From the NCBI GenBank assembly GCA_905479815.1, contig CAJQOA010000043.1, positions 1 through 34,945 on the forward strand: DNA of 34,945 bases. The letters are read 5' to 3'. Source of the DNA: an uncultured Psychroserpens sp. (GTDB lineage: Bacteria > Bacteroidota > Bacteroidia > Flavobacteriales > Flavobacteriaceae). The notes beneath the pieces were generated by a model. That model was not told the origin of the DNA and made no database searches. It was given only the letters and a program-made list of their open reading frames with translations. Each line of letters begins with the position of its first letter. The first letter of the stretch is position 1. The position numbers and the translations under genes are program-made. Shown one piece after another: positions 1 through 34,945 of the stretch.

Positions 1-17
1 TTTTTTTAAAATTTAAC

Positions 18-48
18 AATCCGAAGTGTAACACTTCGGATTTTTTTT
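18..48 (+). terminator. Intrinsic terminator of a gene upstream of the window
   Basis: An 11-bp perfect inverted repeat (18-28 with 32-42, 3-nt loop TAA) runs directly into eight T residues (41-48). This is a standard rho-independent terminator on the plus strand. It presumably ends a gene lying to the left of the window. A-rich sequence on its left side would allow weaker function in the other direction. Confidence 0.8.
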
Positions 49-70
49 CGTCTATATCATAACGAAACGT

Positions 71-78
71 TAAATTTG
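71..78 (+). promoter_or_regulatory. Putative -7 promoter element for the rhodanese pair
   Basis: TAAATTTG at 71-78 matches the Bacteroidota primary sigma factor -7 consensus TAnnTTTG exactly and would start transcription about 20 nt upstream of the first rhodanese ATG at 106. No convincing TTTG -33 element is visible about 19 nt further upstream, so the call rests on the -7 box and its position. Confidence 0.45.
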
Positions 79-105
79 CATGATTATTGATGTATAAAAA
101 AAACT

Positions 106-420
106 ATGGCTGATTTAACACAATACGAATGGACTTCTAAATTAAATGCAGATGAAAATGCAGTCATTTTAGATGTCAGAACACCAGAAGAAGTAGCACA
201 AGGTAGTATACCAAATGCTATTGCAATTGATATTTATAAAGGTCAAGGGTTTATCTATGAAATTGAAAAGCTAGATACCTCAAAGACTTATTATGTGTAT
301 TGTAAATCTGGAGGACGCAGTGCTCAAGCATGCAGTGTTATGAATCAGTTAGGTTTTAAAAACACGTATAATCTTATTGGAGGCTTTACCGATTGGCAAG
401 GGGAAGTCGCTTCAATTTAA
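106..420 (+). CDS. Single-domain rhodanese, cytoplasmic
   Basis: This 104-residue protein is a stand-alone rhodanese domain. The family moves sulfane sulfur from a donor to a thiol acceptor through a persulfide on one cysteine. The domain signature DVRTPEE sits near residues 23-29 and the active-site loop CKSGGRS holds the catalytic Cys66. The C-terminal GG-F-W motif typical of the fold follows at about residues 92-97. There is no signal peptide, so it should act in the cytoplasm. It lies 12 bp before a second rhodanese that is a lipoprotein, and the two share the same active-site loop. The pair probably forms one transcription unit. The physiological sulfur donor and acceptor cannot be told from sequence. 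Confidence 0.88.
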   Translation: MADLTQYEWTSKLNADENAVILDVRTPEEVAQGSIPNAIAIDIYKGQGFIYEIEKLDTSKTYYVYCKSGGRSAQACSVMNQLGFKNTYNLIGGFTDWQGEVASI

Positions 421-432
421 AAATCAATCAAA

Positions 433-831
433 ATGAAAATCAAAGTACTAATCTATTGTTTCGCACTATTTGCATTTGCATTTAGCTGTAAAGAAGCAAC
501 ACAAAATGAAGTTATCATGGTTTCTGCAGAAGAAATGCAAGAACTATTAGAATTAGAAGATATCCAACTTGTTGATGTGAGAACACCAGAAGAGTATAAG
601 ACCGGTTATATTGAACATTCACAAAATATAGATTACACGTCACCAACCTTTGAAGAGGATTTGGTTAAATTGGATAAATCAAAGCCTGTTATGGTGTATT
701 GTAAATCTGGTGGACGCAGTGGTAAGTGCTCCAAAAAGTTAAAAGAAGCAGGTTTTACAAAAGTTTACGATTTAGAAGGCGGAATTGCCAAATGGAAATT
801 TTCTGGAAATAGAATACAAACTATTGACTAG
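433..831 (+). CDS. Rhodanese-domain lipoprotein
   Basis: This 132-residue protein starts with a short hydrophobic signal ending in the lipobox AFSC, which would place a lipidated Cys19 at the mature N terminus. It is therefore predicted to be membrane-anchored on the periplasmic side. The rest is one rhodanese domain with DVRTPEE near residues 48-54 and the active-site loop CKSGGRS with catalytic Cys90. It follows the cytoplasmic rhodanese by 12 bp and precedes dsbD by 124 bp. The paired arrangement puts the same sulfur chemistry on both sides of the inner membrane, next to a transporter of reducing power. A link between them is inference from neighbourhood only. Confidence 0.85.
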   Translation: MKIKVLIYCFALFAFAFSCKEATQNEVIMVSAEEMQELLELEDIQLVDVRTPEEYKTGYIEHSQNIDYTSPTFEEDLVKLDKSKPVMVYCKSGGRSGKCSKKLKEAGFTKVYDLEGGIAKWKFSGNRIQTID

Positions 832-955
832 TAGCATTTTACGATTGTGATATTTAATTTTTTGTACAAATAGGGCTTTGGAACCGCTTTCAAGGACTTT
901 AGATAAATCCTTTTGTTTTTCATAAATTAGCGTCTTTAAAACCTAATTACCTCAA

Positions 956-3343
956 ATGAAGAATTTAATCATTACTCTTTGTAGTTTTCTAGTCATTTCA
1001 ATTACTGCAAACGCTCAAGTATTAGAACCTGTTACTTGGGAAGCTTCTGTTGAAAAAATATCAGAAACCGAATACGATTTAATCTCTACAGCCACTGTTG
1101 ATAGTGGTTGGCATTTATATTCTCAAACTGTACCAGATGATGGTCCAATTCCTACAACATTTCTTTATAAAGCTAATGCCGATTATGAGTTAAGCGGAAC
1201 AACTCAAGAAGAAGAAGGTCATACAGTTGATGATCCTGTGTTTCAAATGCGTATTACATTTTTTGAAGACAAAGCAGAGTTTAGACAACGTATCAAAGTA
1301 TTGAACCAAGAATTATCTGTCGTTGAAGGTGAAGTAGAGTACATGGCTTGTGATGATGAGAAATGCTTGCCTCCAAATTATGTAGACTTAAAATTTAACT
1401 TGAAAGCTTCAGCGAATTCTGAAGTATCATTCAATGCTAACGCAGATGATAATCCAGGAATTTTTGAACCTGTAAAATGGGAAACGTCTGTAGAAAAAAT
1501 ATCAGATACAGAGTTTGTTTTGGTATCAACTGCTAAGGTTGATGATCATTGGCATTTGTATTCACAAGAGGTTCCAGAAGATGGGCCAATAGCTACAACA
1601 TTTGATTATACTTTAGGAGAAGGAGCAGAGCTTGTTGGTAAGACTAAGGAAGAAAAAGGTGTCACAATTGATGACAAAGTCTTTCAAATGAAAGTGAAGT
1701 ATTTTGAAAAATCTGCTGAGTTTAGACAACAAATAAAACTCTCAAATGCAGATATCAAAACTATAAAAGCTGAGGTTGGTTTTATGGCTTGTGATGATAA
1801 GCAATGTTTATCTCCAAGTTATTTAGACTTAAATTTTGATTTAACTAAGAGTGTCGCAGTAAAGAAAGGTACAGATTCTAGTTCTGGCGAAAATGATGGA
1901 GACAGCAAGAGTTTGTGGTCTATTTTTATTATTGCATTTTTCTCTGGTTTTGCAGCATTATTGACACCATGTGTATTTCCAATGATTCCTATGACAGTGA
2001 GCTTTTTTACAAAGCAAAGTAAATCTAAAGCTGCAGGAATTAGAAATGCTATTATTTATGGATTATCAATCATAGTGATCTATGTTTTATTAGGTGTTGT
2101 TGTGAGTCTTATTTTTGGACCAGCAGCTTTAAATGCCTTATCAACCAATGTTTGGTTTAATCTTGCATTTTTTGTCTTGTTAATGGTGTTTGCTATTTCA
2201 TTTTTAGGAGCTTTTGAAATTATGTTGCCTAATTCTTGGGCTAATAAAGTAGATTCTCAAGCAGATAGAGGTGGACTAGTTGGTATTTTCTTCATGGCAT
2301 TAGCCTTAGCCATTGTTTCATTTTCTTGTACAGGACCAATTGTTGGAACTTTATTAGTTGAAGCAGCAGCTGGAGGAAGTCAAGTAGGACCAATTGTTGG
2401 GATGTTAGGATTCTCATTAGCAATTGCTTTACCTTTTGCTTTATTTGCAGCATTTCCTGGATGGTTAAATTCATTACCAAAATCTGGTGGATGGTTAAAT
2501 ACAGTAAAAGTTGTTCTTGGGTTTTTAGAATTGGCACTAGCATTTAAATTCTTATCAAATGCAGATTTGGTGTCGCAATGGCACATATTAGAAAGAGAAG
2601 TCTTTATCGCGATATGGATCGCTATTTTTGGAGCCTTAACGTTGTACCTCTTCGGAAAAATACAACTACCACACGATTCTCCTTTAAAGAACATTTCCGT
2701 AGGAAGATTATTACTAGGACTATTGACTTTATCATTTACCGTATATATGATTCCTGGGCTTTGGGGAGCGCCATTAAATTTAATTAGTGCATTTCCTCCA
2801 CCTTTAGATTATAGCGAATCACCTTACGGAGTAGGAAACTCTAGAGGCGGAACAGCAATAAGTACAGCAGATCATGGTGATTTACCCGATGGCGCACATT
2901 TATTAGCACCACATGATATTTTGGCCTTTAATGATTATGACAAGGGAGTAGCGTATGCTAAAACTGTAGGAAAACCAATTATGATTGATTTTACAGGTTG
3001 GGCTTGTGTAAACTGTCGTAAGATGGAGCAAAATGTTTGGGTAGAACCTAGAGTTTTGGAAAAGCTTAAAAATGATGTTGTTTTAATTTCATTGTATGTT
3101 GATGATAAACGAAAATTAGATGATGATGAGGTTGTTGATTCTCAATTGAAGCCAGGAAAAAAGCTAAAGTATATTGGACAAAAATGGAGTGAGCTTCAAA
3201 CCATAAAATATAAGACCAATACACAACCATACTATGTTTTGATGGATCATGATGAAAATAATCTAAATACACCAGTGGCTTACACACCAGATGCAGATGA
3301 GTATTATAGTTGGTTACGTGATGGGATTGATAAGTTTAAGTGA
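956..3343 (+). CDS. dsbD: DsbD-like thiol:disulfide interchange protein with duplicated N-terminal domain
   Basis: The family carries electrons from cytoplasmic thioredoxin across the inner membrane to periplasmic thiol-disulfide proteins. A signal peptide (about 1-20) is followed by two copies of the periplasmic DsbD N-terminal domain, at about 23-149 and 170-296. The copies are roughly 58 percent identical by eye and each keeps the redox cysteine pair (Cys132/Cys137 and Cys279/Cys284). A linker leads to an eight-helix-type membrane domain (about 320-610) with the redox Cys339 in TPC-FP and Cys458 in SCTGP. The C-terminal thioredoxin domain has the active site Cys684-V-N-Cys687. E. coli DsbD has one N domain, so the duplication makes this 795-residue protein long for the family. 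The gene stops 3 bp from the convergent aldo/keto reductase, with no room for a terminator between them. Likely partners in the window are the redox genes on the opposite strand. Confidence 0.9.
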
Positions 3344-3346
3344 AAA

Positions 3347-4285
3347 CTAATTCCAAGCCAAGTTATTTCTCTCATTCCAATAGTCAGTAGAATTGACCTT
3401 TAAAGACTTTAATAGTTCTAGGTCTTCTGATGATAATTTAAAATCATGCGCTTTTAAGTTTTGAGCCAAATGATTAGAGCTTGAAGCACCACTTAATACC
3501 ATGTTTGGATGTAATGTGTCTATCACGAACCTTAATGCGATGGCATCACTACCAACATTATATGTTTTTGCAAGTAGCTCTAACGACTTTTTAGAATTAT
3601 TACTTGTAAATACTCTTCCGTTAGCTAAAGCCTCTTTAATGATGATTGTTTTTCCTATTGCTTTAAGACTTTGTAGTGTGTCAAAAGTAGATTGTTCAAA
3701 AATATTGTAGGTGACTTGGTAACTATCAAAGAGTAATTGATTGTTTACAGCGATATTTTTTGCGATGTTTAAAATTTTAGATTGATTGGCACCACTTGTT
3801 GTTATGCCTATTTGTAAACCATATTCTTTTTTTAATTGAAAAAGGCGTTCATGAATAGAGATGTCATTTAAAATACCACTCTCTAAAGTTGCAGAATGTA
3901 CTTGGTAGATTTTTAAATGTGGATACAGTGCTTTAGATATTTCCCATTGTTCATTGAGTTTTGATAATGAGTGTTCTTTAATTTCATGTTTGCCTGCAAA
4001 ACCTAATTCCCAATTGGCAACATAAGTATAGCCCCATTTTGTAGATAATAAAAGGTCTTTATGTTGTCTACTGTTTTTCCAGTCTATTAAGAACTGTTCG
4101 CCTAATCCATAAGAAGGTGCTGTATCAAAATAGCGTACGCCTTTTTTGTAAGCAAAATCCATGACATCATAAGCATTAGTTTTAAACGCTTTTTTTGATT
4201 TATCAATAGTATTATTTTGTCTAATATTGATGTAATCTGGTCTTCCTAATGCTGCTAATCCTAGTCCTATTTGAGTTGTAGTCAT
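3347..4285 (-). CDS. Aldo/keto reductase family protein
   Basis: This 312-residue protein is an NAD(P)H-dependent (beta/alpha)8-barrel oxidoreductase of the aldo/keto reductase superfamily. The catalytic tetrad is visible: Asp54 and Tyr59 in the FDTAPSYG segment, Lys83 in STKWG and His130 in YQVHSA. Length is normal for the family, and no signal peptide is present. It is the last gene of the minus-strand unit that begins with msrB. Its start at 4285 lies 3 bp after the stop of the zinc-ribbon gene, so the two are probably translationally coupled. The substrate is unknown. Membership in a methionine-sulfoxide and thioredoxin operon suggests a role in carbonyl or oxidative-damage detoxification, which is inference. 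Confidence 0.85.
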   Translation of the reverse strand: MTTTQIGLGLAALGRPDYINIRQNNTIDKSKKAFKTNAYDVMDFAYKKGVRYFDTAPSYGLGEQFLIDWKNSRQHKDLLLSTKWGYTYVANWELGFAGKHEIKEHSLSKLNEQWEISKALYPHLKIYQVHSATLESGILNDISIHERLFQLKKEYGLQIGITTSGANQSKILNIAKNIAVNNQLLFDSYQVTYNIFEQSTFDTLQSLKAIGKTIIIKEALANGRVFTSNNSKKSLELLAKTYNVGSDAIALRFVIDTLHPNMVLSGASSSNHLAQNLKAHDFKLSSEDLELLKSLKVNSTDYWNERNNLAWN

Positions 4286-4288
4286 TTA

Positions 4289-4564
4289 CTAAGCATGATC
4301 ATATTTAACTTGACACGTTTTACAAGTGTAAGTGTCTTTATTTATAGTTATCCCTGAGATGTTTGTTTCTACAATTTTATTAATGAAGTTATTATAGGTG
4401 TCATCTCTTTTTTCGTTTTTACTTCCTTTTACAACCTCATAAAATTCATCATCCCATTGTTGTTTTCCCCAACAGTTAGGACAAATGCCTTTTGGAGCTG
4501 TCCCAGTAGTTTCATTGTTTCTTTTTTTATTAAAATACGTTTTAAGGTTTTCTATAACTGACAT
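4289..4564 (-). CDS. Small zinc-ribbon-like protein of unknown function
   Basis: This 91-residue protein is not assigned to a named family here. It contains two CxxC pairs, Cys28/Cys31 (CPNC) and Cys81/Cys84 (CKTC), separated by about 50 residues. That spacing fits a single zinc-ribbon knuckle pair. It has no membrane segment or signal peptide. The start ATG at 4564 is 41 bp downstream of the glutaredoxin-like gene, and the stop is 3 bp from the aldo/keto reductase start. Its co-transcription with methionine sulfoxide reductases suggests a role in thiol or metal homeostasis, but nothing in the sequence proves this. Zinc binding is inferred from the cysteine spacing only. Confidence 0.6.
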   Translation of the reverse strand: MSVIENLKTYFNKKRNNETTGTAPKGICPNCWGKQQWDDEFYEVVKGSKNEKRDDTYNNFINKIVETNISGITINKDTYTCKTCQVKYDHA

Positions 4565-4605
4565 ATTAATTTTGGTATATAATTGATTGTTTAATTTAAG
4601 GTTTT

Positions 4606-4863
4606 TTAAGTTATACGTTTACTTAACCATTTTTTTAAATCTTCGGTATGAGGGTTTCTTAATTTTTTTGACCCAATAGTTATTGTGGGGAAGTTGAGTT
4701 TTTTATTTTCATAAAGACCACGCAAATCATTTGCGTGGTTTTCACTAATTTCTACATCCAAAAACTCATATTGCAATCCAGTTTCATTTAAGAAATTGAT
4801 GTAAAATTGCGTTTTATGGCATCTATCTGCTCCATAAAGTTTTATTGTAGGAATATTATTCAT
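4606..4863 (-). CDS. Glutaredoxin-like protein with monothiol CxxT site
   Basis: This 85-residue protein has the glutaredoxin fold pattern: a beta strand TIKLYG, then the active-site position CHKT with a single Cys15, then the cis-proline region FPTITIG near residues 58-64. A canonical dithiol CPYC or CxxC is missing, so this is a monothiol-type member. Such proteins reduce mixed disulfides or act in glutathione- or bacillithiol-like chemistry, and the thiol partner in this organism is unknown. It starts 5 bp after the stop of the thioredoxin-fold gene at 4869, indicating tight co-expression. It is the second redox-fold protein in the msrBA operon and may recycle or be recycled by its neighbours. 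Confidence 0.7.
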   Translation of the reverse strand: MNNIPTIKLYGADRCHKTQFYINFLNETGLQYEFLDVEISENHANDLRGLYENKKLNFPTITIGSKKLRNPHTEDLKKWLSKRIT

Positions 4864-4868
4864 TAAGA

Positions 4869-5354
4869 TTATACGGTTTTTAAAAATGCAATAGCAGCAT
4901 CTACATTTAGATGAAAATCTGCAAAAACAATAGCATCGTGTTTATCAATAAAAATAAACCAAGGTGTGCCACCTGTTTGATAATTGGTCATTATATTTGA
5001 GCGTGATTCTCCATCATCGCCAGCATCATGACCAAATGGGATTTTTAATCCATACTGTTTTTGAGTCTCTACCATTTTTTCATAAGTATTTGACTCATGA
5101 CCTTCAAAAACAGTTTGAATTGCTAAAAATGAAATATTGCCTTTTTCTTTGAGCGCATCTACCATTTTTTTTAAATCTGGCAACCCTCTACTATGGCATC
5201 CTGGACACCAACTTTGAAAACAATATAATATTTTGAATTGTCCCTTTAAATCAGATAATTTAATTGGGTTTGTTATATTTCCGAAGGCGTCAATCCAGTC
5301 TTTAACATGAAACTCTGGAGCTCTAAGGATTTGTTCTTTTGCTTGATTTGACAT
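4869..5354 (-). CDS. Thioredoxin-fold (TlpA/redoxin-like) protein
   Basis: This 161-residue protein has the TlpA/AhpC-TSA-like thioredoxin fold. The active site is Cys50-P-G-Cys53 within the segment FQSWCPGCHSRG, and the cis-proline motif GGTPWF occurs near residue 128-133. There is no signal peptide or membrane anchor, unlike typical TlpA, so it is predicted to be cytoplasmic. It lies 99 bp downstream of msrA on the same strand, and that gap contains a long inverted repeat. A likely role is to supply reducing equivalents to MsrA and MsrB, which need a thioredoxin-type reductant in each catalytic cycle. This is inferred from gene order. Peroxidase activity cannot be excluded. Confidence 0.75.
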   Translation of the reverse strand: MSNQAKEQILRAPEFHVKDWIDAFGNITNPIKLSDLKGQFKILYCFQSWCPGCHSRGLPDLKKMVDALKEKGNISFLAIQTVFEGHESNTYEKMVETQKQYGLKIPFGHDAGDDGESRSNIMTNYQTGGTPWFIFIDKHDAIVFADFHLNVDAAIAFLKTV

Positions 5355-5393
5355 AAGACTATGTCCTTTCTTTTTTAAGATTAAAATAAAGTG

Positions 5394-5441
5394 TGATGTA
5401 TTGAATGGTAGTTGTTATTATGCTACCATTCAACAACATCA
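5394..5441. repeat. Long inverted repeat between msrA and the thioredoxin-like gene
   Basis: An 11-bp perfect stem (5401-5411 with 5423-5433, 11-nt loop) is extended by a further 6-bp stem (5394-5399 with 5436-5441) across a small internal loop. On the minus strand it is followed by a T-rich but interrupted tract. It could be a weak terminator reducing read-through from msrBA, an mRNA stabilising hairpin, or an operator. The stem is certain and the function is not. Confidence 0.5.
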
Positions 5442-5453
5442 ATTATGAGATGA

Positions 5454-6005
5454 TTATGCTACTTGATTTTTTAACTTATCTGCATGCAATTTTCTAAGCT
5501 TTGTTAGCTTTGGTTCGATTACAAAAGTGCAATACCCTTGTCTTTTATTACTGTTATAGAAGTTTTGATGTTCTGCTTCAGCTTCAAAAAACTCCCCTAG
5601 TTCACTGATCTCTGTGACAATAGGGTTTTCAAAATATGATGCAACTTCTTTTATAACAACGTCTGCAATCTCTTTTTGTGCATCATTATGATAAAAAATC
5701 ACAGAGCGATACTGCGAGCCTACATCTGCACCTTGACGGTTTAGTGTTGTTGGATCGTGACTTGTCATAAAAATGATTAACAAATCTTCATAAGAAATCA
5801 CATTCGCATCATACGTGACTTGAACGACTTCTGCATGTCCAGTTAATCCAGAGCAAATTTCTCTGTATGTAGGTTTTCCAGGAACTGTTCCTCCACTGTA
5901 TCCAGACACTATTTTTTCAACCCCTTTTACATGGTCGTAAACAGCTTCAATACACCAAAAACATCCACATCCTACGGTTAATTGTTCTAATTTCCTGTTT
6001 GTCAT
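5454..6005 (-). CDS. msrA: Peptide-methionine (S)-S-oxide reductase MsrA
   Basis: MsrA reduces the S-epimer of methionine sulfoxide in proteins and free methionine. The 183-residue sequence has the diagnostic GCFWC motif with catalytic Cys15 and a second cysteine at 18, then the SGYSGG motif, the GHAEVVQV segment and the HDPTTLNRQGxDVGxQYRS signature. No signal peptide is seen, so it is cytoplasmic. The start codon overlaps the stop codon of msrB by one base (TAATG), so the two reductases are translationally coupled and made together. Together they cover both sulfoxide epimers. The following thioredoxin-fold and glutaredoxin-like genes are plausible electron donors. Confidence 0.95.
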   Translation of the reverse strand: MTNRKLEQLTVGCGCFWCIEAVYDHVKGVEKIVSGYSGGTVPGKPTYREICSGLTGHAEVVQVTYDANVISYEDLLIIFMTSHDPTTLNRQGADVGSQYRSVIFYHNDAQKEIADVVIKEVASYFENPIVTEISELGEFFEAEAEHQNFYNSNKRQGYCTFVIEPKLTKLRKLHADKLKNQVA

Positions 6006-6466
6006 TACTTTGTCTCCTCTACTTTAGAATCTAATTGCATAGATTCAGAATTAATACAATAACGCAATCCGCTTGGTTCTGGTCCATCAGGAAATATATG
6101 TCCTAAATGACCATCACAAGTATTGCACATCACTTCTACGCGTACCATACCAAAAGATGAATCTTTATGATATTTAATCGCATTAGTTTTAATAGGTTGG
6201 GTAAAACTTGGCCAACCAGAGCCAGATTCAAATTTAATTGTAGAATCAAACAAAGGTGTGTCACAACAGATACAGTTGTACTGTCCTTCGTCATAAATGC
6301 TGCAAAGCGCTCCACTGTGTGCGCGTTCTGTGCCTTTTTGACGTGTAATTCTAAATTGTTCTGGAGTTAATTGTTGACGCCATTCGGCATCAGTTTTCTC
6401 TACTCTACGGTCTGGCGTAGGATTCCCTTTTACTGAGAAGTTAATGACTTCTTTCCAAGTTAACAT
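6005..6466 (-). CDS. msrB: Peptide-methionine (R)-S-oxide reductase MsrB
   Basis: MsrB reduces the R-epimer of methionine sulfoxide. The 153-residue protein carries the structural zinc site formed by two CxxC pairs (Cys65/Cys68 and Cys114/Cys117), the GSGWPSF motif, the GHLGHIFPDGP segment, and the catalytic cysteine Cys137 in RYCINS. An extra Cys55 in GALC is in a position where resolving cysteines occur in this family. It is cytoplasmic. It is the first gene of the minus-strand unit running to the aldo/keto reductase. Its promoter must lie in the 220-bp region shared with the divergent pbp1A. The box TAGTTTTC on the minus strand (6529-6536) resembles a -7 element with one mismatch. Confidence 0.95.
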   Translation of the reverse strand: MLTWKEVINFSVKGNPTPDRRVEKTDAEWRQQLTPEQFRITRQKGTERAHSGALCSIYDEGQYNCICCDTPLFDSTIKFESGSGWPSFTQPIKTNAIKYHKDSSFGMVRVEVMCNTCDGHLGHIFPDGPEPSGLRYCINSESMQLDSKVEETK

Positions 6467-6529
6467 AATGTATGGTCCTTTCTGTTTTTAATTAATAATC
6501 ACTATTTAATTAACTTATCCTATTGGTCG

Positions 6530-6565
6530 AAAACTAAACGGATTTCTTACAGTTTAGTTTTTTTA
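6530..6565 (+). other. Hairpin followed by a T run between divergent msrB and pbp1A
   Basis: A 10-bp perfect inverted repeat (6530-6539 with 6552-6561, 12-nt loop) is followed by a run of T residues on the plus strand. The shape is that of an intrinsic terminator, but no plus-strand gene lies upstream. It also overlaps the region where the msrB promoter would sit. It may be an operator, an attenuator in a pbp1A leader, or the end of a short antisense RNA. Confidence 0.4.
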
Positions 6566-6686
6566 TGAGCACTCAATTTGAAGTTAATTCATGCGTTATA
6601 AAGTTACGAGATAAATACTATATGTTGAACGTCTATTTTATTAAATAACTCGTATATAAAATACAATCAACTATAAAAGTCTACTT

Positions 6687-9011
6687 ATGAAATTTACAAT
6701 AAAGTCAGTTTGGCTTAAACGTTTAATGAAAGCCTCACTAACTGGACTCTTATTGTTAGTGTTATTTTGGTTTTCTGTATATATAGGCCTTTGGGGACAA
6801 CTACCAACCAAAGATGATTTAAAAGGTATCAAACAAGCAGAAGCGTCTTTGTTATTAGATACTGAAAATGAACTTCTTGGAAAATATTTCATTTTTGATA
6901 GACAAATAGTAACCTTTGAAGATTTGCCTAAGCATCTCGTAGATGCTTTTGTAGCTACTGAAGATGCTCGATTTTATGAGCATGATGGTGTTGATTATAC
7001 GAGTTTGTTTCGTGTGTTTTTTAAATCTATCCTGATGCAGGATAATTCTTCAGGAGGTGGAAGTACGATAAGTCAGCAATTAGTGAAAAATATCTATCCA
7101 AGACAAGATTATGGTTGGTTTTCAATGCCTGTGAATAAAGTCAAGGAGATGATTGTTGCTAAACGTTTTGAGAGTATCTATTCTAAGCAGGACATTATTG
7201 CACTCTATTTGAATACGGTTCCTTTTAGTGAAAATGTCTTCGGAATAGAAAGTGCCGCTCAACGTTTTTTTAGTAAAAAAACAAGTGAGTTGAATCTCTC
7301 AGAATCTGCAATTTTAGTAGGAACTTTAAAAGCACCTCATGGATATAATCCAAGATTGTTTCCAGAGCGTAGCCAATTAAGACGAGATGTTGTTTTATTT
7401 CAAATGGAAAAGTATGGTTACATCGATGACGCTTTAAAGGCTGAGATTAGTGATATTCCATTAGAGATTAAGTACAGGAAATTTAATCATAATGATGGTG
7501 TTGCTCCATATTTTAGAGAGAAAATACGATTAGAGATTAAGACTTTGCTTGATAGTATGAATGCTACTAACAATACATCTTATAATTTATATGAAGACGG
7601 ATTAAAGATTCATACCACGCTTGATATTAACATGCAACGCTATGCTGAAAAAGCAATGCAACAGCATATGACAAAACTCCAAAAACAATTTGAAGATGCC
7701 TACGGAAATAAGGCGCCATGGCTTAAAAACAATGCGCTAATTGAAAAAAAAATTAAGGGCTTAGCTATTTATAAATCTCTAAAAAAGCAAAAATGGAATG
7801 AAAAAGCTATTATGGATAGTTTAAATGTAAGCTCTAAGTTTATAGGTTTTTCTTGGAATAATGATGATGTTTTAGAGGGGTCAATAATTGACAGTATAAG
7901 GCATACTTTGAAATTTTTAAATACAGGTTTTGTGGCAGTAGAACCTCAAACAGGTGCTATAAAAGCCTATGTTGGTGGTATAGATTTTGAGCATTTTAAA
8001 TATGATCATGTATCTGTTTCTAAGCGACAAGTTGGATCTACATTTAAACCTATTGTGTATGCAACTGCATTAGAGAATGGTATAGAACCTTGTACATATT
8101 ATCCGGTTAAAGAGATTACATATACTAATCAAAAAAATTGGACGCCAACTAATGGAGGAAAAGAAGAGGTAGATAGGCATTTGAATTTTTCAATAGAGAA
8201 AGCACTGAGTGAATCTGTAAATACGATTGCAGTTAAAGTGCTTGAAGATGTTGGTATAGATGCTGTTATTTTGCAAGCTAGAAAAATGGGAATAACGTCT
8301 AAACTACCAGAGGTTCCTTCTCTAGCATTAGGTACTGCGGAACTGTCAATGCTAGAACTCATTGGTGCATACACAAGTTTTGCTAATGAAGGACGCGTAT
8401 CTCAACCATTCTACATTACAAAAATTGAAGATAAGTTTGGAACAGTAATCTATGAACATGAAGCAATAGAAGCCTTGCCTGAAGCCTTTTCTAAAGACAC
8501 ACAGCAAATGATGATTGAAATGATGAAATCGACTATCAATACAGGGACAGCACTACGTATTCGTTCTCAATATGGACTCAAAAATGACTTAGCAGGAAAA
8601 ACAGGGACAACACAAAATAATAAAGATGGTTGGTTTGTTGGGGTAACCCCTAAACTAGTGATGTTGTCATGGGTTGGTAATGATGATCATCGTATAGGGT
8701 TTAGTAATACAGGTATTGGGCAAGGCGCAAACTCGGCATTGCCAACAGTGGCTTTGTTTTTAAAGCAAATGAATGCAAATCAAAAATTTAATACAATTAC
8801 AAAAGCGCAATTTGAAAAACCTTCTGATGGTGTTATTAGTGCGTTAGCATGCGAAACAGAAAAGCGTGACGGTTTCTTAAAACGTCTCTTTAAAAAAGAC
8901 CAAAAAGAACGTGAGTTTGATTCATCTTCCGAAGACAAAGAGAAGAAAAAGAAAAAAGGGTTATTTGGTTTTTTGAAAAAGAAGGATAAGGAGAAACAGG
9001 ATAATGAATAA
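6687..9011 (+). CDS. mrcA: Class A penicillin-binding protein 1A (transglycosylase/transpeptidase)
   Basis: This 774-residue protein polymerises and cross-links peptidoglycan. A single N-terminal membrane anchor (about 17-35) exposes the rest to the periplasm. The glycosyltransferase 51 domain (about 60-240) shows the catalytic Glu92 in TEDARFYEHDG and the GGSTISQQLVKN segment. The transpeptidase domain (about 410-690) shows all three motifs: S451xxK454 in GSTFKP, S510-V-N and K638-T-G in GKTGTTQ. The C terminus beyond residue 728 is a lysine-rich low-complexity tail. A proven essential role cannot be read from sequence. The gene stands alone between divergent msrB and the convergent polysaccharide locus, and a hairpin with a T run lies in its upstream region. 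Confidence 0.93.
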   Translation: MKFTIKSVWLKRLMKASLTGLLLLVLFWFSVYIGLWGQLPTKDDLKGIKQAEASLLLDTENELLGKYFIFDRQIVTFEDLPKHLVDAFVATEDARFYEHDGVDYTSLFRVFFKSILMQDNSSGGGSTISQQLVKNIYPRQDYGWFSMPVNKVKEMIVAKRFESIYSKQDIIALYLNTVPFSENVFGIESAAQRFFSKKTSELNLSESAILVGTLKAPHGYNPRLFPERSQLRRDVVLFQMEKYGYIDDALKAEISDIPLEIKYRKFNHNDGVAPYFREKIRLEIKTLLDSMNATNNTSYNLYEDGLKIHTTLDINMQRYAEKAMQQHMTKLQKQFEDAYGNKAPWLKNNALIEKKIKGLAIYKSLKKQKWNEKAIMDSLNVSSKFIGFSWNNDDVLEGSIIDSIRHTLKFLNTGFVAVEPQTGAIKAYVGGIDFEHFKYDHVSVSKRQVGSTFKPIVYATALENGIEPCTYYPVKEITYTNQKNWTPTNGGKEEVDRHLNFSIEKALSESVNTIAVKVLEDVGIDAVILQARKMGITSKLPEVPSLALGTAELSMLELIGAYTSFANEGRVSQPFYITKIEDKFGTVIYEHEAIEALPEAFSKDTQQMMIEMMKSTINTGTALRIRSQYGLKNDLAGKTGTTQNNKDGWFVGVTPKLVMLSWVGNDDHRIGFSNTGIGQGANSALPTVALFLKQMNANQKFNTITKAQFEKPSDGVISALACETEKRDGFLKRLFKKDQKEREFDSSSEDKEKKKKKGLFGFLKKKDKEKQDNE

Positions 9012-9049
9012 AAAAATGAGGATTAATTGTTTACTACAATTAATCCTCA
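9011..9049 (-). terminator. Terminator of the polysaccharide operon, shared with pbp1A
   Basis: A 14-bp perfect stem (9017-9030 with 9036-9049, 5-nt loop) lies between the convergent pbp1A and Wzz-like genes. Read on the minus strand it is followed by six U residues, so it is a strong terminator for the polysaccharide transcription unit. On the plus strand it lacks a T run but may still act as a weaker terminator for pbp1A. Confidence 0.85.
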
Positions 9050-9075
9050 AATATAATTACGATGTTTAAAACCTG

Positions 9076-10149
9076 TTAGTTATTCAATAAAGAATTCTTT
9101 TTTAGTTTTTCATGCGTTTTGTCAACGTAAGTATTCATATCTCTAAGTATAATGAACATTAAAAATAAAGCAATTAAGCCTAAAGGTAATAAGACCATTT
9201 TTCGTTTAAAAATGCTTGGCTCGACAATACCTTTGTCATAAAAACCAGAAATCACATTTATAAATTTATTTTTTTCGACCTTAGTGCGTTGTATTTCTCT
9301 AATTTTTTCTAAATACACGGTTTTCATATCTAAAAGCTCTAGCTCTTTCGTTTTGTCGTTTTTAGCTCCAGTTAGATCAATACTAGTTCCTGCAGATGAT
9401 ACACTTTTTGTAGCTTCCGTTATTAAAACTTTTTGATACAGATTATTTATAGAGTCTAATCTATTGATCATCATGTTTAGATCTTTCTCCTCGTTGACAT
9501 ATGCATCTATTTCTTTATCAAGCTGTTCACTAAGATATGTGTTAGTGGCAATACTGGTAACGATACCGTCCTCTAATTTCTTGTATAGGTGTTTGTCTTT
9601 AGAATTAACACTAATTAGGTGCCTGCTTCTGGTGTATTTGTCTTGCTCTTGAGTGAAAATTTTATACGATGTTAAGGCTACAGTTATAGAGTCGGCAGAT
9701 TTTATAAAATTATCATAGAGTAATAAATTTTCATTTTTATTATTTGGACCTGGTTCGATACCAAATTTGATTAATGAGCTTGCTTCAGTTTCTGAAATTT
9801 CAAATATTGAAGATAGCTCGACAAGATCTTTCTCAGCTATTAAGCCGTTATAATACTCTATATTTGAATATAGTTGATATACACTATTGTAATTTGGCTG
9901 TACCATCATGTACGAATAGTAATCCTTATCAAGATATTTGTCTAATGCGTATCCTAATGACGCTCCAACGACTATTAGAATTGAAATAGTTTTAATATAC
10001 TTTTTTATAAATATAAATAGGTAAAGTACTATGTAGAGAAAAGAATTGAAAAGTTTGATTAGATATTCTTTTAGTCTAATTAAATTGTTCTCAATTATAT
10101 TGAAAAGCCGACCTACGTCAACATCTGCTTGTTTGGGTGTATCTTTCAT
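9076..10149 (-). CDS. Wzz-like chain-length/export protein of the polysaccharide locus
   Basis: This 357-residue protein has the architecture of polysaccharide co-polymerases. A cytoplasmic N terminus of about 35 residues leads to hydrophobic segments at roughly 36-48 and 53-68. A long, helix-rich periplasmic region follows, and a second membrane helix lies at about 318-338 with a basic cytoplasmic tail. Wzz-type proteins set the length of chains made by a Wzy polymerase. No clear proline-rich P-x2-P motif is obvious near the C-terminal helix, so it is a divergent member and the assignment rests on topology and location. It is the last gene of the minus-strand polysaccharide locus, 190 bp beyond the PglD-like gene and just before a strong terminator. 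Confidence 0.55.
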   Translation of the reverse strand: MKDTPKQADVDVGRLFNIIENNLIRLKEYLIKLFNSFLYIVLYLFIFIKKYIKTISILIVVGASLGYALDKYLDKDYYSYMMVQPNYNSVYQLYSNIEYYNGLIAEKDLVELSSIFEISETEASSLIKFGIEPGPNNKNENLLLYDNFIKSADSITVALTSYKIFTQEQDKYTRSRHLISVNSKDKHLYKKLEDGIVTSIATNTYLSEQLDKEIDAYVNEEKDLNMMINRLDSINNLYQKVLITEATKSVSSAGTSIDLTGAKNDKTKELELLDMKTVYLEKIREIQRTKVEKNKFINVISGFYDKGIVEPSIFKRKMVLLPLGLIALFLMFIILRDMNTYVDKTHEKLKKNSLLNN

Positions 10150-10339
10150 TTTAGTATAGAATCCAATCTTGGAAACGAAAATAGGTTATTATTTATAAAA
10201 TTAATCTTTTTTATTGTAAGATTTTTGCATGGTCTTTCTAATTTGGTTGCTCGTGTTAAGGCTGACTATCATGCGATTATAGATGCAATGAAGTTGCTTT
10301 AATCCTTTTTTTTAATGTGATAACAATCTGCTGAGTGAA

Positions 10340-10996
10340 TTATTCTTTGGGCAAAATGAAAACTTTTTCTTTATATCTGTAAAAAATGGTTGAACCATCA
10401 GAAACGTTTTTGTCTAATATTATTCCAGAAGAAATGATACTTGAAGAGCCAACTTGTAAACCAGGAAATGAAGAGACATTTGAGCCAAATAAATTATTGT
10501 CACCTACTTTGTTGTAACCTGATAAAGTGGTCTTTGGACACAAAACATTATTATTTCCTAAAACAGTATGATGTCCAAGGCATATGCCTGCATTTAGAAG
10601 GTTGAAATTACCAACGACAACTTTAGGGCCAACGATAGCTGTAGCATATATTAAATTACCTGTTCCTATTTTTGCAGAAGGAGAAATATGTGCCATAGGG
10701 TGAATTATATTAGAGAAAACAGCTCCTTTTTCAAGATAATTATCAATAATAGTTCTTCTAACTGAAACGTTTGCTATTGCTAAAACATAGTTAAAATCTT
10801 TTTCAATAACAGCTTGTTCTATTTTGCCGAGATAGGGGTAATCAAAGTCTATTGCAATATTTTTTTCATAATTTTCAATAGAATCATCTAGCAAACCTAT
10901 AATTTCATAAGTTTCATTACTGTTGTTTATATGGTGGACATACTCAATGATTTCAATAGCATTTGCACCAGCTCCAATTATAATGATCTTTTTCAT
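10340..10996 (-). CDS. PglD/NeuD-type sugar N-acyltransferase
   Basis: This 218-residue protein has the two-domain layout of PglD and NeuD enzymes. An N-terminal Rossmann-like UDP-sugar-binding domain begins with IIIGAGANA (about 1-90). A C-terminal left-handed beta helix of hexapeptide repeats spans about 95-200, with the GHH motif at 141-143 where the catalytic histidine of the family lies. These enzymes N- or O-acylate an amino sugar, for example the 4-amino group of UDP-GlcNAc4N in bacillosamine-type synthesis. It sits 133 bp downstream of the SDR reductase. It is a candidate for the enzyme that attaches the acyl chain built by the neighbouring ACP/FabH/SDR module. The acyl donor (acetyl-CoA or acyl-ACP) cannot be decided from sequence. 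Confidence 0.8.
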   Translation of the reverse strand: MKKIIIIGAGANAIEIIEYVHHINNSNETYEIIGLLDDSIENYEKNIAIDFDYPYLGKIEQAVIEKDFNYVLAIANVSVRRTIIDNYLEKGAVFSNIIHPMAHISPSAKIGTGNLIYATAIVGPKVVVGNFNLLNAGICLGHHTVLGNNNVLCPKTTLSGYNKVGDNNLFGSNVSSFPGLQVGSSSIISSGIILDKNVSDGSTIFYRYKEKVFILPKE

Positions 10997-11129
10997 AGTG
11001 TGTTTTTGTTCTTAATTATAAAATTATTATTGCTTTTGTGGTTTGGTTATAATTGTCACTCAACAATAATTTTAAGGCTATAAATTTGGGAATGTTAACA
11101 CCTAAAATACAATTATTTTTTTTCTTTTG

Positions 11130-11864
11130 TTAAAAAAATATATTTCTGCTTTTCCCTCCGTCAACAATAACGTTCTGACCAGTTATCCATCTGGATTTGT
11201 CAGATAATAAAAATTCAATGTAATTTACAACGTCTAAAGATCGACCTTCACCTAAAGGATAGCCTTTTGATAAGTCATTGTCTTTTGCTAGAGTTTCAGA
11301 AGTCATTTTTGTATTAATTGCACCTGGTAGCACTGAATTAATTCTTACCGAAGGAGCTAATTCTAAGGATAAGGATCTAACTAAGCCGTCTAAAGCGCTT
11401 TTACTAGAAACATATAAGGAATTTCCTTTTTCTCCGAATATACTAGATATAGAAGAAATAAGAATGATGTTTTTAGCAGCCTTAGCGTTGGTTTTAGACG
11501 TTAGTATCTTTATTATTTCAAGCGCTGAGAAAAAATTGACATTAAATATTTTTAATGATTTGCTTAATGGGATTTTTCGTATTGATCCAAGAGATAAAAC
11601 ACCAGAAAAATGAATAAACTCATTAATACTTATCTGGTTTTCTGAAATAAATTGTTTCAAAGTTGTACCTAAATCTTCAATGTGTTCAAAATCATATACC
11701 CATTTTATGATATTGTGATGAACAGAGAGTTTTGCAATAATGAGATCTAATTCTACTTCGTTTCTTGCGTGAAGCACCAAATTTTTGGGCTCAATAAAGC
11801 TATTAATTAACTCTACTGCAATTGATGAAGTAGCCGAAGTAATCAATAAAAAATTATCCTTCAT
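11130..11864 (-). CDS. Short-chain dehydrogenase/reductase (FabG-like)
   Basis: This 244-residue protein is a classical-type SDR. The catalytic triad is visible as Ser138, Tyr151 and Lys155 (YVSSK), and the segment SVLPGAINTKM follows as in 3-oxoacyl-ACP reductases. The glycine-rich cofactor motif usually written TGxxxGxG is replaced by TSATSSIA at residues 9-16, which lacks all three glycines. NAD(P)H may therefore be bound in an altered way. The 5' end overlaps the acyl carrier protein gene by 11 nt. Next to an ACP and a FabH-like condensing enzyme, the likely step is reduction of a 3-oxoacyl-ACP to a 3-hydroxyacyl-ACP. This is inference from context; it could instead reduce a sugar keto group. 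Confidence 0.8.
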   Translation of the reverse strand: MKDNFLLITSATSSIAVELINSFIEPKNLVLHARNEVELDLIIAKLSVHHNIIKWVYDFEHIEDLGTTLKQFISENQISINEFIHFSGVLSLGSIRKIPLSKSLKIFNVNFFSALEIIKILTSKTNAKAAKNIILISSISSIFGEKGNSLYVSSKSALDGLVRSLSLELAPSVRINSVLPGAINTKMTSETLAKDNDLSKGYPLGEGRSLDVVNYIEFLLSDKSRWITGQNVIVDGGKSRNIFF

Positions 11865-12075
11865 GATTAGTTATATAATCGCAAAAAGCAGCTACATTTT
11901 CAAAGCCTTCAATAAGCTTATTGGTTATGGTGATTTTATAATCAGAATCAACCATAGCAATCAATGATAAAGATGTTAATGAATCCCATTCATCAAAATC
12001 TTTAAAACTTAAACTCAAGTCTAATACGTCTTCTTCTAAAATCTCTTTTAACTTGTTTAGTAATTCTTGATCCAT
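11854..12075 (-). CDS. Acyl carrier protein
   Basis: This 73-residue acidic, helical protein has the carrier-protein attachment motif DSLT with Ser32, the residue that receives the 4'-phosphopantetheine arm. Size and charge are typical of an ACP or peptidyl carrier protein. It overlaps the SDR by 11 nt and starts 5 bp after the FabH-like gene stop, so all three should be made together. It probably carries the acyl intermediate for the condensing enzyme and the reductase. A second carrier protein is encoded at 13237-13473. No phosphopantetheinyl transferase is in the window, so modification must rely on a housekeeping enzyme. Confidence 0.8.
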   Translation of the reverse strand: MDQELLNKLKEILEEDVLDLSLSFKDFDEWDSLTSLSLIAMVDSDYKITITNKLIEGFENVAAFCDYITNHEG

Positions 12076-12080
12076 ATCTA

Positions 12081-13148
12081 TTATTTATAATTAATTATAC
12101 TACAAAATGATAATTTTTTTAATTCGCAAACAATCATACTCCATGTTAGGCCTACTCCAAATCCACCTAAAATAACTTTGTAGGTGTTGTTAAGTGATTT
12201 TTTACCTAAATTTTCACAAATATTTAAAGGAACAGTGATTCCACTTCCGTTTCCATATTTGCCCACGATGTTGTTTGGCATCTTTGCACGATCAACTTTT
12301 AACTTATCTGCTAGTTTTTCTAACATAAATTTATTGGGCTGATGAAAGAAATAAAAATCTACATCATCATCAGAGATCTGCAAGTTTTCATAAATATCAT
12401 AAACCATTTGAGGTACTTTTGTTTGTACAAAATTAAAAACGGCATCACCTACCATTCTCAAATGATCATCAGATCTCATATTGCCTGTTCCGTCATCTTT
12501 ATGTAATCTTGTTTCTTCCGAACTTGGCAACTTAAAACCACCTGCTGGGATTATTAAGCTTTTAGCTCCGCTTCCATCCATTTTAATGAATAAGTCACTT
12601 TCTTTAGATTCTTGATCGTTTTGGACTACAGTAATTGAGGCTCCATCTCCAACTAAAGGTCTGCTGTTTCGGTCTTTTAATGATACTTTTTTGCTTAGTA
12701 CATCAGCGTTTAATAGTACTACGGTATTAATCGAGTCCTGATCTAATAGCATGTAGGCTTGCATAAGTCCTACTTCATAACCAGCACATCCTTGATTAAT
12801 ATCTATACAAAATACATCTTCTCCTAATCCTATTTCTCCTGCAATTACATTTGATGTTGCAGGTAAGAAATAATCTGGAGATTGTGTGACCAATACTATG
12901 GCATCAATATCGTCTTTGTTTAAAAGTTTTTCTGTAAAAAGGTGTTGAAGGCCAAAAATACACAAGTCAGATACACAAGTATCTTCATTAACTATTCTTG
13001 TGGATCCATAACCCATGATTTTTGCTAATTTCAGGGATTGTTTTTCAGAAAAATTATAATTTTTAATCCCATCTGCGAAATGCACTTCGTTTTCTGGAAC
13101 TACAGATAATATACCAGTGATTTTTTTATTCTTAAACTTAAGGTACAT
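12081..13148 (-). CDS. 3-oxoacyl-ACP synthase III (FabH-like) condensing enzyme
   Basis: This 355-residue protein is a KAS III-type thiolase-fold enzyme. The catalytic triad can be read as Cys121 (NQGCAGY), His269 (FFHQPN) and Asn300 (YGNGSG). FabH enzymes condense an acyl thioester starter with malonyl-ACP to give a 3-oxoacyl-ACP. The housekeeping GNTS motif is GNGSG here, and the sequence is longer than typical FabH (about 320 residues), so this is a specialised paralogue. It lies 88 bp after one ACP gene and 5 bp before another. In this locus it most likely extends a short acyl or aminoacyl group for attachment to a sugar, a role inferred from its neighbours. Confidence 0.85.
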   Translation of the reverse strand: MYLKFKNKKITGILSVVPENEVHFADGIKNYNFSEKQSLKLAKIMGYGSTRIVNEDTCVSDLCIFGLQHLFTEKLLNKDDIDAIVLVTQSPDYFLPATSNVIAGEIGLGEDVFCIDINQGCAGYEVGLMQAYMLLDQDSINTVVLLNADVLSKKVSLKDRNSRPLVGDGASITVVQNDQESKESDLFIKMDGSGAKSLIIPAGGFKLPSSEETRLHKDDGTGNMRSDDHLRMVGDAVFNFVQTKVPQMVYDIYENLQISDDDVDFYFFHQPNKFMLEKLADKLKVDRAKMPNNIVGKYGNGSGITVPLNICENLGKKSLNNTYKVILGGFGVGLTWSMIVCELKKLSFCSIINYK

Positions 13149-13236
13149 TTATTAGATTTTCTAGTTAGTATTAAATAAGGGTATTCTTTTTTAAATCAGT
13201 TTGGTGTTGATGAAAACATGTTCAATTTGAAACTAT

Positions 13237-13473
13237 TTAATTTTTTGAACTAAACCTAGTTACGAGCTTAGAGATTGCATCAATACTATCAAGGTTTTCT
13301 GGTAAAATTTGATCTCCATCAATAGATATATCAAATTTCTCTTCTATTTCAGAAATTATAACAATAATATCAAATGAATCTAGCATTCCTTTCTCAATGA
13401 ATCCATTTGCTTCAGCTTGGAAATCAAATTCAGGTCTTGCCTCTGTTAGGATGTCTATAATTTGTTGTTTCAA
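13237..13473 (-). CDS. Second acyl carrier protein, TTG start
   Basis: This 78-residue acidic protein has the carrier motif DSFD with phosphopantetheine-accepting Ser33 and the typical four-helix ACP sequence pattern. The reading frame has no ATG near its 5' end. The only conventional start is TTG at 13473, an in-frame stop lies at 13486-13488, and the first in-frame ATG is at residue 30, too late for a carrier protein. Initiation at TTG is unusual for this genome and may limit expression. It opens the ACP/FabH/ACP/SDR block, and a 415-bp non-coding stretch separates it from the adenylating ligase and GNAT genes upstream. It may serve the ligase while the other ACP serves the FabH-like enzyme. 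Confidence 0.75.
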   Translation of the reverse strand: MKQQIIDILTEARPEFDFQAEANGFIEKGMLDSFDIIVIISEIEEKFDISIDGDQILPENLDSIDAISKLVTRFSSKN

Positions 13474-13888
13474 AATTGTTGGTTTTTAGATAAATTAAAT
13501 CTATGCAAAATGCAACAATATTAGATAGGGGCAATAATAACAACCACTATAAAAAACATACAAAAGAGTTAAGTACTAGTTTGTTTTGGTGAATTACACT
13601 GTTTGTAGTGCTTTTGATGGGTAATTGTTTAGTTTTATTCTTTGTGAAGAGCCCTGATAAAGGGGTTTTGTATGGTAAATGTTGTGTTAAATTATTTAAA
13701 ACGTATAGGTATTTTTGAAGATAAATAAGGGTTTAAGTTGCTTTTTAAGGCAGTTTCTTTAAGTTTTGAAGGAATAAGCTATGATTTTTTGTCGCTAATA
13801 GTTTTTAAAATGGTTTCATTTGATAACGAAAAGGTTCTCATTCTAGTAAATCATTTCTTTTTGTAGGAATGGTTTAAGTGTAAGGATA
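13474..13888. other. 415-bp non-coding region inside the polysaccharide locus
   Basis: No convincing gene is seen here. The region separates the GNAT gene from the ACP/FabH/ACP/SDR block, whereas most other genes in the locus are separated by under 15 bp. A possible minus-strand promoter lies near the right end of the ACP gene: TATTGTTG at 13513-13520 (one mismatch to TAnnTTTG), with a TTG 20 nt further upstream. It would give a leader of about 30 nt. A 29-codon plus-strand open frame at 13503 was not accepted. The gap may reflect a module boundary where genes were exchanged. Confidence 0.5.
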
Positions 13889-14680
13889 TTATATTTTAAT
13901 ATTTTCATTTACTAGTACACAATTTAATATATCATCTTCTTTAAATCCCATTTTATCATAGATACTCATTGCTGCTGTATTTTCACTATTTGCCCATAAA
14001 AAGAACCTATTGATGTTTTGATCTACTGCAAGCGAATATTTTAATAATAAACTTCCATAACCTTTTCCTCTATGTTCTTTTAGAACTAGCCAAAATCTTA
14101 ATTCTGTTGTTTTTCCAATATTTTGGCAAATAAAGAAAGCCGCTATTTTATTGTTCTCTTTTATGATGTAAGTCGTATCACGAAAATCTTTTAACTCATC
14201 TATTGAGGGTATGTTCTCAGCATAAACATCAAAGTCTTGCTCTAATAATTTTTGAAGCTCCTCAAAATCTAAATGCTCTGGGTTTTTGATTTTATTGTAT
14301 GATTCATTTTTAAGAGACTTGTCTGGATTAAGAATTACCATCCTCACAAATTTGCCTCTAATGTTGTATTTTCCTTCTAACTGAATCTTATCAATTATTG
14401 CAGCCCATTCGCCCCATTTTGATTTACGTAATATAATACTCAGAACTAGTTTTTTATCACTAAAAGCTTTCCAGTCAATTTTTAGAATGTCTTTGGAGAA
14501 AAATAATAACTTATAAAAGGCGTATCGTGTTTTTTCTAGTAAGAGTACAGCATTAGATTGTGTTTGATAGGTTTCAAATTGATTGTTAGAAAACCCTTCT
14601 TGTAAATCATCATTTGATAAATAACAATTTGTAAATTTTTTATTTTCTTGTTTTTCTTTCTTAAACAAATCAAAATCCAT
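13889..14680 (-). CDS. GNAT-family acyltransferase with an extra N-terminal domain
   Basis: The C-terminal part of this 263-residue protein (about 165-255) is a GNAT domain with the acyl-CoA pyrophosphate-binding motif R204-GKGYG followed by the family's N-A-IYDKMGF element. The first 150 residues do not match a family I recognise; their strand/helix pattern might be a degenerate second GNAT fold. The gene starts 7 bp after the adenylating ligase stop, so the two are probably co-translated. In DltA-like systems a ligase loads a carrier protein and an acyltransferase moves the group to the polymer. A similar role in aminoacylating or acylating a sugar is plausible here. Direct N-acetylation from acetyl-CoA is the simple alternative. 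Confidence 0.7.
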   Translation of the reverse strand: MDFDLFKKEKQENKKFTNCYLSNDDLQEGFSNNQFETYQTQSNAVLLLEKTRYAFYKLLFFSKDILKIDWKAFSDKKLVLSIILRKSKWGEWAAIIDKIQLEGKYNIRGKFVRMVILNPDKSLKNESYNKIKNPEHLDFEELQKLLEQDFDVYAENIPSIDELKDFRDTTYIIKENNKIAAFFICQNIGKTTELRFWLVLKEHRGKGYGSLLLKYSLAVDQNINRFFLWANSENTAAMSIYDKMGFKEDDILNCVLVNENIKI

Positions 14681-14687
14681 GTTATTA

Positions 14688-16205
14688 CTAATTTAAATAT
14701 TCTAAGGCCAATGACTTTCTGTCAATTTTGCCATTAATGTTTAATGGTAATTTTTCTAATAAGTACCATTTGGTTGGAATCATATATTTAGGTATTGATT
14801 GTAATGCTTGTTTTCTAATGTCATTAACTGCAGCATCACCATGATAAAAGGCTGTGATTTTGGTTTTTGAATGATCATATAGAACACAAATATTGTCAAC
14901 ACCTTCTATTCCTAATAAATTATTTTCTATCTCACCTAATTCTATACGGTAACCCATATGCTTGATTTGAGAATCTTTTCTGCCAATATATATAATCTCA
15001 TTTTTATTATTATAAAATACAAGGTCACCAGTACGATATATTAATTCGGAATAATTTTCATTTAATGGATTTTGAACAAAAACTTGTTTTGTTTTTTCCT
15101 TATCCTTATAATAACCAAAAGCTAATAAACTCCCTCTTATACAAAGTTCACCAATTTCATCTTGTTGTGCTTTTTCATTTTTTTCGTTTAAAATCAAAGC
15201 TCCTGAATTTCTTCTAGCTTTCCCAATAGGTAAAGACTCATGGTCCTCAAATAATCTATCGACTATATAATGGACGCAAGTTACCGTTATTTCTGTAGGA
15301 CCATACAGATTTGAGTACAGCGCGTCTGTGATGTTTCTTCGCCAATAATTCAAGTGTTTATTCGGCATGGCTTCTCCTGCAAATAATATTTTTTTTAATT
15401 TGTCTGGAAGTACCGTAGATAAGGCATCAAAATTTGCAACATTCCCTAAAACTGAAGGTACCCAAAAGATGAAACTTATTTCTTTTTCTTTTAAATACTC
15501 TAGTAGTTTTATAGGAAACATGAATTTCACCTCTGGAATGATGACGAGTTTTGCACCAGTAGCCAACATTAAATAAATGTCAAGGGTTGACATGTCAAAA
15601 TAAAATGGTGTCTGATTTCCAATGATTTCCTTCTCGCTCACATGGTATGTGGATCTTATTGATTCTATATAGTCAATAACAGCTCTGTGAGATATTAAAA
15701 CGCCTTTGGGAGTTCCAGAAGATCCAGAAGTGAAAATGGCATACACTGGATCTAAATCTATTTTATTTTGAAGATTCTCATATAGATACTCTATTTGAGA
15801 TGTGGCTATTTCATTATCGAGTGCTACTTGTAAAATAATGACTTCTCCATTATAATTATTCTCTTTAAGTAAAGCAGCACCTTCAATATTTGTAATAATC
15901 CCTTTTGGATCTAATTTTTTTAAGATCTTTTGTATGCGATCAAAAGGAGATTTAATGTCTAAAGGTACATAGAAATTACCGCTGTAATTTATACCGACAA
16001 AGGCAATTATGCTGTCCTTAGATTTAGGTAGTAATACAGCTATAGGGCTATTTAAGAGGTTTAATTCAACTAGAGTATCTGCAACCTTATAAGCACTTAT
16101 TTGTAATTGATTAAAGGTTATTTTTCCGTTAATATCTTCAATAGCTGTACGATTTCCATATTGGAGGGAAGTTTCGTCTAAATACTCGGTAACATTGATC
16201 TTCAT
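14688..16205 (-). CDS. DltA/NRPS-type adenylating ligase (stand-alone adenylation domain)
   Basis: This 505-residue protein belongs to the ANL adenylating enzymes, which activate a carboxylate with ATP and load it on a pantetheine thiol. Core motifs are in order: A3 TSGSSGTPKG at 159-168, A4 FDMSTLDIY at 203-211, A5 YGPTE at 301-305, A7 YRTGDL at 390-395, and A10 NGKIDR at 491-496 with the catalytic Lys493. Asp204 in the FDxS segment is the residue that binds the substrate amino group in amino-acid-activating members such as DltA, so an amino acid substrate is likely. No carrier or condensation domain is fused. The carrier is probably one of the two ACPs encoded downstream. It sits between the initiating glycosyltransferase and the GNAT. 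Confidence 0.85.
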   Translation of the reverse strand: MKINVTEYLDETSLQYGNRTAIEDINGKITFNQLQISAYKVADTLVELNLLNSPIAVLLPKSKDSIIAFVGINYSGNFYVPLDIKSPFDRIQKILKKLDPKGIITNIEGAALLKENNYNGEVIILQVALDNEIATSQIEYLYENLQNKIDLDPVYAIFTSGSSGTPKGVLISHRAVIDYIESIRSTYHVSEKEIIGNQTPFYFDMSTLDIYLMLATGAKLVIIPEVKFMFPIKLLEYLKEKEISFIFWVPSVLGNVANFDALSTVLPDKLKKILFAGEAMPNKHLNYWRRNITDALYSNLYGPTEITVTCVHYIVDRLFEDHESLPIGKARRNSGALILNEKNEKAQQDEIGELCIRGSLLAFGYYKDKEKTKQVFVQNPLNENYSELIYRTGDLVFYNNKNEIIYIGRKDSQIKHMGYRIELGEIENNLLGIEGVDNICVLYDHSKTKITAFYHGDAAVNDIRKQALQSIPKYMIPTKWYLLEKLPLNINGKIDRKSLALEYLN

Positions 16206-16208
16206 TCT

Positions 16209-16817
16209 CTAGTTTTTTCCATTAAAAGCTTGTGCAGTAGCATGACCGGCTGCATTAATGTTTTCTACTTTTATAACTTTTTTAATTGTCTTTAATAAAA
16301 TTTTCAGATCTAAAAGGAAACTTAGATGTTCTACATAAAAAACATCCAATTCAAATTTGTTTTTCCATGAAATAGAATTTCTTCCATTTACTTGAGCCCA
16401 ACCTGTTATTCCTGGTCTAACCAAATGTCTTTTTTGTTGCTCTTTACTGTATAGAGCTAAATACTGAGGCAATAATGGGCGTGGGCCAATTAAACTCATA
16501 GTTCCCATTAATACATTTAATAGTTGAGGGATTTCGTCTAAGGATGTTTTTCTTATGAATTTCCCTGTAGGTGTTAATCGTTTGTCATCAGATAATAAAT
16601 TGCCATCTGCATCTGTGGCGTCGGTCATTGTTTTAAATTTAATAATTTTGAAAATTTTTTCATTCTTTCCTGGACGTTTTTGAAAGAAAAATGGGGTTTT
16701 ACCACCATAATGCGCAGACAAAATTATACTTACAGTAATAATTATAGGACTAAAAATGATTAATGCAATAACGGCTGCACTAATATCAATACCTCTTTTT
16801 ATAAATTTATAAAACAT
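16209..16817 (-). CDS. PglC-type initiating sugar-phosphate transferase
   Basis: This 202-residue protein is a small monotopic phosphoglycosyl transferase, which transfers a sugar-1-phosphate from a UDP-sugar to undecaprenyl phosphate and starts repeat-unit synthesis. A re-entrant membrane helix lies at about 10-34. The catalytic Asp94-Glu95 dyad is in the SLDEIPQL segment, and the SLIGPRPLLPQY and RPGITGWAQVNGRN motifs follow. The size matches PglC (about 200 residues) and not the longer WcaJ/WbaP enzymes. PglC-type enzymes often use diacetamido-trideoxy sugars, which fits the PglD-like acyltransferase in the same locus. Neighbours are 3 bp on each side, so it is fully embedded in the operon. 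Confidence 0.92.
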   Translation of the reverse strand: MFYKFIKRGIDISAAVIALIIFSPIIITVSIILSAHYGGKTPFFFQKRPGKNEKIFKIIKFKTMTDATDADGNLLSDDKRLTPTGKFIRKTSLDEIPQLLNVLMGTMSLIGPRPLLPQYLALYSKEQQKRHLVRPGITGWAQVNGRNSISWKNKFELDVFYVEHLSFLLDLKILLKTIKKVIKVENINAAGHATAQAFNGKN

Positions 16818-16820
16818 CTA

Positions 16821-17744
16821 TTAAGATTTAAATGAGATTAATTGTATTAAGAAAAACTTAATAAATTTTCTTTTACTTTTTATAAGGCTAAAATTATATT
16901 TAAAACAAGCGCCTATTCTTCCAAAATAGCCTTTATTAAACAAATTATAGACATTCATTTCTGGAGAATCTACTTGTAAAAATTGAGTAAACCCTTTTAT
17001 CTGTTCAGGGTACCATCCTAATTTTAGTACTTCTAATCGACTACGAATAGCTGACATAGAATTACCATTCAATCCACCATGAACATTGTTGTCATGAATT
17101 CTATACATGATATGAGAGTTGCTATCAAAAAACACCTTTTGATCATTTTTTCTAGCTAAAAAATAGATTAACCAATCATGTGATAAAAATTTCCAGTTTT
17201 TTAAATCCCTATCTTTCAGTTCCTTGATTATTAGGTCTAAAAAGGATATTGAAAACACATAGGTGCAACCAGCACTTCCGCTTTCAAATAAGTAATCATA
17301 TTTTTTTTGATCAAAATCTCTTTTAAGTTGATTTTTTATACCTGTAGCTTCTTCCCACCAGATAAGGTTAGAAGCATATAATTCAGCTTTGTTTTCTTTT
17401 AAACAGTTAATTGCGCTTTCAAGTTTTGAATCCTCCCACAAATCATCTTGATCACTTAAAGATATATATTCAATGTTTGGAGACAGTTTATCTCTTAACC
17501 CTAAAAGTGCGTTTAAAAAATTTAAAGCAGCAGATCCTGTTGCTTTTTCATTCTTGTAAACTTGAATATTGTCATGATTAGATTCAAAAGATTCTAGAAT
17601 CTTGAATGACTTATCTGAACTACCATCATCAAATGCAAATATTTCTAAATCCACATTTTTTTGACCTAGAATAGAATCAATTTGCTCGCTAATGTATTTT
17701 TCACCATTATAAGTTGCTAATACAACAGCTATGCTTTTTTTCAT
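16821..17744 (-). CDS. Family 2 glycosyltransferase
   Basis: This 307-residue protein has a GT-A fold of glycosyltransferase family 2. It begins with the nucleotide-binding pattern AVVLATYNGEKYI, followed by Asp39-Asp40 in FDDGSSD and the metal-binding DQDDLW (Asp98 to Asp101). The architecture resembles rhamnosyltransferase- and EpsE-like enzymes of polysaccharide loci. No membrane helix is predicted. It is the only recognisable repeat-unit glycosyltransferase in the window, so with the PglC-like initiator it can account for a disaccharide at most. Donor sugar and linkage cannot be predicted. It lies 8 bp after the EpsG-like gene and 3 bp before the initiator gene. Confidence 0.88.
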   Translation of the reverse strand: MKKSIAVVLATYNGEKYISEQIDSILGQKNVDLEIFAFDDGSSDKSFKILESFESNHDNIQVYKNEKATGSAALNFLNALLGLRDKLSPNIEYISLSDQDDLWEDSKLESAINCLKENKAELYASNLIWWEEATGIKNQLKRDFDQKKYDYLFESGSAGCTYVFSISFLDLIIKELKDRDLKNWKFLSHDWLIYFLARKNDQKVFFDSNSHIMYRIHDNNVHGGLNGNSMSAIRSRLEVLKLGWYPEQIKGFTQFLQVDSPEMNVYNLFNKGYFGRIGACFKYNFSLIKSKRKFIKFFLIQLISFKS

Positions 17745-17752
17745 GATTAGTT

Positions 17753-18730
17753 TTAATTTAGGTAATGTGTGGTTGAATAGTTCAAATAAAATAGAAAAAA
17801 GAGGCCAAAAGACATTAAATCTATATCAGGGACATATCTAGCTATTTTTGGGTTCTTTACTGGTAAAGTTAAGTAAAACAGTAGTACATACAAAGAAAGT
17901 CGATATCCCATTACTGGGTTTAAATAGTTTAAAACCATGTAGACAATCATTAGGGTAATAAAGAATAGTGACGAGCTTTGTACTTTGTTTTCAATAAATG
18001 ACCAGAAGAAAACACCAAATATGAAAAACATCCATACTATGTGAAAAAGGCTCCTGTAGTGATACACTTCTGAATAATCATGGAATTTATCTATAAAATA
18101 ATCAAACACAAAAATATTGTTAAAAGCAAGTATTGCAATGATTGCTATAATAGATAATGCATAAATAATTAAGCGCTTAAACTGAATCTCAAAAACAATT
18201 CTTACTAGAAAAACAATTAAAGCAGTTGCATGGAAAAAAGAGGCGATTATTAATTTTCTTAGCTTTGTTTCAGTATTATTTAGCTCATAAAAAAACATAA
18301 ATACTAACAAGTATGGAATACCATTTCTAAGCAAAACGTATGAGAAAAAAAAGTAAAAAAACGAAAACAGTATCATTTTTTTAAAAAAGGGAATATGATA
18401 TTTTGAAATCCTATAGAACAGATACATACAGCTGGCAAAGTTGAGCCAATAAATAAAATGTACAGTTTGCTTTTTATCATTAAAAAAGAAAAAGCAAATG
18501 TTATAAGCTACTTTTAGTGCAGGCTCTGATACAAAATCAATGATTCCATATATATTATAATCATAAATGTTGTTAGAATAATAGGCCGTGTAATCCATTA
18601 CTAATGGTATTGGAATTAAGAACCTAAGAATAATTCCAATACATAAAAAATAAATCCAATGTCCTCCACAAGAAAGCTTGTAGTATGAGATAAAGAAACA
18701 GAAGATTAAAATGAAAATAATTATACTCAT
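17753..18730 (-). CDS. EpsG-family membrane protein, probable Wzy polymerase
   Basis: This 325-residue protein is almost entirely hydrophobic with about ten predicted membrane helices. It shows features of the EpsG family: an arginine after a helix (LLRNGIPYLL), a conserved FHATALI segment and a YR pair near the C terminus. EpsG-like proteins act as Wzy-type polymerases that join lipid-linked repeats at the periplasmic face. The ATG at 18730 overlaps the stop of the preceding gene by one base (TGATG), supporting this start over a TTG one codon earlier. A second polymerase/ligase-like protein is encoded at 20020-21318, so which of the two polymerises and which ligates is open. Confidence 0.7.
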   Translation of the reverse strand: MSIIIFILIFCFFISYYKLSCGGHWIYFLCIGIILRFLIPIPLVMDYTAYYSNNIYDYNIYGIIDFVSEPALKVAYNICFFFFNDKKQTVHFIYWLNFASCMYLFYRISKYHIPFFKKMILFSFFYFFFSYVLLRNGIPYLLVFMFFYELNNTETKLRKLIIASFFHATALIVFLVRIVFEIQFKRLIIYALSIIAIIAILAFNNIFVFDYFIDKFHDYSEVYHYRSLFHIVWMFFIFGVFFWSFIENKVQSSSLFFITLMIVYMVLNYLNPVMGYRLSLYVLLFYLTLPVKNPKIARYVPDIDLMSFGLFFLFYLNYSTTHYLN

Positions 18731-19413
18731 CAATACAAAAATATTAATAGCATTATAATAGATGTAATTAGTAATCCAAAAAATCTACCACGATAATAGT
18801 TTCTAATAATCGAGTCTACCTTTCCATCATCCATGGCTTGAAATAAATAATTATCAATATAAAAAACAACAGGTACAGCTGCTAAAAAATTTAGCATAGG
18901 GATAAAGCTTGATATGGTAAGCCTATACTCTATGAAATAAATGGACATTAAATAGGGTAGAGTAAGAGCTAAGTTGAATAATACGGTTGAAAACGTAGTG
19001 AGTAGAAAAATTCTCTTATTTTTTACATGAACGACCTCGCTATTAAAAGACAAAGAGTCTATTGAAGGTGTTTTAATTTTAAATTTATTAAAGACATAAA
19101 GGTAAATCTTTACCACTGTTTTCATTTTGCTTTTTTTAGTGTAAAAAAGCAAGTGCACAAAAGCTGAAAGTAACAAAGCTATTGAAATTAAAAGCGCAAT
19201 ATCTTTGTCGATTCTACCACTTTCAATTAAATATGATATTGCAATCATATAACTGAAATTGAAGATTCTTGAACAATATAATAACATATTTCCAAGTGAA
19301 ATTATGCTTCCTTTAGATTCTTTTCCTAGGCTTTTAAAAAACCATGAAAACGTTTCTGAAAAATAAATTAGGATAACACTAATAACTAAAATAACTAATA
19401 GAAAATAATTCAT
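18730..19413 (-). CDS. Polytopic membrane protein, possible Amj (DUF2837)-type flippase
   Basis: This 227-residue protein has about six predicted membrane helices and a polar loop near residues 90-135. It resembles the Amj family of alternative lipid II flippases in three places: a pattern CSRIFNF after the second helix, an LNFLAA...YIDNYL element with an acidic D-D-G after it, and a C-terminal helix preceded by a basic stretch (RGRFFG). The match is from memory of the family pattern and not a search. Amj moves undecaprenyl-linked intermediates across the membrane. A flippase is needed for this polymerase-dependent locus and no Wzx is present, which supports the idea. It starts 1 bp after the WbbJ-type gene and overlaps the EpsG-like gene. 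Confidence 0.4.
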   Translation of the reverse strand: MNYFLLVILVISVILIYFSETFSWFFKSLGKESKGSIISLGNMLLYCSRIFNFSYMIAISYLIESGRIDKDIALLISIALLLSAFVHLLFYTKKSKMKTVVKIYLYVFNKFKIKTPSIDSLSFNSEVVHVKNKRIFLLTTFSTVLFNLALTLPYLMSIYFIEYRLTISSFIPMLNFLAAVPVVFYIDNYLFQAMDDGKVDSIIRNYYRGRFFGLLITSIIMLLIFLY

Positions 19414-19414
19414 A

Positions 19415-20026
19415 TTATACGTTTATCCATTGTTTAGATTCAAAATTATAAGTTTTAACAACCTTTGCTGGAATACCTACAGCAATTGAGTGAGGAGGTA
19501 TCTCTTTGGTGACGACAGAGTTGGACCCTATGATTGAACCAAAACCAATTTTAACTCCTTTTAAAATTGAAACAGATTGACCAATCCAAACGTTATCTTC
19601 AATTATAACAGGACTGTTAGAAAGTTTCCTCTCATTAGGAGGTATCATAGGTGAGTCATGTTTACCCTCTTGCCCATAAAACCCATGGTCATGGTCAGAT
19701 ATATAAATTTTACTTGCCATCAAAACATGGTCTCCAATAGTCACAGAACTGACAGATGCAATATGCACGTAGTCATTAATCTGGACATCTTTTCCAATTG
19801 TAATGCAAAGACCTTCCTCTTCCGATAAGGGAAACGCATCAATTCTACATCCTACGCCAGTTGTAAAATTATCACCAAGTTTTATATGTCTTCTTCCTCT
19901 TATTTTAAAAGGAAATCTAATGAGTCTAGCGTTACTAGCAATTAATTTTGTTCTTACTAAGCAATACGCTAAATAAAAAATCTCATTTAGAGAATAAGCA
20001 TTAATTTTTCTTTTAATCTTTAACAT
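19415..20026 (-). CDS. Left-handed beta-helix O-acetyltransferase (WbbJ/WcaF type)
   Basis: This 203-residue protein carries hexapeptide repeats throughout the second half (about 70-190) and the active-site histidine region SDHDHGFYG near residues 111-119. The signature VWIGQSVSILKGVKIG...SVVTKEIPPHSIAVGIPAK is typical of maltose/galactoside O-acetyltransferase relatives in capsule and O-antigen loci. It probably transfers an acetyl group from acetyl-CoA to a sugar hydroxyl of the repeat unit. The start overlaps the end of the WaaL-like gene by 7 nt, so translation is coupled. It is one of three acyltransferases of different folds in this locus, implying a heavily acylated polymer. Confidence 0.87.
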   Translation of the reverse strand: MLKIKRKINAYSLNEIFYLAYCLVRTKLIASNARLIRFPFKIRGRRHIKLGDNFTTGVGCRIDAFPLSEEEGLCITIGKDVQINDYVHIASVSSVTIGDHVLMASKIYISDHDHGFYGQEGKHDSPMIPPNERKLSNSPVIIEDNVWIGQSVSILKGVKIGFGSIIGSNSVVTKEIPPHSIAVGIPAKVVKTYNFESKQWINV

Positions 20027-21318
20027 TTTTCTAGATTATTATTGGTCTCCATTCTACTCAAAACGCATAGAAATAATGAAAACATGAAAACACCTTGTAT
20101 TCTTGCCAGTATGTTTTCAGACATAAAATTTAATGCAAAAACAATTACCATATATAATAAAAGATAATTGCCTTTAGTTATCGCTTCTTTTGTGAAATAA
20201 AAGAGTGCACCAAAAAACAAAAGTAATAAAGGAATTCCTCCAACTAGTAATAAATGGAAATAATAATTATGCACGTTTTGCTTTTCAATATATTGAGTGT
20301 CATATGCTTTCAACTTATAGACCTTAAGCAATTCGTTTTCAACATCACCAGCACCATAACCAAGTAAGGGTTCTTTTTTGTAAAGCTCTAAAAATACATC
20401 TAAATACCTAAGTCTACCAATTGTAGGGTTTTTATTAAAATCTAGTATGTTACTCGTGTACATTTGAGTACGATTTAATTGGTTTGAAAGGTAAGTGCTT
20501 TTTGAAATGACATATGTTAAAAGGATGGAGAGAGAGAAAAGTCCTCCCAAAACATACATCAATCGTATATTTCTGATAAAAATTAATAAAATAATTATCA
20601 ATAAAGCGATGACGTTAGGTATGGACCCAAAATAGAATACACAAACAATAAATAACATTGAAAGAATTAATTTGTATAATTTCTTTTTTATAAAAAAATC
20701 ATGCACCCAGAAAATCCCACAAAGCATAAAACAAAGGCTGAAATAAGTTCTGTGTAGTTCTAAATTATGCTCAAAAGGTGCCCATCTTACAAAATCTAGT
20801 AAATCGTATGAGGTGTAAATTGAAAATTCTTTAAAATTTTCAATAATGTTCCAAGCGCTTAATGTATTGTTGAATTTGAAGTGATTGAGGGCGTTTATAA
20901 TCAATACATAAGTCTTGGTCAAAAATAAGAAACTTACTATTGAAAACCAGGCCATTAGTTTTCTTATTTTATTGTGAGAAAGTAAATCAATCCCATATAA
21001 CATAAAAAAAGGAATCAAAATAAGAGGGATTGTTCTTTGAATCAATGTTAAAGCACGCTCCTTATCTTCTGAAAAAAAAAATGTCATCCAATAAAATAAA
21101 ACCCAGGATGTAACAATTAAAAAAGATTTTAAGATTTTAATATCTTTCAGTTTACTTAAAAATAAAGTTCTATTCAATGTTGTTACATATAGACCTAATA
21201 GTGCAACTAAAACAGAAATAAGACTAAGTTTTAAGAGTGGGAAAGTAAATAAAGCACCTAAGACAAAAAGCTCTATGTTCTCCTTTTTAAAAACGCTTAT
21301 GTTTTTAGATAGATTCAT
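20020..21318 (-). CDS. O-antigen ligase/polymerase family membrane protein (WaaL/Wzy)
   Basis: This 432-residue polytopic protein has about eleven predicted membrane helices and one large periplasmic loop in the C-terminal half (about 285-345). The loop ends in NVHNYYFHLLLVGGIP, the conserved histidine-containing signature of the O-antigen ligase (Wzy_C) domain. These proteins either attach polysaccharide to lipid A core or protein, or polymerise repeats. With an EpsG-like protein in the same locus, one may polymerise and the other ligate. The 5' end is 64 bp downstream of the acyltransferase-3 gene and the 3' end overlaps the WbbJ-type gene. Confidence 0.82.
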   Translation of the reverse strand: MNLSKNISVFKKENIELFVLGALFTFPLLKLSLISVLVALLGLYVTTLNRTLFLSKLKDIKILKSFLIVTSWVLFYWMTFFFSEDKERALTLIQRTIPLILIPFFMLYGIDLLSHNKIRKLMAWFSIVSFLFLTKTYVLIINALNHFKFNNTLSAWNIIENFKEFSIYTSYDLLDFVRWAPFEHNLELHRTYFSLCFMLCGIFWVHDFFIKKKLYKLILSMLFIVCVFYFGSIPNVIALLIIILLIFIRNIRLMYVLGGLFSLSILLTYVISKSTYLSNQLNRTQMYTSNILDFNKNPTIGRLRYLDVFLELYKKEPLLGYGAGDVENELLKVYKLKAYDTQYIEKQNVHNYYFHLLLVGGIPLLLLFFGALFYFTKEAITKGNYLLLYMVIVFALNFMSENILARIQGVFMFSLFLCVLSRMETNNNLEKC

Positions 21319-21382
21319 ATAGATAGTAAATATTTCATAAGTGTCTTTAAAATTGAAATATAAAGAAAAGGTATATATTTAT

Positions 21383-22468
21383 TTATGCATTGTTCTCTTT
21401 CTTTCTGAACTTATGTTTCAACTTCATAAAGTAAGTTTCATAATACTTAAAAGATAGATGAGAGATTAGAACCGTTCCAAGAATAGATATGATGTTAATC
21501 ATCAATACGACAATCCAATCTGTGATTTCTACCTTATCTTGAATTTTCATAAAAACAAATAGAACAGCGTTTATAACAATCATATGATACATATAAACAC
21601 CATAAGAAATCTTACCTAGATAATTTGCTGCTTTGTTTTTTATTTCAAATTTGTCTTCTTTAGCTATGTTTACAATCAATAGGTTGAAAAGAACAAGTTG
21701 GACCACATGCTGTATAAAATCATTCTCAAATACTAATAGGTCTGTGAAAAAACTAAGAAAAAACAAAAAGTACACCAGTAATCTAAGTTTTATATTTTTA
21801 AAATGAACTGTATGACCTAACTTCCCTAAAATAGCAAGCAAACCTCCAGCCGACATGAAGAAATATAACAGGTAATATTTTTTTAAAACCATGAAAAAAT
21901 CTAAGTGGTATATTATAAAGTATAGTAATGTGAAAGCTAATAAGTAATTACGAAATCGTTTCAAAGGAATTAAACTTAGCAATGGTGCAATTAGTAAATA
22001 AAACTGCTCCTCAATACCAATTGACCAAAGAATTTGCAATATTGATCCTGGTTCAAAGTCTACTAAAAACACGTTGGATAAGAAAAACACATTTAAGGCT
22101 ATACCTTCTACAAGTGAATAGTTTATCTCATAAGGTATATTAAATAGTGGAAGTAAAAAATGATAGTATGTAAACCCAAATATAAGAACCAAATAGAAAA
22201 CAGGATAAATTCTTAACATTCTCCTTATGTAAAACTGTTTAATACTTATGGCGCCAAAATTTTTCTTTTCATCATAAAGTAATCCAATAATTAAAAATCC
22301 ACTAAGAGAAAAGAAGACTAAGACAGCTTCATTACCTCTGTGAAATATTGGAGAATCTGCAAATAAGGGTAACCCAACAGTATTTGAAATTAACGGAATG
22401 TGTTTAATTACGACACAAAGAGCAAGAAATCCTCTTAAAGGATCAAGATTTTTGATTCTGCTTTTCAT
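21383..22468 (-). CDS. Acyltransferase 3 family membrane protein (OafA-like)
   Basis: This 361-residue protein has about ten predicted membrane helices and the acyltransferase-3 signatures: an N-terminal LDPLRGFLALCVVIKH with the family's conserved histidine, then FFSLSGFLI, then the R-RM-RIYP segment and LWSIGIEEQFY. Family members carry acyl groups across the inner membrane and O-acetylate periplasmic or membrane-linked glycans. It is the first gene of the polysaccharide locus in transcription order, with a good -7 box 25 nt upstream of its ATG. A 64-bp gap separates it from the WaaL-like gene. It may modify the finished repeat unit after export, unlike the cytoplasmic WbbJ- and PglD-type enzymes. 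Confidence 0.88.
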   Translation of the reverse strand: MKSRIKNLDPLRGFLALCVVIKHIPLISNTVGLPLFADSPIFHRGNEAVLVFFSLSGFLIIGLLYDEKKNFGAISIKQFYIRRMLRIYPVFYLVLIFGFTYYHFLLPLFNIPYEINYSLVEGIALNVFFLSNVFLVDFEPGSILQILWSIGIEEQFYLLIAPLLSLIPLKRFRNYLLAFTLLYFIIYHLDFFMVLKKYYLLYFFMSAGGLLAILGKLGHTVHFKNIKLRLLVYFLFFLSFFTDLLVFENDFIQHVVQLVLFNLLIVNIAKEDKFEIKNKAANYLGKISYGVYMYHMIVINAVLFVFMKIQDKVEITDWIVVLMINIISILGTVLISHLSFKYYETYFMKLKHKFRKKENNA

Positions 22469-22493
22469 GTTTTTTTTGTTGGTTAGTTTTTGT

Positions 22494-22501
22494 CAAAAAT
22501 A
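22494..22501 (-). promoter_or_regulatory. Promoter -7 element of the polysaccharide locus
   Basis: Read on the minus strand, 22501-22494 is TATTTTTG, an exact match to TAnnTTTG. Transcription would start near 22489, about 20 nt before the acyltransferase-3 ATG at 22468. The -33 region is not a clear TTTG. This is the most likely promoter for the genes down to 13889. Confidence 0.55.
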
Positions 22502-22630
22502 CGACTTTAATTAAACTGTTTTTTCAGCTTAATAAAAAGGCTTATTCTAATTGAACTTCAATTGCTTATTGAGTAGTTTTTTTTAGACCTAGAAGTATAT
22601 CTCAGACAAACAGTAGCTTACTTTATGTTA

Positions 22631-22674
22631 ATGATAAATATCATATTGATTTTAAGTTATGTTGACTAATTTTA
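22631..22674 (+). promoter_or_regulatory. TGAT-N4-ATCA palindrome plus -7 box before the plus-strand universal stress gene
   Basis: The palindrome TGATAAATATCA (22632-22643, extended to ATGAT...ATCAT) is followed, 30-37 nt from its centre, by the -7 box TAATTTTA at 22667-22674. Transcription would start near 22679, which puts the palindrome at about -41.5. This is class II CRP/FNR activator geometry. Because an ATG at 22659 would lie upstream of the transcript start, the site also supports the ATG at 22695 as the true start. Confidence 0.75.
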
Positions 22675-22694
22675 TATTAATAAATTTAGATCTC

Positions 22695-23531
22695 ATGAAA
22701 AATATATTATTGCTAACAGACTTTTCTGAAAACTCCTCTAATGCTATACAGTATGCTCTAAACTTATATAAAAGGGATACATGCTCTTTTTTTATTCTTC
22801 ATGTTAAAAGTTCAACGTCTTACACGACTGATGATTTAATGTCATCAGGAAATAAAAGTATTTACGATTCGATTATTGAAGATGAAAAAAATAAACTCTC
22901 TTCTATCATAACTCAATTAAAGAAGGATTTTAAAACTGAAGATTTTCAATTTGAAACTATGGTTGACTATGATGTTTTAACAGATTCTATTAAACAGGTT
23001 GTAATAGCAAAAAAAATTGACCTTATCGTAATGGGGAGCAATGGAGTTACTGGAGCTAAAGAAATTGTTTTTGGTAGTAATACTATAAATGTTATTAGAA
23101 AGGTAGATTGTGATATTTTAGTTATCCCTGAAGGTTTTAAATACGAAGAGCCAAAGGAGATGTTACTTCCTTTAGATTCTCTTGATTCTATTAGTGGGAC
23201 TCCTTTTTTGAAGACATTAAAATTCTTGAAAAAATCACAAAGTTCTATACATATACTTCGAATTAATCCAAGTGGAATCATGCCAGACGAACAGAAAGAA
23301 GATCTAAATCATATCGCATATTTTTTAAAAGACACTCCACATAAATACAGAGTTGTAAATAACATATCAATTGATAATGTTGTGAATAGTTATATTCAAA
23401 CAAATGATATTAATTTAACTGTTATTATTGTGCAAAAAGAATCCTTATTTGAACGTTTTTTTATGGGGTCATCAACTGCTAAAATTGGAAACTATTTGCT
23501 AGTTCCACTACTTGTGTTTCATAGCGATTAA
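22695..23531 (+). CDS. Tandem-domain universal stress protein
   Basis: This 278-residue protein has an N-terminal UspA domain (about 1-145) starting MKNILLLTDFSENS and an ATP-binding motif G-x2-G-x9-GSN (GSNG ... FGSN). A second, degenerate Usp domain (about 150-278) lacks that motif. UspA proteins bind ATP and support survival during growth arrest or oxygen limitation; the exact target is usually unknown. An upstream ATG at 22659 would add 12 hydrophobic residues not seen in its four paralogues, and lies before the predicted transcript start, so it was rejected. The gene is the only one of the five Usp genes on the plus strand and is divergent from the polysaccharide locus. Confidence 0.88.
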   Translation: MKNILLLTDFSENSSNAIQYALNLYKRDTCSFFILHVKSSTSYTTDDLMSSGNKSIYDSIIEDEKNKLSSIITQLKKDFKTEDFQFETMVDYDVLTDSIKQVVIAKKIDLIVMGSNGVTGAKEIVFGSNTINVIRKVDCDILVIPEGFKYEEPKEMLLPLDSLDSISGTPFLKTLKFLKKSQSSIHILRINPSGIMPDEQKEDLNHIAYFLKDTPHKYRVVNNISIDNVVNSYIQTNDINLTVIIVQKESLFERFFMGSSTAKIGNYLLVPLLVFHSD

Positions 23532-23560
23532 ATAGCGTTTTGTTAGTATTAAAAATTAGA

Positions 23561-23595
23561 AAAGCCACTATAAGTTATTTATAGTGGCTTTTTTT
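23561..23595. terminator. Bidirectional terminator between convergent stress genes
   Basis: A 13-bp perfect stem (23561-23573 with 23579-23591, 5-nt loop) is followed by seven T residues on the plus strand (23589-23595). On the minus strand it is followed by TTTTC and further T-rich sequence. It should end the plus-strand Usp gene and, less strongly, the minus-strand hsp20 operon. Confidence 0.85.
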
Positions 23596-23614
23596 AATTC
23601 AGAATACCTTCAGT

Positions 23615-24268
23615 TTAATTCTCCTCATTTGTTACCACTTTAATATTAATGAGTTTTTCTTCTTCTAAAACAACAAGTGCTAATTTTACATAATCATTAA
23701 CCGTTTTTTCTATCGATGTTGGATCTGTGATATTTATATAACCTTTCCATATAAGTTCTCTATCTTTAGTAGGACAAATACAGTACATTGAAGTTTCTGC
23801 CTTGTAAACTTTAAATTCTTCGTAGTAATCTGTATCATAGAAAATATCCTGGTGCATTAGATACTCGTCCTTGAAACGACGATACGTTTCATCATAATTT
23901 TTGTAGTTCTTACGATAGGCGACTTTATCTTCTATACCAACTATTTTAGTAAGTAATATGGTGTCAAAACCATCTTCAATGAGCTGACTTTCTAAAGTTT
24001 CTAGTTCTGTTTCGGTCATTTTATCTGTCTTGCCAGCAGTGTCTAATACACTTAAACTTGTCATAGCCTCAGATCCTCTCAATTCTAGCTCTGTTTTAAG
24101 TTTTTCTTCAAATTCTAGCCTTGCAACTTTATCTGAAGTCAATCCAACAACCAAAACTTTATATGGCTCATATGTATCGATATTTGGATTTTTCCAACTC
24201 TCTACTAATTGTGTTGAAGAACAATTAAATAATAGAAAAACAGTCATTAATAATAGTGTCTTTTTCAT
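23615..24268 (-). CDS. Lipoprotein of unknown function
   Basis: This 217-residue protein begins with a short signal ending LLFNC, so Cys16 should be lipidated and the protein anchored in the periplasm-facing membrane. The mature part starts with SSTQLVESWKNP and a strand pattern (YKVLVVGL) followed by alternating helices and strands. I do not recognise a named family. It is the last gene of the hsp20 transcription unit, 5 bp after the helical 149-residue gene, and runs into a strong terminator. Sharing a promoter with hsp20 suggests a role in envelope stress or dormancy, which is inference only. Confidence 0.7.
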   Translation of the reverse strand: MKKTLLLMTVFLLFNCSSTQLVESWKNPNIDTYEPYKVLVVGLTSDKVARLEFEEKLKTELELRGSEAMTSLSVLDTAGKTDKMTETELETLESQLIEDGFDTILLTKIVGIEDKVAYRKNYKNYDETYRRFKDEYLMHQDIFYDTDYYEEFKVYKAETSMYCICPTKDRELIWKGYINITDPTSIEKTVNDYVKLALVVLEEEKLINIKVVTNEEN

Positions 24269-24273
24269 AGCAT

Positions 24274-24723
24274 TTATTTTTTTGCAATTAAATGTCTCAG
24301 TTTATCTTCTTTCTTGATGCTTTTGATAATCTCGAAAAGTTGCGTTTTTAGGGATTTATATTCTTTTGTATATTCTGAAATAGCTATGATTAAATCACTA
24401 TGTGCTTTGGTATATGCTTTTTCTTCTTCTATCTGGTCAATACCATCAACCATTATTTGAAGTTCATTTTCATGGATTTTTATAGCTTCGATGAGTATAT
24501 TATTTTGTTTTTGAGATCTATTAATGACATCAATAATTTCTTTAGTATCAGAAAACCTGTCAGAATCGATTATTAATGTGGTAAATGATGTTATTAGATC
24601 TTCAAAAAATAGATGTTCATCTTTTATAAATCGTAATTCAGATAGCCATTCTTGTGACGCTTGGTGCATCTCATCGGCACTTAGCCATTCTACATATTTA
24701 ACCTGTGTTTGTATAGTTTTCAT
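24274..24723 (-). CDS. Helical stress-cluster protein of unknown function (paralogue of 25341-25760)
   Basis: This 149-residue protein is predicted to be almost entirely alpha-helical, with no signal peptide or membrane helix. It shares a pattern with the 139-residue protein encoded at 25341-25760: an ELRF-x-K element, an LxTLII element followed by a charged helix, and a C-terminal SLKTQ-F...KS-K stretch. The two are probably distant paralogues. It lies 61 bp after hsp20, a gap holding a 10-bp hairpin, and 5 bp before the lipoprotein gene. A role as a small protein-binding helical bundle is likely but the partner is unknown. Confidence 0.65.
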   Translation of the reverse strand: MKTIQTQVKYVEWLSADEMHQASQEWLSELRFIKDEHLFFEDLITSFTTLIIDSDRFSDTKEIIDVINRSQKQNNILIEAIKIHENELQIMVDGIDQIEEEKAYTKAHSDLIIAISEYTKEYKSLKTQLFEIIKSIKKEDKLRHLIAKK

Positions 24724-24739
24724 TATTTGTTTTTTTAAG

Positions 24740-24778
24740 AGAAAGCAGAGTAAAGCCCCTCAACCTAATCTGCTTTCT
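24740..24778. repeat. Hairpin between hsp20 and the helical-protein gene
   Basis: A 10-bp inverted repeat (24740-24749 with 24769-24778) encloses a 19-nt loop in the mRNA between hsp20 and the next gene. On the minus strand it is followed by A residues, not U, so it is not a normal terminator. It could shield the hsp20 3' end or set the ratio of the two products. Confidence 0.45.
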
Positions 24779-24784
24779 TGATGA

Positions 24785-25234
24785 TTACAAAACCTCTATT
24801 ACTTTTTTAGGGGTTTCTTTAGCTTCCTCTATTTTTTGAAGATTTAGTTTTAGAATACCATTTTTGTAAGTAGCTTTTACATCTTGATTGGTATTAACTG
24901 ATACAGGAAGTTTTAAGGACCTTTTAAAGGAATTGTAACTAAACTCTTTACGAGTGTAACCTTCGTCTTTTTCTTCGACCTCTTTTTTCTTTTGACCACA
25001 AACATTTAGTGTGTTATCGTCTATAGTAATTTCAAAATCCTTTTTTGAAAATCCTGGAGCTGCAAATTCAATTTCATAGTCTTGATCGTGTTCTTTGACA
25101 TTCATTGCAGGCATCAAACTGTCTTCTTCTAAAAAGTCATGGTTGAAAAAATCATCGTTGCTTAAAAAGTTTTTAAGACTGTCGTTGTTCCATGGAAAAA
25201 ATCTATTTCCGTTGTTAAATTTAATAAGTGACAT
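24785..25234 (-). CDS. Small heat shock protein Hsp20 (alpha-crystallin)
   Basis: Hsp20 proteins are ATP-independent holdases that keep unfolding proteins soluble. This 149-residue protein has an N-terminal phenylalanine- and asparagine-rich arm (1-40), an alpha-crystallin domain (about 41-135) with the APGFSKKDFEI strand and the ATYKNGILKL signature at 121-130, and a short C-terminal tail with an I-x-V motif (IEV) of the kind used for oligomer contacts. It is the first gene of a minus-strand unit with the helical and lipoprotein genes. A TGAT-N4-ATCA palindrome and -7 box lie 38-80 bp upstream, so induction is expected to follow the same signal as the Usp genes. Confidence 0.93.
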   Translation of the reverse strand: MSLIKFNNGNRFFPWNNDSLKNFLSNDDFFNHDFLEEDSLMPAMNVKEHDQDYEIEFAAPGFSKKDFEITIDDNTLNVCGQKKKEVEEKDEGYTRKEFSYNSFKRSLKLPVSVNTNQDVKATYKNGILKLNLQKIEEAKETPKKVIEVL

Positions 25235-25271
25235 ACTATTAGAATTTAGATATTAAACTTTATTTATAGTT

Positions 25272-25314
25272 CTAAATTACTAACTAATTGTGCTTTGTAA
25301 AATGATAAATATCA
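25272..25314 (-). promoter_or_regulatory. TGAT-N4-ATCA palindrome plus -7 box before hsp20
   Basis: The palindrome TGATAAATATCA lies at 25303-25314 (plus-strand reading). On the minus strand TAATTTAG at 25279-25272 begins 30 nt from the palindrome centre. Predicted transcription start is near 25267 and the hsp20 ATG is at 25234. The -7 box deviates from TAnnTTTG only near its 3' end. Confidence 0.7.
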
Positions 25315-25340
25315 GTTTGATAATTGTTTTAAGGAAGAAA

Positions 25341-25760
25341 CTAGACGTTTTTAATTGTACTTTTTAAATACTGAAATATTTGTGTTTTCAAACTTTCAAG
25401 ATCTATAATAAAATTATAAGATTTGCGCTCTAATTGATTTTGTATTTTAATAAAAAATAGATCACACTCTAAATTATCGCATTCTATTTTATTTATGATT
25501 TCATTACTATGGGTATTTAATTCAAGTAATAAGCTTTCTATTGAAATCATATGTAAATCTATTTTTTTGTCAAAAATTATTAGTGTTTCAAATAGGTTTA
25601 TAACTCCTTCTTTAAAAATTCTAGCTTCAATTAAGAATTTGCAAAATCTTAATTCTTCCTCTAATGTTACTAATTTTAGTTTGTACTGGCTTACATTATA
25701 AAGTAATTCGTCAATGCCTTTGTTGCTATTAAAACTTCTATATTCTAATTGTGTTTCCAT
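25341..25760 (-). CDS. Helical protein of unknown function (paralogue of 24274-24723)
   Basis: This 139-residue protein is predicted to be an all-alpha, coiled-coil-prone cytoplasmic protein. It resembles the 149-residue neighbour in the hsp20 unit at several points (ELRF near residues 36-39, the LFETLII element, and C-terminal LKTQIFQYLKS). It starts 11 bp downstream of the metallo-beta-lactamase nuclease gene and is the last gene of that operon. No catalytic motif is visible. Occurrence of one copy in each of two neighbouring stress operons suggests a shared scaffold or regulatory function that I cannot name. Confidence 0.6.
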   Translation of the reverse strand: METQLEYRSFNSNKGIDELLYNVSQYKLKLVTLEEELRFCKFLIEARIFKEGVINLFETLIIFDKKIDLHMISIESLLLELNTHSNEIINKIECDNLECDLFFIKIQNQLERKSYNFIIDLESLKTQIFQYLKSTIKNV

Positions 25761-25771
25761 GGTTTCTTGGA

Positions 25772-27145
25772 TTAAATTATTACTTTTTCAACGTCAGTTA
25801 ATTTGGGGATTTTTGCATTCCACCCATATACATCTTCTATTTTTACTCTAAAAGCATCTAATGCAGTAGGTTCTCCGTGAATTAAATAGACTTTTTCTGG
25901 AATATTTTTAATGGTACTCATCCAGTTTATTAAATCCTGTTGATCTCCATGAGCAGATAAACTCTCAATATTTTTTATAGTGGCTTTTACTGGATAGTAT
26001 TTACCAAAAAAGCGAATTTCGTGTGCGCCTTCTTGTAGTTGTCTACCGCGAGTACCTTCGGCTTGATAGCCAACCAATAGGACTGTAGTTGACGGTTCGT
26101 CTATAAGTTGTTGTAAATAGGTAAGCACTCTTCCACCAGTGACCATGCCGCTTCCTGCAATCACAATTTTGGATCGCTTATCATCTATAGTGTCCCAAGT
26201 TTCTTTATACGATTGAATGATATTTACATGGTTGCACATCGCATTGTAGTCTTGCATAGATAATTTATGCCATTTTGGGAAACGTTGGAATACATCTATA
26301 ACATTGTTTCCCATAGGACTATCAACGAAAATAGGAATGTTTGGAATCTTACGCTCTTTATATAGTTTCCAAAGGATATACATTAACGTTTGTAGTCGTT
26401 CTACAGCAAAACTAGGAATGATTAAATTTCCTTTTTTATGAATGGTTTCCTTTATTATTTCAACGAGAATGTCCTCGACATTATCTTCAGGGTGTATTTT
26501 GTTCCCATACGTGCTTTCTATAAATAAGAAATCTGCCCATTCTGGTGTTTTAGGATCGTTCAATAGATAATCATTCTGTCTACCAATATCTCCAGAAAAC
26601 ACAAATCGTTTGCCATCAATGTCTATTTCTATAAATGTGGCACCAATGATATGCCCATTATATTGAAACCGATAAGAGATATGTTCTGATAGTGTAATCC
26701 ATTTGTCTTCAATTTCTACTTCAAATAGTTTAATTGTTTTTTCTGCATCTAAAATCGTGTAAAAGGGGAGTGCAGGCTTATGTTTACTATAGTTCTCTTT
26801 ATTTGCTTTGTTAGCTTCTTCTTCATGTATTTTGGCACTATCCTTTAATATGATCTCGGCTATAGCTAATGTTGGTGCTGTACCAATAACCTTCCCTTTG
26901 AAACCTTGTTTTGTTAAGCGAGGCAAATAGCCAACGTGGTCTAAGTGACCATGAGTAAGTAAGACGACATCTATTGATGATACGTCTATTGGGAGGTCAT
27001 TCCAATTCAATTCTCTTAATTCTTTAAGACCTTGAAACATTCCACAATCGATAAGTATGTTTTTTTCTGATGTTTCAATTAGAAATTTAGAACCTGTAAC
27101 CACTCCTGAAGCTCCTAAAAAGTTGATTTTTACAAATTTTTCCAT
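25772..27145 (-). CDS. Beta-CASP metallo-beta-lactamase nuclease (YSH1-like)
   Basis: This 457-residue protein has a metallo-beta-lactamase fold with the zinc motif THGHLDHVG (His65, His67, Asp69, His70), the beta-CASP insertion beginning FIESTYGN, the GSGMVTGGR segment, and the C-terminal SAHGDQQDL and IHGEPTALDAF motifs. Family members are RNA endo- or exonucleases related to CPSF-73/Ysh1. The start chosen is the ATG at 27145, which gives MEKFVKINFLGASG; a GTG start further upstream would overlap the preceding gene and add residues outside the fold. It is preceded 10 bp away by the ATP-cone nuclease gene and followed by a helical protein. Together they suggest nucleic acid processing during stress. 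Confidence 0.88.
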   Translation of the reverse strand: MEKFVKINFLGASGVVTGSKFLIETSEKNILIDCGMFQGLKELRELNWNDLPIDVSSIDVVLLTHGHLDHVGYLPRLTKQGFKGKVIGTAPTLAIAEIILKDSAKIHEEEANKANKENYSKHKPALPFYTILDAEKTIKLFEVEIEDKWITLSEHISYRFQYNGHIIGATFIEIDIDGKRFVFSGDIGRQNDYLLNDPKTPEWADFLFIESTYGNKIHPEDNVEDILVEIIKETIHKKGNLIIPSFAVERLQTLMYILWKLYKERKIPNIPIFVDSPMGNNVIDVFQRFPKWHKLSMQDYNAMCNHVNIIQSYKETWDTIDDKRSKIVIAGSGMVTGGRVLTYLQQLIDEPSTTVLLVGYQAEGTRGRQLQEGAHEIRFFGKYYPVKATIKNIESLSAHGDQQDLINWMSTIKNIPEKVYLIHGEPTALDAFRVKIEDVYGWNAKIPKLTDVEKVII

Positions 27146-27155
27146 AGTGATTAAT

Positions 27156-27995
27156 TTAGCCACATAATTGTGTGATTTCTTTAATGATTTTATCTTTTCT
27201 AGTTTCAGATACACCTAAATGATCTAAGTAAAAATTGTCTTGTATTAATTCTCTGCAAAGGACCACATCTCTACTGAGTAGAAATTGTTTTTCTCTATTA
27301 GTGAGTAGTGTAGAAACAGTTATTGGGTATAAACCCAATCGATCAATTCTATCTTTTAAGCCATTGTTTTTTGGGTAATCCCAACTTAATAAATCGAGAC
27401 CACAACAATTTCCATATTGTAGTGCATCTTTGGTAAATCTTGTATTTGTAACAACCCAGCCCTCTGTGAGCAAAGTATTTTTGTGTTTACTATGATCCCA
27501 ATTAGTTTTTATATCTTGATATCTAGAATTGATGTATAGCGGTATCTTAACATTGCATTTAAGGCCTTGTTCGCCATGAAATTTGCATTCAATAACTGTA
27601 GCACTGCCATTTTTAAAGGCAATAATATCAGTTTCATGAGACACACATTTACCTTGTAATATGATGCCAACCTCAGTTTTATATCCTGAATAATTTAGAA
27701 TAGCACTTACAAAGCGCTCAAAAGGAAAACCAGTTGGTCCTAGTTCATATATGGCTTTTTTGAGTTTGTACTTTGAAGCTAAATGACTTTTGTTTTTTTT
27801 AAGCAAAGCAAAAGCTCTATTGTAAATCTCTTTAGTTGAAATGCCTTGATATAACTCATCACGAACTTTATCTAGAATTTGATTTATAATAGTGTCATCT
27901 GCACCTGTTCTCTTTAGAGATGCACGTAATTTATCAAGTGAGAATTTAACTTTTTCACCAGATGACTTAATAATTTCTATATTTTGAATGCTCAT
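27156..27995 (-). CDS. ATP-cone domain fused to an Mrr/RecB-like PD-(D/E)XK nuclease
   Basis: This 279-residue protein begins with an ATP-cone domain (about 4-88), the nucleotide-sensing module known from ribonucleotide reductases and NrdR. A restriction-endonuclease-like domain follows (about 90-205), with an early Glu93 (FERFV), Asp123 in HETDIIAF and the E136-x-K138 pair in VIECKFH, the PD-(D/E)XK catalytic set of the Mrr/RecB superfamily. The C-terminal 60 residues are helical. The predicted activity is DNA or RNA cleavage controlled by ATP or dATP level. Such fusions have been noted in the literature on the ATP-cone, but the biological role is unknown. It opens an operon with a beta-CASP nuclease and lies directly after a terminator. 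Confidence 0.8.
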   Translation of the reverse strand: MSIQNIEIIKSSGEKVKFSLDKLRASLKRTGADDTIINQILDKVRDELYQGISTKEIYNRAFALLKKNKSHLASKYKLKKAIYELGPTGFPFERFVSAILNYSGYKTEVGIILQGKCVSHETDIIAFKNGSATVIECKFHGEQGLKCNVKIPLYINSRYQDIKTNWDHSKHKNTLLTEGWVVTNTRFTKDALQYGNCCGLDLLSWDYPKNNGLKDRIDRLGLYPITVSTLLTNREKQFLLSRDVVLCRELIQDNFYLDHLGVSETRKDKIIKEITQLCG

Positions 27996-28006
27996 ATTAT
28001 TGTTTT

Positions 28007-28044
28007 AAAAAAAACTGCCAAACGATGAAAATCTTGACAGTTTT
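28007..28044 (-). terminator. Terminator after the eRF1-like gene
   Basis: An inverted repeat with stem AAAACTG/CAGTTTT (28012-28018 with 28038-28044), extended inward by three pairs across one mismatch, is followed on the minus strand by eight U residues (28014-28007). It should end the Usp/eRF1-like transcript and insulate the downstream ATP-cone nuclease gene. Confidence 0.7.
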
Positions 28045-28079
28045 ATTTCACTAACTAATAAAATTATCGAGTTTTATAT

Positions 28080-28481
28080 CTACATAAAAAAGTCTCTTAC
28101 CCAAGCTTTAACTTGATTATCTGTCATGCTATCAGCTTTTCGTACTCCTTTAATTTTTGTGCTCAAGTGTTGATAGTTTTCATGTAGTTCTTTACTAAAT
28201 TTTTCATTTGTTCCAGCTGGACCAAAAATGACTAAAGCATCGGTATTATTGATTTCTTTAGAAATACTTTTAAAATAAGCTTTGAGTTGTTGTTGTTCAC
28301 GCTCTAAGTATTTACTATCATGAACAACATTTTGTGGACCACCCTTTTGAGGTGTTCCTGAGCCACCATGAACATTGTAATGGTCTATGTTGGATGAAAC
28401 GCTCTTTAGTGTCTCATTGCTGTCTTCTAATGTTACGATTAGTGCTTTGTTTTTGTCTAACCAAATTCCTGTATTTTTCAT
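28080..28481 (-). CDS. eRF1 domain 3-like (bacterial eRF1-related) small protein
   Basis: This 133-residue protein starts MKNTGIWLDKNKALIV, then has a glycine-rich, histidine-containing loop (HGGSGTPQKGGP), the ALVIFGPAGTNEKFSKEL element and a C-terminal KADSMTDNQVKAWVRDFF. The last two features match the C-terminal L7Ae-like domain of bacterial eRF1-related proteins as I recall it, but this is pattern memory and not a search. Those proteins are thought to act on ribosomes. It follows a Usp gene by 14 bp and is followed by a terminator. Co-expression with Usp proteins and proximity to hpf fit a ribosome-directed dormancy role, an inference. Confidence 0.5.
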   Translation of the reverse strand: MKNTGIWLDKNKALIVTLEDSNETLKSVSSNIDHYNVHGGSGTPQKGGPQNVVHDSKYLEREQQQLKAYFKSISKEINNTDALVIFGPAGTNEKFSKELHENYQHLSTKIKGVRKADSMTDNQVKAWVRDFFM

Positions 28482-28495
28482 TTTATATCTAGTTT

Positions 28496-29353
28496 TTAGT
28501 TTCTTAAATCATGCATTACTAGTATTGGAACTTTTGAGTGGAACGATATATCCTTGACTAGTGGAGTTGTTAACATACTTCCGAAGAAAGAGTGCTTTTT
28601 GTTTATAAAAGTAACCATGTCGCTATCTCTACTTTCAATAAATAGATTTACTGCAGTTTCAACAGAGTAGTGCGGCAAGTAGTGAAACTTATAATTTGTA
28701 CCCTCCAAAATGTCTTCAAGTAATTGTTTATTTGCTTTTTGTGCTTTGTCTAATTCGTTTTCTTCTCCAGAAACATGAAGTACTATAATTGTTGATTCAC
28801 ATTTTTTCGCAATGTCTGTTAGATAAATTAGTTCTCGCCTTTTATAATGTGTTTTATAACTCGTTGGAAACACTATTTCTTTTGGTAAAATTCTTTTAGC
28901 ATTTAAAGGAACGACTATGACTGGGCAATTTCTTACTTTTTCCATGACATAAATTGATGTACTCCCAAAAGCAGTTTTTCTTGAATGTGTTTCTCCTTTG
29001 GTTCCCATTACAATCATTTCAATATCCTTTTGTTCTACAACATCTTTGATTGCTTCAATTGGGTTGTTGAAAACTGAGATTGTTTTGAATTGATGTTTAG
29101 GGTTCTCATATTCACTCATCGCAATCATGTCATAGACCTTTGCTAATCCATTTTCTGAATGTAATTTTTTAGACTCATAAAGTGCACTTCCTGGATCCAT
29201 TTTCATTAAGCTATCCATGATGTTATTCTCAACAGAGAATACATTTAGAAGGTAAAAGTCACAGTGTTCATTCTTATATAATTCTAAAGCATAATGCAAA
29301 GCTTGAGTTGCATTTTTAGAGAAGTCTGTTGGAATCAAAATTTTATGTCTCAT
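28496..29353 (-). CDS. Tandem-domain universal stress protein
   Basis: This 285-residue protein has a first UspA domain starting MRHKILIPTDFSKNAT and the ATP motif G-x2-G-x9-GST (GTKG ... FGST) near residues 125-140. A second degenerate domain ends in the paralogue pattern HSFFGSMLTTPLV...VPILVMHD. The ATG at 29353 is preferred to a TTG seven codons upstream because it aligns with the other four Usp proteins. It heads a two-gene unit with the eRF1-like gene 14 bp downstream. A TGAT-N4-ATCA site and -7 box lie upstream. Confidence 0.88.
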   Translation of the reverse strand: MRHKILIPTDFSKNATQALHYALELYKNEHCDFYLLNVFSVENNIMDSLMKMDPGSALYESKKLHSENGLAKVYDMIAMSEYENPKHQFKTISVFNNPIEAIKDVVEQKDIEMIVMGTKGETHSRKTAFGSTSIYVMEKVRNCPVIVVPLNAKRILPKEIVFPTSYKTHYKRRELIYLTDIAKKCESTIIVLHVSGEENELDKAQKANKQLLEDILEGTNYKFHYLPHYSVETAVNLFIESRDSDMVTFINKKHSFFGSMLTTPLVKDISFHSKVPILVMHDLRN

Positions 29354-29375
29354 AGCTTGTGTTTTTAAATTCAAT

Positions 29376-29418
29376 TAAATTTATGGCTTTAACAATAGCT
29401 TTAAAATGATAATTATCA
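29376..29418 (-). promoter_or_regulatory. TGAT-N4-ATCA palindrome plus -7 box before a Usp/eRF1-like unit
   Basis: The palindrome TGATAATTATCA, perfect through its spacer, lies at 29407-29418. On the minus strand TAAATTTA at 29383-29376 begins 30 nt from the centre. Predicted transcript start is near 29371, 18 nt before the ATG at 29353. The palindrome lies just inside the 70-bp gap after the next Usp gene. Confidence 0.75.
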
Positions 29419-29423
29419 GTTAA

Positions 29424-30254
29424 CTATCTTGGAATGACTAAAAAAGGAACCAATGGGTGAAAGCCAATTTTTTTTATAACGGGTTCTTTTACAATAGTTT
29501 CAATGAAACTATGCTTATAATTCACCATCGCTAGCATGTCTACTCCTAACAGTTCAATGAAGTCATTTATTTCTTCTGTCTTTTTTGCATACTTAGGCAT
29601 AAAATGAAAACTAGTGCTATAATCTCTTAAATGGCTTTCTAATTTGGACATGTTAAATTCTTGAATACCATTAAGTTTGTCTTTAGAGAGAATACAAACA
29701 GGCATTATTTTGGAGTTATAAAGCTCTGCTAGATCTCTCAGTGAGTCTAATTCTTTATAATCGTAAACTCTACTATAATCTGTTGGAAATGCTATTTGTT
29801 TTGGCTCAACAAAATCAAACTCATCTGGTACTATTAAAACAGGACAGCCTTTTATTTTTTTTATGACGCGAACAGTATTACTTCCGAAGAAAAATTCTTT
29901 AGCTCCAGTAGCTCCTTTTGTGCCCATAACAACGAGATCTATACGGTACTTATCAATTGAGGATTCTATAGCGTCTTTTAAATCGTTTGAGTTTAAAATA
30001 ATTTCAAAGTCATGATTTGCATTAGCGTTTACTGCTTGTGCCATGTCTTGGGTCTCTTTAAGTTCTTTAAAAGCGTCTTGAGAAACGATCTCCATTAGTT
30101 TGTTAGAGATGTTAGACATGGTGGAAGTCTTCATTTGAGTAGAATGAAGAATATAGAATTTGCATTCAGTTTGGCGATATAATTTTAATGCATAAACAAT
30201 AGCACTCCATGCATTATCTGAAAAATCTGTTGGTAGCAGTATATGTTTCATCAT
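29424..30254 (-). CDS. Tandem-domain universal stress protein
   Basis: This 276-residue protein has a first UspA domain starting MKHILLPTDFSDNAW with the ATP motif GTKG-x9-GSN (GTKGATGAKEFFFGSN) and a degenerate second domain ending KHSFIETIVKEP...VPFLVIPR. Two consecutive ATG codons begin the frame; either may be used. It shares the GATGAKE stretch with the protein of 31847-32698, suggesting that these two are the closest pair among the five. It is transcribed alone, with a TGAC-N4-ATCA site upstream and hemN located further upstream on the same strand. Confidence 0.88.
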   Translation of the reverse strand: MMKHILLPTDFSDNAWSAIVYALKLYRQTECKFYILHSTQMKTSTMSNISNKLMEIVSQDAFKELKETQDMAQAVNANANHDFEIILNSNDLKDAIESSIDKYRIDLVVMGTKGATGAKEFFFGSNTVRVIKKIKGCPVLIVPDEFDFVEPKQIAFPTDYSRVYDYKELDSLRDLAELYNSKIMPVCILSKDKLNGIQEFNMSKLESHLRDYSTSFHFMPKYAKKTEEINDFIELLGVDMLAMVNYKHSFIETIVKEPVIKKIGFHPLVPFLVIPR

Positions 30255-30275
30255 GATAATTTTTAGTTCGAGTTA

Positions 30276-30318
30276 TAAAATTAACTGAGATTGTTAATGC
30301 TAACTATGACAATTATCA
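30276..30318 (-). promoter_or_regulatory. TGAC-N4-ATCA palindrome plus -7 box before a Usp gene
   Basis: TGACAATTATCA at 30307-30318 differs from the other sites by one base in the plus-strand left half-site. On the minus strand TAATTTTA at 30283-30276 begins 30 nt from the centre. Predicted transcript start is near 30271, upstream of the ATG at 30254. Confidence 0.7.
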
Positions 30319-30426
30319 GTAAAGCTGAATAAATATTACAGGATACAATTGAATGTTGTAATTTGTTTGTACTTGACGCTAAAAAATGTAAACTACTGTA
30401 TTAGTATTATGTAATATAAACGTATT

Positions 30427-31791
30427 TTAAACTGTCAATGAAAATAATTGAGTTTGAGGTTTTTTTCTTTGTAACAGTAAATCAAAAGCCATGCATATAT
30501 TTCTAATAAATGGTTTCCCTTTTTTTGTCACAGAAATTGATTTTGATTGTATGTCAATGAGACCGTCGTTCTCTAATTCTTTAAGTCTTATAAGTGTATC
30601 TGGAAGTTCTTTAAAATTCATTTTACTGTTATTCCAACTGGTTTTAAAGTGACACATAAGATTAAGAATATGTTGCCTAATTATTAAGTCTTCATCATTA
30701 AGAATATGACCTCTAAAGATGGGTAAAAGATTAGCATCCAATAAATGATAGTAGTCTTCAATACTTTTTGTGTTTTGTGCAAAACCATACCAGCTATCAC
30801 TAATTGCAGAGACACCTAATCCAACCATAACCTGTGTTTTGGATGACGTGTAACCCATAAAGTTTCTATGTAATGTTTCATTCTCTAGGGCAAGATGCAT
30901 TGCGTCTGTTTTTAAAGCGAAATGATCCATGCCTATTTCAATATAATCGGCCTCTTCAAGCATGTTTTTACCTGTTTCATATTGTCTGCGTTTAATTTCG
31001 CCAGTTGGTAAGTCATGGTCCTTATAACCTCGTTGACCATTGCCTTTTATCCAAGGTACATGCGCATAGCTGTAAAAAGCAATACGGTCTGGAAGTAAGG
31101 TTTTTGTTTTTCTTATTGTTTCTTTTACGTGAGCTTCTGTTTGAAATGGTAAGCCAAAAATTATATCATGACTTACTGAAGTATATCCAATGCGACGTGC
31201 TGCTTGAGTTACTTTTTTTACGTTTTCAAATGGTTGAATTCTATGTATTGCCTTTTGGACTGTTTCGTTATAATCTTGAACTCCAAAACTAACTCTCCTA
31301 AAACCTAAATCGTAAAGTGTTTGTAAATGTGAATCAGTAGTGTTGTTTGGATGGCCTTCAAAACTAAATTCATAGTTTTCTGCAAGAGTTGTTCGTTTAA
31401 GGATCTCTTTGATAAGATAGTTTAAGTTTTTAGGACTAAAAAAAGTTGGTGTTCCGCCACCAAGATGTAGCTCCTTTATTTTTGGCTCTGAACCAAATAG
31501 TTTGCAGTATAAATCCCATTCTTTAATTACAGCTTCTATATAAGGGGTTTCTACGTCGTGCCGTTTTGTAATGCGTTTGTTACATCCACAAAAGGTGCAT
31601 AAACTCTCGCAAAACGGTAAATGTATGTAAAGGCTGATACCTTCAGTTGTATTACTTTCGGTAAAGGATTTAACTATACAAGATTTCCATTTATGTAATG
31701 AAAAGGTGTTAATATCCCAATAGGGAACCGTTGGGTAGCTTGTATATCTTGGTCCAGCGATATTATATTTATTTACTAATGATTGATACAT
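30427..31791 (-). CDS. hemN: Oxygen-independent coproporphyrinogen III oxidase HemN
   Basis: HemN makes protoporphyrinogen IX by radical SAM decarboxylation and replaces the oxygen-requiring HemF when oxygen is scarce. The 454-residue protein has the start pattern NIAGPRYTSYPTVPYW typical of genuine HemN, the iron-sulfur motif Cys61-x3-Cys65-x2-Cys68 with an extra Cys70, the GGGTPTF segment and a full-length C-terminal HemN domain. The N-terminal pattern and the Cys70 distinguish it from HemW-type chaperones. It lies between two Usp genes. A degenerate copy of the TGAT-N4-ATCA element precedes it. hemN is a classic FNR-family target in other bacteria, which supports reading the neighbouring palindromes as FNR-type sites. 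Confidence 0.93.
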   Translation of the reverse strand: MYQSLVNKYNIAGPRYTSYPTVPYWDINTFSLHKWKSCIVKSFTESNTTEGISLYIHLPFCESLCTFCGCNKRITKRHDVETPYIEAVIKEWDLYCKLFGSEPKIKELHLGGGTPTFFSPKNLNYLIKEILKRTTLAENYEFSFEGHPNNTTDSHLQTLYDLGFRRVSFGVQDYNETVQKAIHRIQPFENVKKVTQAARRIGYTSVSHDIIFGLPFQTEAHVKETIRKTKTLLPDRIAFYSYAHVPWIKGNGQRGYKDHDLPTGEIKRRQYETGKNMLEEADYIEIGMDHFALKTDAMHLALENETLHRNFMGYTSSKTQVMVGLGVSAISDSWYGFAQNTKSIEDYYHLLDANLLPIFRGHILNDEDLIIRQHILNLMCHFKTSWNNSKMNFKELPDTLIRLKELENDGLIDIQSKSISVTKKGKPFIRNICMAFDLLLQRKKPQTQLFSLTV

Positions 31792-31807
31792 TGTAATTAT
31801 GGTATTA

Positions 31808-31849
31808 TAAAGGTGTATTGTGAGGAAGAGTGTGCTAAATGAAATATCA
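31808..31849 (-). promoter_or_regulatory. Degenerate activator site before hemN
   Basis: On the minus strand 31849-31840 reads TGATATTTCA, which keeps the TGAT half-site and flanking AC of the regulon motif but is two bases short. CACCTTTA at 31815-31808 lies at the expected -7 position but lacks the TA start. The site overlaps the last bases of the preceding Usp gene. It is a weak or diverged version of the element. Confidence 0.35.
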
Positions 31850-32698
31850 GTTCTTGTCTTTTAATGGAATTACCAAAAAGGGAATATTTAAATGAAATCC
31901 AATTTGATTAATTGTGTTTTTGAAGAATAAATTTTCAAAGAATGAATGCTTATTATTAATCATAGCTAAGAGATTGATTTTGTACTTAATTTGAAACTCA
32001 CTAATAGCATCTGTAACATTCATATTTTTAACATCGTGAAATAGAAAAGTGTTGTTTTTAAATGACGATTCTAAGTTTGCTTTGTTTGCTTTTTGTGTTT
32101 CTGTAAGTTCATGACCTATAGAGATATGCATGGCATTAATCCTAGAATGATGTGATGTAGCTATGTCTTTTAAGATGTTTAGTTTTGAGTTTTTGTACAC
32201 GACTTCAAAATCTGTTGGAAATAATATTTCCATTGGAGATTCGTATGAAAAACCAGATGGAATTGCCAATATTGGGCATTTTATTTCTTTAAATATGTGC
32301 ACTGTATTTGAGCCAAACAAAATTTCTTTTGCCCCTGTAGCGCCTTTAGTTCCCATTATAATTATGTCTATAGAATTGTCATTGACATAATCTTTAACGC
32401 CAGATATAATCGTATCAAATCTTGCTTGAGTTACAAATTTATGTTTGGGGTTGTTTTCAAATTGCTTAGAAATCTTAGCTACTAATTTTTCTAGACTCTC
32501 TTGTGAAGTAGTTCTAATGGCATCTCCCAAGCCAAATTGCGCAGGATATCCAAGTACATACTCAACATGATAAACAACTGGTGTATAGGTGTTAAATAAA
32601 TGAAATGTACAAGTGTCGTTTTTAAATAATTGTATGGCATATTTTATAGCATTCCAAGAATTGTCTGAAAAATCTGTTGGTAAAAGTATATGTTTCAT
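31847..32698 (-). CDS. Tandem-domain universal stress protein
   Basis: This 283-residue protein has a first UspA domain beginning MKHILLPTDFSDNSW and an ATP motif GTKGATGAKEILFGSN, then a degenerate second domain ending KHSFFENLFFKN...IPFLVIPL. It starts 14 bp after the stop of the next Usp gene upstream, so it is the second gene of a two-Usp operon controlled by the site near 33618. hemN begins 55 bp beyond its stop and may also be reached by read-through. Confidence 0.88.
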   Translation of the reverse strand: MKHILLPTDFSDNSWNAIKYAIQLFKNDTCTFHLFNTYTPVVYHVEYVLGYPAQFGLGDAIRTTSQESLEKLVAKISKQFENNPKHKFVTQARFDTIISGVKDYVNDNSIDIIIMGTKGATGAKEILFGSNTVHIFKEIKCPILAIPSGFSYESPMEILFPTDFEVVYKNSKLNILKDIATSHHSRINAMHISIGHELTETQKANKANLESSFKNNTFLFHDVKNMNVTDAISEFQIKYKINLLAMINNKHSFFENLFFKNTINQIGFHLNIPFLVIPLKDKN

Positions 32699-32712
32699 AA
32701 TCCTATTTTTTA

Positions 32713-33561
32713 TTAAAAGCGCGCCGTATTTTGCATTGCCAATATTGGTATTTCTAACCCTAGACTTACTTTATCAATTGTTGAAGGAAATAACATGTCT
32801 TCTAAGAAGGAATGCTGGGTGTTAACCATAGTTATCATATCAATATTTTTCTCTTTGATATGTTTTTTGATTGTTTCAGCTACCTTCTTGTTGTTTTCAT
32901 GACAAAAATTAACTTCGTTTTCTCGTAATGTGTCTTTTATAAATGCTTGATTATCCTCTTGTCTTATTGATAATTTATGGCTTTTTGACACGTGTAATAC
33001 ATCAATAATACTTCTATAGGATTTTGCCAAATTTGATAGTAGTTTCAGTTCGCGACGTTTATAAGGCATTAGATAATTAGTAGGGAATAGAATATGTTTG
33101 GGCTGCGTATTTGTGTAATTTGATGGTATAGCTAATACAGGACATTGTACATACTTTAATACTTGAAATGTTTGGCTTCCAAATACAATATGACGTTCAT
33201 CAGATTTGCCTTTTGTTCCCATGATGATGAGGTCTATGTTTTTAGCTTCAGATATGAGATTTGCTTCATCAACTAACGTGTTATAGGCAGAAATAATATG
33301 ATATGTGTAACGAGGGTTTGGAGATATCTCCTTAACCGTTTTAAGTAAGTTCTCTAAACTAGTTTGAGATTCATTTCTAACACTATTTAAAACATCTTCA
33401 AAAACGTCACGTGACACCAATTCGTCATGATCATAAAATTCATTTTGATAAGCATTCATGAAATAGAATGTTGTCTTTTGATATTTAAAAAATTCTAATG
33501 CGTACTTAATTGCATTCATTGAGTTTTCAGAGAAATCGGTTGGTAGAAGTATAGATAACAT
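32713..33561 (-). CDS. Tandem-domain universal stress protein
   Basis: This 282-residue protein has a first UspA domain beginning MLSILLPTDFSENSM with the ATP motif GTKGKSDERHIVFGSQ (G-x2-G-x9-GS) and a degenerate second domain ending QHSFLEDMLFPSTI...IPILAMQN. It is the most divergent of the five in the ATP loop. It is the first gene of a two-Usp operon, with a TGAT-N4-ATCA site and -7 box 26-68 bp upstream. A 196-bp gap separates it from hpf. Confidence 0.88.
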   Translation of the reverse strand: MLSILLPTDFSENSMNAIKYALEFFKYQKTTFYFMNAYQNEFYDHDELVSRDVFEDVLNSVRNESQTSLENLLKTVKEISPNPRYTYHIISAYNTLVDEANLISEAKNIDLIIMGTKGKSDERHIVFGSQTFQVLKYVQCPVLAIPSNYTNTQPKHILFPTNYLMPYKRRELKLLSNLAKSYRSIIDVLHVSKSHKLSIRQEDNQAFIKDTLRENEVNFCHENNKKVAETIKKHIKEKNIDMITMVNTQHSFLEDMLFPSTIDKVSLGLEIPILAMQNTARF

Positions 33562-33586
33562 AATGTTTGTATTTAGTGTTCAATAG

Positions 33587-33629
33587 TAAATGTAGTCTGT
33601 TAATCATATGTAAACTATGATATATATCA
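33587..33629 (-). promoter_or_regulatory. TGAT-N4-ATCA palindrome plus -7 box before the two-Usp operon
   Basis: TGATATATATCA at 33618-33629 is a perfect palindrome including its spacer. On the minus strand TACATTTA at 33594-33587 begins 30 nt from the centre. Predicted transcript start is near 33582, 21 nt before the ATG at 33561. Confidence 0.75.
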
Positions 33630-33757
33630 GATGGTTAGATGTTTAAAAGATTGATGTTTCTTTCGTTATGATTTCAGTTTATAAATCAATAGACCTTATT
33701 ATAACGTTTCTCATTTTCTGACGAAAAAGCACTTTTGTTATCCTTTAGTCTTTCTAT

Positions 33758-34060
33758 TTATAGATAAGGCTTTAGAACATTTTTTCGTTTTTTGAGCTGC
33801 TTGTCTAAATCACTAATAACATGTTTTACTGCTACTTCATAATTTTTTTCATTTGCAGAAGCAAAAACTCTTGGTCCAGTTAGACTAAGTTCAATTTCAC
33901 AAACTTTCCCATGACCTTTTGGATCATTTTCTTTTTTGAAAAACACATCTGCATGAATGAGCATATCATATTTTTCGTTTAGTTTATTTAATTTTTCAGT
34001 TGTATACGTTTCTAGGCTTTGACTTGTATCTACGTGTATAAATTGGATATTTGTTTTCAT
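33758..34060 (-). CDS. hpf: Short ribosome hibernation-promoting factor HPF/YfiA
   Basis: This 100-residue protein is a short-form HPF/RaiA family member: NIQFIHVDTSQSLETYTTEKLNKL at the start, a basic/acidic middle with the DVFFK strand, and the ASANEKNYEVAVKHVISDLDKQLKKRK helix. The family binds the 30S decoding region during stationary phase and blocks translation, giving inactive ribosomes. Only the N-terminal domain is present, as in Bacteroidota and gamma-proteobacterial short HPF. It is transcribed alone from a TGAT-N4-ATCA promoter with an exact TAnnTTTG box and is insulated from upstream sequence by a terminator-like hairpin at 34246-34269. Confidence 0.9.
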   Translation of the reverse strand: MKTNIQFIHVDTSQSLETYTTEKLNKLNEKYDMLIHADVFFKKENDPKGHGKVCEIELSLTGPRVFASANEKNYEVAVKHVISDLDKQLKKRKNVLKPYL

Positions 34061-34084
34061 AAGGTTTTGTTTTTGTTATGTCAT

Positions 34085-34127
34085 CAAATGTATTTAATAT
34101 GATAGTGACGATAAATGATATTTATCA
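34085..34127 (-). promoter_or_regulatory. TGAT-N4-ATCA palindrome plus consensus -7 box before hpf
   Basis: TGATATTTATCA at 34116-34127, flanked to ATGAT...ATCAT, is followed on the minus strand by TACATTTG at 34092-34085, an exact TAnnTTTG, beginning 30 nt from the palindrome centre. Predicted transcript start is near 34080, 20 nt before the ATG. This is the best -7 box of the set. Confidence 0.8.
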
Positions 34128-34241
34128 TTGAACTACTTTTTTTTAGAGAAGAATTATTAATCGTATTTATTTGAAAGTAATTGGAGAAAATGACTAGGTA
34201 AAGTAAATGGTCTTAGTGGCTCTTTTAAAATATTATGAAAC

Positions 34242-34269
34242 AAAAAACGGGAAGCGTGAACTTCCCGTT
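34242..34269 (-). terminator. Terminator-like hairpin upstream of hpf
   Basis: A 9-bp stem (34246-34254 with 34261-34269, 6-nt loop) with a GGGAAG core is followed on the minus strand by six U residues (34247-34242). It would end any transcript coming from 34585 or from the membrane protein gene before the hpf promoter. Confidence 0.7.
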
Positions 34270-34373
34270 GCAGAAGTGTTTAAATTGATAGAAAACCAAT
34301 AGCTCAATAACATTTTAAAAACTTCATAACCTCCTAAACCACCTCAATTGGTGATTAAGGCTTTATTTTTAAA

Positions 34374-34401
34374 GAAACAGGAAGCCGAAACTTCCTGTTT
34401 C
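34374..34401 (-). terminator. Second terminator-like hairpin, related in sequence to 34246-34269
   Basis: An 11-bp stem (34374-34384 with 34391-34401, 6-nt loop) shares the GGAAG...CTTCC core with the hairpin at 34246-34269. On the minus strand it is followed by UUUCUUU, a weaker tract. It may be the first of two terminators for the transcript from 34585. Confidence 0.55.
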
Positions 34402-34585
34402 CTGAAAAGAGCTTAAATTAATTACCTAGTGTATTTGATCTCTAAAATGATTTTCCTTTTAAAAATCATCAAGTCAATTAAACTAAGTTATAATTTCAAA
34501 CTCTATATATGGTCAACAAAGTCTTACGATTTGCTAACCTGTATTTTAAAGTTTATTAGTAATTCAAAGAGCGTTTTTTAATTCT
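34374..34585 (-). ncRNA. Candidate small RNA under the TGAT-N4-ATCA regulon
   Basis: A regulon-type promoter (site 34621-34632, -7 box TATCTTAG at 34597-34590) would start a minus-strand transcript near 34585. The next about 210 nt contain no credible gene (the longest ATG frame I noticed is 15 codons) but do contain an 8-bp internal hairpin near 34442-34464 (ATGATTTT/AAAATCAT) and end in a terminator-like hairpin. This is an inference from promoter, absence of coding and terminator. A longer product ending at 34246 is possible. Confidence 0.35.
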
Positions 34586-34589
34586 AGTA

Positions 34590-34632
34590 CTAAGATAATC
34601 TAGTTCATGGGATTTAAAAATGATATATATCA
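34590..34632 (-). promoter_or_regulatory. TGAT-N4-ATCA palindrome plus -7-like box not followed by a protein gene
   Basis: TGATATATATCA at 34621-34632 is identical to the site before the two-Usp operon. On the minus strand TATCTTAG at 34597-34590 begins 30 nt from the centre, as in the other six promoters, although it matches TAnnTTTG less well. No protein gene follows in the next 500 bp. Confidence 0.6.
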
Positions 34633-34644
34633 GTTTTGATAAAA

Positions 34645-34945
34645 TCACATGTAAATGATATTATAAACTTCATTTAGTAGAAAAATACCGATAAGAAACA
34701 ATAGCGTATAAATTACCTGCACCAGCTTAACGTTAATAAATTTTAACCAAGAGACGGTTTGCTTCGGGAATATAAATAACGATAATCCTATAAGCAATGA
34801 TAACCATCCTATTGAGGTAATTATAGATTTAAAGTTTGGTTCCCAAATGTTGTGAAATAAAATGTTTAGTAGCCCAATAATTATAGCGATCAAGGCTGAT
34901 AGAATCAAAAATTTTTCATCGTTTAAATCATTAAAAATTTGTTTA
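34645..34945 (-). CDS. Small integral membrane protein, 5' end beyond the window
   Basis: At least 99 residues are encoded before the window edge; the frame stays open to 34945, so the start codon is outside and this is a partial gene. The visible part has three predicted membrane helices (around ILSALIAIIIGLLNILF, ITSIGWLSLLIGLSLFIF and LVQVIYTLLFLIGIFLL) and a HNIWEPNF loop that resembles small uncharacterised membrane proteins with an HNxW motif. A TTG at 34908 is the only start inside the window but the residues upstream (FNDLNDEKF) look like real coding sequence. Function unknown. The stop at 34645 lies 12 bp before the palindrome at 34632. Confidence 0.6.
   Translation of the reverse strand, partial: KQIFNDLNDEKFLILSALIAIIIGLLNILFHNIWEPNFKSIITSIGWLSLLIGLSLFIFPKQTVSWLKFINVKLVQVIYTLLFLIGIFLLNEVYNIIYM

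Follow-up and report, generated by a model that had tools for sequence, protein, structure and literature searches.

The rhizobial FixL-FixJ-FixK cascade consists of a PAS kinase, a receiver and a CRP-family activator with targets such as the cbb3 oxidase; FixJ is a separate protein with its own DNA-binding domain, which acts on fixK. FNR and ANR act on class II promoters with a TGAT...ATCA core at around -41.5, which is preceded by a T in the case of FNR, and FnrS and other oxygen-controlled small RNAs lie behind an FNR-type activator site. The regulator of mycobacterial dormancy, DosR, is of the NarL type, and its regulon contains Hsp20- and HPF-type partners. According to a passage in PMC6127331, this regulon is induced by hypoxia and comprises 10 universal stress proteins (Usp) among 48 genes. 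Passages of the same source report that FixLJ/FixK is present in Burkholderia, and describe, together with parts of PMC9104464, the low-oxygen induced lxa locus of Burkholderia cenocepacia, which encodes six universal stress proteins and for which a CRP/FNR-family regulator (Anr/FixK) was proposed.

Here, we analysed a stretch of 34,945 nucleotides (the window; contig C43) from an uncultured Psychroserpens sp., in which seven palindromes are found in an island of stress genes. It is likely that these sites act as class II activator promoters, through which a fusion of receiver and CRP domains (REC-CRP), together with a kinase, controls a regulon for survival at low oxygen. For survival of oxygen limitation in Flavobacteriaceae, such a regulon would yield a promoter code and a gene list, together with a candidate pair of sensor and regulator; among papers of an open-access library, none describing such a system in this family was found by title and start of abstract.

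Palindrome and promoter geometry

Seven TGAT-N4-ATCA palindromes, each with a TAnnTT-type -7 box, had been predicted for the window, and a check of the letters recovered all palindromes and boxes at the positions given below. On the strand of the target, exactly 23 nt (N23) separate the last base of the palindrome from the box in 7/7 sites, so that the box starts 30 nt from the palindrome centre, as predicted; the centre comes to lie at about -41.5 if transcription starts, as we presume, around 12 nt beyond the start of the box. With up to one mismatch, TGATN4ATCA occurs 56 times in the window versus 32.2 ± 5.2 times in 100 shuffled sequences, none of which reached 56. Two further exact palindromes at 13310 and 21490 lack an N23 box; the second lies within ORF 21383-22468, while the first falls between the entries of the 80-aa ORF list, and here the minus strand, judged by eye from the letters, reads like a small acyl-carrier-protein gene. 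Scanning the window for N23 elements with one mismatch gave additional matches at 8681, within an ORF of the opposite strand, and at 34798, within the truncated ORF at the window end.

Two checks suggested along with the original prediction, a genome-wide scan and a comparison with orthologous promoters of relatives, were carried out. The genome of the Psychroserpens sp. contains 201 palindromes versus 92 for a reversed control, and 22 matches to palindrome, N23 and TANNTT, compared to around 6 expected and 0 in the control; neither frequency nor spacing is therefore random. Replacing N23 by N22 gave 12 matches versus 6 in the control. In 80 loci of relatives, 267 boxes are found at N23, whereas the remaining spacings between 1 and 60 average 10.0 boxes (sd 4.2, maximum 21). 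At spacing N0, 40 boxes were counted in these loci. All 267 N23 sites are located outside of called ORFs, 246 of them no more than 400 nt away from where an ORF begins. The base before TGAT is a C in 58% and an A in 27% of the N23 sites, and ATCA is followed by a T in 96%. Shuffles, reversed control and spacing histogram rule out a chance origin of the motif, and a by-product of general promoter conservation is ruled out by spacer positions 20-34, which hold only 0.05-0.31 bits each.

The fixed distance to the core promoter, which is kept in the seven window sites and the 267 locus sites, supports the view that TGAT-N4-ATCA and the box genuinely constitute a promoter element of the class II CRP/FNR type. 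The original class II reading thus holds, as the spacing is fixed and recurs in relatives and the sites cluster around the gene of a CRP/FNR-type regulator. It is highly improbable that the window sites are repressor or dual sites: a palindrome beside the -33 region could block the polymerase; however, repressor sites would tolerate variable spacing, whereas a fixed N23 to a kept -7 box is the pattern of an activator, and the CRP half of REC-CRP is similar to CRP, FixK2 and other activators.

Genes and a putative RNA behind the promoters

Six of the seven predicted promoters precede genes, and the gene calls behind them back the proposed Usp, Hsp20 and HPF targets. On the plus strand, the promoter at 22632-22674 (palindrome 22632-22643, -7 box 22667-22674) is predicted to drive a Usp gene with the called ORF 22659-23531, whose called start lies upstream of the -7 box, so that the true start should be further downstream. 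On the minus strand, the promoter at 25272-25314 (palindrome 25303-25314, -7 box 25279-25272) would drive the Hsp20 gene 24785-25234; an N23 site is present in 16/17 members of the clustered Hsp20 set, the window included. Further minus-strand promoters are located at 29376-29418 (palindrome 29407-29418, -7 box 29383-29376) for Usp 28496-29374, whose called start is probably too far upstream, at 30276-30318 (palindrome 30307-30318 with one half-site TGAC, -7 box 30283-30276) for Usp 29424-30254, and at 33587-33629 (palindrome 33618-33629, -7 box 33594-33587) for Usp 32713-33561. Transcription from the last of these perhaps also reaches Usp 31847-32698 and the hemN-type gene 30427-31791, since short intergenic gaps suggest co-transcription. 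The latter gene has a Radical_SAM match only in Pfam and owes the name hemN to the original prediction, which had assigned it a degenerate copy of the motif; a broken TGATATTT-CATTT sequence is indeed present upstream, but the N23 geometry is absent, and an own N23 site was therefore rejected. The promoter at 34085-34127 (minus strand; palindrome 34116-34127, -7 box 34092-34085) is predicted to drive the HPF/S30AE gene 33758-34060, and 13/16 members of the clustered HPF set, again including the window, carry an N23 site.

An eRF1-like target, which had also been proposed, was not found among the target genes: 23615-24268 and 25341-25760 have no Pfam match, and 28080-28481 has only matches with E 0.11. 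The minus-strand island genes between 23615 and 28481, namely f6, f5, Hsp20, f52, a beta-CASP MBL RNase (25772-27214), an ATP-cone/Mrr-like gene (27156-27995) and f12, are collinear with those of relatives. At the window end, 34645-34944 (minus strand) is a 5'-truncated copy of 'g128', whose full 128-aa protein on contig C227 has no Pfam match; on C227 and in relatives, it is located after the regulator and a Usp gene.

The seventh promoter, 34590-34632 (minus strand; palindrome 34621-34632, -7 box 34597-34590), had likewise been assigned to a gene, but precedes a structured RNA; no ORF of at least 80 aa lies between it and the next site. From fold (z -6.0), covariation and homologues, we infer that it gives rise to a structured non-coding RNA of around 215 nt rather than a protein (minus strand, model R2 span 34368-34589, with the predicted transcript start a few nt inside this span). 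The RNA has a GCTCTTTGA element near its 5' end, a hairpin P1 around 'ATCGTAAGA', a long helix P2 and a terminator-like hairpin, GAAACAGGAAGTTTCGGCTTCCTGTTTC. Double-sided changes are found in 24/31 pairs, and the GTTC element is present in 18/20 members (L208 has GTTT, L056 is blank). In 13/16 genomes, a copy is located 5 kb or less from the gene for REC-CRP, and some genomes have tandem copies. Rfam 15 gave no match at the gathering threshold for the whole window, and only six sub-threshold matches for 34100-34700 (E 0.1-4.9; snoRNA, miRNA and two unrelated bacterial sRNA models). Model R1, which describes a short RNA, can be relied on only in the vicinity of its own loci, and most of its whole-genome matches (up to 46 bits) are probably due to chance; the same applies to some weak opposite-strand R2 matches to terminator hairpins, such as 34286-34407 on the plus strand of the window (37 bits). 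It is very doubtful that the 34621 element serves a small protein gene that was lost or escaped recognition. Short reading frames occur in some related transcripts; however, neither the window transcript nor that of C227 has a frame of at least 18 codons starting in its first 150 nt, the structure is kept with compensatory changes, and among 19 homologues held out of model building, 10 start at a strict N23 promoter and 2 at a one-mismatch promoter, while 7 start at none. The RNA would be a testable regulator that shares its promoter type with the ribosome hibernation factor. Rather speculatively, it could be a new oxygen-controlled family, whose 5' end (AAAGTTCWTT, then a CGTAAGA-loop hairpin) mimics the leader of 16S rRNA operons and which, co-induced with the hibernation factor, recruits or titrates the rRNA antitermination machinery; in that case, it would lower rRNA synthesis or control read-through into downstream stress genes as oxygen runs out.

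Candidate regulators and signal

The last 825 bases of the window overlap contig C227 with 91.5% identity over 827 positions, and C227:1-204 has no match to the window; the join thus rests on similarity, not identity, and C227 could represent a duplicate or a strain variant. C227 encodes a FixL-like PAS kinase and REC-CRP in the gene order of relatives, and REC-CRP, around 1 kb beyond the right end of the window, is the best candidate for the regulator. It contains a receiver domain (PF00072, E 6.3e-27), in which the Asp, Lys and acidic pair typical of response regulators are kept (D9, D10, D52 and K104), and the cNMP-binding beta-roll (PF00027, E 1.2e-17) and winged Crp HTH (PF13545, E 6.2e-14) of the CRP/FNR superfamily. 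The best 50 Foldseek matches are GlxR, CRP, FixK2, NtcA and their kin; normalised to query length, their TM-scores are low (0.25-0.32). Asp52, Glu316 and Arg320 are nearly invariant among 79 proteins (E316/R320 at least 97%). In FNR and CRP, a glutamate and an arginine of the recognition helix read TGA, and E316/R320 correspond to these residues in an alignment by eye. REC-CRP has no N-terminal Fe-S cysteine cluster; the reference protein contains only Cys51, beside the phospho-acceptor Asp, and 75% of the relatives have one further cysteine column. The original prediction of an FNR-type regulator was thus correct as to the CRP/FNR family, but the best candidate is not a plain FNR.

Among the 76 of 80 loci with a recognised REC-CRP ORF (L112, L126, L130 and L131 were left out), a kinase precedes REC-CRP in 71 and a Usp gene follows in 69, of which 67 carry an N23 site. 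In the six REC-CRP genomes with complete match lists, 44/93 N23 sites lie within 30 kb of the REC-CRP gene versus 1.6 expected. The best PDB matches of the kinase domain PAS1 are the heme sensors DosP and FixL. His64, which aligns to the presumably heme-binding His of both, is kept in 70/73 aligned kinases (three of 76 were excluded by length), whereas Arg84, aligned to an arginine of FixL/DosP, is kept in just 50/73. Differences in the recognition helices, judged by eye, led us to set aside the proteins C116, C146 and C227:15122 as box readers.

A cysteine-rich FNR-type paralogue on contig C64 probably reads the same box. Six cysteine columns, including a CxxC, are present in 19-20 of its 20 closest matches (CxxC was demanded by the selection, by which 0/20 loci were lost), and C64 itself lacks one of the six; their spacing differs from that of E. 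coli FNR. It is rather unlikely that the window promoters are activated mainly by this protein, with REC-CRP acting elsewhere or idle. In its favour are the conserved cysteines, its alignment to a solved FNR structure from residue 3 onwards, and the genomes with the FNR-type protein only, which have 7.6 N23 matches (control 1.7; n=53), among them sites before a Usp, a hemN-type, a ccoN-ccoO and a NirK-like gene. However, genomes with REC-CRP only have 9.6 matches (control 0.9; n=30), the sites concentrate around the REC-CRP gene, and the adjoining Usp gene carries one in 67/69 loci. With both regulators, 15.7 matches are found per genome (n=36), and with neither 2.8 (control 1.0; n=30); per Mb, the values are 4.1 (both), 2.9 (REC-CRP only), 2.2 (FNR-type only) and 1.2 (neither), with p <1e-4 for each tested contrast. 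These classes rest on 66/84 genomes kept as having a full-length REC-CRP and 89/94 as having the FNR-type protein (G020, G036, G043, G051 and G124 were dropped as partial or weak). The genomes with neither regulator, as defined by our own thresholds, are smaller (mean 2.4 Mb), and 5/30 have at least 5 matches; a third box reader or missed orthologues are therefore possible. The motifs of REC-CRP and FNR-type genomes, compared by eye, are very similar and were not told apart.

In relatives, this box is also found before fused ccoN-ccoO genes (cbb3 oxidase), hemN-type radical SAM genes (N23 sites in four other genomes) and one NirK-like gene, and ccoN-ccoO and hemN-type genes are boxed in both REC-CRP-only and FNR-only genomes. 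Given these targets outside the island, low oxygen is probably the signal of the regulon, and the original stress/dormancy label is better worded as low-oxygen survival. The motif, its geometry and clustering around REC-CRP, the gene order and the RNA covariation, all read from the sequence, suggest a model for protein-DNA binding, kinase-regulator pairing, oxygen signal and transcription: The FixL-related PAS histidine kinase would phosphorylate REC-CRP, whose CRP half would bind TGAT-N4-ATCA directly next to the -33 region, with its centre at around -41.5, and recruit RNA polymerase to the Bacteroidetes-type -7 box; the C64 paralogue would probably act on the same box. From the window, Usp proteins, Hsp20 and the ribosome hibernation factor would be produced, along with a single structured non-coding RNA.

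Comparison with known systems

With the FixL-FixJ-FixK cascade, the locus shares a FixL-related PAS kinase, a receiver domain, a CRP-family activator and cbb3-type targets. However, the receiver is fused to the CRP activator here instead of residing in a separate FixJ with its own DNA-binding domain, which leaves out the FixJ step, and the genes for kinase and regulator are part of the stress island. The fusion would thus represent a shortened FixLJ-FixK cascade. The lxa locus is also rich in Usp genes and has a proposed CRP/FNR-family regulator, but belongs to another phylum and promoter type, whereas the island described here contains the regulator pair, seven promoters of the same geometry and a structured RNA. 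The DosR regulon has a similar content of Usp, Hsp20- and HPF-type proteins, but depends on a NarL-type regulator instead of a CRP fold. FNR/ANR promoters agree in palindrome core and position; here, they are combined with a Bacteroidetes TAnnTT -7 box and a C or A before TGAT. The putative RNA has the promoter setting of FnrS-type RNAs, but is around 215 nt long, occurs in tandem copies in some genomes and carries a 5' element like that of the 16S leader.

Palindrome-box promoters

The original prediction placed seven FNR-type palindromes (TGATN4ATCA, one with TGAC) at positions 22632, 25303, 29407, 30307, 33618, 34116 and 34621 of the window, each with a TAnnTT -7 box at a fixed distance. 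All seven were found there, and the box lies exactly 23 nt after the palindrome on the strand of the downstream gene in 7/7 cases; the exact palindromes at 13310 and 21490 have no TAnnTT box at this spacing. The organism's own genome, which is 88.7% complete and spans 3.3 Mb in 265 contigs, contains 201 copies of TGATN4ATCA compared with 92 of the reversed control pattern, and the palindrome followed after 23 nt by TANNTT (N23 site) occurs 22 times compared with none for the control; a spacing of 22 nt gave 12 and 6 matches, respectively. About six matches are expected per single spacing as opposed to the 22 at N23 (Poisson p 4e-7), 16 of which lie on three contigs: C227 (7), the window's contig C43 (6) and C255 (3).

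The predicted geometry also holds in relatives. Their contigs were scanned with a candidate regulator, and 80 of 285 loci (1.55 Mb) were kept, nearly all from Flavobacteriaceae (Winogradskyella, Psychroserpens, Kordia, Olleya, Maribacter, Lutibacter and others). In these 80 loci, the palindrome and TANNTT are 23 nt apart in 267 oriented sites, compared with 10.0 ± 4.2 at other distances. All 267 lie outside called ORFs, and for 246 of them an ORF starts no more than 400 nt away; palindrome start and ORF start are 60-69 nt apart in 211 of 364 site-bearing genes. The extended consensus is approximately AAAcTGATWWATATCATTTT, then TAnnTTTR; since positions 20-34, between palindrome and box, hold only 0.05-0.31 bits, sequence conservation of the DNA does not account for the fixed spacing. 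The promoter finding is nearly certain.

Candidate regulators and signal

Five Crp-type HTH matches were found in the own genome. One, REC-CRP (C227:2058-3110), combines a receiver domain, a cNMP fold and a Crp HTH in one protein, and its gene adjoins that of a histidine kinase with two PAS domains. Asp52, Lys104, Glu316 and Arg320 are nearly invariant among 79 relatives. The mean pLDDT of the AlphaFold model is 81.9 but its pTM only 0.61, so that the modelled domains are credible, but not their arrangement; the top Foldseek matches are CRP-family proteins including FixK2, with low TM-scores. The second candidate is a cysteine-rich FNR-type protein on contig C64 with a conserved CxxC and further cysteines. 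Another CRP-family gene on C227 (15122-15760, L013) lies close to a rhodanese-domain gene and to an N23 promoter in the opposite orientation. REC-CRP has two or three paralogues in several genomes (G061, G110, G121, G133, G007, G031, G037 and others), and for some of these the identity to the window organism's protein is only 42-50%.

Among 149 family genomes, those that have both regulators (36) average 15.7 N23 matches, those that have REC-CRP alone (30) 9.6, those that have the FNR-type protein alone (53) 7.6 and those without either (30) 2.8, compared with 0.9-1.7 for controls. Normalised per Mb, to take account of smaller genomes in the group without either regulator, the values are 4.1, 2.9, 2.2 and 1.2; three contrasts were tested and gave p 5e-5, 2e-5 and 6e-5, with kinship ignored. 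In six genomes, 44 of 93 N23 sites are no more than 30 kb away from REC-CRP (1.6 expected). In the 76 of 80 loci in which the REC-CRP ORF was recognised by script, a kinase lies upstream in 71 and a Usp gene downstream in 69, 67 of these bearing an N23 site. At E 1e-50, 32 of 198 genomes drawn across the phylum have a REC-CRP match, 20 of them from the class's other families. REC-CRP and the FNR-type protein are the likely regulators.

The window comprises the entire contig C43 (34945 bases), and its last 825 bases (34121-34945) match C227:205-1030 with 91.5% identity over 827 aligned positions. From there C227 runs on through g128 (a 128-aa protein) and Usp to REC-CRP, which lies roughly 1 kb beyond the end of the window, and then to the kinase. 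The order in relatives is, with variations, kinase, REC-CRP, Usp, g128, Usp genes, f12, ATP-cone protein, MBL RNase, Hsp20, f5 and f6; the window shows it reversed, with HPF and hemN inserted. Since the two contigs differ within the overlap, and C227:1-204 is without a match to the window, they may reflect strain variation, a strain mixture or a duplication.

Twenty hand-picked stretches, ten each from FNR-only and REC-CRP-only genomes, contain 28 N23 sites with an ORF behind 27; the domain scan covered 20 of these, one of which was without a match. Fused ccoN-ccoO and radical SAM proteins of 453/454 aa and of hemN type (a label not drawn from Pfam) stand behind N23 sites in both groups. Further targets are Usp, Rrf2, Pta, a CBS protein, an alginate-export-type porin and a multicopper-oxidase/cytochrome c protein, which we label NirK-like, in FNR-only genomes, and an NDP-forming-type acyl-CoA synthetase, an EF-G-like protein, YceI, cytochrome c, a WG-repeat protein and an oxidoreductase in REC-CRP-only genomes. 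The first PAS domain of the kinase best matches DosP and FixL, and the histidine aligned with theirs is kept in 70 of 73 kinases. Because of these targets, the PAS match and the kept histidine, the system probably senses oxygen, with low oxygen as the likeliest input.

Predicted structured RNAs behind N23 promoters

No ORF was found behind the 34621 promoter in the window. Across 34 g128 loci, 20 have an N23 site within 40 nt after g128, and in 15 of these a later N23 site lies 50-80 nt before an ORF. A looser criterion, applied to 35 first sites with the window's counted in, gave 27 that lack an 80-aa ORF in the following 110 nt; of these 27, at least L058 and L106 are doubtful. The predicted window transcript (span by the R2 model: 34368-34589, minus strand) has a fold z of -6.0, and a nine-sequence consensus including the C227 copy, with double changes in 12 of 31 pairs, was the source of model R2. 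Among 33 R2 matches, in an alignment fitted to the model, which eight of them had helped to build, 24/31 pairs are changed on both sides, compared with 11.2 in shuffles (0/500 reach 24); slid controls did not exceed 12. Eleven members that played no part in model building, folded de novo, gave the same long helix and terminator, with 17/32 pairs doubly changed. The predicted RNA family is well supported by comparison; no Rfam family matched it.

At E 0.001, 16 of 149 family genomes contain R2 members. Some of these members stand in tandem and some are weak matches, and 13 of the 16 genomes have a copy within 5 kb of REC-CRP. REC-CRP is present in 15/16 of these genomes compared with 51/133 others (p 2e-5). 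At the starts of 28 matches, a strict N23 promoter was found in 19, one with one mismatch in two and none in seven; for the 19 outside model building the counts are 10, 2 and 7. Some of the seven promoterless matches (L222, L223) are later copies in arrays. In G125, G133, G034 and G061 (L207-L209, L212, L222-L224, L226, L230-L233) the RNA is arrayed, with two to four copies or more per array, and several array copies match only the 3' part of R2 and are without a promoter.

Two parts of R2, the AAAGTTCWTT element at its 5' end and the CGTAAGA loop of P1, look by eye like the 16S leaders found in four relatives (AAGTTCATARACATATTG ... GCGTAAGATT or GCGTAAAATT), which suggests a putative rRNA-type antitermination element in the RNA. 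Elements like AAGTTCAT and CGTAAGA are common to 16S leaders in L235-L239 and R2 RNA 5' ends.

In some genera, a second, shorter predicted RNA of about 90 nt (R1) sits at the same position as the R2 RNA elsewhere, with double changes in 8/26 pairs (five sequences); a model search found no R1 in the window or own genome. It stands after g128, and aligned members follow an N23-type promoter (L059:12539-12638; L071:12438-12532 and 12593-12679; L093:12435-12529 and 13780-13877; L056:12500-12602; L090:12422-12503; L055:12525-12626). The predicted R1 structure has two hairpins and a terminator; a GGGGA-type loop closes the second hairpin, and most members contain an unpaired stretch like CTATTAATC.

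Comparison with known systems

By title and abstract opening, no description of the island, the REC-CRP fusion or the RNA was found in the open-access literature searched. PMC8510549 places Flavobacteriales CRP/FNR homologues in a cluster near MalR, and its main text contains neither 'universal stress' nor 'receiver'. The nearest published systems found are the lxa locus of Burkholderia, with Anr/FixK (PMC6127331, PMC9104464), and DosR as described in PMC6127331.
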